Assembly (NCBI RefSeq): GCF_900142175.1
Contig: NZ_FQZX01000001.1
Span: forward strand, 310,001-374,000
Reading direction: 5' to 3'
DNA: 64,000 nt
From: Maribacter aquivivus
Lineage (GTDB): Bacteria; Bacteroidota; Bacteroidia; Flavobacteriales; Flavobacteriaceae
Part shown: positions 1-64,000 of the stretch, piece after piece
Numbering within the stretch: position 1 is the first letter of the stretch
How the letters are laid out: the number at the start of each line of letters is the position of its first letter
Program-made: the position numbers and the translations under genes
Notes under the pieces: model-generated
What the model saw: only the letters and a program-made list of their open reading frames with translations
Databases searched by the model: none
Told to the model about the DNA's origin: nothing

Positions 1-563
1 ATTTCAAGAGTTATACCGTTCACTACACCACTATGAAGACAGTTTTCTGTTGTATTACCAATATAGTCTAACAGTTCTTTTTTTTCCAGTAAAGGTAACT
101 TTGCCGTTTGCTGATGCATGGCATTATAACGCATTTGAACTCCTGGAGAAATTGCACCGCCCAAATATTCATCAAAATCATTTAGCATATCATAAGTAAC
201 ACAGGTACCTGCGTCAATGACCAAATTATTCTGATGCGGATTAAAATAATACGCTGCAGTTGCCAAAGCCAAACGATCAACACCCAAGGTCTGAGGTGAG
301 GCATATGAGTTCTTAAATGGCACTTTTGAGGCGTTAGTTAACTCATGTAAATCACAAAATACGGCAACAACCTTCATTTGATCCTTAGAAAGTGACCCTA
401 CACTAGAAACTATTGAAGATTTTATATTTGGAAATTCTTTGAAGATTTTTTTTACCGCTTCAACAAACAAATCGACAACAACAGTCTCTAAATGAATTAT
501 TTCCGACTTTTTAAAGATTGCCAACTTAACGTTTGTATTACCCGCATCAATTATTAAATTCAT
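1..563 (-). CDS. coaX: Type III pantothenate kinase, N-terminal part (runs off window)
   Basis: Phosphorylates pantothenate, the first step of coenzyme A synthesis, in the cytosol. Reading the minus strand from the ATG at 563, the protein opens with MNLIIDAGNTNVKLAIF, the ASKHA-type phosphate-binding motif DxGNTxxK of CoaX. Further on come GVDRLAL and NLVIDAGTCVTYD, then GGAISPGVQMR, all standard for type III enzymes. About 187 codons are visible; the 3' end lies beyond position 1. The start is supported by the motif lying at residue 6 and by an AT-rich leader before it. Transcribed away from the neighbouring tRNA gene. Confidence 0.93.
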   Translation of the reverse strand, partial: MNLIIDAGNTNVKLAIFKKSEIIHLETVVVDLFVEAVKKIFKEFPNIKSSIVSSVGSLSKDQMKVVAVFCDLHELTNASKVPFKNSYASPQTLGVDRLALATAAYYFNPHQNNLVIDAGTCVTYDMLNDFDEYLGGAISPGVQMRYNAMHQQTAKLPLLEKKELLDYIGNTTENCLHSGVVNGITLE

Positions 564-613
564 GTTACAAAGATTAAAAATTAAAAAAACATTTTTCTTT
601 TTTCACGATTTAG

Positions 614-644
614 TTTGTAAATCATAAAATTGAAATTATATTTG
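614..644 (+). promoter_or_regulatory. Bacteroidota-type promoter of the tRNA-Phe gene
   Basis: A TTTG at 614-617 is followed after 19 bp by TATATTTG at 637-644, matching the Bacteroidota housekeeping sigma consensus (-33 TTTG, -7 TAnnTTTG). The tRNA gene begins 20 bp downstream. Confidence 0.75.
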
Positions 645-663
645 CAGCCGCTTATAGCGACAT

Positions 664-736
664 GGTGCCTTAGCTCAGTTGGTAGAGCAATGGACTGAAA
701 ATCCATGTGTCCCTGGTTCGATTCCTGGAGGCACCA
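664..736 (+). tRNA. tRNA-Phe (anticodon GAA)
   Basis: A full cloverleaf can be drawn. The acceptor arm GGTGCCT (664-670) pairs with AGGCACC (729-735) and is followed by discriminator A736. The anticodon stem ATGGA/TCCAT encloses loop CTGAAAA with anticodon GAA at 697-699. The T-loop is GGTTCGATTCC. The 3' CCA is not encoded. Confidence 0.97.
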
Positions 737-740
737 CAAT

Positions 741-770
741 AAATCCTTACTTAACGGTAAGGATTTTTTT
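741..770 (+). terminator. Rho-independent terminator after tRNA-Phe
   Basis: Perfect 9-bp inverted repeat AATCCTTAC (742-750) / GTAAGGATT (757-765) with a short loop, followed by a run of T, directly after the tRNA gene. Confidence 0.85.
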
Positions 771-1099
771 GTTTTAACACCCTTCCTTCCTAATACAAAA
801 ATATATAGGTTAGTATACAAATCATAGAATGAGGTTGTGCTTTTCACCTTTAAATCGACAAAAAGAATAAATTAGAAATTTTAAGATTTCCTTGAAATAA
901 AACAGGTTTTAGAATTATACTGCTATTTATTCTAAAAAAAATATGAGCACATCATCATAGCCAACGATTGAGCTAACACAATTAGCCCAACCGCAGCATA
1001 GAGATACTAAAAACTATCTTGCAAATTATATGAAAATGGAACATAGCAAGTAGAAGTACAGACGAAGAAGTTTTGACCTATGCGGCAACACTTCTGGAA
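771..1099. other. Intergenic stretch without recognisable gene
   Basis: About 330 bp of AT-rich sequence between the tRNA terminator and the 3' end of the GH32 gene. I see no coding frame with family resemblance and no clear terminator for the leftward-reading GH32 gene. Confidence 0.5.
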
Positions 1100-2683
1100 C
1101 TAATCCCAGACACGCTCTACTTTATGTTCTGTAAAGTCTTCAATAACTAACTCTTCTTCTGAATTATTTACAATGGTTATCGCCCTGAAAAACTCAGTGG
1201 GAAAGATTTGATTGGTCATTACATACTGACCTCCATTGATGAAAAGTTCTAACGAAGAATGATCTAGAAGCAATACAATTTCAATTGGATCATCTGGCAA
1301 ATTCGGAATTTTCATTTGCTGAACTCCCGGCGAAAATTTATCACTAAAATCAACATTGCCCGATTTTCTTCGATCTAGCGTAACCAACTTTTTATCCCTA
1401 TCAATATCAACACTAAGGCTATCTCCATTTTTATTCCTAAAATAAATCTGAGCATTTGGAACTGACAACGTAAATTTCGTTTTGCTTTGATTACTATATT
1501 TAAGTGGAATAATTCTTTTTCTAGTAGGTAGAATCTTTATTATGCTTTCTGGGTATGCCAAGGCAACATGCTTTTCAAAACCTATTACCGGATAATTAAA
1601 TAAAGATACTTCGTCACCAACCTTACGCAAAGTCAACTCTCTTGGAACTGTCATAGCGCTACGCCATTTTTCCGTTGGTGTGTCACGTGCATAATCCCAA
1701 TTACTCATCCAACCTATAAAAATACGTTCATCGTTAGGTGCGTCATTGTAAGTTACACCAGCATAATTGTCCCTACCTAAATCTACCCACTTATTTTCTT
1801 TTTGATCTGTTGTAAATGTTGTTCCATCAAAATCACCAATAAAATATTGCGTACCGCTTCCTCCATTTGGAGCACCAGGATTAATACTAACTAGAAGTAC
1901 CCATTTTACTTCCTCTGTACCTTCAATTTTCAATGGAAACAAATCTGGACATTCCCATACTCCGCCATGAGCACCTTTATCCTTGCCAAATTCACTTACT
2001 TTTTTCCAGTCTTTTAAATCAGGAGAATTCCATATTTGTAAATGATCTCCCGCCACTAAAAGCATGGTCCAGTTTTCTTCAATTTCATTCCAAAATACTT
2101 TAGGATCTCTAAAGTCTTTGATTCCCGTATTACCTATTACTGGATTACCCTCATACTTGGTCCAGCTATCGCCATTATCTAAACTATAGGCAATTCCTTG
2201 AGTTTGAAAATCCTTTTTCCCTGCCTGCTCGCCTTCCATATCATGATAGGTGAAAATTGCTACCATTGCCGGGTTATCTTCTGTGCCAAAGCCAGAAGTA
2301 TTATAATGATCCATAACCGCACTCCCAGAAAAAATTAATCCGTTTTCATCAGGGAATAATGCAATAGGCTTATGCTTCCATTTCATCATATCTTCACTAA
2401 CGGCATGCCCCCAATGCATAGGACCCCAAACCGTACTATCAGGGTAATATTGGTAAAACAAATGATATACTCCGTCATTATAAACGAGTCCATTAGGATC
2501 GTTCATCCAATTCTCTTCTGGTGTAAAATGAAACTGAGATCTATACGGTTCCACATAGTGCCCCGTAACTTCTATTTCGTCTGTAACGACCTCCTTTTTT
2601 ACTTCTTCCTTACAACTAAAATTGCACAGAACACTTAGTAGTACAACTACCATCAAACCTCTATTTCGTATAGTTTTAACCAT
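1100..2683 (-). CDS. Glycoside hydrolase family 32 (exo-levanase/inulinase/sucrase type), exported
   Basis: Hydrolyses beta-fructosyl linkages (fructan or sucrose family substrates). Family signatures are all present: WMNDPNG at residues 59-65 (nucleophile Asp62), FSGS near 118-121, FRDPKV at 191-196 (transition-state stabiliser) and ECP at 244-246 (acid/base Glu244). After the five-bladed propeller, the C-terminal 130 residues form the usual beta-sandwich (SSLELFING). An N-terminal hydrophobic segment ends near Cys24, so it is probably a surface lipoprotein or secreted. At 527 aa it is of normal family length. No SusC/SusD genes flank it, so substrate cannot be read from context; levan or inulin is the likeliest. 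Confidence 0.92.
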   Translation of the reverse strand: MVKTIRNRGLMVVVLLSVLCNFSCKEEVKKEVVTDEIEVTGHYVEPYRSQFHFTPEENWMNDPNGLVYNDGVYHLFYQYYPDSTVWGPMHWGHAVSEDMMKWKHKPIALFPDENGLIFSGSAVMDHYNTSGFGTEDNPAMVAIFTYHDMEGEQAGKKDFQTQGIAYSLDNGDSWTKYEGNPVIGNTGIKDFRDPKVFWNEIEENWTMLLVAGDHLQIWNSPDLKDWKKVSEFGKDKGAHGGVWECPDLFPLKIEGTEEVKWVLLVSINPGAPNGGSGTQYFIGDFDGTTFTTDQKENKWVDLGRDNYAGVTYNDAPNDERIFIGWMSNWDYARDTPTEKWRSAMTVPRELTLRKVGDEVSLFNYPVIGFEKHVALAYPESIIKILPTRKRIIPLKYSNQSKTKFTLSVPNAQIYFRNKNGDSLSVDIDRDKKLVTLDRRKSGNVDFSDKFSPGVQQMKIPNLPDDPIEIVLLLDHSSLELFINGGQYVMTNQIFPTEFFRAITIVNNSEEELVIEDFTEHKVERVWD

Positions 2684-2725
2684 AAATTCACTTTTATACC
2701 GATACTCCTTATATCTTAATTATAG

Positions 2726-2733
2726 TACCTTTG
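2726..2733 (+). promoter_or_regulatory. -7 promoter element (TACCTTTG) abutting the rhodanese start codon
   Basis: TACCTTTG matches TAnnTTTG and ends only 5 bp before the ATG at 2739. If used, the transcript would be leaderless or nearly so. No good -33 TTTG is seen. Confidence 0.4.
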
Positions 2734-2738
2734 TGACC

Positions 2739-3245
2739 ATGAATTTAATCAATTATAAATTAACATTCTGCTTACTCATCTTACTTTCTATTTCCAAAAT
2801 AGGTTTAGGACAAGATGATATATCAAAAGTTTTGAATACTTGGAACAAAGGCTCCATACCCTACGCCTATTTCAACAATATACCGGAAGCCGATTCCATT
2901 CTATTTTTAGACACCAGAGAAAAAGAAGAATTTGATATTAGCCACCTAAAAAATGCGGTGTGGGTTGGTTATAAAAATTTTGATGAAGAAAAAGTACTTC
3001 AAACTATACCTGAAAAATCACAACCAATTATTGTTTATTGTTCTATTGGGGTTAGATCAGAAAATATAGGTGAAAAATTAAAAAAACTAGGATATACTAA
3101 AATTCTAAACCTGCATGGTGGTATTTTTGATTGGAAGAATAAAGGAGGAGCCGTTTTTAACGACAAAGAAGTAGTAACCGATAGTGTTCATGCTTTTAAC
3201 AAACACTGGGGAAAGCTATTGCATGAAGGAGTTAAAGTTTACTAG
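2739..3245 (+). CDS. Secreted single-domain rhodanese-like protein
   Basis: A sulfurtransferase-type domain (residues about 35-150) with the active-site loop CSIGVRS, whose Cys carries persulfide in active rhodaneses. The N-terminus MNLINYKLTFCLLILL...GLGQ is a signal peptide, so it acts in the periplasm or outside. I chose the ATG at 2739 because the signal peptide starts there; a longer open frame upstream (from 2622) adds 39 residues that run into the divergent GH32 promoter. It is followed at 23 bp by a TIGR04282-type transferase, then PNP and a TIGR04283-type transferase. Rhodaneses occur in such selenium/arsenosugar-associated clusters, but the substrate is unknown. Confidence 0.88.
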   Translation: MNLINYKLTFCLLILLSISKIGLGQDDISKVLNTWNKGSIPYAYFNNIPEADSILFLDTREKEEFDISHLKNAVWVGYKNFDEEKVLQTIPEKSQPIIVYCSIGVRSENIGEKLKKLGYTKILNLHGGIFDWKNKGGAVFNDKEVVTDSVHAFNKHWGKLLHEGVKVY

Positions 3246-3268
3246 TTAGGAAAAATTAAAAAATTACA

Positions 3269-3946
3269 TTGGCAATACTACAGAACAACAAAGCAGAGCG
3301 AGACGAAAAGGTTATAGATTTCACCCTCGCAAACTCAAATAATCTTTTACTTATTTTCACCAGAAACCCTGAAATAGGTAAAGGAAAAAGACGCTTAGCA
3401 GCTACTGTTGGCGACCAAGCTGCATTTGATATTTATAAATTTTTATTGGACCATACCGTAGCGATCACCAAAAATTTATATGCCGAAAAAGAAGTGTATT
3501 ATTCCGAAGAAATTTGGGAAAATGATATTTGGGACAATCAAAAATTTGGTAAAAAAATACAAGTGGGCGAAGATTTAGGTGTTCGTATGGCAAATGCTTT
3601 TCAAGAGGGATTTCAAAACGAATATCAAAAAATCATTATCATTGGTAGTGATATGTTAGACCTTTCTCAAGAAGATTTAGAAAATGCTTTTAAATCTTTA
3701 GAAAAAAATGATTTTGTAGTTGGTCCTGCTGAAGACGGCGGTTATTATTTACTTGGCATGAAGCAGTTTATGCCTGCACTTTTCAAAAACAAAGCATGGG
3801 GTACAGAAACCGTTTTAAAAGATACATTAGCTGATCTTGAAAATAAAACTACTGCCCTCCTAGAAACAAAAAACGATGTAGATTATTACGAGGACATAAA
3901 GGATATTGATGCCTTTAAACCCTTTTTAAAACATATAAAATTATGA
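3269..3946 (+). CDS. TIGR04282-like transferase (DUF2064), arsenosugar/rSAM-selenodomain associated
   Basis: Nucleotidyl/glycosyltransferase-fold protein (GT-A like). LLIFTRNPEIGKGKRRLA near residues 27-45 is the N-terminal family motif, and IIGSDMLDL and GPAEDGGYYLLGMK are the later signature blocks. These fit the family named arsenosugar biosynthesis glycosyltransferase, or rSAM/selenodomain-associated transferase 1. The first in-frame start is TTG at 3269, which makes an N-terminal tail of about 25 residues before the motif; no ATG is available before it. It overlaps the next gene (PNP) by 4 bp, so the pair is translationally coupled. The donor and acceptor sugars are not known from sequence. 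Confidence 0.85.
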   Translation: MAILQNNKAERDEKVIDFTLANSNNLLLIFTRNPEIGKGKRRLAATVGDQAAFDIYKFLLDHTVAITKNLYAEKEVYYSEEIWENDIWDNQKFGKKIQVGEDLGVRMANAFQEGFQNEYQKIIIIGSDMLDLSQEDLENAFKSLEKNDFVVGPAEDGGYYLLGMKQFMPALFKNKAWGTETVLKDTLADLENKTTALLETKNDVDYYEDIKDIDAFKPFLKHIKL

Positions 3947-4758
3947 TGAAAGATGAACTTTTAGAATCTGTAGCATACCTTAAAAATAAAGGTTTTGACA
4001 AACCAGAAATTGGCATAGTTCTAGGCACAGGATTAGGAAAACTGGTTGATAGTGTTGAAGACCCTATTGAAGCTCATTACAATCACATTCCATTTTTTCC
4101 ATTGGCAACCGTAGAATTTCATACAGGTAAATTGGTATATGGCACTATTTCCGGTAAGAAAGTAGTGGTAATGCAAGGTCGTTTTCACCTGTACGAAGGG
4201 TACGACTTTTTAGATATTACTTACCCTATTCGCGTAATGCATATGTTGGGTATTTCTAAATTATTCATTTCTAATGCTGCCGGTGCAGTAAACCTTGATT
4301 ATAAAAAGGGCGATATGATGCTGATAGAAGATCACATTAACCTACAAGGTGGTTCCCCATTAGCTTTTAAAGGTGTTAGTGATTTTGGCGAGCGTTTTGC
4401 AGACATGTCAGAACCTTATGATTTAGATATGCGCAACAAATTAATGACCATTGCTAAAGAGCATAATATCTCCCTGAAAACTGGCGTTTATGCCTCTGTT
4501 GTTGGACCACAATTAGAAACTAAGGCAGAATACAGAATGATTAAATTAATTGGTGCAGATGCTGTTGGTATGAGTACCGTACCAGAGGTTATTGTTGCCA
4601 ATCATTTGTCATTACCTATTGTTGCCGTTTCTGTTTTAACAGATGAATGTGACCCAGACAATTTAAAGCCTGTTGACATCAGTGAAATCATCGCTATTGC
4701 TGAAAAAACGGAGCCTAAAATGGTGAAATTATTTCAAGAATTAATCAAGCAATTGTAA
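3943..4758 (+). CDS. Purine nucleoside phosphorylase I
   Basis: Cleaves purine (deoxy)nucleosides with phosphate to base and ribose-1-phosphate. PNP-family motifs are clear: GIVLGTGLGKL near residue 24, FHTGKLVYG, MQGRFHLYEGY, ISNAAGAVN (phosphate/base site), and VGMSTVPEV with a later Asn/Asp-type base-recognition loop SVLTDECD. Its 271 aa is the usual length of trimeric PNPs. The start overlaps the stop of the preceding transferase (ATGATGA), so either of two adjacent ATGs could be used. Lying between the two transferases suggests it removes a purine base from a nucleoside intermediate of their pathway rather than serving general salvage; that role is inferred. Confidence 0.93.
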   Translation: MMKDELLESVAYLKNKGFDKPEIGIVLGTGLGKLVDSVEDPIEAHYNHIPFFPLATVEFHTGKLVYGTISGKKVVVMQGRFHLYEGYDFLDITYPIRVMHMLGISKLFISNAAGAVNLDYKKGDMMLIEDHINLQGGSPLAFKGVSDFGERFADMSEPYDLDMRNKLMTIAKEHNISLKTGVYASVVGPQLETKAEYRMIKLIGADAVGMSTVPEVIVANHLSLPIVAVSVLTDECDPDNLKPVDISEIIAIAEKTEPKMVKLFQELIKQL

Positions 4759-4802
4759 GGATTCTCAATATTTGGCTACCATAAGTAAGCAAACAGTATT
4801 GT

Positions 4803-5507
4803 ATGAGTGCCCACCAGCCAACCATTAGTATTATTATACCGGTATTGAATGAAGAAAAGTACATTAGGGATGTACTTTTCGCTATTTCAACCAATGCAGG
4901 CTCTGACCGCATTAAAGAAATACTAGTGGTTGATGGCGGTAGCACAGATAACACCGTTGCAAATGCTATAAAACATGGCGCATCTGTTGTTAAAAGTAAA
5001 AAAGGACGTGCTGCACAAATGAACCTTGGGGCAACAAAAGCCAGTGGTGATATCCTTTATTTTTTACATGTAGATTCTTTACCTCCAAAAGATTTTGACA
5101 GTGCTATTCTAAATGAAATTGACCAAGGTTTTGAGGTGGGTTGTTTTCAAATGCGCTTTAATAGTAACAGCCGCTTTTTAAAATTCTTTTCTTGGTGCAC
5201 CCGTATTAACCATCAAATTTGTCGTGGCGGAGATCAGTCATTGTTTATCACTAACAAACTTTTTCACCAACTTAATGGCTTCAATGAAAAATTTGTGATT
5301 TACGAAGACAATGAATTTATTAAACGGGTTTACAAAATAAAAACTTTTAAGATAATCTCATCTGCCGTGACTACTTCTGCACGACGTTATGAAGAACGCG
5401 GTATGGTAAGATTACAATGGCATTTTGGGATGATTCATTTAAAATACCATTTAGGCGCTAAACCAACGGAGCTGCATCAATACTATTTGAAATATATTGC
5501 GGCTTAA
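4803..5507 (+). CDS. TIGR04283-like family 2 glycosyltransferase, arsenosugar/rSAM-selenodomain associated
   Basis: GT-A fold transferase: ISIIIPVLNEEKYI at residues 8-21, VVDGGSTDNT (UDP/metal site), KGRAAQMNLGA and ILYFLHVDSLPP, all features of the family called rSAM/selenodomain-associated transferase 2. Ends in a basic C-terminus with no membrane segment. It is the last gene of the four-gene run from 2739 and is convergent with the amidase gene (3-bp gap). The partner radical SAM enzyme (ArsS type) and arsenite methyltransferase are not in this window. Confidence 0.87.
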   Translation: MSAHQPTISIIIPVLNEEKYIRDVLFAISTNAGSDRIKEILVVDGGSTDNTVANAIKHGASVVKSKKGRAAQMNLGATKASGDILYFLHVDSLPPKDFDSAILNEIDQGFEVGCFQMRFNSNSRFLKFFSWCTRINHQICRGGDQSLFITNKLFHQLNGFNEKFVIYEDNEFIKRVYKIKTFKIISSAVTTSARRYEERGMVRLQWHFGMIHLKYHLGAKPTELHQYYLKYIAA

Positions 5508-5510
5508 TCT

Positions 5511-6545
5511 TTATTCTCCCTCAAAATCTAACAGCACTCCTTCACTTATCCATTTGGCGAGTGCCTGTCGATTGTCTGGATCCAGAATTCTGACTTGATC
5601 TTTTTTATTCCTAATATTCCCAATCTCAATGTATGCCATTGCAGGGTGTGTTTTCTTTACTAAATACAGTGATGTTCTATCTTCAAAAGTACCCGAATAC
5701 GTTCTATTAGGCTGGTATTTTTTGTACTTATCCCCAAAGGTCTTATGAATACTTTCTGCTAGTTTTTCTCCATTTTTACTTTTCTCGTGGTGGTAAAAGA
5801 AAACATCTATATTTTGATTTTCGCTTCTACTATCTACATGGGTTACGATCAAGCGCTGGTATTTTCCTCTATTTTCTTTATACAAATCATTAACGATATA
5901 TACCCGCTGTTTTAATCTAGCAACTTGGTTTAGCGGTATTGTTTTATTCATATATGCCACCTCATCATGGTCAATTTCAAGAACGAAATCATCTCTAATT
6001 CCGTCATTTTCGTCTTGTATAATGATATATACTTCTGCACCATGAGCCAATAGCTCTTTAGCCAATCTTAATGTAATATCATAGGCATATTCATCTTCAG
6101 CTATCGCCTTGCCTGCATAAACACCCATAGCACCAGGATCAGGACCACCGTGACCAGAGACCAAATAATATACGTTACCTTTTAACCGTTCGCTTTTAGT
6201 AATTACTGTTTTATGCTGCTCTCCAAAAATGTCATAAGAATCACTTTCTAACTCTTTAATTTCTTTTGATTGCAGTTGCAGGGAATCTACAATTGCAACA
6301 GTATCTAATTTTATTCTTGGAAGCACATAAATTCTACCAGCGAATAGGTGCACACTATCGCGTAAATCATGATGATTTAAGGCTACAAATTCATCATAAA
6401 CCTCATACGGATTAACACCTTGCTTTCTTAACAGCGACAAAATTCCGTCGCCGGGTTCTGCCACTACCGTTTTCAACGAATCTTGCGCAACGCAAAAGGC
6501 GCTCAAAAACAATAAAAACAAAATTGTAAAACTGTTGTGTTTCAT
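5511..6545 (-). CDS. LysM-like domain plus N-acetylmuramoyl-L-alanine amidase (Amidase_3)
   Basis: Cuts the bond between muramic acid and the peptide in peptidoglycan. Signal peptide (ends FCVAQ), then a LysM-like segment at residues 25-78 (GDGILSLLRKQGVN ... GRIYVLPRI), a linker, and the amidase domain from about 124. Zinc ligands are visible as SGHGG (His132), Glu near 150 and THVDSR; the catalytic glutamate lies in AYIEIGNI near the C-terminus. The domain order (LysM first) suits a periplasmic enzyme used in cell separation. Followed on the same strand, 66 bp upstream, by the Omp85-family gene. 344 aa. Confidence 0.88.
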   Translation of the reverse strand: MKHNSFTILFLLFLSAFCVAQDSLKTVVAEPGDGILSLLRKQGVNPYEVYDEFVALNHHDLRDSVHLFAGRIYVLPRIKLDTVAIVDSLQLQSKEIKELESDSYDIFGEQHKTVITKSERLKGNVYYLVSGHGGPDPGAMGVYAGKAIAEDEYAYDITLRLAKELLAHGAEVYIIIQDENDGIRDDFVLEIDHDEVAYMNKTIPLNQVARLKQRVYIVNDLYKENRGKYQRLIVTHVDSRSENQNIDVFFYHHEKSKNGEKLAESIHKTFGDKYKKYQPNRTYSGTFEDRTSLYLVKKTHPAMAYIEIGNIRNKKDQVRILDPDNRQALAKWISEGVLLDFEGE

Positions 6546-6611
6546 GCTATTATTAACCGCAAGGTCTATGCCATAGTTTACTTATGACTATCTAATGAAG
6601 TACAAAGATTG

Positions 6612-7877
6612 CTAAAAATATTGACCAATACCAAAGACAATTCCGTTGTCGCCATCTTTTGTGATTCCGTAGCCGTAATCTATCCTAAAAATGGCATTGA
6701 AAATTCGCTTGTGCATAAATCGGAGTCCTACACCTGGGTAAATTCTAAGATTCTCACTCTTTAGCAAATCATCAAATCCGCCTGCGGGATTTCTCCATGT
6801 GCCTCCATCTATAAATACGTTTCCTTGCAATACAAATTTATTTTTGTCAATTAAGGTTTGTCGGTATTCGGTATTCAAAACAACCATACCTGTACCTCTA
6901 TCAATGGTATTACCTACTCCTCTAATATTTAAGTTATTATCTACAGTAAAGGGCGCGAACGGACTATCAACATTACTTGCCAAACCTAAACGCAACCTAT
7001 TTGCCCAGTTACCCCTATCGCCTATTCTTTTAAAGTAGGTAAAATCATTGAACCCAATTAAGAATTCAGGCAAATTTGTATTGGTACTACCCACATATTG
7101 CAAATTCAGCTGACTTCTAAATCCTTCTAAATAGTGATAAAAATAATCTAAACTGTTATGGTCATAAATAAATTTGAACAGATGCTTATCTACATTTAAA
7201 TTCAATGGTACGCCAGAACTGGTAGCCCCATCAATATATTCATAGTCTTCAGTAAAAAAACTAAAGCCCAATTCTATTCTATTCTTAAAATTGAGTTCGT
7301 AAAGTCCTAAGAGTTCAAAGCCGGTATTGTTATATTTATAATCTGCTGTATCATCTTGAAAAAAAACAGGTTCTAATGTGGTGAAATTATTATAATTTAC
7401 TGCAAGCCCAAGTTTATTAGAGAATAGGTATGGTGCTCTAACACTTAGCCCAAAAGAGCTATAATTATCATACTGATAAAAAGCACCTAATGTAATATTG
7501 CGACCAAAAGAATTGAACTCTTGTATCCCTATTCTAAAAGCAAAATCATCATTTGATGAGCTGAAAAGATTTGCGAACGGAATTAACGTGAAGTTTTCTT
7601 CAATTACATACTCAACGTTGCAGGTTTCGTTCGGTAAAATATTGACGTTAAAATAAGCATGAGATATAGAGGGCAACCTTTTTAAACGAAGTATATCTCT
7701 ATTCATAAGAACAGAATCTAACAGCATACCTTCCCTTACATCTACAAGATTTTCAATGAAAGATACTTTGGTACGCTTTGTTCCAGAAAATTGCAATTCT
7801 GCCACAGTAACATCTTGCCCTTTCATAATGAAATTGACAAGCATTAAAAATAGAAATGGTAGCGTTTTTGTATTCAT
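6612..7877 (-). CDS. Omp85/BamA-family outer membrane protein with one POTRA-like domain
   Basis: Signal peptide (LVNFIMKGQ), then a POTRA-like segment at residues about 24-95 (VAELQFSGTKRTKVSFI ... NVEYVIEE), then a 16-strand-type barrel with alternating aromatic strands ending in a C-terminal Phe (IGQYF), the usual beta-signal. Motifs such as RGVGNT and VLNTEYRQTLI match the bacterial surface antigen domain. At 421 aa with one POTRA it is far shorter than BamA, closer to the small TamA/ShlB-like or patatin-associated barrels found in Bacteroidota. Function unknown; it may insert or export a partner protein or lipid. Confidence 0.8.
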   Translation of the reverse strand: MNTKTLPFLFLMLVNFIMKGQDVTVAELQFSGTKRTKVSFIENLVDVREGMLLDSVLMNRDILRLKRLPSISHAYFNVNILPNETCNVEYVIEENFTLIPFANLFSSSNDDFAFRIGIQEFNSFGRNITLGAFYQYDNYSSFGLSVRAPYLFSNKLGLAVNYNNFTTLEPVFFQDDTADYKYNNTGFELLGLYELNFKNRIELGFSFFTEDYEYIDGATSSGVPLNLNVDKHLFKFIYDHNSLDYFYHYLEGFRSQLNLQYVGSTNTNLPEFLIGFNDFTYFKRIGDRGNWANRLRLGLASNVDSPFAPFTVDNNLNIRGVGNTIDRGTGMVVLNTEYRQTLIDKNKFVLQGNVFIDGGTWRNPAGGFDDLLKSENLRIYPGVGLRFMHKRIFNAIFRIDYGYGITKDGDNGIVFGIGQYF

Positions 7878-7986
7878 TTTTTCAAATACTCATATCTTAA
7901 GCTATACGAATCTTTCATCAAGATTTTCAATATAGAACAAAATAATCGCGTAATCAATTATAGTTCAAAAGCATACCTATAATCAC

Positions 7987-8027
7987 CAAAAAAGAGCCTA
8001 GTTGTTTTCAACAACAAAAGGCTCTTT
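7987..8027 (-). terminator. Terminator downstream of the outer-membrane protein gene at 8051
   Basis: Inverted repeat AAAGAGCCT (7991-7999) / AGGCTCTTT (8019-8027). Read on the minus strand, it is followed by a T run (A tract 7988-7993 on plus). Confidence 0.8.
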
Positions 8028-8050
8028 AAAGGAACACTCAAACTATTTAT

Positions 8051-8926
8051 TTAAAAAATTCCTCTCAAACCTAAATTAAAGGTTTGTCCAAGTCCTGTAT
8101 TATTACCACGCACAAAGTTGGTATACAGTATTTCTAGGTTCAAGGCACTTGTTAATTGATATTTTGCACCGCCACCTAAGGCTGTAAAATCTTGTGTAAA
8201 ATTGTTTCCTAAATCCAATCGCTGAGAATGTTGCGCCAATGCTAAAATGGTGAATTTACTGGACGGGAAATAGCTAAGAAATAATCCCGGACTAAGATTT
8301 AAGCTATTATTTGCAAAACTCTCTTCTTTGTCACCAAAGCTTAACTCTGAGTTAATTTCACTAAAAAGCTGCCATTTATCGCCAGGAAAAGTATAATCAT
8401 AAAAGAATCTATTCTGCCAGATGTATCCTTTTTGATCCAAAAAGACTCCGTTTTCAGATTCGTTATCTACCAACGGAATAAAAAATGAACTTTGAATAGA
8501 AAAATTACTGACCGAAGCAATTGGTACAAATTTTACCGATGGCGCTATCGATGTTAGCCCCGATCTAGCTGTATTATTCTCACCATCAAATTTAAATACA
8601 TCTAAGGCACTTCTATCACCAATTACATTGGACCTGAATTCTAAAATTGCACCTACATTCCATCTTTTATTTGTACCAACACCTGTGTACCCTTCTAATG
8701 TAGAAGTAAAAAAAGTCTGCCTTGGCTCTTTACCTTCTGTAAATGTACTTTCGGTTTGTGTGTATAAATTATTAAACCACTTAACATCGTACTGACCTTG
8801 ACCTACCAATTTTGAGGGTGTGTACTGCTGTATATTGCTTTTCTGTTGCAAACTATCTTGACTATACCCCTTAAATAAGGCACAAAAAGCTACTACAAGA
8901 AATAGATTTCTAGTTAAAATATTCAT
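8051..8926 (-). CDS. Predicted outer-membrane beta-barrel protein, function unknown
   Basis: Signal peptide (ALFKGYSQ) followed by about 270 residues of alternating hydrophobic/aromatic strands ending in LRGIF, a barrel-type C-terminus. There is no catalytic motif. Strand content such as WNVGAILEFRSN and NLEILYTNFVRGNN supports an 8- to 12-strand porin-like protein. It is 27 bp from the DUF547 gene on the same strand, so the two are probably cotranscribed (DUF547 first) and end at the terminator at 7987-8027. Confidence 0.75.
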   Translation of the reverse strand: MNILTRNLFLVVAFCALFKGYSQDSLQQKSNIQQYTPSKLVGQGQYDVKWFNNLYTQTESTFTEGKEPRQTFFTSTLEGYTGVGTNKRWNVGAILEFRSNVIGDRSALDVFKFDGENNTARSGLTSIAPSVKFVPIASVSNFSIQSSFFIPLVDNESENGVFLDQKGYIWQNRFFYDYTFPGDKWQLFSEINSELSFGDKEESFANNSLNLSPGLFLSYFPSSKFTILALAQHSQRLDLGNNFTQDFTALGGGAKYQLTSALNLEILYTNFVRGNNTGLGQTFNLGLRGIF

Positions 8927-8953
8927 TTTTAGGTTTTTAAAATTCTTAGTTGA

Positions 8954-9670
8954 TTATTTAGCTTCGTTCAAAGACCAGTCATAAGAGTAGTAAGATACTT
9001 TTGCATTATCTGGTAATTGTTCTTTTCTATAGGTATTGATAAAATCTACCGTACTTCCTTTTTGTTCAAAATCTCCTTTGTACCACTCAAACAATTGTGA
9101 TATCTGGACTTTATTCTTATTTACTTTTATAAAAGTAGGATTGTTCAATGCCATTACGGTCTGCTTTTGCAACTGATTTTCTAATGCTTTAGGTGTATAA
9201 GCCGAGTTTATTATTGGTGGACATCCTAAACCTGCGCATACCAATACAAAATGAAACCTTGCTTCTGCTGGGAATTTTGCTCTCAGCAAATCATTTTCTA
9301 TTCCGTTTAAGGTTATGGACCTACCTCCTATTTTATGTTTGGTTTTATCAAAAAAACCAGCAACATCTAAAGGAGATTTTAATGGATAGTTTTTTACGAT
9401 ACCATCAATTACAAGTAGGTTATATGCATTGATCCAAAAGGCTTGGTAGGTAGCAGCATCAGTTTCTGATACAGAGATACCTTTTGCAGATTCTAAAATA
9501 GATTTTAGAGCATCTGGATTATTTTTGATATCAGCATACTTAACTTTACCATCAACTACATTAGTTTTAAAAAAGCCATCGCTCTTGTTAAAAAAGGCAG
9601 CTACATCTTGTGCAGATATATTGGTTACTATTAAAAGGAAAAACAAAGTCTGTATTAAAGTTCTTTTCAT
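8954..9670 (-). CDS. Secreted DUF547 protein
   Basis: Signal peptide (LIVTNISAQ), then the DUF547 domain at residues 60-200: AFWINAYNLLVIDGI, SLDVAGFF-like and the conserved block FHFVLVCAGLGCPPI. DUF547 resembles papain-like/transglutaminase folds, and the Cys/His arrangement (CAGLGCPP, HFVLV) is retained, but the substrate is unknown. First gene of a two-gene leftward unit with the outer-membrane protein. It is divergent from the flavin oxidoreductase across a 277-bp gap containing a perfect palindrome. Confidence 0.87.
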   Translation of the reverse strand: MKRTLIQTLFFLLIVTNISAQDVAAFFNKSDGFFKTNVVDGKVKYADIKNNPDALKSILESAKGISVSETDAATYQAFWINAYNLLVIDGIVKNYPLKSPLDVAGFFDKTKHKIGGRSITLNGIENDLLRAKFPAEARFHFVLVCAGLGCPPIINSAYTPKALENQLQKQTVMALNNPTFIKVNKNKVQISQLFEWYKGDFEQKGSTVDFINTYRKEQLPDNAKVSYYSYDWSLNEAK

Positions 9671-9810
9671 CGTATTTTAAATTTATGATCGCTTTTGAGA
9701 TTGTTTAGGTCGTGGCTTTTTTCAAAAACATACACTTTCTAAAAAATATAATTTTTTTTATTTAAAATTTTAAAGCCAATTAAACACTGATTTACTGCAT
9801 GTTACAAATC

Positions 9811-9831
9811 CGTTTTAATTCTATTAAAACG
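9811..9831. promoter_or_regulatory. Perfect 9-bp-arm palindrome between divergent genes
   Basis: CGTTTTAAT (9811-9819), spacer TCT, ATTAAAACG (9823-9831). It sits between the divergent DUF547 gene and the flavin oxidoreductase gene, where an operator for a dimeric regulator would be expected. The regulator is not identifiable here. Confidence 0.5.
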
Positions 9832-9947
9832 CAAACTACGTTTAAAAGTATCACAGAAGTATAACAAGTTTATAATCTTTCTAAATAAAAAGGGTCGTGT
9901 TAAGTTCTTACCTTTATTACCGACACAACCATCAACAAAAGCATTTT

Positions 9948-11294
9948 ATGGATCATATTGTAATTATTGGTAATGGTATTTCTGGGGTTACCCTAGCTAG
10001 GCACATACGTAAGCTATCAGACAAAAGAATCACCATTATTTCTGCAGAAAGTGACTATTTCTTTTCCCGTACCGCATTAATGTATGTTTACATGGGGCAC
10101 ATGAAATTTGAACATACACAACCATACGAAAACTGGTTTTGGAAGAAAAACAGCATCGACCTCGTAAACGGATTTGTAGAAAAAGTAGAAACAGATGCAA
10201 AAAAGCTAGTCTTAAAAGGTGGTTCTTCCATATCATATGATAAGCTAATTATTGCAACAGGTTCTAAACCGAACAAGTTTGGCTGGCCTGGTCAAGATTT
10301 AAAAGGTGTACAAGGTTTGTACTCCAAACAAGATCTAGAGATGCTTGAGAAAAATGCCCCTAATAAAAAGGTTTGTAACCGTGCTGTAATTGTCGGCGGA
10401 GGACTCATAGGTATTGAAATGGCAGAGATGTTGCGTTCTCGCGAAATACCGGTTACTTTTTTGGTTCGCGAAAAGAGCTTTTGGAACGGTGTATTACCTG
10501 CAGGTGAATCTGCAATGATCAACGAACATATTCTAGAACATCATATTGATCTACAGTTAGACACCAATCTTGAGAAAATTATTTCTGATGAAAATGGGCG
10601 TGCAAAAGCAGTAGTCACAGATAAAGGCGAAAACATTGAATGTAATGTGGTGGGTTTAACTGCTGGCGTAACACCAAATATAGATTTTCTAAAAGATTCT
10701 GGTATTGAATTAGGCAGAGGTGTTAAGGTTAATAGATTCTTGGAGACCAACGTAAAAGATGTATTCGCTATTGGCGATTGTGCAGAGCAGCATGAGGGTA
10801 TTGGTAGCAGAAGACCTATTGAAGCTGTTTGGTATACGGGTAGAATGATGGGCGAAGCGCTTGCGCAAACTATTTGTGGCAACCCAAGAGAATACAACCC
10901 TGGTCACTGGTTCAATTCGGCTAAATTTTTAGATGTAGAATACCAAACCTACGGCTGGGTATTTAGCGAACGTAGTAAAAAAGATAATGAACACCATTTT
11001 CATTGGCGCCACGCTTCTGAAAAAATATGTATTACCGTTGCGTTTGACAAAGACAGCCATCAATTTTTAGGTATCAACACCTTTGGCATTCGTATGCGAC
11101 ATGAAATTTTTGACCAATGGTTAACAGAGAACAAGGATATTGACCATGTAATGACCTATTTAAAAGATGCCAATTTCGATCCAGAGTTCTTTAAACTTTA
11201 TGAGGATGAAATTATCGCCAAATACAATGCTGATTTCAATAAAAATATCAGTGCAAAGAAAAAAAACTGGAAACGTATTTTCAGTATCGCCTAA
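9948..11294 (+). CDS. FAD/NAD(P)-dependent oxidoreductase (nitrite/ferredoxin-reductase-like)
   Basis: Two-dinucleotide-binding-domain flavoprotein: FAD site VIIGNGISGVTLAR directly after the start, LIIATGSKPN, NAD site VIVGGGLIGIEMAEML near residue 145, and the late FAD motif VFAIGDCAE near 265. The C-terminal third is unusual for simple ferredoxin reductases. I chose the ATG at 9948 because the Rossmann motif begins four residues later; a GTG at 9897 would add 17 unrelated residues. Followed 29 bp downstream by a membrane polyferredoxin, so it probably passes electrons between NAD(P)H and that protein. The physiological acceptor is not evident. Confidence 0.88.
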   Translation: MDHIVIIGNGISGVTLARHIRKLSDKRITIISAESDYFFSRTALMYVYMGHMKFEHTQPYENWFWKKNSIDLVNGFVEKVETDAKKLVLKGGSSISYDKLIIATGSKPNKFGWPGQDLKGVQGLYSKQDLEMLEKNAPNKKVCNRAVIVGGGLIGIEMAEMLRSREIPVTFLVREKSFWNGVLPAGESAMINEHILEHHIDLQLDTNLEKIISDENGRAKAVVTDKGENIECNVVGLTAGVTPNIDFLKDSGIELGRGVKVNRFLETNVKDVFAIGDCAEQHEGIGSRRPIEAVWYTGRMMGEALAQTICGNPREYNPGHWFNSAKFLDVEYQTYGWVFSERSKKDNEHHFHWRHASEKICITVAFDKDSHQFLGINTFGIRMRHEIFDQWLTENKDIDHVMTYLKDANFDPEFFKLYEDEIIAKYNADFNKNISAKKKNWKRIFSIA

Positions 11295-11323
11295 CTAAAT
11301 AACAATCACAAACAACACCTACT

Positions 11324-12907
11324 ATGGGTAATTTTGACAGAAGTATGTCACTTGCGGGAGAACCGCCTAAAGCATTAAATACAGGCCAAAAATTGGCAGT
11401 AGTAACAGGAATGATCGGTTTAGGCATTCTCATATTACAATTGTTCAATTTAAACCTAGGCAATACTGCGCTATGGTTAACGGTTTCCATTGTTGCCATT
11501 TTCACGGGAATCATCTGGTTTTCCCAAGCTGCATACGCACACAAACACAAGGGTATTAAAAATGATGGTGTTTGGTTTAAATCTATTTCTAGCCGTGGCG
11601 TACTTGCCTGGATGGGAGGTATTGCCTTAACAGGGTTTTACATTGTGCTCTATTTTTATCCGCAGTATTTAGGTCTGGTAAAAGATGGTGATAACACTGG
11701 CTTAATTGCATTATTTGATCCATTAAGTAAAGGACTTAGTGGTAACCCTGCCAGCCAATGGTTCGTTTACGGTACTATGTATACCGTTGCTATTTTGGCT
11801 TTTGGCGCTAAATTCATTTGGAAATATCGTCATAATAAATATGAGCAATTGAGAACGGTTAGTGTTATGTTTTTTCAAACTGCATTTGCCTTTTTCATAC
11901 CAGAAATCATGGCTCGATTAAATGGCGATTTACCATATTATGACCTTAAGAATATGTGGCCGTTAAACTATTACAACTTTGAACGTTACCGTATTAATGG
12001 GTTCATAGATTCTGGTAGTGTTGGTATGACGATGTTATTTTTCGGTATCATATCCATCTTTGTGATTTCTCCTTTTTTAACCTATAAATACGGTAAACGT
12101 TGGTATTGCTCTTGGGTTTGTGGTTGCGGCGGATTGGCTGAGACTGCAGGAGATTCTTTTCGTCAGTTAAGCGACAAATCTAAATTTGCTTGGAAAGTAG
12201 AGCGTTGGGTAGTACACAGTGTGGTAGTATTCGTAACCTTAATGACTACAGCAGTTATTTACTCATATTTAGGAAATGACAGTAGTAAATACTGGTTAAC
12301 AAAAACAATGTTCATCTCTGGTGTAGCAGTTATTTTGACTGCAGTTTTTGCATGGGTAATGATTTATAAAAGAGAAGAATTGGCGAAAGATGCCAAATAT
12401 GGTGCTATCGGCTACTTCACCATTATCGTTGTATTAATAGGAATGCACTTTTTTAGTGACTCAGCAAACATATTCATTTTCAAAGCAGAAACATTAAGAA
12501 CCACTTATAGCTTTTTAATTGGTAGTATATTTTCTGGCGTTATTGGAACAGGATTCTACCCTATTTTAGGTAATCGTGTTTGGTGCAGATTTGGGTGCCC
12601 AATGGCAGCCATGTTAGGTTTTCAACAACGTATGTTCTCTAAATTTAGAATTACCACCAATGGTGGTCAATGCATTTCTTGTGGTAACTGTTCTACTTAT
12701 TGTGAAATGGGTATCGATGTTCGTGCCTATGCTCAAAAAGGAGAAAATATTGTACGTTCTAGTTGTGTAGGCTGTGGTATTTGTTCTGCGGTTTGCCCAA
12801 GAGGAGTTTTAAAATTAGAAAACGGACCAGAAAAAGGACGTATTAATTCTCAAGATGTTTTATTAGGTAACGATGTTGATTTAATGGATTTAGTGAATAA
12901 AAAATAG
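11324..12907 (+). CDS. NapH/CcoG-like membrane polyferredoxin (4Fe-4S)
   Basis: 527 aa with about nine predicted membrane helices. Two membrane-edge cysteine motifs, WYCSWVCGCGG near residue 262 and WCRFGCP near 422, are typical of NapH/NosR/CcoG-type proteins. C-terminal two [4Fe-4S] clusters are given by CISCGNCSTYC and CVGCGICSAVC followed by a Pro. Predicted role is to carry electrons across or along the inner membrane, fed by the flavoprotein encoded immediately upstream. No nap, nos or cco genes are adjacent, so the terminal acceptor is unknown; a maturation or reductive-repair role is possible. Confidence 0.85.
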   Translation: MGNFDRSMSLAGEPPKALNTGQKLAVVTGMIGLGILILQLFNLNLGNTALWLTVSIVAIFTGIIWFSQAAYAHKHKGIKNDGVWFKSISSRGVLAWMGGIALTGFYIVLYFYPQYLGLVKDGDNTGLIALFDPLSKGLSGNPASQWFVYGTMYTVAILAFGAKFIWKYRHNKYEQLRTVSVMFFQTAFAFFIPEIMARLNGDLPYYDLKNMWPLNYYNFERYRINGFIDSGSVGMTMLFFGIISIFVISPFLTYKYGKRWYCSWVCGCGGLAETAGDSFRQLSDKSKFAWKVERWVVHSVVVFVTLMTTAVIYSYLGNDSSKYWLTKTMFISGVAVILTAVFAWVMIYKREELAKDAKYGAIGYFTIIVVLIGMHFFSDSANIFIFKAETLRTTYSFLIGSIFSGVIGTGFYPILGNRVWCRFGCPMAAMLGFQQRMFSKFRITTNGGQCISCGNCSTYCEMGIDVRAYAQKGENIVRSSCVGCGICSAVCPRGVLKLENGPEKGRINSQDVLLGNDVDLMDLVNKK

Positions 12908-12993
12908 ATCTCATTTCTAAAATGAAATATGTTATTTTTTTGCATTGTGATTCTTATACTCACTTGAACTAAAATTATATAACAGGAAAAATT

Positions 12994-13027
12994 TCATGAA
13001 AGACTGGTTTTTACTAATCTTTCATGA
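12994..13027. promoter_or_regulatory. 10-bp inverted repeat upstream of the GH78-like gene
   Basis: TCATGAAAGA (12994-13003) and TCTTTCATGA (13018-13027) are perfect reverse complements separated by 14 bp, 35 bp before the start codon. It could be an operator or an RNA hairpin in the leader; no T run follows, so a terminator is unlikely. Confidence 0.45.
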
Positions 13028-13062
13028 TCTTTACAACCTACTAACACCAACCAATACATTAG

Positions 13063-15468
13063 ATGAATCGCTTTTTAATCCTCTTACTTTTAGTATCAAT
13101 TTCGGCTCAATCGCAAACGGAACTTAATTATCCTGAAGTTGTTTATGGCAAAGAAAATATAAGTGCCAGCTGGGTAAGCCACCCAGATACTAAAGGCGGC
13201 GAAGACACAGCCGTGTTGTTTCGTAACACCTTTGAAGTAGCAAATTCCAAAGCTGATTTTATTATCAATATTTCTGCAGACAACCATTACTACCTTTATG
13301 TAAACGGTCAGTTTATTACTCACGGACCTCAGTTGAGCGACATTCAACATTACAAATTCGAAACCTTAAATCTTAAAAATCACCTAAACCAAGGGAAAAA
13401 TATTATTGCGGTTAAGGTGATTAATTTTGGTAAAAGAAGATTTTTAGGCATGCAGTCCATTTTTACTAGTTTAATGGTGAATGGCGTTTCTGAAAACGCC
13501 AAAATCATTAATACCACCGGGTTCAATGACACTTGGGTAAGCGCCATTGACGAATCTTACAAAGCGAACGAAGTAGTTTGGAGAGGCGACGGTGAAAAGG
13601 CTATCGTTGGCGGCTTTTATGCCAACAACCCTACTGATATCGTTAATATGAACAACTACCCTACGCATTGGGAAACGTTAGATTTTGATGATAAAGATTG
13701 GAAAAAAGTAGAGTTCTTTGAGAATGCAAGCAGTATGGGCGGCTCTATTGCTTATTTATTAGAACCTCGTAATTTACCTTTACTTTCTTGGGACGAAGAA
13801 AGAATTGCAAGTATCGTTCGTTCATCAAAACCTATTAAAACTGAGTTTCCGGTATTAGGCACTTTGACACTTGCTCCTAATACAAAAACTACTTTTCTTT
13901 TAGATCAGCAGTATGTTACCAACGGATTCCCAGAATTGATTTTCAGCAAAGGGAAATCGGCTACTATAATCATTAAATATGCTGAGAACCTTTTTGGTGC
14001 CAATAATGAAAAAGGGGATCGTAATGACTTGGAGAACAAAAAGCTTCTAGGCTATTACGATGAAATTATTTCTAACGGAAAAGATGCCCAAAAATTCATT
14101 CCGAATTGGATGCGTACATTCCGGTTTATTGAGTTTGAAATTGAAACTAAAGACCAAGAACTTGTTCTTGAAAATTTCGTAAACCACAGGTCTAGAACTA
14201 CCATACCATCTATTGCAAAATTCACTTCAGACGATGACATGTATAATGACATTTTTGACATCTGTAAACGTACTATTGATATCTGTACACAAGATTACTT
14301 TTTAAGTGATGCCTATTATGAAACCATGCAGTATGTAGGCGATACAAAAATACAAGGCTTAATCTGGGAAACTTTAAGCGGTAATGCCGAACATACCAAA
14401 AATGCGATTCGCCAGTTTGACCATTCTAGAGATTCTGACGGAAACATCTTAGGTGCTTATCCGCTTCGTTCTACATTTATTTACCCTACGTATTCTTTGG
14501 TCTGGGTAGATATGATTGCCGATCAGTACAATACCTCTGGTGATAAAGAATTTATAAAAACCTACAAAGATGGCATTATTAATACCCTAGCGGGATTTGA
14601 AAAGAATATGAACGACCTTAATTTGGTCAACAAAACACCATACCGTTATTTTATAGATTGGTACACCGGACCAAATAACGGAAGCGGAACCGCTACTAAA
14701 AACGACGGACTCAACTCTGCCGTAGTTAGTTTACATTATGTGCATGCGCTACAAAACGCTTCTCGCCTTTTCAGTGAAATTGGTGATGAGCGGACTGCTA
14801 GCAACTATAAAAATCGTGCGGACGAAATTATTACATCGGTATACAAATTGTGCTATGATACCGATAGAAGTCTTTTTGCCGAAAGACCCGATAAAACCAT
14901 TTATGATCAGCATACCAATATCATGGCAATATTAACAGATGCCATACCAGAGAATCAACAGCGTGCGCTTTTAGATAAAATTCTAAACGAAGAAGATTTA
15001 TTACAAGCCACTTACTACTACCGTTTTTATCTATTTGAAGCGATTAAAAAAGTAGGCGCTCCAGAATTATTCGATGTTGCCCAAGAACCATGGGAGCAAA
15101 TGATAGATGACCACATGACTACTACTTTAGAGCGTTTTGAAAGTGTAGAGAAACCAACAAGATCAGAGGTACACCCGTGGAGTGCATCGCCCGCATATTT
15201 TTATTTTAATTATTTGGCAGGCATCCGCTCTGTAAAGAATGATTTTGAAGAGGTAGAAATAGCTCCGGCATTTGGCAAACTAAATCAGATAGCAGGTCTA
15301 CTTCCTACATCAAAAGGAAATATTGAATTTGAATTAAAAAGAAACAAACATAAATTATCCGCAGAAATAACCCTTCCTACAACCATAAAAGGAAAAATAG
15401 TTTGGCAAGGAACAGTGGTTAATCTAAAAGCAGGAAAGAATACATATACCCTAAAAAGCTCTAAATAA
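13063..15468 (+). CDS. GH78-like alpha-L-rhamnosidase family protein, secreted
   Basis: Signal peptide (VSISAQSQ), an N-terminal carbohydrate-binding-like beta domain (residues 35-160; DNHYYLYVNGQFI), a further beta-sandwich, an (alpha/alpha)6 catalytic domain from about 390 (SDAYYETMQYVGDTKIQG in place of the common CPQRxxxGWTGD block) and the C-terminal beta domain with HPWSASPAYFYFNYLAGI. This is the domain order of GH78 rhamnosidases, 801 aa. The Asp/Glu-rich block is retained, so activity is plausible, but the divergent motif leaves the exact substrate open. Leads a run with a MORN-like protein and two glycosyltransferases; there are no SusC/D genes. Confidence 0.8.
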   Translation: MNRFLILLLLVSISAQSQTELNYPEVVYGKENISASWVSHPDTKGGEDTAVLFRNTFEVANSKADFIINISADNHYYLYVNGQFITHGPQLSDIQHYKFETLNLKNHLNQGKNIIAVKVINFGKRRFLGMQSIFTSLMVNGVSENAKIINTTGFNDTWVSAIDESYKANEVVWRGDGEKAIVGGFYANNPTDIVNMNNYPTHWETLDFDDKDWKKVEFFENASSMGGSIAYLLEPRNLPLLSWDEERIASIVRSSKPIKTEFPVLGTLTLAPNTKTTFLLDQQYVTNGFPELIFSKGKSATIIIKYAENLFGANNEKGDRNDLENKKLLGYYDEIISNGKDAQKFIPNWMRTFRFIEFEIETKDQELVLENFVNHRSRTTIPSIAKFTSDDDMYNDIFDICKRTIDICTQDYFLSDAYYETMQYVGDTKIQGLIWETLSGNAEHTKNAIRQFDHSRDSDGNILGAYPLRSTFIYPTYSLVWVDMIADQYNTSGDKEFIKTYKDGIINTLAGFEKNMNDLNLVNKTPYRYFIDWYTGPNNGSGTATKNDGLNSAVVSLHYVHALQNASRLFSEIGDERTASNYKNRADEIITSVYKLCYDTDRSLFAERPDKTIYDQHTNIMAILTDAIPENQQRALLDKILNEEDLLQATYYYRFYLFEAIKKVGAPELFDVAQEPWEQMIDDHMTTTLERFESVEKPTRSEVHPWSASPAYFYFNYLAGIRSVKNDFEEVEIAPAFGKLNQIAGLLPTSKGNIEFELKRNKHKLSAEITLPTTIKGKIVWQGTVVNLKAGKNTYTLKSSK

Positions 15469-15523
15469 TATGGCATTTTCGGTACCTGTTTCAATAAAGC
15501 AATGAACTTGAAATATTAAAAAA

Positions 15524-16015
15524 ATGAAGCTATTTAAACTTTTTTCCGCCGCTCTTATTTGCTTAGGACTGTTAGCTTTTATAAATCCTGAAGACAAACG
15601 TTACGAGCGCACTTATTACGATGACGGAACTTTAGAAAGTGAAGGCTGGATTCGCTATAGCACAAAAACAGATTATTGGACCTTCTACCACCCAAACGGT
15701 CATAAGTCTGAGCAGGGTTTTTACGCTTATGGCAAAAAAGAGAAATATTGGTTCTTCTTTAGCGAAGACCGTATTAGAACCAAAGAGGGGAAATTCGTTG
15801 AAAATAAAGAAATAGGTTGGTGGTTGTTTTACGACAAAAAGGGACGTGTAAACCACAAATGCCAGTTGACAAAAGGAATTAAAGACGGATATTGCCTAAA
15901 ATACAAGGATACAAAATTGATATCTGCAGAGAAATATAGCAATGGTGAAAAAGTAAAAGAATGGACCTCTTTTCGCGCTTTTACCAGTGAAAATAGTTTA
16001 TCAGATTTAAAATAA
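15524..16015 (+). CDS. Secreted MORN/YwqK-like repeat protein
   Basis: Short hydrophobic N-terminus (LICLGLLAFI) followed by about six 20-23-residue repeats of the type YYDDGTLESEGWI ... YHPNGHKSEQGFY ... FYDKKGRVNHKC, the pattern of MORN-variant (YwqK) proteins. Such proteins are often exported and of unknown role. The stop overlaps the next start (TAATG), so it is coupled to the GT2 gene. 163 aa. Confidence 0.75.
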   Translation: MKLFKLFSAALICLGLLAFINPEDKRYERTYYDDGTLESEGWIRYSTKTDYWTFYHPNGHKSEQGFYAYGKKEKYWFFFSEDRIRTKEGKFVENKEIGWWLFYDKKGRVNHKCQLTKGIKDGYCLKYKDTKLISAEKYSNGEKVKEWTSFRAFTSENSLSDLK

Positions 16016-16704
16016 TGACAGACATTAAAGTAATTATACCAGCTTTTAACGAAGCAGAATCCATTGCACATGTCATCAACGAGCTTCCTAAAACGGTTTC
16101 TGAGGTAATTGTTGTGAACAATAATTCTACCGACGATACCGTAAAAAATGCAAAAGCTGCAGGGGCTACAGTACTTACCGAGACTAGAAAAGGTTATGGT
16201 TATGCCTGCCTTAAAGGGTTAGACTATGTTGCTTCAAAATCTAAACAACCCAACATTATTGCATTTATTGATGGAGACTATTCTGACTACCCAGAAGAGC
16301 TAGATAAGCTAGTTGCGCCTATTTTAGAAGATGACATTGATTTTGTGGTCGGTGCCAGAACTAAAAACTTACGAGAAGAAGGTTCAATGACGCCGCAACA
16401 GATTTTTGGTAACTGGTTAGCGACATTTTTAATGCGATTATTTTTTGGCGCAAAATTTACGGATTTAGGTCCTTTTAGAGCAATTAAATACGAAAAGCTC
16501 AAGGAATTGAATATGGAAGACAAAACTTATGGATGGACGGTTGAGATGCAACTGAAAATACTTAAGAAAAAAATGACATATATCGAAGTACCAGTACGTT
16601 ACAAACGAAGAATTGGCATCTCTAAAGTATCAGGAACCGTAAAAGGTAGTATATTTGCAGGCATAAAAATTTTGGGGTGGATCTTCAAATACAGTATTAA
16701 ATAA
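16015..16704 (+). CDS. Family 2 glycosyltransferase (dolichyl-phosphate-mannose-synthase-like)
   Basis: Cytosolic GT-A enzyme: VIIPAFNEAESIAHV at residues 6-20, VVNNNSTDDT, the IAFIDGDYSDYPEE metal-binding Asp block and the ERRIGxSKVSGT-like C-terminal block (KRRIGISKVSGT). It matches polyprenyl-phosphate/DPM1-like GT2 proteins of 230 aa without membrane helices. Coupled to the gene before (1-bp overlap) and lies 1 bp before the processive GT2 gene, so the two likely build the same glycan or glycolipid. Confidence 0.9.
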   Translation: MTDIKVIIPAFNEAESIAHVINELPKTVSEVIVVNNNSTDDTVKNAKAAGATVLTETRKGYGYACLKGLDYVASKSKQPNIIAFIDGDYSDYPEELDKLVAPILEDDIDFVVGARTKNLREEGSMTPQQIFGNWLATFLMRLFFGAKFTDLGPFRAIKYEKLKELNMEDKTYGWTVEMQLKILKKKMTYIEVPVRYKRRIGISKVSGTVKGSIFAGIKILGWIFKYSIK

Positions 16705-16705
16705 T

Positions 16706-18190
16706 ATGGCACTAGCTTTAGCTTATTTTATTATCATAATTTATAGTATTTCATTACTATTAATTTTCTTTTATAGCTTGGCGCAGCTGAATCTGCTAAT
16801 CAACTACTTATCTCAAAAAAGACAGAACCAAACAGCACCAAAATTTAATCTGTTAGACCCAAAAGAAATTCCGTTCGTAACCATTCAGCTTCCTGTATTC
16901 AACGAGGAGTATGTTATGGATCGCTTGTTAGAAAACATCGCTAAAATAGAATACCCTAAAAGTAAATTAGAGATTCAGGTATTAGATGACTCTACAGATG
17001 AGACCGTTATTACTACCGCTGCTACTGTTGCAAAATTACAAGAGACCGGTTTAGATATTCAACATATTACAAGAACTGATCGTTCTGGTTTTAAAGCAGG
17101 AGCATTAAAAGAAGGCCTTAAAGTAGCAAAAGGAGAGTTTATCGCCATTTTTGATGCCGATTTTCTACCTGCATCAGATTGGTTGAAGAAAACAGTTATC
17201 TATTTTAAAGATGAAGAAATAGGTGTAGTACAAACCCGTTGGGGGCACTTGAACCGCGACTATTCTACTTTAACCAAAATACAGGCATTTGCCTTAGATG
17301 CGCATTTTACTTTAGAACAAGTTGGGCGTAATAGCAAAGGACATTTCATCAACTTTAACGGTACCGCAGGTATTTGGCGTAAAGAATGTATTATAGATGC
17401 CGGTAACTGGGAAGGCGATACACTTACAGAAGATCTTGACCTTAGCTACCGTGCACAATTAAAAGACTGGAAATTCAAGTATTTAGAAAATGTAGAGACT
17501 CCTGCAGAACTTCCTGTTGTTATTAGTGCCGCACGTTCTCAACAATTTCGTTGGAACAAAGGTGGTGCAGAGAACTTTAGAAAAACTGTTTGGAGCGTTG
17601 TAACCGCAAAGAATATATCTTTTAAAACGAAGTTTCATGGGGTAATGCATTTACTGAACAGTTCAATGTTCTTATGCGTTTTCTTAGTAGCATTGTTAAG
17701 TATACCATCACTTTATATCAAGAACACTTACGGTCATTTAGACTGGGTATTCTCTCTATTAAGCTTGTTCACCGTAAGTACAATCATCTTATTCGTTTGC
17801 TATTGGTTTACTTACAAGAGTATACAAGGTAGCGGCTTTAACAACTTTGTAGATTACATACGTATCTTTTTTACCTTTTTCTCTGTTGCCTTAGGTTTCT
17901 CATTACATAATACCATTGCAGTAATTGAAGGTCATATGGGTAAAAGAAGTGAATTTGTGCGTACGCCAAAATTCAATATTAGTACCATAAAGCAAAGCTG
18001 GAAAGGTAACAAGTACTTGGCTAAAAAATTATCTCCAAATATGATCTTAGAATTTGCCTTAATGATTTATTTCATGTTTGGTATGTACAGCGCAATACCA
18101 TTAAATGATTTTGGACTGTTTCCGTTTCACTTTATGCTATTCTTGGGCTTTGGGTTTGTTTTCTTTAAATCATTGACCTCAAGAGCGTAA
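16706..18190 (+). CDS. Processive membrane glycosyltransferase, family 2 (cellulose-synthase-like)
   Basis: 494 aa. A membrane helix at residues 5-30 is followed by the catalytic domain carrying the D,D,D,QxxRW set: VLDDSTDET, IFDADFLP, TEDLDLSYR and QQFRWNKGGAEN. Four or so C-terminal helices follow (residues 310-490). This is the layout of CsbB/BgsA-like and cellulose-synthase-like enzymes that add sugars to a lipid or polysaccharide at the inner membrane. It ends 23 bp before a strong terminator, so it is the last gene of the 13063-18190 run. Product unknown. Confidence 0.88.
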   Translation: MALALAYFIIIIYSISLLLIFFYSLAQLNLLINYLSQKRQNQTAPKFNLLDPKEIPFVTIQLPVFNEEYVMDRLLENIAKIEYPKSKLEIQVLDDSTDETVITTAATVAKLQETGLDIQHITRTDRSGFKAGALKEGLKVAKGEFIAIFDADFLPASDWLKKTVIYFKDEEIGVVQTRWGHLNRDYSTLTKIQAFALDAHFTLEQVGRNSKGHFINFNGTAGIWRKECIIDAGNWEGDTLTEDLDLSYRAQLKDWKFKYLENVETPAELPVVISAARSQQFRWNKGGAENFRKTVWSVVTAKNISFKTKFHGVMHLLNSSMFLCVFLVALLSIPSLYIKNTYGHLDWVFSLLSLFTVSTIILFVCYWFTYKSIQGSGFNNFVDYIRIFFTFFSVALGFSLHNTIAVIEGHMGKRSEFVRTPKFNISTIKQSWKGNKYLAKKLSPNMILEFALMIYFMFGMYSAIPLNDFGLFPFHFMLFLGFGFVFFKSLTSRA

Positions 18191-18213
18191 AATAGTTTTA
18201 AACAATATATTAC

Positions 18214-18246
18214 AAAGGGATAGCCAATTGGTTGTCCCTTTTTTTA
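18214..18246 (+). terminator. Rho-independent terminator after the glycosyltransferase operon
   Basis: Twelve-pair stem AAAGGGATAGCC (18214-18225) / GGTTGTCCCTTT (18230-18241, with G-U pairs), loop AATT, then a T run. Confidence 0.9.
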
Positions 18247-18265
18247 TGTTAAATCATCTTATTGA

Positions 18266-18637
18266 TTAATCATTCATATAATCTTGCCATTGTACGATTA
18301 GATACTTCTGCACTCCGTTTCTATTCATACTTAAAAATCCAAAATCATAACAAAATAAATAAAGCTCCCCTTTCTTCGTTTTCCAATAATGCGTAAAATA
18401 TTTAGGATTAAATCCGTCGTTTAAGAGAACCGTACTTCTAATGGTAGTAAAACCAGATTTATTAAACTTTTTTAAAAGCCTTCTATTTTTTTTCAACTGC
18501 TTGTCTACACTTAGATAAAAAACTTCTTGTTTTTGAATCTTTTCATATTGATGAATGGATTTACATTTTGCAGAACAAAATTTCTTATCGGATCTTCCGA
18601 CAACTTCAATATTGCACTCTGGACATCTTTTTTTCAT
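18266..18637 (-). CDS. Small zinc-finger protein, function unknown
   Basis: N-terminal CPEC ... CSAKC (residues 4-28) is a four-Cys zinc ribbon like those of DUF2116 proteins. The remaining 90 residues are basic and aromatic (NRRLLKKFNKSGF, KYFTHYWKTKKGELY). I do not recognise the C-terminal part. Divergent from the recombinase gene, with a palindrome between them. 123 aa. Confidence 0.72.
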   Translation of the reverse strand: MKKRCPECNIEVVGRSDKKFCSAKCKSIHQYEKIQKQEVFYLSVDKQLKKNRRLLKKFNKSGFTTIRSTVLLNDGFNPKYFTHYWKTKKGELYLFCYDFGFLSMNRNGVQKYLIVQWQDYMND

Positions 18638-18651
18638 AAACGAATGTAAAC

Positions 18652-18673
18652 GTATATTACCCAGTTAATATAC
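18652..18673. promoter_or_regulatory. Palindrome between zinc-finger gene and recombinase gene
   Basis: GTATATTA (18652-18659) / TAATATAC (18666-18673), perfect 8-bp arms around a 6-bp spacer. It lies in the 70-bp gap between divergent genes, so it could be an operator controlling recombinase expression. Confidence 0.45.
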
Positions 18674-18707
18674 CGTTAATTATTTTATTTTCAATTATTC
18701 TTACAAC

Positions 18708-19835
18708 ATGAATCCATTAAAGTCAATAACCTTATACCATTTAATGATTAAAGATCAGAAGATGATCGGTATTAAATTCTCACCAGATAAATTGATACAG
18801 AACTTGATCAAGGGGCTTCCTAACCCTAAATGGAGTCAACAATATAATATGGCTTATATACTGAACACAAAAGAAAACCTGGGAATTCTCTTTACTACTT
18901 TTAAAGGCATCGTATGGATTAATTATAATAAATTTTACCCTAACAAACCTGTCAACACCTCTAATGAAATAGTGGACGTTCAATGGTTTAGAAAAAGGTC
19001 AATAGTACCAGGCTACCGACTTTGCCCAGAAGAATACTTGTTAAAACTGGAACTAAAAAAATACGCCAATAGTACTGTTAAAACCTATGTAACCTTCTTC
19101 GAAATGTTTATAAACCATTATAGTGATCGAAAATTAGAGACGCTTGATGAAGGTGACATACGGGCTTATCTACAAGTTCTAATTCAAAGAAATGCATCTA
19201 ACTCTTATTTAAATCAAGTCATCAACTCCATTAAATTTTATTACGAAGTTGTATTAGGAATGCCTAATCGGTTTTATGAAATAGAACGACCAAGAAAAGA
19301 GTATAAACTACCAACGGTAATTTCAAAAGAGGAAATAATATCTATAATTGAACATACCAACAACTTAAAGCACAGATGCATTGTACAACTACTGTATGGT
19401 TCTGGTTTGCGCCGTAGCGAGCTTTTGAACCTAAAACTAAATGATATTGATAGCAAACGAATGCTTATAAGAGTTGAAGGAGCAAAAGGCAATAAAGACC
19501 GACTTACACTTTTATCAAAGAATGCACTCGAAGATTTGAGGATGTATTTTAAGGAATGGAAGCCTAAAGAATTTCTTTTCGAAGGGCGCAAAGGGGGAAG
19601 ATATAGCCCAGAAAGTGTAGTGCAAATAGTTAAACAAGCCGCTAATAAAGCAGGTGTAAAACAAAATGTGTCACCGCATACACTTCGTCATAGTTTTGCT
19701 ACACATCTTTTAGAATCTAATGTTGACCTTAGGCAGATTCAAGTACTTTTAGGGCATGGCTCAAGCAAAACAACAGAAATTTATACCCATGTTGCAACAA
19801 ATACTTTTAAAACAATTAAAAATCCTTTAGATTAG
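18708..19835 (+). CDS. XerD-like tyrosine recombinase of the cassette array
   Basis: Site-specific DNA recombinase. Residues 1-95 form an N-terminal segment not found in XerC/D; 105-185 are the SAM-like core-binding domain (NSTVKTYVTFFEMFINH); 200-375 are the catalytic domain. Catalytic residues are Arg235 (GSGLRRSELL), Lys260 in GAKGNKDR, HTLRH (His324, Arg327), LLGHGS (His350) and nucleophile Tyr359 (EIYTHV). Between Lys260 and His324 there are only about 60 residues, without the added alpha-I2 segment that marks integron IntI. It reads toward, and ends 13 bp before, an inverted-repeat site that opens the cassette array, so it is the likely catalyst of cassette movement. That link is inferred from position. 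Confidence 0.9.
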   Translation: MNPLKSITLYHLMIKDQKMIGIKFSPDKLIQNLIKGLPNPKWSQQYNMAYILNTKENLGILFTTFKGIVWINYNKFYPNKPVNTSNEIVDVQWFRKRSIVPGYRLCPEEYLLKLELKKYANSTVKTYVTFFEMFINHYSDRKLETLDEGDIRAYLQVLIQRNASNSYLNQVINSIKFYYEVVLGMPNRFYEIERPRKEYKLPTVISKEEIISIIEHTNNLKHRCIVQLLYGSGLRRSELLNLKLNDIDSKRMLIRVEGAKGNKDRLTLLSKNALEDLRMYFKEWKPKEFLFEGRKGGRYSPESVVQIVKQAANKAGVKQNVSPHTLRHSFATHLLESNVDLRQIQVLLGHGSSKTTEIYTHVATNTFKTIKNPLD

Positions 19836-19847
19836 AGTTTATATAAT

Positions 19848-19886
19848 GGGGATATATGTAATTGTACACATATCCGTACGTTAGCT
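19848..19886 (+). other. attI-like recombination site at the head of the cassette array
   Basis: GGATATATGTA (19850-19860) and TACACATATCC (19865-19875) form an inverted repeat (10 of 11 pairs), followed by the core GTTAGCT at 19880-19886. This core is the exact reverse complement of AGCTAAC at 20346-20352, the end of cassette 1. The right part (TACACATATCCGTAC-GTTAGC) resembles the right end of attC8 (CATACACAAGACC-GTTAGC), so it is either attI or a very short attC. Confidence 0.6.
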
Positions 19887-19941
19887 ACAAGTACTCCAAA
19901 AATAAAAATATTGATATTATGGAAAAAAAAAAATAAAAGAT

Positions 19942-20166
19942 TTGTCAAAAGAAGAGCTTAAACGTAAAGAAAAAAGCCTAAAATCAATAATAATATTCTG
20001 CATACCAATAATTATCGGACTTTTTTATTTTGTTCTTCGAGATTATTTTGATGGAAAAGAAATTGACTTTGCGATGCTGACTATTGCAATATGTACAATT
20101 GGTGGTCCAGTTACAGTATACCCTGAATTAAAAAAAGTTCAAGAAGAACTAAAAAACAAGAAGTAA
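19942..20166 (+). CDS. Cassette 1: small membrane protein, start disrupted at a poly-A tract
   Basis: 74 residues: a lysine/glutamate-rich start, one or two membrane helices (IIIFCIPIIIGLFYFVL, FAMLTIAICTIGGPV) and a charged tail. The frame can begin at TTG 19942. A better start, ATG at 19919, is followed by GAA and an 11-A run (19923-19933) that leads straight into TAA; with 12 A the ATG would be in frame with this protein. So the gene is either off by one base, decoded by slippage on the A run, or phase-variable. I do not recognise a family. Confidence 0.55.
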   Translation: MSKEELKRKEKSLKSIIIFCIPIIIGLFYFVLRDYFDGKEIDFAMLTIAICTIGGPVTVYPELKKVQEELKNKK

Positions 20167-20234
20167 TTAACCCAAGCATCTACTAGAATTCTAAGTTTAT
20201 TTCCAAAAATGGTATTTACTCGTTCGGAAAAAAA

Positions 20235-20345
20235 TTTAGTTTGCGCAGATGGATTTCACTCGGTCGGAATTCTTACATGGGACTCTACTCGGATGGAAAA
20301 TCAAAACGGAATCGAAATGTGCTTACTCGTATGTGTCGTACCAGC
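20235..20345 (+). repeat. Cassette 1 tail, related to the tail of cassette 7
   Basis: Non-coding stretch between the cassette 1 gene and its attC. It shares TAGTTTGCGC (20237-20246), ACTC-GG-GGAAAA blocks and ATGTGCTTACTC (20317-20328) with 24847-24945, in the same order and at similar spacing. Possibly the remains of a gene or a regulatory module carried by several cassettes. Confidence 0.5.
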
Positions 20346-20531
20346 AGCTAACAATACCTATAATTAATGCGGGTGCTGGTTCTAGCCGAAATGTTGGTTG
20401 ATTTGCATTTTCGCAAAAGCTTTTTTCTTATTTTTAAACTCAAACTAAAAAACGCTAAAAGCTTTTACTTGTGCTTGGCTTGAAATTCCCTGAATTTCTA
20501 CGCCGCACTAATCATAGCTTAAGCGTTATCT
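20346..20531 (+). repeat. attC1 (186 bp)
   Basis: Left core AGCTAAC (20346-20352), right core GTTATCT (20525-20531). The outer arms pair: CTATAATTAATGCGG on the left against the complement of CCGCACTAATCATAG on the right (13 of 15), with two extra bases on the right arm. Confidence 0.75.
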
Positions 20532-20536
20532 GCAAT

Positions 20537-20872
20537 TTGAGAAACGACAAACTTTTGATATTAGATTTAGATGGAGTTCTAATAACAAATCCATCTTGGA
20601 AAGCCGACCGAATTCACTCGGATGGATATTCTGAATTTAATAAATCTTGTGTTGAAAATCTAAACAGACTTCTCACTCTTGCGGAATTTGACATTTGGTT
20701 GAGCTCAACTCGTCGAACCGTGAAAACTCTGAATGAATTTAATCTGATTTTTAAAAATCGTGGAATAAAAAAAGATATCGTTGGATTTTTACCAGAATAC
20801 GCAGATTGCAGAAATCGAAAAGAGGAAATCCTAAAATTTATAACGGAATTTAAAGCGTCTGATTTTGACTGA
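20537..20872 (+). CDS. Cassette 2, gene a: truncated HAD-fold (Swiss-army-knife RNA repair type) protein
   Basis: Starts 12 bp after the cassette junction with TTG, reading MRNDKLLILDLDGVLITN, so the HAD motif I (DLDGV) lies near residue 10; WLSSTRR near residue 54 is the motif II region of HAD_SAK domains. The frame stops at SDFD, just where the acidic motif IV would follow. Immediately downstream another frame reads LTKGLNSEKLKEAIEKI, which looks like the usual C-terminal helix of this family. So the gene seems to have an internal deletion or frameshift near 20865-20880 and may be inactive. A start further upstream (20471) lies inside attC1 and is unlikely. Confidence 0.6.
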   Translation: MRNDKLLILDLDGVLITNPSWKADRIHSDGYSEFNKSCVENLNRLLTLAEFDIWLSSTRRTVKTLNEFNLIFKNRGIKKDIVGFLPEYADCRNRKEEILKFITEFKASDFD

Positions 20873-20923
20873 ATTGACAAAAGGCTTAAATAGTGAAAAA
20901 TTAAAAGAGGCTATTGAAAAAAT

Positions 20924-21208
20924 ATGAAACGAAATTGTCAAAAATGTTCTGATAGAGAATTTGAAGTTCCTGAATATACTCTTGAACAAAAAAAGATGCT
21001 ATCTGATTTAAAAGCAAATAAAAAACTCGGAGAATTAATCACAAAAATAGAATCACTACACAATATCAAAAGTATTGACGCCAAATTTAATTTTATGCAT
21101 ATCAACACAAAATACGGAAAATGTAATCGTTGCAAAGTTGATAACCTTAAAGGAGAATATGTGATTTGTCCGAAATGTAAAGCGCTAAATTTCAATTGGA
21201 AAGTATAA
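20924..21208 (+). CDS. Cassette 2, gene b: small zinc-ribbon protein, function unknown
   Basis: 94 residues with two Cys pairs at each end: NCQKCSD at the N-terminus and CNRCKV ... VICPKCKAL at residues 66-87. The middle is helical and charged (TLEQKKMLSDLKANKKLGELI). A structural zinc site is likely. Its ATG overlaps the stop of the downstream remnant frame of the HAD gene (ATGA), so the two form a small operon within one cassette. The gene ends 8 bp before attC2. Confidence 0.65.
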   Translation: MKRNCQKCSDREFEVPEYTLEQKKMLSDLKANKKLGELITKIESLHNIKSIDAKFNFMHINTKYGKCNRCKVDNLKGEYVICPKCKALNFNWKV

Positions 21209-21215
21209 AAACTGT

Positions 21216-21348
21216 AGCTAACAAGGTGTATAATTCATTGCTAGTTATAGCCTACTTACGAAAGTCCTCGCGGACTTTCTATCTGTGATTTATTTGCTAA
21301 CTTTAATGCTTAAAACACGCAACGAAATCATACACTATACCGTTGTGG
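21216..21348 (+). repeat. attC2 (133 bp, short class)
   Basis: Left core AGCTAAC (21216-21222), right core GTTGTGG (21342-21348). The arms AAGGTGTATAATTCATTGC and GCAACGAAATCATACAC pair. A central perfect hairpin GAAAGTCC-TCGC-GGACTTTC corresponds to GAAAATCC-TCGC-GGATTTTC in attC8, a compensated change. Confidence 0.8.
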
Positions 21349-21700
21349 GGCATACTGTGGTTCTGAAGAACGGTACGCAATCAGAACGCAACGGCGAACG
21401 GACGCCAGCCCAACGACCGCTGATTTTTTGCGGTGGTTTGTGCCTCATCGAAAGAAAAAAGCGGTGAAAAATCCCAAATTGAGGAGGGTTACGGAGCAGT
21501 TCGTGCAAAAAACCGCTTTTTTTGGGCTTGTTATCGGCGGACGAAATAAAGGTCAAAGCAATTTTGGTTTGGACTGGAACTAATCGATTGGTAGCAAGGC
21601 GACTGCGGTGAAAATGAAAATCAGGACGGAGTGTTATCTAAGTAATGTCCCCTTGCTACGGAGTGTTTGCTTAGTTCAGGATTTTGAAAAATGGTACGCC
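21349..21700 (+). ncRNA. Cassette 3: no convincing gene, structured non-coding candidate
   Basis: About 350 bp between core GTTGTGG and its partner at 21698-21707. It is visibly more GC-rich than its neighbours. I see no frame with a plausible protein; the frame from 21285 begins inside attC2, and the reverse frame has no family resemblance. Several inverted repeats stand out: AAAAAAGCGGT (21455-21465) / ACCGCTTTTTT (21512-21522), the second arm ending in a T run; GTAGCAAGG (21591-21599) / CCTTGCTAC (21651-21659); ACCGC/GCGGT at 21416-21434. This suggests a structured RNA or a structured DNA module, but expression is not shown. Confidence 0.4.
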
Positions 21701-21870
21701 CCACAACATTATATAAGTGATCATAGCAGTTTAAGGATAAATCGATTGGATCGTGTATTTTTGCAATGGCGCAATGCTTGATTTTGAATAATTTATCAAT
21801 CCTTGCGCAGAAAATGTCGAAAGTTTGGTAACTTTTTGCCCTGCTACGACACTTATATTTAGCGTTGTAC
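21701..21870 (+). repeat. attC3 (170 bp)
   Basis: Left core CCACAAC (21701-21707; ten-base match to the cassette start as GCCCCACAAC), right core GTTGTAC (21864-21870). The arms AACATTATATAAGTG and CACTTATATTTAGCGTT pair with two unpaired bases; CATAGCAG pairs with CTGCTACG. Confidence 0.75.
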
Positions 21871-21873
21871 ATA

Positions 21874-22515
21874 ATGTTGAAAAAAGTACTTTTCATAATA
21901 TTTCTAACTGCTCAATCAGCCTTTTCACAGGTCGAAAAAGTGGATTATGAATTGTATTCTTTGATAATATCGGAGCAATTAGAATTTGGAATTAAAAGCA
22001 GCATTGACTCAGTTTTATTAATTGAGCAATTCGAAAACAAATTTGACAATTTATATGATGTTTTTAACTCAAAATCTGATTCTATTTCGAAGTCAGACAT
22101 AAATTTCATTTCAATAAACACGGGAAACGATACAATCTTTATAAAGCGACTTATACAGGAATCTAAATTTAGAAATTCTGTGAAGAGATTGACAACTGAT
22201 TTTGGTTTAAGCCCGAAAATTAATGCAAATCTATTATCGACGGAAAAGCTAAATATTCAGTCAATAACTTCAAAAAAATACTATTCGATTTTTGGTAAAA
22301 AATTCAAGCGAAAAAATCCTTGGAAACGGATTATCAAAAAATACGGAACAAAAAATATCATTGAATTCTCTAAAGTTAAGTACAACGGAAATTTAGCTTC
22401 AGCTTATTTCGGATTTCATTGTGGAGGTTTATGTGGAAATGGAAGGGTAGTGATTTTCGAGAAAGTTAATGGAGTGTGGGAAATTCTGACTTCAATAAAC
22501 CAATGGGAATCCTAA
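21874..22515 (+). CDS. Cassette 4: secreted protein of unknown function
   Basis: Signal peptide MLKKVLFIIFLTAQSAFSQ, then about 195 residues without recognised domain; C-terminal block YFGFHCGGLCGNGRVVIFEK with two cysteines, then VWEILTSINQWES. The ATG lies 3 bp after the attC3 core, the close spacing typical of cassette genes, so the leader is essentially absent. Preferred over a TTG inside the core. Function unknown; the CGGLCG block suggests a disulfide in an exported protein. Confidence 0.75.
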   Translation: MLKKVLFIIFLTAQSAFSQVEKVDYELYSLIISEQLEFGIKSSIDSVLLIEQFENKFDNLYDVFNSKSDSISKSDINFISINTGNDTIFIKRLIQESKFRNSVKRLTTDFGLSPKINANLLSTEKLNIQSITSKKYYSIFGKKFKRKNPWKRIIKKYGTKNIIEFSKVKYNGNLASAYFGFHCGGLCGNGRVVIFEKVNGVWEILTSINQWES

Positions 22516-22526
22516 AAAAACACTAT

Positions 22527-22722
22527 GTACAACAAAGCCTAAACGTAATGCGGAGTTTTGGGCTAAATCGAAAGGTCTGTGTATATTTATGAAGTCGCTA
22601 AATCTTTGGGATTTAGCTTTGGGCAAAAAAAGAAAAAACAAAACCAAAAGCTTTAGCTTCGTGCGCAGTCGGAAACGAAAAGTTTCCTTGCCCCCGCACT
22701 ACGCTTAGCCGAACCGTTAGCA
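22527..22722 (+). repeat. attC4 (196 bp, long class)
   Basis: Left core GTACAAC (22527-22533), right core GTTAGCA (22716-22722). Outer arms GCCTAAACGTAATGCGG and CCGCACTACGCTTAGCC pair. Inside are hairpins GCTAAATC-TTTGG-GATTTAGC and GGAAAC-GAAAA-GTTTCC, both with compensated variants in other copies. Confidence 0.85.
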
Positions 22723-22728
22723 ATAATT

Positions 22729-23238
22729 ATGAATCATATCAAATACTTAATTCTTTTAGTTCTTATTTCAGTATCTATTGAAGTTGTTTCACAAGATACC
22801 TTGGACATGAAAGAAGTGTATATCGACAATGATTTGGTCTATAAAATGGATGGTCAAAGATTTACTGGACTTGCTCAACAGAAACGGAAAAATGGAAAAC
22901 TGAATTATGAAGAACAATATAAAAACGGAGTAATTCTATGGAGTAACTTATACTTTAATACTAAAGACAAGAAAGTCTCTGATAAAACAATCTACAACCG
23001 TTATAAATTATGGGTAATTGAAAAGGAGATAAGACTCCGACTATCACAAGATACTTTACATATCAAAACCTACGACGAAAACGGAAAAAAAATATTACTT
23101 GAACAGTTTGAGAATAACAAAGTGACCTATAGCTGTGAATACAACGGAAAGAAAAGACATGGACGGGAAATGTGTTATGACGATGATGGAAATCAGTTGA
23201 TTTTCCAGTATGTGAATGGAAAAAAAGTAAAAGAATGA
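22729..23238 (+). CDS. Cassette 5, gene a: secreted MORN/YwqK-like repeat protein
   Basis: Signal peptide (LISVSIEVVSQ), then repeats of the form KNGKLNYEEQYKNG, DENGKKILLEQFENN, YNGKKRHGREMCYDDDGN, the YwqK/MORN-variant pattern. 169 aa. The ATG is 6 bp after the attC4 core. It overlaps gene b by 4 bp (ATGA), so the two are coupled. A host-chromosome protein of the same type occurs at 15524-16015, but similarity is only at repeat level. Confidence 0.72.
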   Translation: MNHIKYLILLVLISVSIEVVSQDTLDMKEVYIDNDLVYKMDGQRFTGLAQQKRKNGKLNYEEQYKNGVILWSNLYFNTKDKKVSDKTIYNRYKLWVIEKEIRLRLSQDTLHIKTYDENGKKILLEQFENNKVTYSCEYNGKKRHGREMCYDDDGNQLIFQYVNGKKVKE

Positions 23239-23528
23239 AACCATTACTAATACTAGGAGTCGGTCTTGTACTATGGGCGCTAAGTATTTATTTAGTTCGC
23301 AAATGGAAACATTTTTGGATTTTCTTTGCTATAAATTTTGCAATATTAGCCATTTACACCACATACATAATCTATGGAAATTTGGATTTTTTAGGACATG
23401 ACGAATATGGATTGGGAAGATTAATGATGTTATTCGCAATACCCTTAATACATGTTTTAATTGCGTTCATTCTTGCTATGGTTATAAATTACCGCCTGCA
23501 AAAAATAACTATTGCCAACAATGCCTAA
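23235..23528 (+). CDS. Cassette 5, gene b: small integral membrane protein
   Basis: 97 residues with three predicted helices: LLILGVGLVLWALSIYL, FWIFFAINFAILAIYTTYI and LMMLFAIPLIHVLIAFILA. Not assignable to a family. Its stop codon lies within the left arm of attC5 (TAA in GCCTAAAC), as often seen for integron cassettes. Probably works with the secreted protein of gene a. Confidence 0.7.
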   Translation: MKPLLILGVGLVLWALSIYLVRKWKHFWIFFAINFAILAIYTTYIIYGNLDFLGHDEYGLGRLMMLFAIPLIHVLIAFILAMVINYRLQKITIANNA

Positions 23529-23708
23529 ACGTAATGCGGGCTTTGGGGCTAAATCGAAAGGTCTGTGTATATTTATGAAGTCGCTAAATCTTTGGGATTT
23601 AGCTTTGAACGAAAAAAAGAAAAAGCAAAACCAAAAGCTTTAGCTTCGTGCGTAGAAGGAAACTCAACGATTCCTTGCACCGTACTACGCTTAGCCGCAC
23701 CGTTGTAC
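23513..23708 (+). repeat. attC5 (196 bp, long class)
   Basis: Left core TGCCAAC (23513-23519), right core GTTGTAC (23702-23708). Outer arms GCCTAAACGTAATGCGG and CCGTACTACGCTTAGCC pair; inner hairpin GCTAAATC/GATTTAGC as in attC4. Confidence 0.85.
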
Positions 23709-23756
23709 GCAAGCATGAAAATCGGAACAAACAAGAAATATATGAACATCAAGAAA

Positions 23757-24233
23757 ATGAAAAAATCAATTTTCCTCCTATTACTTTTAACCTCTGTATC
23801 TGTATTTTCCCAAAACTCAGATTACAAGGTATCCTCCTATCTAACGGAAGGAACAAAAGCACCGAATACTCATTATATCGGAGAAGCTTGGTTGAATGCT
23901 ATTATCCACGATGATGAGGAATTGGGTTATAATATTACAAAAGCAACTTTTAAAGCTAACTCGACCTTGGACTGGCATAAACATGGAACTGCGCAAGTCT
24001 TAATAATTGTAGATGGAGAAGCATATTATCAGGAGAAAGGAACTGCGCCTGTAATTTTGAAAAAAGGCGATGTAATTAAATGTGAGAAAGACATTGAACA
24101 TTGGCATTCTTCTACCAAATTTAGTGATGTAACATATTTAGCTTTATATGGTGGTGGACAACCAACTTCTTGGACTGAAGTAGTTACGCAGGAGTATTAT
24201 GATGAAGTAGCCGAAAAACTAAAGGGTAATTGA
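23757..24233 (+). CDS. Cassette 6: secreted cupin-domain protein
   Basis: Signal peptide MKKSIFLLLLLTSVSVFSQ, then one cupin barrel (residues 50-130). Metal ligands are apparent in DWHKHGTAQVLIIVDGE (His, His and a Glu further on) and IEHWHSS (third His). Such single-domain cupins with export signals occur in Bacteroidota, but the substrate is unknown. Upstream in-frame ATGs exist at 23715 and 23742; I prefer 23757 because the signal peptide starts there. A still longer frame starts in attC5 and is spurious. Confidence 0.78.
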   Translation: MKKSIFLLLLLTSVSVFSQNSDYKVSSYLTEGTKAPNTHYIGEAWLNAIIHDDEELGYNITKATFKANSTLDWHKHGTAQVLIIVDGEAYYQEKGTAPVILKKGDVIKCEKDIEHWHSSTKFSDVTYLALYGGGQPTSWTEVVTQEYYDEVAEKLKGN

Positions 24234-24261
24234 AATAACACACTCGGACGGAAATGCCAAC

Positions 24262-24459
24262 GTACAACAATGCCTAAAAACAATACGGGCTACGGGTTTT
24301 GACGAATGGCTTGCGTATTTTTATGAAGTCCGCCAAAACAATTGGATTTTGGGATTTTAAAAGAAAAAAATAAAACCAAAACAAAAGGTTTCGGCTAATC
24401 GCTGAACGGAAAGCAAACGCCAGTTTGCTCCCGTACTGTTCTTAGCCGAGCCGTTGTAA
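24262..24459 (+). repeat. attC6 (198 bp, long class, variant stem)
   Basis: Left core GTACAAC (24262-24268), right core GTTGTAA (24453-24459). The inner stem has changed on both sides to CCAAAA/TTTTGG, and the second hairpin is GCAAAC-GCCA-GTTTGC instead of GGAAAC/GTTTCC. Confidence 0.8.
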
Positions 24460-24479
24460 TCAATAGCCAAAAAAATAAA

Positions 24480-24830
24480 ATGTTTGGAAACAGATTTTTG
24501 AACCGATTGACTTTTACCATTCTTTTACTACTTTCAATTTTATTAGCATCGTGTTTTCAATCTGAAAAGGAATTTATTGAAGAGTATCGTAAGGAGCTAA
24601 AACCTATTGAAATTCAAGGACTAATCATAGCAACAAGAAAGAACAACAAAGGGCGATTTCGTTTTTTGATAACTCAAAATATGGATACTACTACTATATT
24701 TTATACTGGAGTATTATATCCGAGTAAAAAGTTTCATGTAGGAGATTCAATTTTCAAACCTAAAAACCAAATGAAATTTACAGTTAAAAGGAAAGATTCC
24801 ATATTTGAATATGAAGAAAGAAAATATTAA
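24480..24830 (+). CDS. Cassette 7: small lipoprotein of unknown function
   Basis: Lipoprotein signal with lipobox LLASC (Cys25), then about 90 residues rich in Lys/Glu (FIEEYRKELKPIEIQGLI ... VGDSIFKP ... DSIFEYEERKY). The C-terminal half reads like a small beta-barrel. 116 aa; I do not recognise a domain. Confidence 0.7.
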   Translation: MFGNRFLNRLTFTILLLLSILLASCFQSEKEFIEEYRKELKPIEIQGLIIATRKNNKGRFRFLITQNMDTTTIFYTGVLYPSKKFHVGDSIFKPKNQMKFTVKRKDSIFEYEERKY

Positions 24831-24846
24831 TCCAAAAGAAGATAAG

Positions 24847-24961
24847 TAGTTTGCGCGAATGGACACCTTACTCAAAGGTAACTGTTACGCAGATGGAATG
24901 TACTCTGGCGGAAAAGTAGAAAACGTAATCGCTATGTGCTTACTCAGAAGGCAGCTACTGA
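24847..24961 (+). repeat. Cassette 7 tail, related to cassette 1 tail
   Basis: Non-coding stretch sharing TAGTTTGCGC (24847-24856), a GGCGGAAAAGTAGAAAACG-like block and ATGTGCTTACTC (24934-24945) with 20237-20328. The remaining 24831-25180 is this tail plus attC7; no other gene is seen. Confidence 0.5.
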
Positions 24962-25157
24962 TTACAACAAAACCTATAAACAATACAGGCTTAGGGCTTA
25001 AACAAAAGGTTTGTGTATTTTTATAAAGTCCGCAAAATCTTTGGGATTTTGCTTTAAACAAGGAAAAGAAAAAACAAAACAAAAAGATTTTGCTATGTGC
25101 GTGGGGGAAAGCAAACGCCAGTTTGCTCCCGTACTGTTCATAGCTAAAACGTTGTAC
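24962..25157 (+). repeat. attC7 (196 bp, long class, variant stem)
   Basis: Left core TTACAAC (24962-24968), right core GTTGTAC (25151-25157). Inner hairpin GCAAAATC-TTTGG-GATTTTGC is a compensated form of the attC4/5 stem; second hairpin GCAAAC-GCCA-GTTTGC. Confidence 0.85.
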
Positions 25158-25180
25158 GCAAGCTGAAAAACTCACTCGAA

Positions 25181-25660
25181 TTGACAAAAAAGATAATATT
25201 TGGAATTATAGCATTCATAATCGGATTTGGAATCGCATTGTATTCTGAATCTTTTTTTCGTGAAATAATTCAAGATGTTTTTAAATGGTCAACTTCTGAC
25301 AAAATTAAATTTGTTGCAAATAATATGTATATTTTCTCTGATAAAACATATTACATAACATTGGGAATAGTTCCTTTGATTTTGACACTTGAAAATCTGA
25401 ATAAGAAGATGACTACATTTCTAAAAAATGGAATTATTTGCTTACTGATTTTCGGAATTTCTTTAGTCACTATTTCAGTTATCGATGCGAATATAAAAAT
25501 TGCAGAATGTACAGCCTGTGATGACGGAATTAGAAAATTACATTGGAATGGAATAAATTACGGACTGATTATAGGTGCAAGCGCCATCATTTCGATTGTT
25601 CCGAGTCTGATAAGAATAATAAAACGAACGAAAAAAGCCAGCGTACAACAACGTGTATAA
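25181..25660 (+). CDS. Cassette 8: small membrane protein
   Basis: 159 residues starting at TTG 25181 with about four hydrophobic helices (IIFGIIAFIIGFGIALY, TLGIVPLILTLE, NGIICLLIFGISLVTISVI, LIIGASAIISIVPSLI). The loop CTACDDG between helices 3 and 4 has a Cys pair. The stop lies inside the left arm of attC8. Function unknown. Confidence 0.65.
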   Translation: MTKKIIFGIIAFIIGFGIALYSESFFREIIQDVFKWSTSDKIKFVANNMYIFSDKTYYITLGIVPLILTLENLNKKMTTFLKNGIICLLIFGISLVTISVIDANIKIAECTACDDGIRKLHWNGINYGLIIGASAIISIVPSLIRIIKRTKKASVQQRV

Positions 25661-25774
25661 TTCATTGCTAGTACTTGCCTACTTACGAAAATCCTCGCGG
25701 ATTTTCTATTCGGTTTGTATTTGCTAATTTAGTTGCTGAAACACGCAACGAAATCATACACAAGACCGTTAGCA
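25643..25774 (+). repeat. attC8 (132 bp, short class)
   Basis: Left core GTACAAC (25643-25649), right core GTTAGCA (25768-25774). Same architecture as attC2, with central hairpin GAAAATCC-TCGC-GGATTTTC. Confidence 0.8.
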
Positions 25775-25793
25775 GTAATATCAAAAAAATAAA

Positions 25794-26837
25794 ATGACAT
25801 TTAAAATATTAGCATTTAGTACATTTTTACTTTTATCAAGTAACATTTTTGGGCAATTAAAATTTGATACCGATATTTTGGACCTCAATAAAAAGGGAAA
25901 TATTTCTCGTATTGAACTAAAATCGTATAATTATAATAGAGGTGCAAAGAAACAAGAACTAAAAAAGACAGAAGTTTTTACTTTTAATTCAAAAGGGTTT
26001 AGAGTATTATATTTCTCAAATGACTACTTATCCCAAAAAGACTCTATTGTATATGATAATTCCAATAACATAAAAGAGATATACCTTTTTAATAAAGATG
26101 GTTCAAAGAAAGAAAGGATTCACGCCTTTTATGATTCGCAAAACAAACTAAATTCTGTAAAGTACTATTTGTACAATACTATCAAGAAGGAACCTATAAA
26201 TTACAACAACTTACATTTTTTAAATGAAACACCTTCTAAAAATGGAACTATTCAAAAATACAAATTTGATGACGGTATTGAACAAGAGTTTCACTTCAAT
26301 AAAGAAGGTCTCATGACAAAGAAGACTCGCGGAAACATAACGGACTCAAATTATCAAAAACTAGAATATGAGTATTCCGAAAAATATGACAACAAGATAA
26401 AATCTAATAAATATCGAAAAAAGTATGAACATTTATTAGTGCAACAATTTCAAAATAATTGTATTCTTTTAAACTCCCTTTATCAAGATATTTTTGATGC
26501 TAGTTCTCATATTACACAACGAGAAATTACAACAATCAAGACATTTCAGAAAAATGACACATTAATAAATATAGATTACTTTGAATATGACTCAAGCGGA
26601 AATAAATCAAAATCAATTGTGGATTACATAGCTGCTGATATAAAGTATAGTGTTGAATACAAGTACAATGACAAGAATAATTTAATTGAAGAATCCTATA
26701 TAAGAAAAAATGGTACAAAAACTTATCAATATGAATATGCATATGATTCTAATAATAATTGGATAGAGAAAACTTCTTACAGAAAGCATCTAAAAAGATA
26801 TGCCGACATTACAAAAAGAATAATAGTGTACAAATAA
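25794..26837 (+). CDS. Cassette 9: secreted YD/RHS-like repeat protein
   Basis: Signal peptide (FLLLSSNIFGQ), then weak 20-25-residue repeats of the YD/RHS type, for example KYNDKNNLIEESYI and YEYAYDSNNNWIEKTSY. 347 aa, much the largest cassette gene, and lacking any RHS core toxin end. Role unknown; similar proteins in Bacteroidota are exported and uncharacterised. Confidence 0.65.
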   Translation: MTFKILAFSTFLLLSSNIFGQLKFDTDILDLNKKGNISRIELKSYNYNRGAKKQELKKTEVFTFNSKGFRVLYFSNDYLSQKDSIVYDNSNNIKEIYLFNKDGSKKERIHAFYDSQNKLNSVKYYLYNTIKKEPINYNNLHFLNETPSKNGTIQKYKFDDGIEQEFHFNKEGLMTKKTRGNITDSNYQKLEYEYSEKYDNKIKSNKYRKKYEHLLVQQFQNNCILLNSLYQDIFDASSHITQREITTIKTFQKNDTLINIDYFEYDSSGNKSKSIVDYIAADIKYSVEYKYNDKNNLIEESYIRKNGTKTYQYEYAYDSNNNWIEKTSYRKHLKRYADITKRIIVYK

Positions 26838-26842
26838 TACTA

Positions 26843-27039
26843 CTGCTAACAATGCCTAAACGTAATGCGGACTTTAGGGCTAAATCGAATGGTCTGTGTA
26901 TATTTATGAAGTCGCTAAATCTTATGGATTTAGCTTTGGAACAAAAAAGAAAAAGCAAAACAATAAGCTTTAGCTTCGTGCTAAGACGGAAACGAAAGGT
27001 TTCCTTACTTCCGCACTACGCTTAGCCGAACCGTTGGCA
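26843..27039 (+). repeat. attC9 (197 bp, long class)
   Basis: Left core TGCTAAC (26843-26849), right core GTTGGCA (27033-27039). Outer arms GCCTAAACGTAATGCGG and CCGCACTACGCTTAGCC pair; second hairpin GGAAAC/GTTTCC. Together with the IS end that follows, it fills the gene-free stretch 26838-27180. Confidence 0.85.
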
Positions 27040-27051
27040 ACAATTAGGTAC

Positions 27052-27430
27052 GTTAAAGGCACATCGTTTACAAAGTTAAAGGGACATCGTTTACACTTTT
27101 TTAGGAGTTAATTTGAGGGTACGATATACAAACAACGTTTACACTTTTTAAGTTGCATTTGAAACTAAAATTCAGATGCTATGCCTTGGAAAGAACAGAC
27201 GATTATGGAACAAAAAATTGAATTTATCTGTGAATGGCGAACTGGAAAATTCACTATCACGGAGCTTTGCAGAGTCTTTAAAATCTCAAGACCGACGGCT
27301 TACAAAATCATTGCCCGGTTTGAAAATGAAGGTTATGAAGGTCTTAGTGAACTCTCCAGAAAACCACGTAGCCCACATCCTAATTCCACCGATGAAAAGA
27401 TGGTGAACAGGATTCTTGAATTGAAGGTAA
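27052..27430 (+). mobile_element. Left part of an IS481-type insertion sequence (truncated)
   Basis: Starts with two direct copies of GTTAAAGGxACATCGTTTAC (27052-27072 and 27075-27095, 20 of 21 identical), resembling IS481-family termini, then a spacer and the N-terminal 80 codons of a transposase. No right end or remaining transposase is found. Confidence 0.65.
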
Positions 27431-27773
27431 AAGATGGCATACAATACTTTGCATTTGATTTCGAAAATAAAACCATTGTTCTTCAAAGTTTCGGCGAAAA
27501 TAATTTGGCAGCAACAAGCGTTAATGGGGAAACTCACAGAATCAATATCAACAAAGAGATTAACTCAGACACTCTACTACTTCCTAAAATTGAAGAATAT
27601 CGAGTTTAGCATAATAAGCATCGTTATAAGTTCTATTATTGTGACAAAAAATGTAGCGGAATAAAAACTGACTATTATTCAAATGAATCTACTCGAACCG
27701 ATGGAAAATTTAGTAAAGGACTTGCAATTGAGGAATTAAAAAAAATCTATATCAGAAAGAAATCACTTAGCTA
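27181..27773 (+). pseudogene. IS481 transposase N-terminus fused to a decayed cassette gene
   Basis: Residues 1-80 (MPWKEQTIMEQKIEF ... CRVFKISRPTAYKIIARF ... LSRKPRSPHPN) are the helix-turn-helix part of an IS481 transposase. After RILELK the sequence changes to unrelated coding-like sequence (DGIQYFAFDFENKTIVLQ). A TAG at 27607-27609 interrupts it, and the same frame resumes (HRYKFYYCDKKCSGIKT ... LAIEELKKIYI) up to the TAA that overlaps the next start. So an IS insertion followed by a deletion replaced the 5' end of a cassette gene, which then gained a nonsense codon. Confidence 0.65.
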
Positions 27774-27998
27774 ATGAAATATAAGAATCTAATTATTACA
27801 ATTGGGGTTATAGGAAATATCCTGCTTTTAATCAGGTTCTTAATTGACCCCTATTTAATATTTTGCGAACCTTGTATTTCAGGTCGCACGTGCCCACCTT
27901 GTCGCACCGAGTTTGCTAACAATATTTGGATTTATTTCCTCATATGGAACCTGTTGGTTGTACTATTAGTTACGCTTAGCAAACAAAAAATAAAATAA
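27774..27998 (+). CDS. Cassette 10 remnant: small membrane protein
   Basis: 74 residues: helix LIITIGVIGNILLLIRFLI, a Cys-rich loop CEPCISGRTCPPCRTEF, then helix IWIYFLIWNLLVVLLVTL. The start overlaps the stop of the preceding decayed frame (TAATG). No attC follows, so the array ends here. Function unknown; the four-Cys loop may bind a metal. Confidence 0.6.
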   Translation: MKYKNLIITIGVIGNILLLIRFLIDPYLIFCEPCISGRTCPPCRTEFANNIWIYFLIWNLLVVLLVTLSKQKIK

Positions 27999-28004
27999 AA
28001 TATT

Positions 28005-28036
28005 TTGGAATAATCATTCCAATATTATTACCTTTG
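28005..28036 (+). promoter_or_regulatory. Promoter and operator of the TetR gene
   Basis: -33 TTTG (28004-28007), 21 bp, -7 TACCTTTG (28029-28036), start codon 5 bp further on. The palindrome TTGGAAT-AATC-ATTCCAA (28005-28022) overlaps the -33 element and resembles the palindrome before the SDR gene, so autorepression is likely. Confidence 0.6.
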
Positions 28037-28040
28037 CTTC

Positions 28041-28592
28041 GTGAATAAGAAAGAAGCCATACTATCATCAGCACTTAAATTGCTTACAGAGAAAGGAGTA
28101 CACAATACCCCAATGTCCGCTATTGCAAAAGCTGCCGGTACTGGTATGGGAACTATCTATAACTACTTCCCTAATAAAGATGTTCTTATCAATGAAATTT
28201 ACATTAGCATCAAGAATAAAGAAAAAGCCCTCTTTCTAGATTTTGATGCCAACCAACCAATTAAAACCCAATTTGAGACCTATTTTTCCTCAATAATTGA
28301 ATTTTTTATTGAAAATCCGGAGAGTTTTAAGTTTATGGAGCAATTACAAGCATCTCCTATTATTACAGAAGAAATACGAACAGAAGGTGCAAAAGCTATC
28401 AATCCGGTAAAAGAACTATTAATAAAAGGTAAACAGGAACGCATTATAAAAGTTATTGCAGTAGATGAGTTACTCATGTTTATTGGTGGTGCCGTATTAT
28501 CGTATTTAAGATGGTATTTTAATCAATCTACCGTAAAAAAAGCTTCCCTTAACAACCAATTACAATTGGTTTGGGACGGAATTAAAGAATAA
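28041..28592 (+). CDS. TetR/AcrR family transcriptional regulator
   Basis: 183 aa with GTG start. The N-terminal helix-turn-helix (AILSSALKLLTEKGVHNTPMSAIAKAAG, broken here: TPMSAIAKAAGTGMGTIYNY) is followed by the variable ligand-binding domain. Controls, by inference, itself and the SDR enzyme 55 bp downstream: palindromes starting TTGGAAT lie upstream of both genes. The GTG start follows the -7 element by 5 bp, so the message is nearly leaderless. Confidence 0.9.
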   Translation: MNKKEAILSSALKLLTEKGVHNTPMSAIAKAAGTGMGTIYNYFPNKDVLINEIYISIKNKEKALFLDFDANQPIKTQFETYFSSIIEFFIENPESFKFMEQLQASPIITEEIRTEGAKAINPVKELLIKGKQERIIKVIAVDELLMFIGGAVLSYLRWYFNQSTVKKASLNNQLQLVWDGIKE

Positions 28593-28609
28593 AAAAATTT
28601 GTTTAACAT

Positions 28610-28631
28610 TTGGAATGAACGTTCACTCCAA
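28610..28631 (+). promoter_or_regulatory. Operator upstream of the SDR gene
   Basis: A 22-bp near-palindrome (28610-28631) reads TTGGAATGAAC then GTTCACTCCAA, with two mismatched positions. It shares the TTGGAAT half-site with the TetR operator at 28005-28022 and contains a TTTG (28609-28612) that may be the -33 element. Confidence 0.6.
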
Positions 28632-28646
28632 TAAAATTATGTACTT

Positions 28647-29507
28647 ATGAAAAAAAATGTGCTTATTACAGGAACATCAACAGGTGTTGGTTTTGAAAGT
28701 GCCATCCTATTCGCAAAAAACAACTACAAGGTATATGCAACCATGCGTAATCTTAAAAAAGGGGTAGAACTAGAAAAAAGGATTGCAGAAGAAAATTTAG
28801 ATATTGAAATTCTACCATTAGATGTTACTAAAATAACCTCTATTGAATCTGCCCTTAAAACAATCATAGACAAGGATGGGAGAATAGATATTTTATATAA
28901 TAATGCAGGAGCCGGATTTGCAAAAACAACCGAGCAAAGTACTGAAGATGAAATTAGATGGGTTACAGACGTAAATTATCTGGGAGTTGTATTCTGTACC
29001 CAAGCTGTCTTACCTTATATGAGAAAGCAAAAATCTGGTCAGATAATTACTATAACTTCCGTAGGCGGTTTGGTTGGTCAGCCATTTAATGAATTGTATT
29101 GCGGAGCAAAATTTGCCGTTGAAGGTTTTATGGAAGGTCTAGCTACCTACGTAAGTGATGCCTTTAATATTAAAATATCTTGTGTTGAGCCTGGCGGAAT
29201 TTCAACAGAATTTATGACCTCCGCTATTGGTAAAACCGCTGTTGAAGGTCAGTTTGCCACCGGAGAATATCTACCCATTTTTGAAAGGTACATGGCCGGT
29301 AACCAAAAGAGAGCCAATGAAAGTAAAGATCAAGTATACCAAACCGGACTAGAGGTTGCCAATGTAGTTTTAGAGGTGGCACAAAACGAAAACCCACCTT
29401 TACGCATTAGAACTTCTAAATGGGCAGAAGAATTTTGCAACCTAAAAACACAAGCAGATCCAGATGGATCTAAAATAGTTCAACAATTAAAAGATAGTTT
29501 TCTATAA
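28647..29507 (+). CDS. Short-chain dehydrogenase/reductase
   Basis: NAD(P)-dependent oxidoreductase of the classical SDR type: cofactor motif TGTSTGVGFES near residue 8, NNAGAG near 89, a Ser in ITITSVGGLVG and the catalytic YCGAK near 152. 286 aa, no membrane segment. Under TetR control by context, in line with a stress- or xenobiotic-induced reductase. A perfect 14-bp hairpin follows the gene. Confidence 0.9.
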   Translation: MKKNVLITGTSTGVGFESAILFAKNNYKVYATMRNLKKGVELEKRIAEENLDIEILPLDVTKITSIESALKTIIDKDGRIDILYNNAGAGFAKTTEQSTEDEIRWVTDVNYLGVVFCTQAVLPYMRKQKSGQIITITSVGGLVGQPFNELYCGAKFAVEGFMEGLATYVSDAFNIKISCVEPGGISTEFMTSAIGKTAVEGQFATGEYLPIFERYMAGNQKRANESKDQVYQTGLEVANVVLEVAQNENPPLRIRTSKWAEEFCNLKTQADPDGSKIVQQLKDSFL

Positions 29508-29520
29508 AACATCTGTTCAA

Positions 29521-29552
29521 AACTCAATGACCTTTATTAAGGTCATTGAGTT
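29521..29552 (+). terminator. Hairpin terminator after the SDR gene
   Basis: Perfect 14-bp stem AACTCAATGACCTT (29521-29534) / AAGGTCATTGAGTT (29539-29552) with a 4-nt loop; the following T content is modest. Confidence 0.7.
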
Positions 29553-29662
29553 ACTTTAAAGTTCGTTTTAATTTGTACTATCATCACAAATAATATAATA
29601 CTTATGTAACCTAAACTATTTAAAATTATTAACTTTAAATTCCTTAGCAATACGAATTTATA

Positions 29663-30715
29663 ATGTTAAATATTCAATTTAAAAGCATAGTTGTAGGCCT
29701 ACTACTAATATCTTTCACAGCTTGTAAAAATGCAAAATCAAATACCAAAACAGATGCTGATAATGAAGTAACCATTTCGGTAAAAAAAGAGAACTTTTTA
29801 TCTGGCGGTTTAGTTGAGCCCATTTCTATTGTTAGTAGAGAATTATCTGATGGTTCTACTGCAGATTGTTATAAAATAGTGGTCACCTCTACCCCAACTG
29901 ACCATGAAATGGGACCATGGTGTCCTGATAATATTGCTGATGATGCATCTGCTGGCGGAATTTGGTTAGAAGATGGTAAAGTATATGATGTAGATGGCGA
30001 ATTCGTAAAAAACTTAGGTACGTTCTATGATGATGAGACTTGGATGATGTACAATAGTGAAACGGGAAAAATCACTAAAACAAGTACTAAAGAAGAATGT
30101 AACGATGCCGCTAACCCTAACGTAGGTGAAGAATATCAAAATTTTTGTGTAGAATGTTTGCCCTCTTATGTCGCTGATATTTCACACACATACTATATAC
30201 CCGTTACTCCTAAAAAAGCTAAAAATCCATATCCGTTTTCTAACGGACCAGCTGGCGGACCACCTCCTGGTGGCGGACCAGATGATGGACATGAAAGACC
30301 AGGACCACCACCTGGCGGACCTGGCGGTAATTCCACAACCCCATCTGATAGAGGACTAGCATTTAACGGCGTTGTCTTTAATGCTCCTGCACCTACAGAC
30401 AATATTTTAGCTGCTTATACCTTGGCTCCTTTTGATGATGCTGGCGGACATATAAACTTACATGAAGGGTATCATTACCATGCCGCAACAGGTGTATCAA
30501 AAAAAATAGAACAGCAAGATAATCATTCTGCAATGATCGGTTATGCTTTTGACGGTTACGGAATTTTTGAAAATGCGGATTCAGATGGAAATGAATACAC
30601 AGACTTGGATGATTCTAGAGGTCATTATGATGAAACTAGAGGCTATCATTACCATGTAGACAAAGCCGGAAACAATAATTTCATTGATGGCTTACGTGGT
30701 GAATATGCTTTGTAA
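29663..30715 (+). CDS. YHYH-domain lipoprotein with Pro/Gly-rich linker
   Basis: Lipoprotein signal ending LLISFTACK (Cys21). Residues 60-185 form an N-terminal domain with conserved Cys; residues 190-225 are a low-complexity Gly/Pro linker (GGPPPGGGP, GPPPGGPGG); the C-terminal YHYH domain contains HEGYHYHAATG and RGYHYHVDKAG and ends NNFIDGLRGEYAL. YHYH proteins are surface-exposed in Bacteroidota, with unknown, possibly metal-related, function because of their His clusters. It overlaps the next gene by 11 bp, forming an operon of three envelope proteins. Confidence 0.85.
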   Translation: MLNIQFKSIVVGLLLISFTACKNAKSNTKTDADNEVTISVKKENFLSGGLVEPISIVSRELSDGSTADCYKIVVTSTPTDHEMGPWCPDNIADDASAGGIWLEDGKVYDVDGEFVKNLGTFYDDETWMMYNSETGKITKTSTKEECNDAANPNVGEEYQNFCVECLPSYVADISHTYYIPVTPKKAKNPYPFSNGPAGGPPPGGGPDDGHERPGPPPGGPGGNSTTPSDRGLAFNGVVFNAPAPTDNILAAYTLAPFDDAGGHINLHEGYHYHAATGVSKKIEQQDNHSAMIGYAFDGYGIFENADSDGNEYTDLDDSRGHYDETRGYHYHVDKAGNNNFIDGLRGEYAL

Positions 30716-31331
30716 AAACACTGCTTTAAAAATTATATTTTTCAGTTTGCTATGGTTAAATACTACCGCATTTGCCCATAGTCCTGATTTTTCAAGTATC
30801 ATCATCTCTAAAACCGAAAACGGACAAATTGTTTTACAACTAAACAGTTCATTGACTGCTTTTCAACAAGAAGTAAATTATGCAAACGGAGAAGGTGCTT
30901 ATAAATCTCCAGAAGAATTTCAAAACCTAGTACTTGATCTTTTTAATTCTAGGTTTTCTTTTATCATTAATGAGAAAGACACTTTACACTTCAAAAATTC
31001 TAAAGTGTTTTTAGGTCATGAAACTAAAATTGTCACAGAGATCGTAGGCCTACCAGAAGAGGTAAAAGTTATTCAATTAAAAAATGAGATGTTTAAGGAT
31101 ATTCATGGTAACCAGTCTGTAGCCATATTTTTATTGGACGGGTTTCCAAAAGAAAAATTTACTTTACATCCTGATAATCAACACGAAATAAACATTATTT
31201 TAGAAGATGGAAAATGGGTAGTGCCAACAGCTAAAAGTAATCAAGCACCCTTGAAGTATTTACCTTATCTAATTACTTTGATAATTGGAGGTCTCCTACT
31301 TTTAATTTCTAGAAAAAGAAAATTTCAATAA
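30705..31331 (+). CDS. Exported protein with C-terminal membrane anchor, function unknown
   Basis: Signal peptide (IIFFSLLWLNTTAFA), a 150-residue extracytoplasmic domain, then one C-terminal helix LPYLITLIIGGLLLLI and a basic tail RKRKFQ, a typical tail-anchored layout. The ATG at 30705 gives the best signal peptide; an upstream ATG at 30684 adds seven residues inside the YHYH gene. It is followed with 1-bp overlap by a two-helix protein. Likely partner of the YHYH lipoprotein. Confidence 0.7.
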   Translation: MLCKNTALKIIFFSLLWLNTTAFAHSPDFSSIIISKTENGQIVLQLNSSLTAFQQEVNYANGEGAYKSPEEFQNLVLDLFNSRFSFIINEKDTLHFKNSKVFLGHETKIVTEIVGLPEEVKVIQLKNEMFKDIHGNQSVAIFLLDGFPKEKFTLHPDNQHEINIILEDGKWVVPTAKSNQAPLKYLPYLITLIIGGLLLLISRKRKFQ

Positions 31332-31546
31332 TGAAAAAACCAAAAACAGTAGTCTATATTGCTTTGGTCATCGTTGTAGTAGGGCTAGTCTTTCAATTTA
31401 TGGAAATGGGAGTTTTTGGTGAAGATCCCATACCTGACATTACCCAATACAACCAGCTGTTTTTTTGGACTGGAATTCTTGTTTGGTCTCTTGGATATAT
31501 GCAGCAAGAAGCTGTAAAAAAGAAGGATAGCGAAAATGACCTGTGA
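31331..31546 (+). CDS. Small two-helix membrane protein
   Basis: 71 residues: VVYIALVIVVVGLVFQFMEM and LFFWTGILVWSLGYMQQ, separated by a short polar loop, with a charged end. The start overlaps the stop of the gene before (TAATG). Third gene of the YHYH operon; no family recognised. Confidence 0.7.
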   Translation: MKKPKTVVYIALVIVVVGLVFQFMEMGVFGEDPIPDITQYNQLFFWTGILVWSLGYMQQEAVKKKDSENDL

Positions 31547-31641
31547 ACTAAACAACAATCTAAATGGTCTGCTTGTTATGAACTACCACTGTAAAACAAA
31601 CGAACCTTTCGCTACCCTCTTCTTAAAAAATTTATTCTCGT

Positions 31642-32058
31642 TTACTTGAATAAACGAATAGAAGATTCTTTCAAATTTAACTTTGCCGGTTGTGGAAACT
31701 CAGCATGAACAATCAACACATTTTCATGATGTTGCTCTAGCTTACTTAATATATCTCTATTGAGTAATAAAATGGTTGAATGGCCATAATGATCTAATTT
31801 ATCAAGAATGGTTTTTCCGTTGAACTCACAAACCCAATGGGTCTCAGACATATTCTCTTCATAAAACAATTCTAAAGTAGGCACTTGGTAATAATCATGC
31901 TCACCAATACCTTCTAAATCAAAAACCAAACGAAGTAATCCGCTTTCTAACTTTGCACCTTCATTAGAGATTCCTAATTCTTCAAAAGATAATTTACCTG
32001 AAGTTGGTTCATTAAATTTCACTTTTATCTCTCCTTGATTTATTTCTACTTTGCTCAT
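31642..32058 (-). CDS. Hypothetical cytosolic protein
   Basis: 138 residues, no signal peptide. Two beta-rich blocks (GEIKVKFNEP, LRLVFDLEGIGEHDYYQVPTLE) and a hydrophobic ILLLNRDILSKL. I do not recognise the family. Monocistronic, between convergent YHYH operon and the methyltransferase gene. Confidence 0.65.
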   Translation of the reverse strand: MSKVEINQGEIKVKFNEPTSGKLSFEELGISNEGAKLESGLLRLVFDLEGIGEHDYYQVPTLELFYEENMSETHWVCEFNGKTILDKLDHYGHSTILLLNRDILSKLEQHHENVLIVHAEFPQPAKLNLKESSIRLFK

Positions 32059-32156
32059 CTACGTTTGTTTTTATGATATCATCAAAGCTAGAGAACAACG
32101 TAAATTTATACTATGATATTTATCAGGATTGAAAAAATTAATACTAAAAAGAAGAT

Positions 32157-32828
32157 TTACTTACAACGATATAAAGTGGTTACAATTAGGCCGTTTTTAT
32201 CAATAACTGATAATAATACGCTCTCTTCAAGCATCTTAAAATTAAATGGAGGCAACAAAAGATTTATACCACTCTGCTTTTTTAAACGAGTGCCTTGACC
32301 TGAGATAATATCTATATTAGGCACGAAATCACCTTCAGGTACATGCTCTGTTACTATTACATAATCATAACTCGATAATTTTGCCACCACTTGTTTTATC
32401 TCATCGTTAGAGATGTGTTGTAATACTTGGCGTACAATAGCACAATTTGCAATTGGCAACTCATCTACGGCTATATCTAAACATTGAAATTCTAGATCTG
32501 CCAATTTAAACTCTTGCTTGTTTCGCTCAATTAGCTCAGGTACAATATCAACGGCAATGTAGTTCTTGGTATACTTCACCAACTCCTTGCCAACGTTAAA
32601 ATCTCCGCACCCTAAATCGCACACCGAAACCGGACTTTCAAACGCATTTAAGAATTTGACCAGAGCTTCTACATAAGGCGCTACAATTTCTGAACGATAT
32701 GATCCATCACCAGAGTAAAAATCTGAAGTACTGCTACCCCACAGGTTCTTTTCATAGACCTGCTGCATGGCATCTTTCGTGGGCCATGGTTTTTTATTGC
32801 GTTTCGATTTATTTTCTTTTTTATTCAC
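32157..32828 (-). CDS. Class I SAM-dependent methyltransferase
   Basis: Motif I VCDLGCGDFNVGKELVKY (residues 72-89) binds SAM; YIAVDIVPELI follows as motif II region, then CAIVRQVLQHIS. 223 aa, cytosolic. The substrate cannot be told. The N-terminal 50 residues (basic, KSKRNKKPWPTKDAMQ) and PHVPEGDFVP-like loop (TEHVPEGDFVP) suggest a small-molecule or sugar substrate family. Confidence 0.85.
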   Translation of the reverse strand: MNKKENKSKRNKKPWPTKDAMQQVYEKNLWGSSTSDFYSGDGSYRSEIVAPYVEALVKFLNAFESPVSVCDLGCGDFNVGKELVKYTKNYIAVDIVPELIERNKQEFKLADLEFQCLDIAVDELPIANCAIVRQVLQHISNDEIKQVVAKLSSYDYVIVTEHVPEGDFVPNIDIISGQGTRLKKQSGINLLLPPFNFKMLEESVLLSVIDKNGLIVTTLYRCK

Positions 32829-32847
32829 CGTACTCTATATTAAAAAA

Positions 32848-32879
32848 AACAAGCCATAAACTTTCGTTTATGGCTTGTT
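32848..32879 (-). terminator. Terminator downstream of the DUF885 gene
   Basis: Perfect 14-bp stem AACAAGCCATAAAC (32848-32861) / GTTTATGGCTTGTT (32866-32879); read on the minus strand it ends in a T run (A run 32842-32849). Terminates the leftward DUF885 gene. Confidence 0.85.
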
Positions 32880-32907
32880 AATATACTTTAAAATAGATGA
32901 ATTCTAA

Positions 32908-34710
32908 TTATTTCTGAGTTGCTATCCAAGTCTTTACTCTACGTTCTAACAATTCTAAAGGCAAAGCACCTCCGCCAAGAATAGTATCGTGAAATCCTTT
33001 GATATTAAATTTATCACCTAACTCGGTTTCTGCCATTTTACGCAATTCTTGAATTTTAAGCATCCCAATTTTATAAGAAGTCGCCTGCCCTGGCATTACC
33101 ATATACCGCTGAACTTCTGCAACAATTGCACCTTGAGAAATTGAAGAATTCTCTGTAAAATATTTTACAGCATCTGCTTCTGTCCATCCTTTTGCATGTA
33201 TTCCTGTGTCTACCACCAAACGTATTGCTCTCCAAATTTCATTTACCAAACGACCGAAATCATAATATGGATTCTGGTAACCGCCCATTTCTTTTGCCAA
33301 TGCTTCTGAGTATAATCCCCAACCTTCACTATAAACACTAAAACCAGCCTGAGTTCTAAACTTAGGTACAGATTCTAATTCTTGTGCTATAGATATTTGC
33401 ATGTGATGCCCTGGGTTACCTTCATGATACGCAACACCCTCCATCGTAGATTTAGGCATAGCGTTCATATCTGATAAATGTACATAATACGTACCATTTC
33501 TAGAACCGTCGGGTGTACCTGCAGAATAGTGCTGTGGCGCTCCATCCTGTTCACGAAAAGCCTCTACCCTTTTTACCTGCAACTTTGCTTTTGGCAAAAT
33601 ACCAAAGTAGTCTGGCAGCTTCTTCGTTAAATCATCTAAATACTTTGTGGACTCATCTAAATACCCCTGTCTACCTTCGTCTGTATTTGGAAAAAAGAAT
33701 TGCGGGTCTGTATTTACAAATTTGAAAAAGGCATTTAAATCGCCATCAAAACCTACCTTTTCTTTGATTGCCATCATTTCTTCTTTTATCCTTGCTACCT
33801 CTGCCAGACCAATTTCATGAATTTCGTCTGCTGTTAAATCTGTGGTAGTAAAAACTTTTAAACGATAATTATAAAAATCTTTACCGTTCTCATGACGACT
33901 TACTCCCGTTGGTGTTTCTTCCGCATTATCAACCTCACTTTCTAACCAAGCCAACAATTTATCATATGATGGTGAAAAATACTCATTAAGAACCTTTACC
34001 GATTCTTCTTTTAGTGAAGTAGCCTCTTCTGCCGTAATTTCTTCTGATGCTAAAAGCGCATCAATTTTACCGTTCATATCATTAAGCAATGGTGTACCAT
34101 CTTTCAATGATTTTGTTTGAGCAATAACCGTGGTAAATGCAAATTTTGGAGGTAAATTTCCTGCTGTGGCTTGTTCTTTTGCTCGCTCTACCAATTGATC
34201 AATTCCTCTGGAGACCTCTTTAACCCTAGAGATATAAGCGTTCATATCAGAAAGACTATCTACCTTATGAAAATTGATTAAATAACTTGGTAAACGCGTA
34301 TGCATACCACGCATTTGATCAAAAACGTAATCTAAGTTCTCAAAAGTGGCACCTTCTTTTAATGTTTCATATTGGTAGACCCATAAATCATAAGACGTTT
34401 TATCGGCATCATTTAGCTTATCATAATCGAATTTCTCTTTTAATTCGTTGGTAGTTTCTGTATACCAAGCCAACTCTTTTTCTTCAGCTGCTTTACTTAA
34501 ATCATCAATTTTATCATATTGATCTTTTCTGCCCTGAGCGGTCAACGCTAACGGACTCATTTGTAACTGCTCTTCGTATTTATCGTCGAACCATCTGTTC
34601 AAGGCTACCGTTTGATCTACCTCAACCTTTGGTTCTTCTTTACATGAAGAAAGTAGCAGAAAAGCTATCAAAAAGCTTGTTGCAATGCTCGTAGAAATAA
34701 TTCTTTTCAT
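32908..34710 (-). CDS. DUF885 lipoprotein (zinc-peptidase-like)
   Basis: 600 residues with lipobox LLLSSC (Cys22) and the DUF885 motif YHEGNPGHHMQ near residue 440, which has the HExxxHH-like zinc ligand arrangement; downstream Glu in the SEGWGLYSE block completes a metal site. I took the ATG at 34710 because it starts the lipoprotein signal (MKRIISTSIATSFLIAFLL). An upstream ATG at 34833 would add 41 residues and break the signal. Likely a periplasmic or surface peptidase; substrate unknown. Confidence 0.88.
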   Translation of the reverse strand: MKRIISTSIATSFLIAFLLLSSCKEEPKVEVDQTVALNRWFDDKYEEQLQMSPLALTAQGRKDQYDKIDDLSKAAEEKELAWYTETTNELKEKFDYDKLNDADKTSYDLWVYQYETLKEGATFENLDYVFDQMRGMHTRLPSYLINFHKVDSLSDMNAYISRVKEVSRGIDQLVERAKEQATAGNLPPKFAFTTVIAQTKSLKDGTPLLNDMNGKIDALLASEEITAEEATSLKEESVKVLNEYFSPSYDKLLAWLESEVDNAEETPTGVSRHENGKDFYNYRLKVFTTTDLTADEIHEIGLAEVARIKEEMMAIKEKVGFDGDLNAFFKFVNTDPQFFFPNTDEGRQGYLDESTKYLDDLTKKLPDYFGILPKAKLQVKRVEAFREQDGAPQHYSAGTPDGSRNGTYYVHLSDMNAMPKSTMEGVAYHEGNPGHHMQISIAQELESVPKFRTQAGFSVYSEGWGLYSEALAKEMGGYQNPYYDFGRLVNEIWRAIRLVVDTGIHAKGWTEADAVKYFTENSSISQGAIVAEVQRYMVMPGQATSYKIGMLKIQELRKMAETELGDKFNIKGFHDTILGGGALPLELLERRVKTWIATQK

Positions 34711-34983
34711 GATAATTAAATTTGGATTTAGTTTGTTATAATTCTGCTTCTCGTTATTATTCTGAACAGCAGGTGGGGAAGATTTAAAGATACTGATTTT
34801 GATTATATACACTCCTCTTTTTATATTCAACACTTAAGGCTTTTTCACATCAAGGAATTAAACTATTTTTCTAGACTTATTTAAACTAATCACAAGAATA
34901 TCCGCATTAAACCATAAAAATATATATTCACTAACTTAAGATAAATATTAAAGCTTAAAATTCTTAACCCTATAGTCTTATCA

Positions 34984-35529
34984 ATGGAACAAATTAAAAT
35001 CATTTTCTTTCTATTAGCTTCATTCTTTGGTATTACAGAAAGTAAAATTGCGGCCGACAAAAACACCGTAACCGTTTATCCGGAAGACCATAAAATTGAG
35101 ATTGTACAAGAACATCTTTTTACCATTATACAAACAGAAAAAGATACCGCACTGACCCTAGCACAATGGGAACAATTAGCAAAATGGAAAGAAAATAAAC
35201 TGTCATGGGCTAAAGAGTTAGAAAATTTTACCAATAAAGATGTGACTATTGAAAATAATGAAGGAACTATAGCACCACGCATTTCTTTTAATTATACTGA
35301 CGAAAAAGATTTGCGTGCCCTGGGCATTTGGTATAACAAAGAGAAAAATCAATATTCAATTAATAATGTTCCAAGAGAGCATACCACTAGCAAAAACGGT
35401 AAATTAGAAGGTAATTATTGGACTTTTGACGGAGGCAGTACATTTAGCTTTACTAATGAGGCTTTTGTTGACCTGCCTAATGAATATAAAAAATTAAAAC
35501 TTCCGATCACTGAGATCCTTAAGGACTAA
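34984..35529 (+). CDS. Hypothetical exported protein
   Basis: Hydrophobic N-terminus (FFLLASFFGITES), then 160 residues of mixed charge with QWEQLAKWKENKLSWAKELENF and VPREHTTSKNGKLEGNYW. No family recognised. Located 11 bp before the SnoaL-like gene, so probably one operon. Confidence 0.65.
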   Translation: MEQIKIIFFLLASFFGITESKIAADKNTVTVYPEDHKIEIVQEHLFTIIQTEKDTALTLAQWEQLAKWKENKLSWAKELENFTNKDVTIENNEGTIAPRISFNYTDEKDLRALGIWYNKEKNQYSINNVPREHTTSKNGKLEGNYWTFDGGSTFSFTNEAFVDLPNEYKKLKLPITEILKD

Positions 35530-35539
35530 ATTTCAAATT

Positions 35540-35917
35540 ATGGACTTGCAGAAAAATAAAGAAAATGCCATCGCATTCTACAAAACAGCTTATTTAGGGC
35601 AACCAAAACTGGCTATAGAGAAATATGTGGGTAATGAATATATTCAACATAACCCAGATGTAGCCAACGGCACACAAGGTTTCATTGATTATTTTGAACG
35701 TATGAAGACAGAATACCCAGAAAAGTCTATTGAATTTGTACGTTGTATTGCCGAAGGTGATTTAGTGGCATTACATACGCACCAAATATGGCCAGGAAAT
35801 GACCAATACATTACCATGGATTTTTTTAGATTTGATACCAACGGTAAAATTTGTGAACATTGGGATTCTATTCAACAAATACCCGAAAAATCTAAGAACC
35901 CAAATACAATGTACTAA
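35540..35917 (+). CDS. SnoaL-like (NTF2-fold) protein
   Basis: 125 residues with the NTF2/SnoaL pattern: YIQHNPDVANGTQGF near 35-50 and LVALHTHQIWPGNDQY, plus RFDTNGKICEHWDSIQ at the end. The ligand pocket suggests a small-molecule-binding or isomerase-type role; specific substrate not evident. Forms an operon with the preceding and probably the agmatinase-like gene (29-bp gap). Confidence 0.85.
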   Translation: MDLQKNKENAIAFYKTAYLGQPKLAIEKYVGNEYIQHNPDVANGTQGFIDYFERMKTEYPEKSIEFVRCIAEGDLVALHTHQIWPGNDQYITMDFFRFDTNGKICEHWDSIQQIPEKSKNPNTMY

Positions 35918-35946
35918 TACAGCAACGGACAAAAGAACTCAACTTT

Positions 35947-36729
35947 ATGAAAAATATTAATATTCAAGGTCTTAATTGGGATGCCAAATCATCGTTTCAA
36001 CAAGGTCCGGCGAAAGCTCCTAACTTAATTAGAAAAGCATTGTACAGCGATTCAATGAATCTATGTACCGAATTCGGGGTATCAATTGAAAATGATGCCA
36101 TAACCGATAAAGGTGATTTTACCATAAATGAGTATTTTGATATTACAGAAATTACCAGAAAGAATATTGAATCTGGCGCTAAACTACTTTCATTAGGCGG
36201 TGATCATTCGGTTACTTTTCCTATTATAAAAGCATTTCATGAGCACTACCCAAAACTAGATATTTTACATATAGATGCCCATGCAGATCTGTACCATGAC
36301 TATGAAGGCGACCCGTATTCTCACGCATGCCCTTTTGCAAGAATTATGGAAAATGGATTTGCCGTAAAACTGGTTCAAGTAGGTATTAGAACTTTGAATC
36401 CGCATCAGGCTGCACAAGCAAAAAAGTACAATGTAGACGTTCATGAAATGCGAAATCTTGACCTAAATAACATTCCTAAATTTGAGAATCCATTGTATAT
36501 AACTTTAGACATGGACGGTTTTGACCCTGCCTTTGCACCAGGAGTTTCTCATCATGAGCCTGGCGGACTCTCATCGCGCCAAGTTTTAGATTTAATTCAT
36601 AACATTGATACCGAAGTGGTGGGTGCCGATATTGTCGAATATAATCCTAATCGAGATTTTCATGATATGACCGCTTATTTGGCTGCAAAAATGATGAAAG
36701 AACTTATTGGTAAAATGATGGAACGTTAA
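35947..36729 (+). CDS. Ureohydrolase family protein (agmatinase/arginase-like)
   Basis: Mn-dependent hydrolase that splits a guanidine (or formimino) group. Metal motifs: GGDHSVT near residue 86, DAHADLYHD near 114 and DMDGFDP near 206. All three are intact. 260 aa, shorter than typical 300-aa arginases. Sequence alone does not separate agmatinase, arginase and formimidoylglutamase. It sits 1.5 kb before the arginine operon, but in a different transcription unit. Confidence 0.83.
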   Translation: MKNINIQGLNWDAKSSFQQGPAKAPNLIRKALYSDSMNLCTEFGVSIENDAITDKGDFTINEYFDITEITRKNIESGAKLLSLGGDHSVTFPIIKAFHEHYPKLDILHIDAHADLYHDYEGDPYSHACPFARIMENGFAVKLVQVGIRTLNPHQAAQAKKYNVDVHEMRNLDLNNIPKFENPLYITLDMDGFDPAFAPGVSHHEPGGLSSRQVLDLIHNIDTEVVGADIVEYNPNRDFHDMTAYLAAKMMKELIGKMMER

Positions 36730-36783
36730 AACATATTTCAATAAAAACCATTAAATTGACCTTTTACTAAACCCAAACCCCTA

Positions 36784-38127
36784 ATGCCGTTTTCTTTTAA
36801 AAATTTTATGAAACTCCATAAGGTTTCCTTGATATTGGCGATATTGAGTTTTGTATTCTATTACACCTTTGCATATCACTTACAGAGAACAGATTTCATA
36901 AAGCTGCTTACGCTCTTTGTTGCGCTTTTCTTTTTCTGTTTTAAACTTATACAGTTCGAGAAATTGAACTTTAGATTTCTACTGGGCATAGGAGTGATTT
37001 TTAGACTTATTTTTCTTTGTATAGAACCTAATTTATCTCAAGATTTTTATCGTTTTATTTGGGACGGACATTTGGTTTCTAGTGGTGCCAACCCCTATTT
37101 GCACACCCCAGATCAGTTAATGACAAACATGGTATCTATGATACCAAATGCCAATATACTTTATGAAGGTATGGGCAGTTTAAGTGCACGCCACTATAGC
37201 AATTACCCACCTTTGAACCAGCTTATTTTTGCAATTGCAGCATTTGTAGGTGGTAAGAGTATTTTTGCGTCACTGCTGACCCTACGGGCAATTATTATAC
37301 TTGCCGATATTGGTATATTCTATTTTGGCAGAAAGCTGCTAAAAAATCTGAACAGATCTCCGCATTTAATATTCTGGTATTTTTTAAATCCGCTTGTAAT
37401 TGTAGAGCTTACCGGCAATCTTCATTTTGAAGGTGTTATGCTGTTTTTCTTTATTCTAGCTATGTTTTTATTATCAATAGATAAATGGAAAACTGCAGGT
37501 ATAGTTATGGCTTGTTCTATTTCAATAAAACTAGTACCCCTATTATTTTTACCACTTTTCTTTAAGTACCTAGGATGGAAAAAAAGTATCATTTTCTATA
37601 TGATCATTGGTATCACTTCAATCGTTCTTTTTCTACCATTTAATACCCCAGAGTTTATAGACAACTATTCTAAAACTCTGAAGCTATGGTTCTCAAATTT
37701 TGAATTCAATGCTAGCATCTATAATATCGCTAAAAAAACTGCCATACATTTTGATGCAAAGCCGTGGGAGTTCATTAAAGAATATGGCAAAATTACTCCG
37801 TTACTTACCATAGCCACCGTAGGTCTATTTACATTTTTACCAAAAAGATATGACTTAAACAGAGTGCTTTGGTCTATGATGTGGGTTTTGACCATCTATT
37901 ACTTTATGTCTACTACGGTACACCCGTGGTATGCCATTTTTCTGGTGTTACTTTCTATTTTTACAACGTATAGATATGCTATCATTTGGTCTGCCGCTAT
38001 TGTATTAAGCTACTTGGCTTATTCTCAGGCAGATTTCAAAGAAAACCTCTGGCTTCTTGCCATTGAGTATATTTCAGTGTACGGCTTCATTATTTATGAA
38101 ATTGTTGCACATAATAACAAAAAGTGA
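36784..38127 (+). CDS. Integral membrane glycosyltransferase (mannosyltransferase-like, GT87 type)
   Basis: 447 residues with ten or so membrane helices. The motif NLSQDFYRFIWDG near residue 85 (acidic residues in the first periplasmic loop) and PHLIFWYFLNPLVIVELTGN, then HFEGVMLFFF, fit polyprenyl-phosphate-dependent GT-C transferases. Product unknown. Precedes the arginine operon by 236 bp and is probably separate from it. Confidence 0.78.
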   Translation: MPFSFKNFMKLHKVSLILAILSFVFYYTFAYHLQRTDFIKLLTLFVALFFFCFKLIQFEKLNFRFLLGIGVIFRLIFLCIEPNLSQDFYRFIWDGHLVSSGANPYLHTPDQLMTNMVSMIPNANILYEGMGSLSARHYSNYPPLNQLIFAIAAFVGGKSIFASLLTLRAIIILADIGIFYFGRKLLKNLNRSPHLIFWYFLNPLVIVELTGNLHFEGVMLFFFILAMFLLSIDKWKTAGIVMACSISIKLVPLLFLPLFFKYLGWKKSIIFYMIIGITSIVLFLPFNTPEFIDNYSKTLKLWFSNFEFNASIYNIAKKTAIHFDAKPWEFIKEYGKITPLLTIATVGLFTFLPKRYDLNRVLWSMMWVLTIYYFMSTTVHPWYAIFLVLLSIFTTYRYAIIWSAAIVLSYLAYSQADFKENLWLLAIEYISVYGFIIYEIVAHNNKK

Positions 38128-38181
38128 AGTTTTTGTAAAAATTATACGATGAGTGATGTCAAATAAATATAATTTGTACAT

Positions 38182-38284
38182 TTACCCTGTAATGAACGAA
38201 AAAAACTACTTTCTATATAGTACCGTGAGCCCAGTTGCTCTTGCGCGTCCGTTCACATCTCGCCGTCGTCGCCCGTAAGGGTAA
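38182..38284 (+). promoter_or_regulatory. Candidate structured leader RNA of the Arg/Pro operon
   Basis: TTACCCT (38182-38188) is exactly complementary to AGGGTAA (38278-38284), closing a region that encloses the leader ORF. The enclosed part is much more GC-rich than its surroundings. GTGA/TCAC pairs at 38225, 38252 and 38304 allow alternative folds. A T7 run at 38335-38341 could be the terminator tail, but no strong GC stem directly precedes it. Confidence 0.4.
38192..38278 (+). CDS. Arginine/proline leader peptide (28 codons)
   Basis: ATG at 38192, stop TAA at 38276-38278. Translated, the peptide is MNEKNYFLYSTV, then SPVALARPFTS, then four arginines and a proline (RRRRP) before the stop; the Arg codons are CGC CGT CGT CGC. 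Such a run just before the stop is the mark of attenuator peptides: ribosome stalling at low charged tRNA-Arg would change folding of the leader. The operon makes both arginine and proline, so the final Pro codon and an earlier RP may add proline sensing. The coding start is a normal ATG in an AT-rich stretch. No protein-level homology can be judged at this length. Confidence 0.65.
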   Translation: MNEKNYFLYSTVSPVALARPFTSRRRRP

Positions 38285-38363
38285 GATATAATTATGGAAT
38301 TAGGTGAGTCCATTTCCGCACAGAAAATCAAAACTTTTTTTACACTTTTAAATCTAACTGGCA

Positions 38364-38996
38364 ATGAACTTAATTGTTGCTAACGAATCACATTTTAAAT
38401 ACGCTCAGGATATCTGCGATACCATAGCAGATTCGGCTAAGGTTCGCGGAACAGGTATTGCGAAACGTACACCAGAATACATCCAGAGAAAACTATCTAA
38501 CGGCAATGCTATTTTAGCGTTGGACGGAGAGAAATTTGCAGGCTTTTGCTATATAGAGGTTTGGGGACATGAGAAATTTGTTGCCAATTCCGGACTAATA
38601 GTACACCCTGATTATAGGGGTCAAGGACTTGCAAAAAGTATAAAAGCTAGAATTTTTGAACTCAGCAGAGAAAAATTTCCTGATGCCAAAATATTTGGGA
38701 TCACCACTGGTTTAGCCGTTATGAAAATTAACTACGAGCTTGGCTACAAACCTGTTACCTTTTCTGAGCTTACAGATGATCCAGAGTTTTGGAAAGGTTG
38801 CCAAACTTGCAAAAATTTCGATATCCTTACCAGAACAGAACAAAAAATGTGCTTATGCACAGGTATGCTCTATGATGGTAATGTTAAGAAAAAAACTGAG
38901 GAAGTAAAGCATGTGAACAGTAAGGCTTTTACAAGATTAAAAAGTATTAAAGAGAGTTTGTTCCTTAAAAAGAAAGTCGAAAAAAGTAAATCATAA
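38364..38996 (+). CDS. GNAT N-acetyltransferase (candidate N-acetylglutamate synthase)
   Basis: First gene of the Arg/Pro operon. GNAT motif A is clear: GLIVHPDYRGQGLAKSI near residues 78-94. The C-terminal part has a Cys-rich block, GCQTCKNF and MCLCTGML (residues 145-175), that may bind metal and is not usual for GNATs. The context points to acetylation of glutamate as the first step of arginine synthesis, in place of classical ArgA or ArgJ, neither of which is in the cluster. The assignment is inferred; it could alternatively regulate or modify another protein. 210 aa. Confidence 0.75.
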   Translation: MNLIVANESHFKYAQDICDTIADSAKVRGTGIAKRTPEYIQRKLSNGNAILALDGEKFAGFCYIEVWGHEKFVANSGLIVHPDYRGQGLAKSIKARIFELSREKFPDAKIFGITTGLAVMKINYELGYKPVTFSELTDDPEFWKGCQTCKNFDILTRTEQKMCLCTGMLYDGNVKKKTEEVKHVNSKAFTRLKSIKESLFLKKKVEKSKS

Positions 38997-39117
38997 TTCT
39001 GAAAAGAGAAAAGAACGAGCTTCAATTTTAAAATATAGTTGTTCTCAAATAAAATCTATTCTCTATTCAAATTGAATCATATAATTACCCAGATATACTG
39101 GGATTGAAAATATTAAA

Positions 39118-40305
39118 ATGAAAAAATTAGTACTAGCATACAGCGGCGGATTAGATACATCTTATTGCGCAAAACATTTATCAAAAGACAAAGGCTTTGA
39201 AGTTCATGCAGTAAGTGTAAACACTGGTGGTTTTTCATCAGATGAAATAAAGGAAATAGAAAAGAAGGCTATTCAGTTAGGTGCTACTTCTTACACCTCT
39301 ATTGATGCCGTACAAACGTTTTATGACAAGGTAGTTAAGTACCTTATTTTCGGGAACGTTCTAAAAAACAATACATACCCTCTTTCTGTGAGTGCAGAGA
39401 GAATAGTACAGGCTATAGAAATTGTAAACTACGCCAAAAAAGTTGGTGCTAAATATATCGCACATGGTAGTACAGGCGCAGGAAACGATCAAGTTCGTTT
39501 TGATATGATTTTCCAAATTATTGCTCCTGAAATAGAAATTATCACCCCTATTAGAGATAACAAATTGGCTAGAGAAGAAGAGATAGCTTATTTAAAAGAA
39601 AATGGGGTAGATTATCCTTGGGAAAAGGCAAAATACTCTATCAATAGAGGTTTATGGGGAACATCGGTAGGTGGCGAAGAAACTTTGACTTCAGACAAAG
39701 CATTACCAGATAGTGCTTACCCAAGCCAGCTACAAGAAAAAAATCCGACAGATATTACTTTAACTTTTGAAAAAGGAGAATTAGTAGCGGTTAATGGAGA
39801 AAAAGATACGCCGGTAAATAACATTGAAAAAGTTGAAGCTCTTGCATCTAAATATGCAATTGGTAGAGATATTCATGTTGGCGATACTATTATTGGTACT
39901 AAAGGAAGAGTTGGTTTTGAAGCTCCCGCCTCATTAATTATCATAAAGGCACACCATCTTTTAGAAAAGCATACGCTTACTAAATGGCAACAATATCAAA
40001 AAGAGCAACAAGGTAATTTCTACGGTATGTTATTGCATGAAGGTAATTACCTAGATGCGGTAATGAGAAATATAGAGACCTTTCTAACCGACACTCAAAA
40101 AACCGTTTCTGGTGATGTATATGTTGGCTTATATCCTTTTCAATTTAGGCTGCACGGTATTTCATCTAAACATGATTTAATGACAGATGCTTTCGGTAAA
40201 TACGGTGAAGTAAATAAAGGCTGGACAGCAGATGATGCTAAAGGCTTTATTAAAATTCTATCCAATTCTGGAAAGATTTACAACCATGTGAATGGGGATC
40301 AATAA
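39118..40305 (+). CDS. argG: Argininosuccinate synthase
   Basis: Joins citrulline and aspartate with ATP, the penultimate step of arginine synthesis. The N-terminal PP-loop AYSGGLDTSYCAK is present; later STGAGNDQVRFD and ITPIRDN match the citrulline/aspartate site. 395 aa, close to the 400-445 typical. Followed by argC after 125 bp that contains a strong hairpin. Confidence 0.95.
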   Translation: MKKLVLAYSGGLDTSYCAKHLSKDKGFEVHAVSVNTGGFSSDEIKEIEKKAIQLGATSYTSIDAVQTFYDKVVKYLIFGNVLKNNTYPLSVSAERIVQAIEIVNYAKKVGAKYIAHGSTGAGNDQVRFDMIFQIIAPEIEIITPIRDNKLAREEEIAYLKENGVDYPWEKAKYSINRGLWGTSVGGEETLTSDKALPDSAYPSQLQEKNPTDITLTFEKGELVAVNGEKDTPVNNIEKVEALASKYAIGRDIHVGDTIIGTKGRVGFEAPASLIIIKAHHLLEKHTLTKWQQYQKEQQGNFYGMLLHEGNYLDAVMRNIETFLTDTQKTVSGDVYVGLYPFQFRLHGISSKHDLMTDAFGKYGEVNKGWTADDAKGFIKILSNSGKIYNHVNGDQ

Positions 40306-40367
40306 GAGTAAAGAGTTAGGAAAAAGTAGTATTAAGTAATGAGTACAAAATATTAAGTAAAATTAAA

Positions 40368-40405
40368 AGTATCAACAAAGTACTTAATACTTTGTACTTG
40401 ATACT
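40368..40405 (+). repeat. Inverted repeat before argC
   Basis: Arms AGTATCAA (40368-40375) / TTGATACT (40398-40405) and CAAAGTA (40376-40382) / TACTTTG (40388-40394), with TAC bulged. Lies between argG and argC. It may be a processing or mRNA-stability hairpin, or part of an intergenic repeat family. Confidence 0.6.
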
Positions 40406-40430
40406 GATTTCTCATTCACAAAATAAAATT

Positions 40431-41405
40431 ATGATTAAAGCAGGTATTATTGGTGGATCTGGTTACACGGGTGGCGAACTTATTCGAATTCTATTGAATC
40501 ACCCCGCCGCGGAAATAGATTTTGTCTACAGTACCACCAGAGCAGGTAAAAAGGTGACTACAGCACATCCAGACTTATTAGGAACAACAGATCTAGAATT
40601 TACAGGAAATGTAAACCCAAATGTTAATGTTGTTTTTCTGTGCCTAGGCCACGGTAACTCTACGGCTTTTTTAAAGGAACATAGCTTTTCTACAGATACT
40701 ATTATTATCGATTTAAGTAACGATTTTAGACTAGTTGCAGATGCTAATTTTGATGGTAAACAGTTTGTATACGGATTACCGGAATTAAATAAAAGCGAAA
40801 TAGAAAATGCCAAATACATAGCCAACCCTGGTTGTTTTGCAACAGCTATTCAATTGGCATTGCTTCCATTGGCAAAAGCAAAGCTCTTAGAAAATGAAGT
40901 GCATATAAATGCCGTAACAGGTAGTACAGGTGCAGGCGTTAGTCCGTCAGCCACTTCTCATTTTTCATGGCGTAACAATAACGTAAGCTGGTACAAACCT
41001 TTTACGCATCAGCATTTAGGAGAAATCAATGAGAGTTTACATTCGCTTCAAGAAAATACTGGGAACTTATTTTTTATGCCAAATAGAGGAAATTTCACTC
41101 GTGGAATTTTAGCGACTTCGTATACCAAATTCGATGGTGATTTATCGGAAGCTAAAGCACTGTATCAAGATTTTTACAAGGATGCGGTCTTTACCCAAAT
41201 TTCTGATGAGCCTATCAACTTAAAACAAGTGGTAAATACGAATCAGTGCCATATTCATTTGCATAAACACGATGATTTAATACTGGTGACCTCAGCAATT
41301 GATAATCTATTAAAAGGTGCATCTGGGCAAGCCGTTCAAAATATGAATTTAATTTTTGGTCTAGAAGAAAATTTAGGACTCAATTTAAAGGCAGGGGTAT
41401 TTTAA
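40431..41405 (+). CDS. argC: N-acetyl-gamma-glutamyl-phosphate reductase
   Basis: NADPH-dependent reduction of acylglutamyl phosphate. NADP motif GGSGYTGGELIR at residue 7, catalytic Cys in ANPGCFATA near residue 136, and the HQHLGEI block. I chose ATG 40431 since the NADP motif follows at once; a start at 40392 adds 13 residues within the hairpin region. 324 aa, normal length. Confidence 0.95.
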   Translation: MIKAGIIGGSGYTGGELIRILLNHPAAEIDFVYSTTRAGKKVTTAHPDLLGTTDLEFTGNVNPNVNVVFLCLGHGNSTAFLKEHSFSTDTIIIDLSNDFRLVADANFDGKQFVYGLPELNKSEIENAKYIANPGCFATAIQLALLPLAKAKLLENEVHINAVTGSTGAGVSPSATSHFSWRNNNVSWYKPFTHQHLGEINESLHSLQENTGNLFFMPNRGNFTRGILATSYTKFDGDLSEAKALYQDFYKDAVFTQISDEPINLKQVVNTNQCHIHLHKHDDLILVTSAIDNLLKGASGQAVQNMNLIFGLEENLGLNLKAGVF

Positions 41406-41453
41406 CTTCTGCTACACTCAGTACTTTACTCATTACTAAATACTAATTACAAC

Positions 41454-42248
41454 ATGAAAATAGCTATTATAGGTACCGGTAATTTAGGACTTTCCATTGC
41501 AAACGGAATTCTAAAAAGTAATGGTGCCACTAGTATGTACCTTACTAAAAGGGATACTACATCTATTGCTGATTTTGAAAAATTTGATAAGGTTACGGTT
41601 ACCAACGACAATCGTTTGGCTGTACAAAATTCAGACATCTTAATATTTGCCGTGCAACCTGTTCATTTTGCCGACATTTTAGAAAGTATAAAAGACCTAT
41701 TAACTGAAAACCATGTAATTATTTCTACCATAACCGGTTTTGGAATTGAAAAAATAGAGGCAGTTATTGGTAAGGATAATTACATTGTTAGAAGTATGCC
41801 TAATACCGCTATTTCTGTTGGTAAATCAATGACCTGTATTTGTAGTAATGAAAAAGGTAAAAAACGTATTGACTTAACAAAGGCTATTTTTAATAGAATG
41901 GGGCATTCTATGGAAATACCTGAAAACCAAATGCAGGCCGCAACGGTTATTTGTGCCAGTGGCATTGCTTTCTGGATGCGTTTAATACGTGCAACTACCC
42001 AAGGTGCCATACAATTAGGGTTTGATGCAAAAGAGGCTCAAGAACTTGCCATGCATACCTGTAATGGCGCCGCAAGTTTACTTATAGATTCTGGCAACCA
42101 CCCAGAAGAAGAAATAGACCGTGTTACTACGCCAATGGGCTGTACAATAACCGGATTAAACGAAATGGAACACCAAGGTTTAAGCGCGTCTTTAATACGT
42201 GGTATTATTGCCTCGTACGATAAGATTACCGAATTTAAAACCAAATAA
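41454..42248 (+). CDS. proC: Pyrroline-5-carboxylate reductase
   Basis: Last step of proline synthesis, NAD(P)H-dependent. The N-terminal dinucleotide motif IIGTGNLGLSIA and MPNTAISVGKSM are typical of ProC; GMEHQGLSASLIRG-like C-terminal block (EMEHQGLSASLIRG) contains the substrate-binding region. 264 aa. Lies in the arginine operon between argC and argD. Confidence 0.93.
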   Translation: MKIAIIGTGNLGLSIANGILKSNGATSMYLTKRDTTSIADFEKFDKVTVTNDNRLAVQNSDILIFAVQPVHFADILESIKDLLTENHVIISTITGFGIEKIEAVIGKDNYIVRSMPNTAISVGKSMTCICSNEKGKKRIDLTKAIFNRMGHSMEIPENQMQAATVICASGIAFWMRLIRATTQGAIQLGFDAKEAQELAMHTCNGAASLLIDSGNHPEEEIDRVTTPMGCTITGLNEMEHQGLSASLIRGIIASYDKITEFKTK

Positions 42249-42297
42249 AAGTACATCAACAAATCAGTTCTTTTTTGAACTTGAATCTTTTTGAATT

Positions 42298-43422
42298 ATG
42301 AAATTATTCGACGTTTACCCATTATATAATGTTACCCCAGTTTCCGCTAAAGGAATTGTAGTGACCGACGATAAAGGTCAAGATTACTTAGATTTCTACG
42401 GCGGACATGCCGTAATATCCATTGGTCATACGCACCCTCATTATGTGCAACGTTTAAAAGACCAGTTAGACAAAATAGGGTTTTATAGTAATGCTGTTCA
42501 AAATCCGCTACAAGAGGAACTAGCGGAAAAACTTGGTGTAATTTCTAAGTGTGAAGATTATAACCTTTTTATGTGTAACTCTGGCGCCGAGGCAAATGAA
42601 AACGCACTTAAAATGGCATCGTTTGCAACAGGGAAATCTAAAATTATAGCTTTTAACAACGGATTTCACGGGCGTACTTCTGCTGCAGTGGCGGTTACGG
42701 ACAATCCTTCTATAAATGCTGAAATTAATCAACAGCATGAAGTAGTTTTTCTTGACCTGAATGACATAAAAGGTTTTGAACGAGAAATTTCTAAGAATGT
42801 CTGTGCCGTAATCATAGAATCTATACAAGGTGTAGGAGGACTAGATGAACCTAACACAGAATTTTTACAGAAAGTAGCAGCACTATGTAAAGAAAATGAT
42901 GCTTTATTAATTGCTGATGAAGTACAATCCGGTTTTGGTAGAAGTGGTAAATTCTTTGGATTTCAACATCACAACATACAACCTGATATTATTAGTATTG
43001 CAAAAGGAATGGGCAACGGCTTCCCTGTTGGTGGCGTTCTTATTCACGAAAGTATAAAAGCGAAATACGGAATGCTAGGTACCACTTTTGGTGGTAATCA
43101 TTTGGCTTGTGTAGCAACATTGGCTGTTTTAGAGGTCATTGAAAATGAAAACTTAATTGCAAATGCTGAAGAACTCGGGATTTATTTCAATGAAAAGGCA
43201 AAAGAAATTCCGCAAGTAAAACGAGTAAAAGGAAAAGGTTTAATGCTAGGATTAGAATTTGATTTTCAAGTAGCTGATCTACGCAAAAAATTAATTCATG
43301 AGCACCATCTTTTCACCGGTGGTGCAAAAGATAAAACGGTACTTAGAGTATTACCGGCATTGAATATTACCAAACAAGATTTAGACGTGTTTTTCACCGC
43401 TCTTAAGACTGCTTTATCATGA
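42298..43422 (+). CDS. argD: Acylornithine aminotransferase
   Basis: PLP-dependent class III aminotransferase converting acylglutamate semialdehyde to acylornithine. Motifs: NSGAEANENALK near 98, ADEVQSGFGRSG near 203, and the PLP Lys in IAKGMGNGFPVGG near 232. 374 aa. Overlaps proA by 4 bp (ATGA). Confidence 0.93.
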   Translation: MKLFDVYPLYNVTPVSAKGIVVTDDKGQDYLDFYGGHAVISIGHTHPHYVQRLKDQLDKIGFYSNAVQNPLQEELAEKLGVISKCEDYNLFMCNSGAEANENALKMASFATGKSKIIAFNNGFHGRTSAAVAVTDNPSINAEINQQHEVVFLDLNDIKGFEREISKNVCAVIIESIQGVGGLDEPNTEFLQKVAALCKENDALLIADEVQSGFGRSGKFFGFQHHNIQPDIISIAKGMGNGFPVGGVLIHESIKAKYGMLGTTFGGNHLACVATLAVLEVIENENLIANAEELGIYFNEKAKEIPQVKRVKGKGLMLGLEFDFQVADLRKKLIHEHHLFTGGAKDKTVLRVLPALNITKQDLDVFFTALKTALS

Positions 43423-44615
43423 TAAAAACGCTCAATTTAGAAAAAAGAAATGCCGTTCTAAAACGTATGGCAGAATTGGTACAACAAGAAGAATCTATTT
43501 TAATATCGGCAAATGAGAAAGATATAAATTCTTTCGAATCTGCTGACATTGCAATGATTGACCGATTAAAGGTGGATAAAGATAAGGTAAGAGAAATGGC
43601 TTCTTCCTTAAAAAAATTAGCAGCCCTAGCCGACCCTTTGCATGTAGAACGTTTTCAATTTACGCATGACAACGGTTTAGAAATCAGTAATAAAACAGCA
43701 CCCTTCGGCACTATTATGATCATATATGAATCTAGACCAGACGTCACTATTGAAGCAGCCGGTATTGCTTTTAAATCTGGAAATAAGATTTTATTAAAAG
43801 GTGGTAAAGAATCGTTGAACTCGAACTTGGTTTTAGTCAATTTGTGGCATAAAGCTTTAGAATCTTGTGACTGTTCTACTGATTGGATTACGTACTTGAA
43901 TTATTCAAGAACAGAAACACAGCAGTTTCTTGAAAATCCTACTCAAAAACTAGATTTAATTGTTCCGCGTGGCGGCGAAAAATTGATTGCATTTGTAAAG
44001 CAACATGCTCAGTGCCCTGTAATCGTTAGCGGTCGTGGAAACAACTTTGTATATGTTTCTCATGAAGCAGATTTGCAAATGGCTTTAGATGTAATTATCA
44101 ATGCCAAGACCACAAAAATATCGGCATGTAATGCTGTTGACAAAGTGATTATTTCTAGAGATTTACCTCGTAAGGCTGAATTTCTACGTCACTTGATACA
44201 AACTTTGAAAAAACATAATGTTGAAATTCTAACCGATGCCAAACTAGCTGGTATGGATGGTACTTCTCAAATGGAAAATGAGTCCGTATGGTATGAAGAA
44301 TTTTTAGACTATAAAATTGTGATTGGGCAGGTGCCCGATGTTGATGAGGCTATACAACTTATAAACACCTACGGCGGTGGACATTCAGCTGCCATTATTA
44401 CAAAAGACGAAGAAGAAGCAGATACTTTTATGCAATCTGTAGATACTGCGGCTGTATACCACAATGCATCTACCCGTTTTACAGATGGCGGACAATTTGG
44501 ATTAGGTGGCGAACTAGCCATCAGCACCGATAAATTACACCAACGCGGACCAATTGGTTTACAGCACTTAGTTACCAATAAATGGTACGTAAAAGGAAAT
44601 GGTCAAGTTAGATAG
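43419..44615 (+). CDS. proA: Glutamate-5-semialdehyde dehydrogenase (gamma-glutamyl phosphate reductase)
   Basis: Reduces gamma-glutamyl phosphate with NADPH in proline synthesis. IIYESRPDVTIEAAG near 90 and the Cys-containing TTKISACNAVDKV near 230 (catalytic Cys) are present. 398 aa. The start overlaps the argD stop by 4 bp, so it is translationally coupled to argD; proB follows after 46 bp. Confidence 0.94.
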   Translation: MIKTLNLEKRNAVLKRMAELVQQEESILISANEKDINSFESADIAMIDRLKVDKDKVREMASSLKKLAALADPLHVERFQFTHDNGLEISNKTAPFGTIMIIYESRPDVTIEAAGIAFKSGNKILLKGGKESLNSNLVLVNLWHKALESCDCSTDWITYLNYSRTETQQFLENPTQKLDLIVPRGGEKLIAFVKQHAQCPVIVSGRGNNFVYVSHEADLQMALDVIINAKTTKISACNAVDKVIISRDLPRKAEFLRHLIQTLKKHNVEILTDAKLAGMDGTSQMENESVWYEEFLDYKIVIGQVPDVDEAIQLINTYGGGHSAAIITKDEEEADTFMQSVDTAAVYHNASTRFTDGGQFGLGGELAISTDKLHQRGPIGLQHLVTNKWYVKGNGQVR

Positions 44616-44661
44616 TTAGGAGTTAGGTGGAAATAATTATCCTGACGAAAACGAAACAAAC

Positions 44662-45429
44662 ATGTTGAAAAAGAGAATTTTATTGAAATTGGGTTCCAAT
44701 ACCTTAACGAAAGATACTGATCATATCTCCCGTGGTAAAATCGAAGATATTGGTAGGCAAATAGCAGCCTTAAAAGATCAATATGAATTCATTATTGTGA
44801 GTTCTGGGGCTATTGCCGCAGCAAAACAATTTGTGAAACTGGAGCATAATGGTGAAGAAATCAATGTAAAACAGGCATTGGCTTCTATTGGTCAGCCGCA
44901 CTTAATGCGTATTTTTCAAGAGAATTTTAGGGAGCTTGGGCTTTTCACATCTCAATGTTTGTTGTCATATTCAGATTTTGAAAAAGAGCAAACTAGAGTG
45001 AATATTAAAAATACAATCAACGTTCTTGTCGCTAATAATTTCATCCCTATCATTAATGAAAATGACACGGTTGCAACAGATGAAATTAAGTTTGGAGACA
45101 ACGATAAATTAGCAGGACTAACAGCCTCTCTTTTATCCGCAGATATTCTAATTATCGCCACCAATACTGACGGTATTTATACGAAGTCTTCACTATCAAC
45201 TTCCAAACCAAAAACAATTGAATCAGTATCAGATTTAAGCATATTACTAAAAGAAATAGGGGAATCTAAATCTACCCATGGCACTGGCGGAATGCAATCT
45301 AAAATAGATGCAGCAACCATAGCTCAAAAAGCAGGTATTGAAACTTGGATTACAAATGGTTTAAAAGATCAATTCATTACCGACGCCATTGATAACAAAA
45401 GCACATTTACAAAAATTAAAGCATCATGA
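44662..45429 (+). CDS. proB: Glutamate 5-kinase, without PUA domain
   Basis: Amino-acid kinase fold: ILLKLGSNTL near the start, VSSGAIAA, PIINENDTVATDEI and GTGGMQSKIDAA. 255 aa; the family form in Proteobacteria is about 370 with a PUA domain, so this one is the short type. It overlaps the carbamoyltransferase by 4 bp. Confidence 0.93.
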   Translation: MLKKRILLKLGSNTLTKDTDHISRGKIEDIGRQIAALKDQYEFIIVSSGAIAAAKQFVKLEHNGEEINVKQALASIGQPHLMRIFQENFRELGLFTSQCLLSYSDFEKEQTRVNIKNTINVLVANNFIPIINENDTVATDEIKFGDNDKLAGLTASLLSADILIIATNTDGIYTKSSLSTSKPKTIESVSDLSILLKEIGESKSTHGTGGMQSKIDAATIAQKAGIETWITNGLKDQFITDAIDNKSTFTKIKAS

Positions 45430-46367
45430 ATTACCTTTCTATAAATGATATCGACTCTTTATCTACTTGGGTAAAAGAAGCTATATCGCTTAAAAAACAA
45501 CCAAAGAAACATAAAGCTTTGGGTAGTGATAAAACTATCGGACTCCTATTTTTCAATAACTCGCTACGTACACGTTTAAGCACTCAAAAAGCGGCACTGA
45601 ATCTGGGTATGGAAGTTATTGTTATGAATTTTGGCAGTGAAGGTTGGGCTTTAGAATATGCTGACGGTACTGTTATGGACCAAGGTACATCTGAACATAT
45701 AAAGGAAGCTGCGCAGGTAATTTCTCAATATTGTGACATTATTGCAATACGTGCTTTTGCAGGCTTGAAAGACAAAGAATTAGATGAAGCAGAAGAAGTA
45801 CTGAACGGCTTTAAAACATATGCATCTGTGCCTATAGTAAATATGGAAAGTTCTGCTGGGCACCCTTTACAGGCACTGACCGATGCCATTACTTTAGAAG
45901 AATATAACTTTAAAAACAACCCAAAAGTAGTTTTGTCATGGGCACCACACCCAAGAGCTTTACCACACGCGGTTGCCAATTCATTTATTCAAATGATGCA
46001 GAAGCAAAATGCTGAATTTGTGATTACACATCCAGAAGGTTATGAACTAGACCCTAATATCACCAAAGATGTTAAGATTGAGTATGATCAAGAGAAGGCG
46101 CTAGAAAATGCCGATTTTGTATATGTAAAAAACTGGAGTAGTTATACTGATTACGGTCAAATAAAATCTCAAGATACTAATTGGCAAATGACCCTGAAAA
46201 AACTAGGAAATGCTAAATTTATGCATTGTCTACCCGTACGCAGAAATGTAGTGGTTGCCGATGAAGTTTTAGATAGTAATCAATCATTGGTCATTGAACA
46301 AGCAAATAATAGAACATATGCAGCACAATTGGTTCTAAAGAAAATATTGGAAAGTAATGAAGATTAG
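45426..46367 (+). CDS. N-acylornithine carbamoyltransferase (argF-prime type)
   Basis: Transfers carbamoyl phosphate to N-acetyl- or N-succinylornithine. The carbamoyl-phosphate motif STRTR is replaced by NSLRTRLSTQ near 42-51, and the later GHPLQALTDA and HCLPVRRNVVVADEVL are as in the Bacteroidota/Xanthomonas-type enzymes. Ordinary ornithine carbamoyltransferases have an SMG or MxK loop that is not seen. 313 aa. The sequence alone does not decide acetyl versus succinyl. Confidence 0.9.
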   Translation: MNYLSINDIDSLSTWVKEAISLKKQPKKHKALGSDKTIGLLFFNNSLRTRLSTQKAALNLGMEVIVMNFGSEGWALEYADGTVMDQGTSEHIKEAAQVISQYCDIIAIRAFAGLKDKELDEAEEVLNGFKTYASVPIVNMESSAGHPLQALTDAITLEEYNFKNNPKVVLSWAPHPRALPHAVANSFIQMMQKQNAEFVITHPEGYELDPNITKDVKIEYDQEKALENADFVYVKNWSSYTDYGQIKSQDTNWQMTLKKLGNAKFMHCLPVRRNVVVADEVLDSNQSLVIEQANNRTYAAQLVLKKILESNED

Positions 46368-46539
46368 TAAATGGATTTATATTGGCATCGCATTATTTGC
46401 ACTCATCTTATTTGTAGCAAATATGGTCGATATTGACCACAGTACCGCACATTGGAAAACCTATATGGGTCCCGTTAGTAACATAATTCTTATTGTTGCC
46501 ATGGTACTCATGTTCAAATTTTCTGACGATGAAAAATAA
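46357..46539 (+). CDS. Small membrane protein inside the arginine operon
   Basis: 60 residues with two predicted helices (WIYIGIALFALILFVANMV and MGPVSNIILIVAMVLMFKF), a short acidic end (SDDEK). It overlaps the carbamoyltransferase (11 bp) and argB (11 bp), so translation is tightly coupled to both. Function unknown. Confidence 0.7.
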   Translation: MKISKWIYIGIALFALILFVANMVDIDHSTAHWKTYMGPVSNIILIVAMVLMFKFSDDEK

Positions 46540-47308
46540 ACTAAGTGTTGTAAAAATTGGCGGTAATGTCATTGAAGATGAAAAGGCTTTAGCCGTTTTT
46601 CTTAATGCATTTGCCAAGCTAGACGGGCTAAAGATTTTAGTACATGGTGGCGGAAAATTAGCTACTCAACTAGCCACTAAACTAGGTATTGAATCTAAAA
46701 TGATAGATGGTAGACGTATTACCGATACTGAAACTGTCGATATTATTACTATGGTCTATGGCGGATTGGCAAATAAAAAAATCGTTGCCCAGCTTCAAGC
46801 AAAAAATATTAATGCTATCGGATTAAGCGGTGCTGATGGTGATAGCATACAGGCACATAAACGCCCCGTAAAAGAAATAGATTACGGATTTGTCGGTGAT
46901 ATTGACGGTGTAAATTCTGAATTAATCAGCAATCTTTTATCCATCAACCTTACGCCAATTTTCTGTGCGCTTTCGCATGATGGCGCGGGACAATTATTGA
47001 ATACCAATGCAGATACCATAGCATCTGAAATTGCAATTGGTATGGCATCAACCTATGAAACCACTCTTTATTACTGCTTTGAAAAAAAAGGGGTTCTAAT
47101 GGATATTAAAGATGACAATAGCGTTGTAAAAAATATCAATACAACTACATACAAAGAACTGTTAACAGCTGGAATAATCGCTGATGGCATGTTACCTAAA
47201 CTTCATAATTGCTTTCATGCCCTAAACCACACCGTTGAAAAAGTATGTTTAGGCGATGTAACTATGTTAGATAAAAATACCGAACTGTTCACTACATTAA
47301 CCCTATAA
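46529..47308 (+). CDS. argB: N-acetylglutamate kinase
   Basis: Phosphorylates N-acylglutamate. VVKIGGNVI at residue 6 and LVHGGGKLATQLA near 35 are the ATP and substrate loops; GLSGADGD follows near 100. 259 aa, average for ArgB. I chose ATG 46529, since it starts the kinase motif and has a normal overlap with the gene before; a start at 46493 adds 12 residues. Confidence 0.94.
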   Translation: MKNKLSVVKIGGNVIEDEKALAVFLNAFAKLDGLKILVHGGGKLATQLATKLGIESKMIDGRRITDTETVDIITMVYGGLANKKIVAQLQAKNINAIGLSGADGDSIQAHKRPVKEIDYGFVGDIDGVNSELISNLLSINLTPIFCALSHDGAGQLLNTNADTIASEIAIGMASTYETTLYYCFEKKGVLMDIKDDNSVVKNINTTTYKELLTAGIIADGMLPKLHNCFHALNHTVEKVCLGDVTMLDKNTELFTTLTL

Positions 47309-47309
47309 A

Positions 47310-48374
47310 ATGAATCAAACAGAACTAACAGAAAGCGCAATAGCATTATTGAAAGAATTAATTTCAATAGCATCTTTTTCTAAGGAAGAAGACAAAACTG
47401 CCGATGCTATACAAGCTTGGTTGGCAAAATACAATATCCCCACAGAAAGAGACCTCAACAATATTATAGCGAAGAATAAATTTTGGAACGATTCAAAACC
47501 TACCCTTCTTCTAAACTCCCATCATGATACCGTAAAGCCTAATAAAGCCTATACAAAAGACCCTTTTTTGCCCCACATTGAAGATGGTAAATTATTCGGA
47601 TTAGGAAGTAATGATGCCGGCGGACCTTTAGTGTCTCTTTTAGCAACTTTCGTAAACTATTATCATGATGAAAATCTTAGCCATAATATTTTAATGGTCG
47701 CTTCTGCAGAAGAAGAAAATGCAGGAGAGAATAGCTTACGGGGATTGTTACCGAAATTGCCACATATTGATGTTGCTATTGTTGGCGAACCAACACTGAT
47801 GCAACTTGCTATTGCAGAAAAAGGACTAGTAGTTTTTGATGCTGTAGTGAAAGGGACTCCCTCGCACGCTGCGCACCCTAATGAAGACAATTCCATCTAC
47901 AATTCCATTAAAGTTTTAGAATGGTTTAAGAATTACACATTCGAAAAATCATCCGAAGCTTTGGGAGATGTAAAAATGACCGTCACCCAAATTAGCGCAG
48001 GATCACAACACAATGTGGTGCCAGCACAAGTTGATATGGTAGTTGATGTTCGTGTAAATGACGCATATAGCAACAAAGAAATTACAGATTTACTGAAGAA
48101 GGATGCGCCATGCGAATTAAAGGAGCGATCTTTACGCCTCAATTCGTCGAAAATAGATAAAGACCATCCGTTAGTAAAATCGGGTATTGCATTAGGCAGA
48201 ACAACCTATGGTTCACCTACACTCTCTGATCAAGCAGCACTAAATTGCCAGTCATTGAAACTAGGACCTGGTGACAGCACACGTTCTCACTCAGCCAATG
48301 AATTTATATATGTACATGAAATTGAAGAAGGCATAGATTTGTATATTAAAATATTAAAAGGCTTCATGCACTAA
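47310..48374 (+). CDS. M20-family deacylase (argE-like)
   Basis: Zinc amidohydrolase: LNSHHDTVKP near residue 69, GLGSNDAGGPLVSLL near 94, ASAEEENAGENS near 128. 354 aa. In this operon the expected reaction is removal of the acyl group from N-acetyl(or succinyl)-citrulline, since the carbamoyltransferase acts on the acylated ornithine. The gene starts 1 bp after argB. Confidence 0.88.
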   Translation: MNQTELTESAIALLKELISIASFSKEEDKTADAIQAWLAKYNIPTERDLNNIIAKNKFWNDSKPTLLLNSHHDTVKPNKAYTKDPFLPHIEDGKLFGLGSNDAGGPLVSLLATFVNYYHDENLSHNILMVASAEEENAGENSLRGLLPKLPHIDVAIVGEPTLMQLAIAEKGLVVFDAVVKGTPSHAAHPNEDNSIYNSIKVLEWFKNYTFEKSSEALGDVKMTVTQISAGSQHNVVPAQVDMVVDVRVNDAYSNKEITDLLKKDAPCELKERSLRLNSSKIDKDHPLVKSGIALGRTTYGSPTLSDQAALNCQSLKLGPGDSTRSHSANEFIYVHEIEEGIDLYIKILKGFMH

Positions 48375-48447
48375 ACGTGCGGCTAATTATAAAATTAATT
48401 ATCATTATTAAGTTTTGAACTTGATATTTGAACTTGACACTTGAATT

Positions 48448-49725
48448 ATGAAACTCTGGGATAAAGGATTTAGCACTGATAAAAAGATTGATCATTTCAC
48501 CGTAGGTAATGACAGAGAACTAGATTTACTATTGGCTAAGTACGATGTTATTGCATCTAGAGCTCATGCCAAAATGTTAGGCGAAATCGGATTGATTACA
48601 CCTAAAGAAACTCAAGACCTCGTAAGAGAGTTGAATACTATCGCTGCACGAATAGAAAAAGGAACTTTTACTATTGAAAATTCTTTTGAAGACATGCATT
48701 CTAAAATAGAATACATGCTTACCCTAAGTTTGGGCGATACTGGCAAAAAAATACATACTGCACGATCAAGGAACGATCAAGTTTTAGTAGCCATGCACCT
48801 TTATTTGAAGGATGAATTGACAGAAATTAAATCGATGACCAAGTCGCTATTTAATCTTCTTTTGGTAAAAGCCCAAGAACACAAAGATGTTATGTTACCA
48901 GGGTATACGCATTTACAAATTGCCATGCCTTCTTCATTCGGACTATGGTTTTCTGCCTATGCGGAAAGCTTAATAGATGACCTTTATTTTATTGAAGCAG
49001 CCTATAAAGTTGCTGACCAAAACCCATTAGGTAGTGCTGCTGGTTATGGTAGCTCATTTGCTATCGACCGTAGATTTACTACTAAAGAAATGGGCTTTAG
49101 CACACTAAAATACAATGTAGTTGCTGCTCAAATGAGTAGAGGAAAAGTAGAAAAAGCAACCGCTTTCGGTATCGCAAATATTGCAGCAACGCTTTCTAAA
49201 ATGGCTATGGATATTTGTTTGTATATGAGCCAGAACTTCAACTTTATCTCTTTCCCAGATGAGTTGACTACGGGTTCTAGCATTATGCCACATAAAAAAA
49301 ATCCTGATGTTTTTGAATTGGTACGTGGTAAGTGTAACAAGCTACAGTCTATACCAAATCAACTTACTTTAATTATCAATAACCTACCAAGCGGATATCA
49401 TAGAGACCTGCAATTGGTGAAGGAAATTATTATACCGGCAATTCAAGACATGAAAGCGTGTTTAGAGATATTGACATTTAGTTTAAAAGAAATTAAAGTC
49501 AATAATGACATCTTAGAAGACCCGAAGTATGACTACTTATTTAGTGTGGATACTTTAAATGAACTTGTACAAAACGGGATGCCTTTTAGAGATGCGTATA
49601 AGAAAATGGGACAAGAAATTAACGAGGGTACTTTTAAGCCCAAAAGAGATATTCACCACACACACGAAGGCAGTTTAGGTAATCTTTGCTTAAAGGAAAT
49701 TAATGATAAAATGAAGGAGATTTAG
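48448..49725 (+). CDS. argH: Argininosuccinate lyase
   Basis: Final step of arginine synthesis, splitting argininosuccinate to arginine and fumarate. The fumarase/aspartase signature GSSIMPHKKNPDVFELVRG near 281-299 is intact; HTARSRNDQV near 108 and TGGYTHLQ-like PGYTHLQIAMP near 155 are also present. 425 aa. Overlaps the convergent YihY gene by 4 bp, ending the operon. Confidence 0.95.
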   Translation: MKLWDKGFSTDKKIDHFTVGNDRELDLLLAKYDVIASRAHAKMLGEIGLITPKETQDLVRELNTIAARIEKGTFTIENSFEDMHSKIEYMLTLSLGDTGKKIHTARSRNDQVLVAMHLYLKDELTEIKSMTKSLFNLLLVKAQEHKDVMLPGYTHLQIAMPSSFGLWFSAYAESLIDDLYFIEAAYKVADQNPLGSAAGYGSSFAIDRRFTTKEMGFSTLKYNVVAAQMSRGKVEKATAFGIANIAATLSKMAMDICLYMSQNFNFISFPDELTTGSSIMPHKKNPDVFELVRGKCNKLQSIPNQLTLIINNLPSGYHRDLQLVKEIIIPAIQDMKACLEILTFSLKEIKVNNDILEDPKYDYLFSVDTLNELVQNGMPFRDAYKKMGQEINEGTFKPKRDIHHTHEGSLGNLCLKEINDKMKEI

Positions 49726-50603
49726 TTCTCCTTCAAATACCTATCTGAATAAATTTTGGTGAACTGGGCTCCGAAAGTGACTATTAAACTAGAATAAGAA
49801 ACCCATAACATGACCAAAATTATGCTTCCGGCAGCACCATAAGTTGAACCTGGCTCTGCCTTACTAAAGTAAAAAGCAAGCGCATATTTACCTATTAAAA
49901 ATAAAAAAGCGGTAAGTGCAGCGCCGACCTTAACTGCTTTCCAACGCACATGTGTACTGGGCAAGTATTTAAACATGGCACCGAATAATAGATAGATAAA
50001 TGTCAAAGAAATAACAATATCCAACACAAATCCTAGCTCCAACATTCCCTCTGGCAAAAGCCTAGATAATTGAGCTGAAAATGCCGATAAAAAAGAAGTT
50101 AGCACAAAACTGATTAGTAGTAGAAATCCGAAAATAAGAATAAATCCGAATCCTTTTAACCGCATGAAAAGTGTAGATAATATTTCATTAATGTACTTTG
50201 GTTTCGCTTTCCAAATATCATTTAACGCATTTTGTAGTTGATAAAAAACTCCCGTAGCACCATAAATCAATACTCCTACACCTAATATGGTAGCTACTAT
50301 AGATGTATTTTCACTACCTCTATCCGCTATCATTTCTTGTATAGATTGAGCTGTTTCAGGCCCCATAGCTGATGAAATTTCCGCAAATAGCTCTCCCCGT
50401 ACAATCTCTTTACCCCAAATACCACCAACCAATTCTAGAATTAAAATAAGTAGACCTGGCAGTGATAAAATTGCATAATATGCTATAACCGCACTTATTT
50501 GAAATGGTTCTTTTTCCATCCATTCATTATAGGTTTTCACCAGTAATTTAGGTAGGTGAGAAATCCCAAATTTAGTATGATTTTCTTCCTTATTTTTAGA
50601 CAT
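49722..50603 (-). CDS. YihY/BrkB family inner-membrane protein
   Basis: 293 aa with six predicted helices (AVIAYYAILSLPGLLILIL, IVATILGVGVLIYGATGVFY, GFILIFGFLLLISFVL, LVLDIVISLTFIYLLF-like and others). FYQLQNALNDIW is the family motif. Role in Bacteria unsettled. It is divergent from the surface-protein gene and convergent with argH. Confidence 0.88.
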   Translation of the reverse strand: MSKNKEENHTKFGISHLPKLLVKTYNEWMEKEPFQISAVIAYYAILSLPGLLILILELVGGIWGKEIVRGELFAEISSAMGPETAQSIQEMIADRGSENTSIVATILGVGVLIYGATGVFYQLQNALNDIWKAKPKYINEILSTLFMRLKGFGFILIFGFLLLISFVLTSFLSAFSAQLSRLLPEGMLELGFVLDIVISLTFIYLLFGAMFKYLPSTHVRWKAVKVGAALTAFLFLIGKYALAFYFSKAEPGSTYGAAGSIILVMLWVSYSSLIVTFGAQFTKIYSDRYLKEN

Positions 50604-50613
50604 TATAATAGTA

Positions 50614-50630
50614 TTTAAACTAAGTTTAAA
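50614..50630. promoter_or_regulatory. Palindrome upstream of the YihY gene
   Basis: TTTAAAC (50614-50620), TAA, GTTTAAA (50624-50630): perfect 7-bp arms 10 bp before the YihY start on the minus strand. Possible operator. Confidence 0.35.
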
Positions 50631-50690
50631 AATAAGACAAGTAAAATATTGCCTGTAATCCGATAAGATTAAATACTACCTCTTAAAAGG

Positions 50691-50738
50691 TTTTTCTGAT
50701 TCTTTAAAGGATTGCTTTTATACAGTTCATCAGAAAAA
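50691..50738. repeat. Inverted repeat in the gap before the giant surface-protein gene
   Basis: TTTTTCTGAT (50691-50700) and ATCAGAAAAA (50729-50738) are perfect 10-bp complements separated by 28 bp. Role unclear; not followed by a T run on plus. Confidence 0.4.
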
Positions 50739-50838
50739 CTAGACTTTACATCTATATAACAGGCGTTCACAACAAAAAATTTTAACATTTAGTTTTCATA
50801 GGCATATTTGAGGCAAACCCTCGATTAAACCAACCGGC

Positions 50839-53800
50839 ATGCCAATTTTCAAAAAAAGTTTTACCCTTTTTCTTTTATTCTTAAGTGTTAATCTTTTTTC
50901 TCAATCATTTAATTCTGTTTGGAATACAAATAATACCGAGACAGGCTCTTCTTTAGCCAATCAAGTTACCATTCCTACCAACCCTTCATATACAACATAT
51001 GATTATGATATAGATTGGGGAGATGCAAATACAGATACTGGAGTAACCGGAAATATCACTCATACTTATGCTACTCCCGGTATATACACAATTAGTATTA
51101 GCGGTACATTTCCTTCTATTTATTTTAACGATGAAAATGCAAACGACAAACTAAAGATTATAGAAATACTGGCATGGGGAGACATTGAATGGCAAACCAT
51201 GGAAAATGCTTTTTATGGTTGTGAAAACTTGAATTTTGATTTAATTGACGATCCTAAGCTTGCTCAAGTCACCTCTTTGAAACAGATGTTTAGAGGTTGT
51301 ACTTCGTTTAATGGAATTGTAAATAACTGGGATACCAGTACTATTAATGATATCTCAGGCTTATTTTATGAAGCAGAAACATTTAATAGACCCTTAGCAA
51401 ATTGGAATACCAGGGCAGTAACAGATATGTCTTATACTTTTTACGAAGCCGAACTATTTAATGAGCCATTGGATAGTTGGAATACAGCTGAGGTAACTAC
51501 AATGTCTAACATGTTTTATCATGCTGAAAATTTTAATCAAAACATCAACAATTGGAACGTTAGCAATGTAACGGACATGTCTAATTTGTTTTTTTATGCC
51601 AGAGTTTTTAATCAGCCTTTGAACTTATGGGATGTAAGTAATGTAACTACCATGGCAAGCATGTTTTACCTAACATCCTTTAACCAACAAATAAACAATT
51701 GGAATATTAGCAATGTAACGGACATTTCTGGAATGTTTCAAAATTGCCCGTTCAATCAGCCCTTAAATTTATGGGATGTTAGCAATGTGACCACCTTATC
51801 GTCCACGTTTGCCCAAAACAATAATTTTAATCAACCTTTAAATGATTGGGACGTAAGCAATGTAACCGACATGAGCCGAACATTTGGTAGTGCCGGTAGC
51901 TTAAAAGATTTTAACCAACCTTTAAATCAGTGGGATGTTAGTAATGTAACTAACATGTCAGGTATGTTTGAAAGCTCTTCTTTTAACCAACCATTAAATG
52001 GGTGGGATGTTAGCAACGTAACCAATATGAGCTATATGTTTGCTGGTTGGGCATCTTCCTACATAACTGCTTATAACCAACCTTTAGACCTTTGGGACGT
52101 AAGTAGCGTTACGAACATGAGTTATATGTTTCAAGACTCAAGTTTTAACCAAGATATTGAAGGCTGGGACGTTTCTAATGTTACGAATATGAGTAATATG
52201 TTTGATAACGCAACGCTATTTAATCAGCCACTAAACAATTGGACAATTACTTCACTTACAAATTTGGATGGTATTTTCACAAATACACCGCTGTTCAACC
52301 AACCTCTAGACAATTGGAATACTTCGGCTGTAACAAGAATGAGAAATACATTTCTGAATGCTGATGCTTTTGATCAGGACCTATCATCTTGGGACATTTC
52401 CTCCGTTACATCTATGACATCTCTATTATCCAACTCTGGATTATCTGAGGAAAATTATGATGCTACTTTAATCGGTTGGGCTACCCAAACAGTAGAAGAT
52501 GATGTTGACTTAGGAGCAACAGGCTTAAAATATTGTGATGGTAGACTTGCAAGACAAGAACTTATTGACACCCATAATTGGACTATAACCGGAGATATTG
52601 TTAACTGTTCAAATGTGTTCTGCACAACAATTACAAACCCAGCCGAAGGAGATACAAATGTTCCTGCAAATTCTAACATACATTGGGCTGCCGCACCAAA
52701 TGCCACCGGTTACTATATTGACTTAGAGGTTGAAAGAGGCGGAGTCCGTAGCTTTGTAAATATCAGTGGAAGCCCTGCAAATAATTATGATGTTGGTAAC
52801 GTACAAATTTTAACTTTTACCAACGAATTTACTCCAGGCGATACTATTTTCATTACTGTAACACCTTATAATGGTGAAGGTCCGGCAGTTGGCTGTGAAG
52901 AATTTAGCTTTACCGTAGTACCATCATGGGTCAATAGTCCAGCTGCCTATAAATTTACGATTGACACTAGCCTTGGATCTGCTTACGGTACTGATCAGTT
53001 TGATTTTAGAATTCAAAGAAACTCTAGTTACAGCTACAATTATTCCGTTGATTGGGGTGATAGCGAATACAACAATAATGTTACAAGTGATCTTAGGCAC
53101 ATATACAATACTCCTGGAATCTATACGATAGCTATTATTGGCGATTTTCCCGCTCCTTATAACTATTACGGAGATGCCGATGAAGTCATATCTATTGACC
53201 AGTGGGGAACACATGAGTATCAATCCATGCAAAGAGCTTGCTTTGGATGTGAAAACATGGAGTATAATGCTACAGATATTCCTGACCTTACTCTTGTAAC
53301 AGATATGTCCGAAATGTTTGAAGGCGCCCATTTATTTAATGGCGATTTAAATAATTGGAACGTTACTAATGTAACGAACATGGATTCTACCTTTAAAGGA
53401 ACCTATGTTTTTAATGAACCTTTAAACACCTGGGATGTTAGCAATGTTACTAATATGACCAGTATGTTCTATAGCGCTAGAGAATTTGATCAACCCCTAA
53501 ATTCATGGAATACGGGTAATGTCACCAATATGGGTTCTATGTTCTATGATGCAGAAGTATTTAATCAGCCATTAGATTGGGATGTGTCTAAAGTTACCTC
53601 TATGTATAGCATGTTTGGTTATACGGAGCTATTTAACCAAAACATAAATGATTGGGATACATCTTCAGTTACCAATATGAGCTCTATGTTCAGAAGTGCT
53701 GAAGCATTTGATCAACCTTTAAATGATTGGAACGTATCATTGGTTACTACCATGAATTATATGTTTAGTTTCGCCGAAGTTTTTGATCAACCTCTAGACA

Positions 53801-56800
53801 ATTGGAATGTAAACTCTGTCACCAATATGGGGTCTATGTTCTACAATGCTCAAAAGTTTAACCAAAACATAGACAGTTGGTCCGTAACGAATGTAACAGA
53901 CATGTCTTCCATGTTTAATTCAGCTCTAAGCTTTAACCAGCCATTAAATAGTTGGGACGTAAACTCTGTAGTGAACATGTCTGAAATGTTTAATGGCGCA
54001 GAAATTTTTGATCAACCTCTAATAGATTGGGATGTAAGTGCCGTGGCCAACATGTCATCTATGTTTAAAAATGCCTTACTGTTTGATCAGCCGCTAAATA
54101 ATTGGAACGTATCATCGGTTACGCTAATGCCGTCTATGTTCGAAAGCGCTGAAACTTTTAACCAACCTTTAAACAATTGGAACACAGCTGTGGTAACCAA
54201 CTTTGCAGCAATGTTTAAAAACGCATTGGCTTTTAATGAACCACTTACCAATTGGAATACAGGCGAAGCTTTAACTATGCAAGAAATGTTTAGCGGTGCA
54301 ACGCTATTTAATCAAAACATTGATGCGTGGAACGTTTCATTTGTAACCACAATGGAAGCTATGTTTAACGATGCTACCAGCTACAACCAAAGCATGAACT
54401 CTTGGAACGTAGCTTCTGTAACTACCATGGAAGATATGTTTAAAGGCGCCATTGCGTTTAATGAAGCTATTGGGGATTGGAATGTAAGAGGTGTCACCAC
54501 TATGGAAGAAATGTTCAGCGACGCAACTGTTTTCAACCAAAATATAAACAATTGGCGTATAACAGGTGTAAGCAATTTGGATTATATGTTTAAAAATGCA
54601 TCTGCATATAACCAAGTTATGGATTTATGGAATCCGGGGACGGTATCAATGCGCTCTATGTTCGACAATGCCACTTCATTAGACCAAAGCCTTGCCGAAT
54701 GGGATGTAAGCGGTGTTACTAATATGAGTGATATGTTAGACCATACCGCTTTGGTAAGAGAAAATTACGATGCGACCCTTATTGCTTGGTCAGAGCAAAC
54801 ATTAAATAGTGGTATTACCCTAGGAGCAGAAGATCTACCGTATTGTGATGCACAAGAAGAGAGACAGTCTATGATAGATAATTTTGGTTGGACATTCAGC
54901 CAAGATGTTCGAGATTGTCCTATTCCTGAATGCACACAATTAGCTTCGCCCCTTAATGGAGCAACAGATGTGCCCATTAACACAAACCTTACTTGGGATG
55001 CCGCGCAATTTGCACAGGGTTATTATTTAACTGTAGGAACAACAGCTGGCGGAAACGATGTTGTAAATAATGAAACTATAATCAACGAGACTTCATACGA
55101 ATTTGCTTCAGATTTTGATACTGGCGATACAGTTTATGTAACCATTGTACCTTTTAACGATGAAGGTAATCCTGGTGTTTGTAATGAAGAGAGTTTCACC
55201 TTGTCAAACACACTACCTACCATACCAGAGTGCACCTCTTTGATAACACCTGCCAATAACGATAGTGATGTGCTAGTAACTACAGATTTAACCTGGAATG
55301 CCATATCTAATGCTGACGGTTATAGATTAACGATAGGGACATCTGCAGGAGCCAATGATATTCTAGATAATTTTGATGTAGAGAATGTTACTACACATGA
55401 TCTAGTAACAGACCTACCTGAAGATAGTGATATTTTCATCACTATTACACCGTATAATGAACAAGGACCTGCTGATAGTTGTAGTGAAGAATCTTTTCAT
55501 ACAGAAACAATACCTGTTGCACCTACATGTACTAATTTAATTATTCCTGCACACCAAGAAACAGATGTTGCTATTGATACAAATTTAAGTTGGACGGCAG
55601 TTCCCGAAGCAACGGGTTATCTCGTTATTGTTGGTACAACCGAAGGTGGTAACGAAATAGTAAACAATGTTGATGTAAGTAATTTTACAACTTATGATAT
55701 TCCTGTCGATTTACTTGAAAGTAGAACTTATTATGTAACAATTATACCATATAACGATGTTGACGATGCGGTAGGTTGTATTGAAGAAAACTTTACTACT
55801 GGCGATTCTACAAGTCCGCCATCATGTCCAATTTTAAATTCACCCGCAAATGGTGCCACACAAGTTCCTTTAGATACCAATTTAAGCTGGAATGGTTCAG
55901 GTTCAGCAGACGGCTATAGATTAACGGTTGGTACAACATCTGGTGGTTCAGACATATTTACAGGTGATCTTGGCAATGAAACCACATACGATTTTGTAAG
56001 CGACCTACCTGAAAATGAAACTATTCACGTTTCTATTATCGCCTACAACATTAATGGTCCTTCTTCAGGTTGTACAGAGTACACATTTGAAACAGCGGGT
56101 CCACCAGATTGTACAACACTAATAAGTCCTACAAATAACGATACAAATGTTGCTGTAGATACTTCTATAGCGTGGAATGCAGTTACAGATGCCAATGGTT
56201 ATAGAGTAACCGTTATCGGCAGTAACAGTACTGCTAACAATATGACCGATTTTGAAATAACATCGGATACAACGTTCGATTTTTCAAATGATTTCATACA
56301 AGGTGAAACAGTTACGGTTACTATTAAACCATACAATGATAATGGAGAAGCCATTGGTTGTACTTCTGAAAGTTTTACCATAATACCACCACCATTACCA
56401 TCATGCACAAGTTTAATATCACCATTAAATAATGCTGTTAATGTTGATATTGATACAGATCTTAGTTGGAATGCCGTAACCGATGCAACTGGCTACAAAT
56501 TAACTGTCATTGCAAGTGAAAGCACTGACAACAACTTAAACGAAGTAGATGTTATCGCGAATTCTTATGATTTCATCAATGATTTCATACAAGGCGAAAC
56601 GGTAATGGTTACCATTAAACCTTTTAACAACTCAGGTGAAGCTATAGATTGTACTTCAGAATCATTTACCATTAAACCGGTACCTTCTTGTACTAGTTTG
56701 AGCATGCCATTAAATGGAGCTACAGCAGTTGACATAGGCACTTCAATTTCTTGGAATGCCGTAACCGATGCAATCGGCTATTTCGTAACCGTGAATGCGA

Positions 56801-58413
56801 GCAATAGCACTGCCAATAACTTTATCGACCGAAAAACAACAACGACTGCGATAGATTTTGATTCAGATTTTACGCAAGGTGAAACGGTTTCAGTTACTAT
56901 AACTCCATATAATGAATCTGGTAATGCTATCGGTTGTAATACAGAAACGTTTACTATTGAAGCAATTCCTCAATGTACCACTTTAATCTCTCCCGCCAAC
57001 GGCGACATTGATGTTGCCATTAATACTAATTTAGAATGGGCACCAGTACCTGAGGCTGTTGGTTATGTATTATCAGTAAATGCAAATAACAGTACAGCAA
57101 ACAATGTATTAGAATTAGATATCACTACTGGAAATACCCATGATTTTACCAACGATTTTGAGCAAGGGGAAACAGTTGCAGTCACTATTGTTCCTTATAA
57201 TGCCGCTGGTGAAGCTATTGGATGTTCTACAGAGAGTTTCACTATTAAATCGGTTCCTAACTGTACTACTCTAATTTCTCCAATAAATGGTGATGTTGTT
57301 CCCGAATTGAACGAAATTACATGGAACGCTGTTACAGATGCAAATGGTTACAGACTAACCATTACATCAAGCAATAGTATTGAGAATAATATTACTAATC
57401 TGGAAATTTTAGATACTACTTACACATTCCCCTATGAGTTTAATATAGGAGAAACTGTAACGATTACTATCGTCCCTTTCAACGAAATTGGTGATGCCAT
57501 TGGTTGTACTTCTGAGAACATTACCATAAGACCAATACCAGCCTGTACAACTCTAATACCTTCGTTACAAAATGGCAATGATATTGCTGTTTCTACCGAT
57601 ATTGAATGGAACGCTGCAAACGAAGCTGATGGTTATTACATTTCAATAGGCACCACGGAAGACGGTACCGATATTGTCAACAATGAAGATGTTGCATCTT
57701 TGACCAGTTATACTTTAAGTGAAGATTTACCTTCTGAAACTCTTATATATGTACATATAACCCCATACAACTCTTCCGGTATAGCAGAAGGGTGTATTTC
57801 TGAAAGTTTCACCACTGAAATTATAGCACCTGATTGCGCCGTGTTACTTAGTCCCGCTAACGGTGAAACTGATGTATCATTAGAAAGTACTATTTCATGG
57901 GATGAAGTTGAACATACAGATGGTTATTATATTTCTATAGGAACTTCTACAGAGGAAAATGATATATTAGATACTATTGATATGGGTAATACTACTAGCT
58001 ATACTCATGGAGAAGAACTTCCTTTTGATTCTGAAATCTACATCACCATTACACCCTACAACAGTGTAGGTGAAGCTATTGATTGCGAGTTACAATCGTT
58101 TACAACTATGATTCCCGAAGACGAAACCAAATACGGATTCTCTCCAGATGGCGACGGAATTAATGAATATTGGCATATTGAAAACATAGATTACTACCCT
58201 GAAAATGTAGTCAGTATTTATAACCGATGGGGAGTAATGGTTTTTCAAATTGAAAACTACGATAATGTATCTAACCTATTTTCAGGTACTGCAAATGTGC
58301 AGACCAAATTAGGTGCTGACCAACTACCAACAGGAACGTACTTCTTCAACATTCAAATTGAAGGAGAAACTATTTTAAGAAAAACACAAGGTTATCTTGT
58401 ATTAAAGCGATAA
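50839..58413 (+). CDS. Giant T9SS surface protein with BspA-type repeats and FN3-like repeats (2524 aa)
   Basis: Signal peptide (LSVNLFSQ); a PKD-like piece near residue 55-90 (IDWGDANTDTG, HTYATPGIYTI); a first block of about 15 BspA/DUF285-type 24-25-residue repeats at residues 150-535 (FNQPLNNWDVSNVTNMSYMF); an FN3-like domain near 600-690; a second PKD-like piece near 737-775 (VDWGDSEYNNN); a second block of about 20 repeats at 824-1310; eleven FN3-like repeats of about 95 residues at 1364-2424 (CTTLISPANG ... TNLSWNAV); and a C-terminal type B sorting domain (YGFSPDGDGINEYW, PTGTYFF). BspA-repeat proteins bind host or surface ligands in known cases. The gene lies 4 bp before the PorP/SprF gene, so export by the type IX system is nearly certain. 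Confidence 0.9.
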   Translation: MPIFKKSFTLFLLFLSVNLFSQSFNSVWNTNNTETGSSLANQVTIPTNPSYTTYDYDIDWGDANTDTGVTGNITHTYATPGIYTISISGTFPSIYFNDENANDKLKIIEILAWGDIEWQTMENAFYGCENLNFDLIDDPKLAQVTSLKQMFRGCTSFNGIVNNWDTSTINDISGLFYEAETFNRPLANWNTRAVTDMSYTFYEAELFNEPLDSWNTAEVTTMSNMFYHAENFNQNINNWNVSNVTDMSNLFFYARVFNQPLNLWDVSNVTTMASMFYLTSFNQQINNWNISNVTDISGMFQNCPFNQPLNLWDVSNVTTLSSTFAQNNNFNQPLNDWDVSNVTDMSRTFGSAGSLKDFNQPLNQWDVSNVTNMSGMFESSSFNQPLNGWDVSNVTNMSYMFAGWASSYITAYNQPLDLWDVSSVTNMSYMFQDSSFNQDIEGWDVSNVTNMSNMFDNATLFNQPLNNWTITSLTNLDGIFTNTPLFNQPLDNWNTSAVTRMRNTFLNADAFDQDLSSWDISSVTSMTSLLSNSGLSEENYDATLIGWATQTVEDDVDLGATGLKYCDGRLARQELIDTHNWTITGDIVNCSNVFCTTITNPAEGDTNVPANSNIHWAAAPNATGYYIDLEVERGGVRSFVNISGSPANNYDVGNVQILTFTNEFTPGDTIFITVTPYNGEGPAVGCEEFSFTVVPSWVNSPAAYKFTIDTSLGSAYGTDQFDFRIQRNSSYSYNYSVDWGDSEYNNNVTSDLRHIYNTPGIYTIAIIGDFPAPYNYYGDADEVISIDQWGTHEYQSMQRACFGCENMEYNATDIPDLTLVTDMSEMFEGAHLFNGDLNNWNVTNVTNMDSTFKGTYVFNEPLNTWDVSNVTNMTSMFYSAREFDQPLNSWNTGNVTNMGSMFYDAEVFNQPLDWDVSKVTSMYSMFGYTELFNQNINDWDTSSVTNMSSMFRSAEAFDQPLNDWNVSLVTTMNYMFSFAEVFDQPLDNWNVNSVTNMGSMFYNAQKFNQNIDSWSVTNVTDMSSMFNSALSFNQPLNSWDVNSVVNMSEMFNGAEIFDQPLIDWDVSAVANMSSMFKNALLFDQPLNNWNVSSVTLMPSMFESAETFNQPLNNWNTAVVTNFAAMFKNALAFNEPLTNWNTGEALTMQEMFSGATLFNQNIDAWNVSFVTTMEAMFNDATSYNQSMNSWNVASVTTMEDMFKGAIAFNEAIGDWNVRGVTTMEEMFSDATVFNQNINNWRITGVSNLDYMFKNASAYNQVMDLWNPGTVSMRSMFDNATSLDQSLAEWDVSGVTNMSDMLDHTALVRENYDATLIAWSEQTLNSGITLGAEDLPYCDAQEERQSMIDNFGWTFSQDVRDCPIPECTQLASPLNGATDVPINTNLTWDAAQFAQGYYLTVGTTAGGNDVVNNETIINETSYEFASDFDTGDTVYVTIVPFNDEGNPGVCNEESFTLSNTLPTIPECTSLITPANNDSDVLVTTDLTWNAISNADGYRLTIGTSAGANDILDNFDVENVTTHDLVTDLPEDSDIFITITPYNEQGPADSCSEESFHTETIPVAPTCTNLIIPAHQETDVAIDTNLSWTAVPEATGYLVIVGTTEGGNEIVNNVDVSNFTTYDIPVDLLESRTYYVTIIPYNDVDDAVGCIEENFTTGDSTSPPSCPILNSPANGATQVPLDTNLSWNGSGSADGYRLTVGTTSGGSDIFTGDLGNETTYDFVSDLPENETIHVSIIAYNINGPSSGCTEYTFETAGPPDCTTLISPTNNDTNVAVDTSIAWNAVTDANGYRVTVIGSNSTANNMTDFEITSDTTFDFSNDFIQGETVTVTIKPYNDNGEAIGCTSESFTIIPPPLPSCTSLISPLNNAVNVDIDTDLSWNAVTDATGYKLTVIASESTDNNLNEVDVIANSYDFINDFIQGETVMVTIKPFNNSGEAIDCTSESFTIKPVPSCTSLSMPLNGATAVDIGTSISWNAVTDAIGYFVTVNASNSTANNFIDRKTTTTAIDFDSDFTQGETVSVTITPYNESGNAIGCNTETFTIEAIPQCTTLISPANGDIDVAINTNLEWAPVPEAVGYVLSVNANNSTANNVLELDITTGNTHDFTNDFEQGETVAVTIVPYNAAGEAIGCSTESFTIKSVPNCTTLISPINGDVVPELNEITWNAVTDANGYRLTITSSNSIENNITNLEILDTTYTFPYEFNIGETVTITIVPFNEIGDAIGCTSENITIRPIPACTTLIPSLQNGNDIAVSTDIEWNAANEADGYYISIGTTEDGTDIVNNEDVASLTSYTLSEDLPSETLIYVHITPYNSSGIAEGCISESFTTEIIAPDCAVLLSPANGETDVSLESTISWDEVEHTDGYYISIGTSTEENDILDTIDMGNTTSYTHGEELPFDSEIYITITPYNSVGEAIDCELQSFTTMIPEDETKYGFSPDGDGINEYWHIENIDYYPENVVSIYNRWGVMVFQIENYDNVSNLFSGTANVQTKLGADQLPTGTYFFNIQIEGETILRKTQGYLVLKR

Positions 58414-58417
58414 TAGC

Positions 58418-59344
58418 ATGCAGAATTTATATAAAAATATCGCTTTAATAGCATTCATTCTTGTTGCATACACCAATAACGCATTGGCTCAGCAAACTCC
58501 TACTTTCTCTGAGTACAATTACAACCCGTACCTAGTGAATTCTGCCTTTGCAGGATTGGCTCCAAGTGCAGAGATTGGCATTAGCAATACAGGTACTTTT
58601 AATCAATTTGAAGGTAGTCCTAAAAGTTTCGCCCTAAGTTTTCATACGCCTCTAAATAGAGGTAAAGTTGGGTTGGGCGCAGGTTTAATTCGTGATGAAG
58701 TTGGGGTTACCACCTCAACAAGTGCTTTTGCCACTTACTCATACAAAATCTTTTTTGACACCAAAAAAAATAGACCTTATTGGCAAATATACACCCCTAA
58801 TTCATTATCATTTTCCATATCACCCGGTGTGCAGCAATATCAAGATAATTTACTAGAACTTGGTATTATGGACGACCCTAATTTTGCTATGAATATTAAT
58901 GCCACTATACCAACTATCGGATTAGGATTTCTTCTAAATCTTGCTAATGTATATGTAGGAATTTCTACACCAAATGTAATTGGTGATATGCTAGTATCCG
59001 ATGATAATGTTGAAATTAACGTTCCGTATTATGGCTATTTAGGATACCGCTTCTTTTCAAACAAATTTGAAGAATTAATGGTTAAGCCAAACTTATTATT
59101 GAAGTATGAAAATGGCGCTCCATTTCAAGTAGACATGAATATCGCTGTCAGTTACAGAAACAGATTTGAACTAGGAACAGGTTATAGAACTAATTCGTCG
59201 ATTAATCTTTTAGCTGGTGTCTATCTTTTCAAAAATATTAGAGCTATATACAGTTACAATGTAGCCATGAACGATTCTCCATTAGGTAATACCCATGGCA
59301 TTATTGCCACTTACCGTTTTGGTAAGGGCTTTAGTAGAGATTAA
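58418..59344 (+). CDS. PorP/SprF family outer-membrane protein (T9SS-associated)
   Basis: Signal peptide (ILVAYTNNALAQ), then QQTPTFSEYNYNPYLVNSAFAG, split here as TFSEYNYNPYLVN, which is the PorP/SprF N-terminal motif, and a barrel ending RFGKGFSRD. 308 aa. PorP/SprF proteins help type B-sorted proteins to reach or stay on the surface; pairing with the giant adhesin immediately upstream is the usual arrangement. The gene ends with a 4-bp convergent overlap with the peptidase gene. Confidence 0.92.
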   Translation: MQNLYKNIALIAFILVAYTNNALAQQTPTFSEYNYNPYLVNSAFAGLAPSAEIGISNTGTFNQFEGSPKSFALSFHTPLNRGKVGLGAGLIRDEVGVTTSTSAFATYSYKIFFDTKKNRPYWQIYTPNSLSFSISPGVQQYQDNLLELGIMDDPNFAMNINATIPTIGLGFLLNLANVYVGISTPNVIGDMLVSDDNVEINVPYYGYLGYRFFSNKFEELMVKPNLLLKYENGAPFQVDMNIAVSYRNRFELGTGYRTNSSINLLAGVYLFKNIRAIYSYNVAMNDSPLGNTHGIIATYRFGKGFSRD

Positions 59345-60402
59345 ACACTCTTCAATAATCTATGAATGAATTCCAATTTTTTCTCCACAGGTTTCGAAAT
59401 TATAAAAGGATAAGGATCGTCTTCTCCCATAGAACGGCTCATACTATTTAATGCGAACAGTAACGGCATACCAGTATTCAATACCTTTTTAAAACTGATT
59501 TCTTTATAAGAATCGAAACTAGCATTCATCTTTAAATTTTTCTTGGCTGTTATTTTAGGATCTGTTTTGAGTCCGAAATTATATGCGGTTTCCAAAACAT
59601 CGGTCAAGTGCAGATAATGCGACCATGTTTCTGCCCAATCTTCCCAAGGGTGAGATGATGCATACTTACTTATGAAACGTTGCTGCCAATTCGCTTGCGG
59701 ACCATTGTTGTAATAATTGTTTAACGCATCTGCATACGACTGAGAATCATCTCCGAAAATAGTTCTAAATTCAGCCAAAACATCAGGATTATCACGAATA
59801 AGCAGGTCCCAAAAGTAATGTCCAACCTCATGTCTAAAATGACCGAGCAAGGTTCTATAACGTTCAGACATTTGTTGTTTAACTTGTTCTCGAACAACAG
59901 GATCTGCTTCAGAAATTAATAGGGTAATTACGCCATTTGCATGACCGGTTTTTAAATTCTTTGACTCCTCTGGCAAATCATCTTTCGCCAAAAAATCGAA
60001 ACAAAATCCTTTTAAATCGTCTATAGTCTTGCTTACAATAGGTAGTCTAAATCGTAATAATTGATAAACCAATCTATGTTTGGCAATTTCAATGTGTTGC
60101 CATTTTTTAAGATTGTCATCATCTAGAATATCTGGTATGGTTCTATTTAAACTGCATGCTAAACAAAACTCATTTCCTCTTTCAACATCTACAAGCCAAT
60201 TACAAACATTGTATTTGTGATTTTTACAGTATGTATAGGTTTTGCCTTCCAATTCTGGAAGTTGCCATTTTGCAGCATTTACATCTAAGGAAACTATCTT
60301 ATTGTAATAAGAAGAATACCCTAGTAGATAGCTGCAGTTTACACACTTGTTATTCTCGAAAACAACTGTATTCTTACAGTTTGTACACTGAAATAATTTC
60401 AT
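59341..60402 (-). CDS. Zinc-binding metallopeptidase (Peptidase_Mx type) with N-terminal zinc ribbon
   Basis: 353 residues. N-terminal ribbon FQCTNCKNT ... NKCVNCSYL (two CxxC pairs, residues 4-25) and a further Cys pair FCLACS near 80. The catalytic zinc motif is HEVGHYFW near residue 188, with a downstream acidic region (DDSQSYADAL) supplying a third ligand by analogy. This matches the putative zinc-binding metallopeptidases of Bacteroidota; substrate unknown. Confidence 0.83.
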   Translation of the reverse strand: MKLFQCTNCKNTVVFENNKCVNCSYLLGYSSYYNKIVSLDVNAAKWQLPELEGKTYTYCKNHKYNVCNWLVDVERGNEFCLACSLNRTIPDILDDDNLKKWQHIEIAKHRLVYQLLRFRLPIVSKTIDDLKGFCFDFLAKDDLPEESKNLKTGHANGVITLLISEADPVVREQVKQQMSERYRTLLGHFRHEVGHYFWDLLIRDNPDVLAEFRTIFGDDSQSYADALNNYYNNGPQANWQQRFISKYASSHPWEDWAETWSHYLHLTDVLETAYNFGLKTDPKITAKKNLKMNASFDSYKEISFKKVLNTGMPLLFALNSMSRSMGEDDPYPFIISKPVEKKLEFIHRLLKSV

Positions 60403-60437
60403 ATCCTATAGTCTTTTAAACAGACAAGGACAGTGTA

Positions 60438-61280
60438 TTATTTGATCATCTTAAGATTTATAACCTCTTGATCGGTCAAATACCTCCAGTGTCCTCTTGG
60501 TAAATCTTTTTTAGTAAGACCACCATAAACAACCCTATCCATTCTTTGAATTGTATAACCTAAATTTTCAAAAATGCGTTCTACAATTTTATTTCTAGAA
60601 CTATAAATCTCAATACCAACTTCTCTTTTTGGAGCATCAGCAATAAAACTTACATCTTGTACACGAACTGCCTTTTCATCAACAACCACACCTTCTTGAA
60701 TCTTCTTTAAATCGGCACTTCTTAGTTCTTGATCTAAAACCAAATGATAAATTTTACGCATGCCATTTACAGGGCTTTTCAACACCTTGGTCATACTACC
60801 ATCATTGGTAAACAAAAGTAAACCTGTATGTTCTTTTTCCAATTTATCTACCGGAAGTAATTTTGACTTAGAAGCACTTGATATTAATCCAGAAACGTGT
60901 CTTTTACCTTTTTCATCTCGTACAGTAGTAACAAAGTCTTTAGGCTTGTTCAACAAGACGTATTCTCTCTTAACAGGATTTAATAATTGACCATCGAATT
61001 TTACCTCATCGCTCAACTTAACCTTATATCCCATTTCTGTAATAGGCTTTCCATTTACAGTTACATTACCTGCAGCAATATATATATCTGCATCTCTTCG
61101 AGAACATACCCCAGAGTTGGCTACATATTTATTTAGTCTAATAGAATTTGGATCTTGTGGTTTGGCTGGCGTCACATTTTTTTTAATGGGCGCATTACCA
61201 CGAGCATAGCTCTTCTTTTTAAAATTACCACCTTGCCTACCTGAAGCATTTTTTCCTCTACTAGAATCATCCCTACTCAT
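60438..61280 (-). CDS. RluB/RsuA-like pseudouridine synthase with substituted catalytic aspartate
   Basis: Basic N-terminus, S4 RNA-binding domain at residues 46-90 (IRLNKYVANSGVCSRRDAD), then the RsuA/RluB catalytic fold. The active-site block that is normally GRLDxxTxGLLLxTND reads VDKLEKEHTGLLLFTND here, so the catalytic Asp is replaced by Glu148. Later RKIYHL and GYTIQRMDRVVYG blocks are normal. I chose ATG 61280, as the region upstream reads through the promoter side; a longer frame begins at 61310. Either the enzyme is inactive and serves only in rRNA binding, or Glu/Asp nearby takes over. Confidence 0.85.
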   Translation of the reverse strand: MSRDDSSRGKNASGRQGGNFKKKSYARGNAPIKKNVTPAKPQDPNSIRLNKYVANSGVCSRRDADIYIAAGNVTVNGKPITEMGYKVKLSDEVKFDGQLLNPVKREYVLLNKPKDFVTTVRDEKGKRHVSGLISSASKSKLLPVDKLEKEHTGLLLFTNDGSMTKVLKSPVNGMRKIYHLVLDQELRSADLKKIQEGVVVDEKAVRVQDVSFIADAPKREVGIEIYSSRNKIVERIFENLGYTIQRMDRVVYGGLTKKDLPRGHWRYLTDQEVINLKMIK

Positions 61281-61355
61281 AACTGTACCAATTTTGCACA
61301 AAGGTAGCAAATTGCGTTGCCGTTCAAATAGTTATATGAAACATATTACGAACAA

Positions 61356-62261
61356 CTATAGTATTCTGTTTAAAACAAGGTCAACATCTATTAGTAGAAT
61401 ACCAAAGACTCCCATTACTATAATTAGTTTTAGAATATTATGCAGCCAAACATAGTCTTTACGGGCTTTTGCCTTGAATAAAAGAAATACAAAGAGGACT
61501 AGCAATACCACACAAAGCATAAAATAAAAGTTCATATACCCCACATCGAACTTGAAAATCAGCAGTAATGATGGCACAAGGGTCAATAAAATCAATAAAC
61601 TGATAAGAATTTTAGAAGTTCGTGCTCCGTAAATTATCGGAATAGTTCTGTAATTCTGAGCTAAATCTCCTGAAATATTTTCTAAATCCTTGATCATTTC
61701 TCGTGCTAGTATCAATAAAAAAAGAAATACTGCATGCATAAAAATCACTGGCTGAATATTCTTGTAGTAAATGAATACGACAAAGAATGGCGTAATTGCC
61801 AAAGTGGCTGAAATAAAATTACCTAAAAACGGAATTTTCTTCAACTTATGCGAATAGATCCAAATACCGAAAATATATGATGAGAAAAAGAAAACCGCTT
61901 TAAACGATACATAACTGGCCGCAATTACCGCAAAAAAATTGAGTACAAAATATGTCGTTAGCTTAAATCGCTGGCTTACCAAGCGATCCAGCATACTCTT
62001 TCGGGGTTTATTAATGAGGTCTTTTTCTGCGTCGTAGAAATTATTAATAATATAACCAGCAGCAATAACCATAGCTGAAGCTATTACGATAACGAAAAGA
62101 TTAACGTCAAAAACTACTTTACGAACAGGAAGCTCTGGTGCTAAAATATAAATAGACGCCAAATATTGAGCTAGGGCTATAACTAGAATGTTATACCCCC
62201 TAACCACTGAAAACAGACTCAGTACTTTTAAAAGTAAGAGTTTATTTCTTCTATTAAGCAT
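61356..62261 (-). CDS. UbiA-family prenyltransferase (geranylgeranylglycerol-phosphate type)
   Basis: Transfers an isoprenyl chain to an acceptor in the membrane. Two Asp motifs are clear: NNFYDAEKDLINKP near residue 70 and LARE-MIKDLENISGDLAQ near 190 (DLENISGD). About eight membrane helices, 301 aa. Flavobacterial members are often annotated as geranylgeranylglycerol-phosphate geranylgeranyltransferase, but the acceptor cannot be read from sequence. 13 bp from the mevalonate kinase-like gene, so probably one operon. Confidence 0.87.
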   Translation of the reverse strand: MLNRRNKLLLLKVLSLFSVVRGYNILVIALAQYLASIYILAPELPVRKVVFDVNLFVIVIASAMVIAAGYIINNFYDAEKDLINKPRKSMLDRLVSQRFKLTTYFVLNFFAVIAASYVSFKAVFFFSSYIFGIWIYSHKLKKIPFLGNFISATLAITPFFVVFIYYKNIQPVIFMHAVFLFLLILAREMIKDLENISGDLAQNYRTIPIIYGARTSKILISLLILLTLVPSLLLIFKFDVGYMNFYFMLCVVLLVLFVFLLFKAKARKDYVWLHNILKLIIVMGVFGILLIDVDLVLNRIL

Positions 62262-62274
62262 GTATGGAAATTAC

Positions 62275-63213
62275 CTAAAAATTATAGACTACTTCTAATT
62301 TATAATCTTTTAACGCAGTTTTAGCTTTTTCAAAATCTTCGGTAAAACCTAAGATGTAACCACCACCACCTGAGCCACAAAGCTTTAAGTAGTAATCATT
62401 AGTATCAATTCCGTTTTTCCATAAGTCATGAAACTTAGCAGGAATCATAGGTTTAAAATTATCTAAAACAACATGGGATAATTGCTTCAAATTACCGAAC
62501 AATGACTGAATATTGCCGTTTACAAAATCTTCTACACAAGCATCTGTATGCTTTATGAATTGATTTTTTAGCATTTTACGAAAACCGTCATTCTTCATTT
62601 GCTCCATGAAAATCTGAACCATTGGTGCAGTTTCTCCAATAATACCGCTATCTAATAAGAATACGGCTCCTTTACCTTCTATATTTTGTGAAGGTATGCT
62701 AGTAGACTCAATATTGTCTTTAGAATTTATAAGAATTGGAAGACTCAAGTAACTATTCAATGGATCAAGCCCAGATGATTTACCGTGAAAAAACGACTCC
62801 ATTTTACCGAATATCGTTTTAAGCTTCAATAGTTTTTCTCTGGTTAAGTTCTCAAGAACCGTTATTTTTTCTTGCGCATATTTGTCATAAATAGCTGCTA
62901 CCAAAGCACCACTACTACCTACACCATAACCTTGTGGTATAGAACTGTCAAAATACATACCTTCAGCAACATCAGCTTTTAACAGGTCTAAATCAAAAGA
63001 AACCAAACTTGGCTCTTCAACAGTTAACTCTTCTAAATAAAGAGCAAATGCTGCTAAACTTTCGTTAGATTTTGTAGCCTCTTTTGAAACGCTGGCATCA
63101 GATTTCAAAGCTCCCTTATAAAAATTATAGGGTATTGATAATCCTTTTGAATCTTTAATGATACCATACTCTCCGAAGAGAAGAATTTTTGAATAAAAAA
63201 GAGGTCCTTTCAT
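62275..63213 (-). CDS. GHMP kinase, mevalonate kinase-like
   Basis: ATP-dependent small-molecule kinase. N-terminal KILLFGEYGII near residue 9, GHMP loop PQGYGVGSSGALVAAIYD near 97-114, and C-terminal LCGSGGGGYILGF. Clustering with a diphosphomevalonate decarboxylase gene and a prenyltransferase supports a mevalonate or phosphomevalonate role. 312 aa. Confidence 0.87.
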   Translation of the reverse strand: MKGPLFYSKILLFGEYGIIKDSKGLSIPYNFYKGALKSDASVSKEATKSNESLAAFALYLEELTVEEPSLVSFDLDLLKADVAEGMYFDSSIPQGYGVGSSGALVAAIYDKYAQEKITVLENLTREKLLKLKTIFGKMESFFHGKSSGLDPLNSYLSLPILINSKDNIESTSIPSQNIEGKGAVFLLDSGIIGETAPMVQIFMEQMKNDGFRKMLKNQFIKHTDACVEDFVNGNIQSLFGNLKQLSHVVLDNFKPMIPAKFHDLWKNGIDTNDYYLKLCGSGGGGYILGFTEDFEKAKTALKDYKLEVVYNF

Positions 63214-63358
63214 TTTAAAAACTAAACTAATATTGAAACGTATATAAATATAGTCAAAGATTCACAAAAAGTTGAACGTTTCACCCTAAAAGGTTAAACA
63301 AATTAAATGAATCATTCCCTTACAAACGTTTATTGTAAAGAAATAGTACTTAAATCAC

Positions 63359-64000
63359 CTACAACTTCTTAGCACCCAGACCAATTCGATCGCAAATATA
63401 CTGCCCATTTTGACAAAAAGGCACTAACTTCTCTTTTATAAATGGAAAAACGATATCCTTTTCATTTTCCGGATATAATACATGCACATTTGCACCTGCA
63501 TCTAATGTAAAGCAAACATGGGTATTAGATTCTTGCCTAAATTTCCAAATCGCATTAATTATAGAAAGGGTATTTGGCTTCATTAGTATGAAATACGGAT
63601 TGCTCGTCATCATCATCGCATGTAATGTAAGTGCCTCACTTTCTACAATATTTATGAATGTATCTAAACTACCATCTGTTAAAACAGACTTTAACTTCTC
63701 TAAATTGGTATGTGCCTGGTCAAATCGTTGAGCCGCGAACGGATGTCCGTGCATTAACTCATGACCCACCGTACTACTCACCTGCTTTTCTCCTTTATCT
63801 ACCAACAAAATGGTATCATGAAAATTATTGAATACCTCATGTACTTTATACGGATACTTTATACCAAACAGATTTGAGCTTCCTTCAATTGAAGCTGTTT
63901 CTCCCCATTGTACCAAAGGTCCTTCAATACTGCGACAAGCACTACCGGAACCTAAACGAGATAAAAATGAAACTTTTCTGTTAAAATGCTCTTCAGAAAG
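63359..64000 (-). CDS. mvaD: Diphosphomevalonate decarboxylase, C-terminal part (runs off window)
   Basis: Makes isopentenyl diphosphate from diphosphomevalonate. At the right edge the frame reads LSRLGSGSACRSIEGPLVQWGE, split here as SRLGSGSACRSIEG, the active-site motif of MvaD, and continues to the stop at 63359 with ETPVSSTVGHE-like STVGHELM. The start lies beyond position 64000; a TTG at 63916 is in-frame but internal. Clear partner of the kinase downstream on the same strand. Confidence 0.92.
   Translation of the reverse strand, partial: LSEEHFNRKVSFLSRLGSGSACRSIEGPLVQWGETASIEGSSNLFGIKYPYKVHEVFNNFHDTILLVDKGEKQVSSTVGHELMHGHPFAAQRFDQAHTNLEKLKSVLTDGSLDTFINIVESEALTLHAMMMTSNPYFILMKPNTLSIINAIWKFRQESNTHVCFTLDAGANVHVLYPENEKDIVFPFIKEKLVPFCQNGQYICDRIGLGAKKL

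Follow-up and report, generated by a model that had tools for sequence, protein, structure and literature searches.

A chromosomal gene-cassette array in Maribacter aquivivus, integron-like in its working and very probably run by a XerA-like tyrosine recombinase

A run of short, equally oriented units in the chromosome of the marine bacterium Maribacter aquivivus raises the question of whether gene cassettes move there as they do in integrons and, if so, by means of which enzyme. The analysed stretch of 64,000 nucleotides is called the window below. Between positions 19880 and 27032, nine cassettes follow one another head to tail and in the same direction, each with GTT at its start and an attC-like hairpin at its end. 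The ten junction GTTs stand at 19880, 20525, 21342, 21864, 22716, 23702, 24453, 25151, 25768 and 27033. The tenth unit, starting at the final GTT junction and forming the array end (27033..27998, + strand), is without an attC-like element and leads into a transposase-type helix-turn-helix fragment (27181-27609). A first-pass annotation had described ten GTT-headed units in one direction, nine of them terminated by attC, and had counted how far each head is the reverse complement of the left core of its own attC. The ten junctions and nine sites were recovered, and the core counts were the same on recount. The recombinase gene at 18708-19835 and the attI-like palindrome at 19850-19875 were absent from that annotation.

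All cassettes and their attC-like sites lie on the + strand; E values are those obtained with covariance model R1. Cassette c1 (19880..20524) ends in a site at 20350..20527 (E 2e-8). Cassette c2 (20525..21341) contains a HAD_SAK_2-type gene at 20537-20872 and a second small ORF at 20924-21208, its site being located at 21220..21344 (E 1e-18). No ORF of at least 80 aa is contained in c3 (21342..21863), the site of which (21705..21866, E 0.0015) has a bottom-strand fold with a z of -8.3. A single ORF without Pfam match is found in c4 (21864..22715; site 22531..22718, E 2.5e-8) and two ORFs, the first giving a MORN_2 match below cut-off, in c5 (22716..23701; site 23517..23704, E 3.5e-7). The cupin protein of c6 (23702..24452; site 24266..24455, E 1e-6) scores above the cut-off of Cupin_2 and below that of a mandelonitrile-lyase model. 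One small ORF in c7 (24453..25150; site 24966..25153, E 2.4e-8) and one ORF in c8 (25151..25767; site 25647..25770, E 6e-21) have no Pfam match. Finally, c9 (25768..27032) encodes 347 aa with a sub-cut-off DUF3598_N match and carries the last site of the array (26848..27035, E 7.5e-8).

Model R1 was built on 40 sites taken from other genomes only. It matched 9/9 window sites at cassette ends, with E from 6e-21 to 0.0015, its best non-array match within the 64 kb having an E of 0.097. A dynamic-programming detector with its start fixed at 19880 found all nine sites, together with three spurious links past the array. Without a fixed start, it gave the array a score of 55.8, with a wrong first link replacing c1; none of 12 control stretches from the window exceeded 21.2. 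Array-like elements are also dispersed elsewhere in the genome, where cassettes and attI-like sites occur far from the recombinase.

Each cassette has attC cores with a head largely complementary to its own tail. Over the first ten bases, head and tail pair at 10 positions in c3, c4, c7 and c9, at 9 in c8 and c5, and at 8 in c1, c2 and c6. At the variable positions 4-10, the pairing amounts to 55/63 (5, 5, 7, 7, 6, 5, 7, 6 and 7 for c1-c9). A permutation test of these positions gave a mean of 27.7, with 4 of 100,000 permutations reaching 55. Between a tail and the head of the next cassette, 25/63 positions are paired. The head of c1 pairs 10/10 with the tail of c2, better than with its own tail, and c1/c2 may be composite because of this fit. 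For relatives, 29 of 32 loci contributed a total of 218 unique cassettes, selected by at least 9/10 core matches and by site length. Their pairing at positions 5-9 was 99-100% as compared to 28-38% after shuffling; at positions 12-14, which lie outside the selection, the paired fractions were 0.91, 0.92 and 0.78, versus 0.67, 0.48 and 0.45 in shuffled pairs. In canonical controls (42 cassettes from six loci), head and tail pair alike to about position 11. The R' box GTTRRRY fits 0/9 window heads; the test has little power, as GTTATGT, the most frequent head in the canonical controls, misfits too.

The outer stem of the attC-like sites is made of 10 bp, an A.C mismatch and about 3 bp, the constant A of the head being opposed mostly by C at position 11. 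In the inner stem, the structure is kept through compensatory change: 11 of 13 pairs show two-sided change, with 109 two-sided cells as compared to 27.5 in shuffled data. Only 3 cells are one-sided and, therefore, the pattern fits pairing of DNA rather than of RNA. Another measure of covariation, the number of further pair types, was not above shuffles (59/500 reach the observed value). In the window sites, folding is seen for the top strand too, in addition to the bottom strand. A double-stranded inverted repeat would show identical covariation. R1 gave no match at E ≤1 in nine loci of the same phylum that carry a canonical IntI, some of them without a clear array. The attC-like sites form a separate class.

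The attI-like palindrome (19850..19875, + strand) has 11-nt arms and a 4-nt centre and ends 4 nt before the first GTT, a layout kept in relatives. Its sequence is variable and its centre lies about 17 bp before the GTT: in a search 14-21.5 bp before the GTT, 88 of 90 distinct segments had their best palindrome centre at 16-19 bp. Arms taken around a fixed centre of 17.5 paired at 0.62 within a locus versus 0.45 across loci. Comparison of the loci points to an attI that adjoins the recombinase and has its insertion point in the GTT. In genome G286, which has two recombinase copies, the attI segments differ in 1/47 bases and the first cassettes are different.

The tyrosine recombinase (375 aa; 18708..19835, + strand) is encoded directly upstream of the array and in cassette direction. 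It consists of a conserved N-terminal region (residues 1-105), a SAM-like core-binding domain (about 108-184) and a catalytic domain (205-364), and scores above the cut-off of NF040815 (XerA-type). Residues R235, K260, H324, R327, H350 and Y359, which we take to be the catalytic set, are all present and invariant across the family alignment. In structure, the N-terminal region weakly resembles the N-domains of UvsW and XPB.

A chain of cassettes starts at the attI GTT in 24 of the 31 relative loci that were fetched. The other 7 lack a chain linked to attI: contig ends truncate L081 and L086, cassettes occur only farther along in L061, L070 and L082, and L072 and L076 have sufficient sequence and no clear array. 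Among 80 loci of named relatives, 49 had more than 1.2 kb downstream, some of the genomes overlapping the fetched set. At least one good cassette was found in 41 of these 49, at least two in 36, a start at attI in 27, and no good cassette in 8. Of 414 cassettes, 404 have an ORF of 50 aa or more, and in 387 of these the longest ORF is on the + strand.

Cassettes appear to move, because near-identical non-adjacent copies recur, often cut exactly at the cores. Within single arrays, 17 pairs of non-adjacent cassettes (and no adjacent ones) reach 95% identity or more, and in 10 of these the homology begins 0-4 nt ahead of one core and ends 3-7 nt beyond the following one. Only 2 whole-cassette matches were found between different arrays, and neither a recombination event nor an excised circle nor two strains with a single-cassette difference were seen. 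The first-pass annotation had named two outcomes that would speak against mobility, namely relatives always carrying the region unchanged and repeats unrelated to cassette boundaries. Neither was seen: segments after the attI GTT differ, with 75 distinct 12-base heads among 90 distinct segments, and the repeats are located at cassette ends.

To the observed boundaries, head-tail rule, site covariation, fixed attI position and recurrence of core-cut cassettes, we add the reading that the locus is, very probably, a chromosomal cassette platform, integron-like in its working and run by a different, XerA-like tyrosine recombinase. The enzyme would join the GTT cores of both ends of a cassette and thereby excise it in circular form. 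In the circle, the attC would have an outer stem, at most 14 bp long and with a single mismatch, a spacer that stays unpaired, a three-part inner stem and a variable loop. Insertion would then take place at the attI-like site, which lies immediately downstream of the recombinase gene, the crossover being located within the GTT. Catalysis is assigned to the adjoining recombinase through its position next to the array. The attC would act as a folded single strand (the bottom one, probably), and the roles that extrahelical bases and the I2 helix have in true integrons may be taken over by the A.C mismatches and by the N-terminal region.

A canonical integron whose IntI has diverged or decayed would also place recombinase, attI and attC side by side and obey the head-tail rule; IntI4 is among the solved structures nearest by sequence, and the C-terminus ...NPLD resembles the ...SPLD/SPVD of IntI. 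This explanation is nevertheless very unlikely. The IntI-specific insertion (I2 region, about 40 residues) is absent in 25/25 family members and present in 5/5 canonical IntIs of the alignment. The window recombinase has 23 residues at the position where IntI4 has 65, and the conserved N-terminal region is common to 25/25 members in place of the insertion. Moreover, the recombinase reaches 206 bits with TIGR02249, the curated integron-integrase model, below the cut-off of 265 bits, 12/12 IntIs form a separate clade with a support of 100/100 in a tree of uncertain root, and the attC class differs. Judged by these comparisons, the recombinase of the array is XerA-like, other than IntI. Could another enzyme, be it a host Xer or a canonical IntI from outside, move the cassettes, the neighbouring recombinase being incidental? 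The genome does encode separate Xer-like genes and has cassettes and attI-like sites far from the recombinase, and a part of PMC9892861 reports that IntI1 recombines one attC of Polaribacter phage P12002L, in which R1 has 10 matches at E 0.04 or better. We consider this improbable, since in relatives from many genera and several Bacteroidota families a member of this recombinase family is located immediately ahead of the first GTT. Furthermore, none of the 57 genomes with a canonical IntI (E 1e-80 or better), out of 198 of the phylum, belongs to the family of the window, which contributed at least 19 genomes to the search.

Somewhat more room, though still little, is left for double-stranded site-specific recombination at inverted-repeat sites, without a folded single strand. 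Xer-like enzymes normally use double-stranded sites, attI is palindromic, and the I2 helix, which IntI requires to use single-strand sites, is missing. However, the arms of a Xer core site are usually 6-8 bp apart, whereas the core arms are 46-202 nt apart in the circle. In addition, compensatory change preserves the inner stem and a duplex would hide the constant asymmetric mismatch. As for interspersed repeats or tandem gene duplication with immobile cassettes, similar elements are indeed scattered elsewhere in the genome; the head-tail rule with its permutation test and the near-identical non-adjacent cassettes cut at cores make this explanation extremely improbable.

If the reading as a cassette platform with a XerA-like recombinase is true, a widespread platform lacking I2 means that the capture of folded cassettes arose another way, and the question becomes testable. 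Relatives of the recombinase are common among Bacteroidetes. A recombinase of at least 52% identity was found in 50/299 sampled genomes of the same family, its own included, one copy having a stop codon and one being cut by a contig end. On this count, a large cassette reservoir may have gone overlooked. The search described in a section of PMC9668308 would probably miss the window recombinase, because it requires an IntI-specific profile. The platform also matters because tet(X3) stands directly after one of this type on Acinetobacter plasmids. A joint reading, which we put forward tentatively and with some doubt, would be that a second kind of integron exists in parallel in Bacteroidota, using folded single-stranded cassettes without the I2 helix, where a XerA-like enzyme reads the hairpin via its N-terminal region and the constant A.C mismatches. 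It would unite the flavobacterial arrays, gut ATT-core immunity arrays and the tet(X3) platform, and might be the route by which tet(X3) left the Flavobacteria.

How, then, does the locus compare with known systems? The term integron-like, used in the first-pass annotation, holds for the circle-type ends, the folded attC-like sites, the attI-like site and the adjoining tyrosine recombinase; a strict integron it is not, in view of the missing IntI insertion, the sub-cut-off score and the separate site class. With IntI chromosomal (sedentary) integrons, the array shares a recombinase beside an attI-like site, a one-directional, mostly single-gene array with GTT...AAC cores, heads complementary to their own tails, a folded covarying site, repeated cassettes and detached clusters elsewhere. 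In the parts consulted, PMC9668308 calls the additional domain (I2 region) IntI-defining, PMC7790495 describes the I2 helix as necessary for cassette capture and as found in no other protein, and PMC8138268 calls the insertion essential, yet not fully conserved in an integron-like subgroup. Unlike IntI, the window recombinase is without this insertion, and its conserved N-terminal region has no room in IntI4. The outer stem of IntI integrons has about 11 contiguous bp, in contrast to the interrupted stem seen here, and the window-type attI differs by its variable palindrome before the GTT. In class 1 integrons the recombinase is not in cassette direction, whereas here it is.

A one-directional gut Bacteroidales array on a Parabacteroides plasmid is headed by a related recombinase (42% over residues 49-375). 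In this array, 5/6 units pair head to tail in 6-7 of 7 variable positions, and several genes are of T6SS-immunity or SMI1/KNR4 types; no Pfam match of these types was found among the nine window cassette ORFs scanned. This array presumably is the published rAID-1, reportedly described by Ross et al. in 2019 as recombinase-associated acquired interbacterial defence clusters of gut Bacteroidales. Taken as such, it shares with the window the related recombinase at its head and the head-tail rule, and differs by ATT cores and short sites of 34-40 nt, as compared to GTT cores and sites of about 120-190 nt in the window. Finally, unlike XerA, XerC and XerD, the window recombinase has an extra N-terminal region and heads a cassette array.

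In the window, nine cassette units of 522 to 1265 bp lie head to tail on the + strand; core matching and a covariance model delimit the array at 19880-27032, from its first GTT to the end of the ninth unit. Each unit starts with GTT and closes with a long element able to form a hairpin, whose limits are ...AAC and the next GTT. For nine units this upholds the first-pass annotation, which had described one-direction units with a GTT start and an attC-like end. Its further claim, that each head is reverse complementary to the left core of its own attC, also stood: for the most part, unit heads match the reverse complement of the sequence preceding AAC in their own terminal element. At the variable positions 4-10, 55 of 63 positions are paired between own head and own tail over the nine units, as compared to a mean of 27.7 when heads and tails were permuted (at least 55 in 4 of 100,000 trials). 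Matching every tail to the head of the next unit in the array gave 25. The covariance-model search that the annotation had proposed was performed with a model (R1) trained on 40 elements from other genomes. It recovered all nine elements with identical ends and strand, the best match outside the array within the 64 kb having an E value of 0.097. Beyond the last GTT, at 27033, lies a transposase-type fragment, and R1 found no further attC-like element from there on in the window. Overall, the array is real and beyond chance.

Two units deserve comment. The head of the first cassette pairs at 10/10 positions with the tail of the second, as compared to 8/10 with its own tail. This is an oddity that speaks against a simple head-tail reading, and because of it the two units (19880-21341) may form one composite cassette. 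The third cassette (21342-21863) contains no ORF of at least 80 aa, though its core is perfect and its fold the strongest; its product may be an RNA or a very small protein. Elsewhere in the window, 50839-58413 encodes a protein of 2524 aa in which DUF285 stretches occur 11 times, alongside a type IX secretion signal domain.

Site statistics were derived from 218 unique cassettes at 29 loci (the doubtful L072 included), selected on at least 9/10 core matches and site length. Core positions 5-9, which were used in this selection, are 99-100% paired. Position 11 is A in 100% of heads and C in 89% of tails, with a Watson-Crick pairing of 0.00, and the A.C mismatch is found in 9/9 window cassettes. 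Pairing resumes at positions 12-14 (0.91, 0.92 and 0.78, against 0.67, 0.48 and 0.45 after shuffling), which had no role in cassette selection. In contrast, in 42 canonical integron integrase (IntI) cassettes from six loci of the same phylum, pairing extends as far as position 11 (0.69), beyond which it is at chance level. Within the site, prediction based solely on the alignment gave three short helices comprising 13 pairs. In 11 of the 13, both sides vary; double-change cells number 109, as compared to 27.5 in shuffles, and one-sided cells only three. The count of further pair types in these helices was not above shuffles. G-U steps are nearly absent, which fits DNA rather than RNA pairing. 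Site lengths cluster, within the admitted ranges, at 46-66, 111-125 and 156-202 nt.

Directly upstream of the array, in the same direction as the cassettes, lies an intact tyrosine recombinase gene of 375 codons (18708-19835), the first GTT being located 47 bases past its last sense codon. A recombinase of at least 52% identity occurs in 50 of 299 sampled genomes of the same family, M. aquivivus counted, and 31 loci were fetched from such genomes. In most of these, the interval from stop codon to GTT is short and bears a palindrome (attI-like). Downstream of this GTT the sequence differs among the loci, instead of the region being unchanged in all relatives, the outcome that the first-pass annotation had set against its claim. 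In a genome of the same genus, two recombinase copies have attI segments differing at 1 of 47 bases and are followed by different first cassettes. The cassette chain begins at the attI GTT in 24/31 loci. Two others are cut by contig ends (L081, L086), three have cassettes further downstream (L061, L070, L082), and in L072 and L076 the chain search from the attI GTT found no clear array. A second set of 80 named loci, partly from genomes already in the first, spans Maribacter, Arenibacter, Aquimarina, Winogradskyella, Gillisia, Psychroflexus, Lacinutrix and Marivirga, together with metagenome bins from other Bacteroidota families. Scoring covered the 49 loci whose downstream sequence exceeded 1.2 kb: 41 of them contain one or more good cassettes (core at least 9/10, site length within the admitted classes), 36 contain at least two, and 27 have an array starting at attI. 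The GTT was picked independently of the palindrome, whose centre was then searched for between 14 and 21.5 bp upstream; it fell 16-19 bp before GTT in 88/90 distinct segments, most commonly at 17.5 bp (52 segments). With the centre fixed at 17.5, arm pairing was 0.62 within a locus as compared to 0.45 across loci. The M. aquivivus genome itself has an apparent second-platform remnant on C2 at about 719.8 kb (L054, about 2820-2930), where a recombinase-end-like ...IKNPLD stands before an attI-like palindrome with a GTT head after it. On the minus strand of C3, at about 349-354 kb (L051), a perfect attI-like palindrome is followed by four linked cassettes with cores of 9-10 of 10; the fetched stretch gave no recombinase match.

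Among 414 cassettes, 14 duplicate records having been removed, 17 pairs within single arrays share at least 95% identity. None is adjacent, and therefore they are not simple tandem duplications. In 10/17 pairs, identity starts 0-4 nt ahead of one core and stops 3-7 nt beyond the next; in the remainder it extends further at one or both ends. The longest ORF is on the + strand in 387 of the 404 cassettes having an ORF of at least 50 aa. The encoded proteins are diverse, with 25 Pfam families listed for 99 proteins; these include DNA methylases, leucine-rich and TPR repeats, a dehydrogenase, MutS_V, HNH and several DUFs, each of those named with one protein.

The platform works like an integron. 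Membership in the integron family proper was considered and rejected on the recombinase, from which the defining IntI insertion is absent. Its profile scores lie above the cut-off of a XerA-type family and below that of integron integrases, and its alignment to IntI4 breaks where it has 23 residues against 65. In one alignment with five canonical IntIs of the same phylum, trimmed to their profile match, the insertion is present in 5/5 of these and in 0/25 family members. The 25 share a conserved N-terminal region of about 105 residues; IntI4 begins about 14 residues ahead of the shared part and is therefore without a region of this kind. Passages of the literature state that the insertion region includes the I2 helix, necessary for cassette capture (PMC7790495), that it serves to define IntI (PMC9668308), and that it is not fully conserved in one integron-like subgroup (PMC8138268). 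In nine canonical IntI loci, R1 had no match with an E value of 1 or below; its matches in the canonical-locus test set were confined to L126 and a Polaribacter phage. L126 (3341-6004), from a genome of another class, carries a canonical IntI with flavobacterial-class sites nearby, and a family recombinase lies elsewhere in that genome (L137). In the lytic phage P12002L (L233), the same attC class is represented by about 10 sites at about 30-40 kb, near methyltransferase genes and mostly opposite in orientation to the surrounding genes.

Acinetobacter plasmids carry a truncated relative (54% over residues 138-375; L232 4055-4720, NZ_CP041297.1) about 190 bp before tet(X3). In the one plasmid read, an attI-like palindrome lies in this gap, together with a GTT head whose position 11 is A (about 4860-4905), as if tet(X3) were the first cassette of a platform; R1 had no match at the far end of the unit. 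The same arrangement is published as xerD-tet(X3) (PMC8635130), and the cassette reading is absent from the portions of that paper available to us. Relatives with arrays are also found on Rufibacter and Chryseobacterium plasmids and, less clearly, at two loci on Persicobacter plasmids. On a Parabacteroides plasmid (NZ_OY725747.1; L236 9954-15040), a 42% relative heads genes including T6SS-immunity and SMI1/KNR4 types. There the junction is ATT, elements are 34-40 nt long, and a hairpin occurs at 7/11 candidate junctions, with six units between. Five of the six follow the head-tail rule at 6-7 of 7 positions; the sixth pairs at 3 of 7, its tail probably having been placed three bases off. We take this array to be of the published rAID-1 type, and rAID-1 is a probable precedent for this kind of platform.
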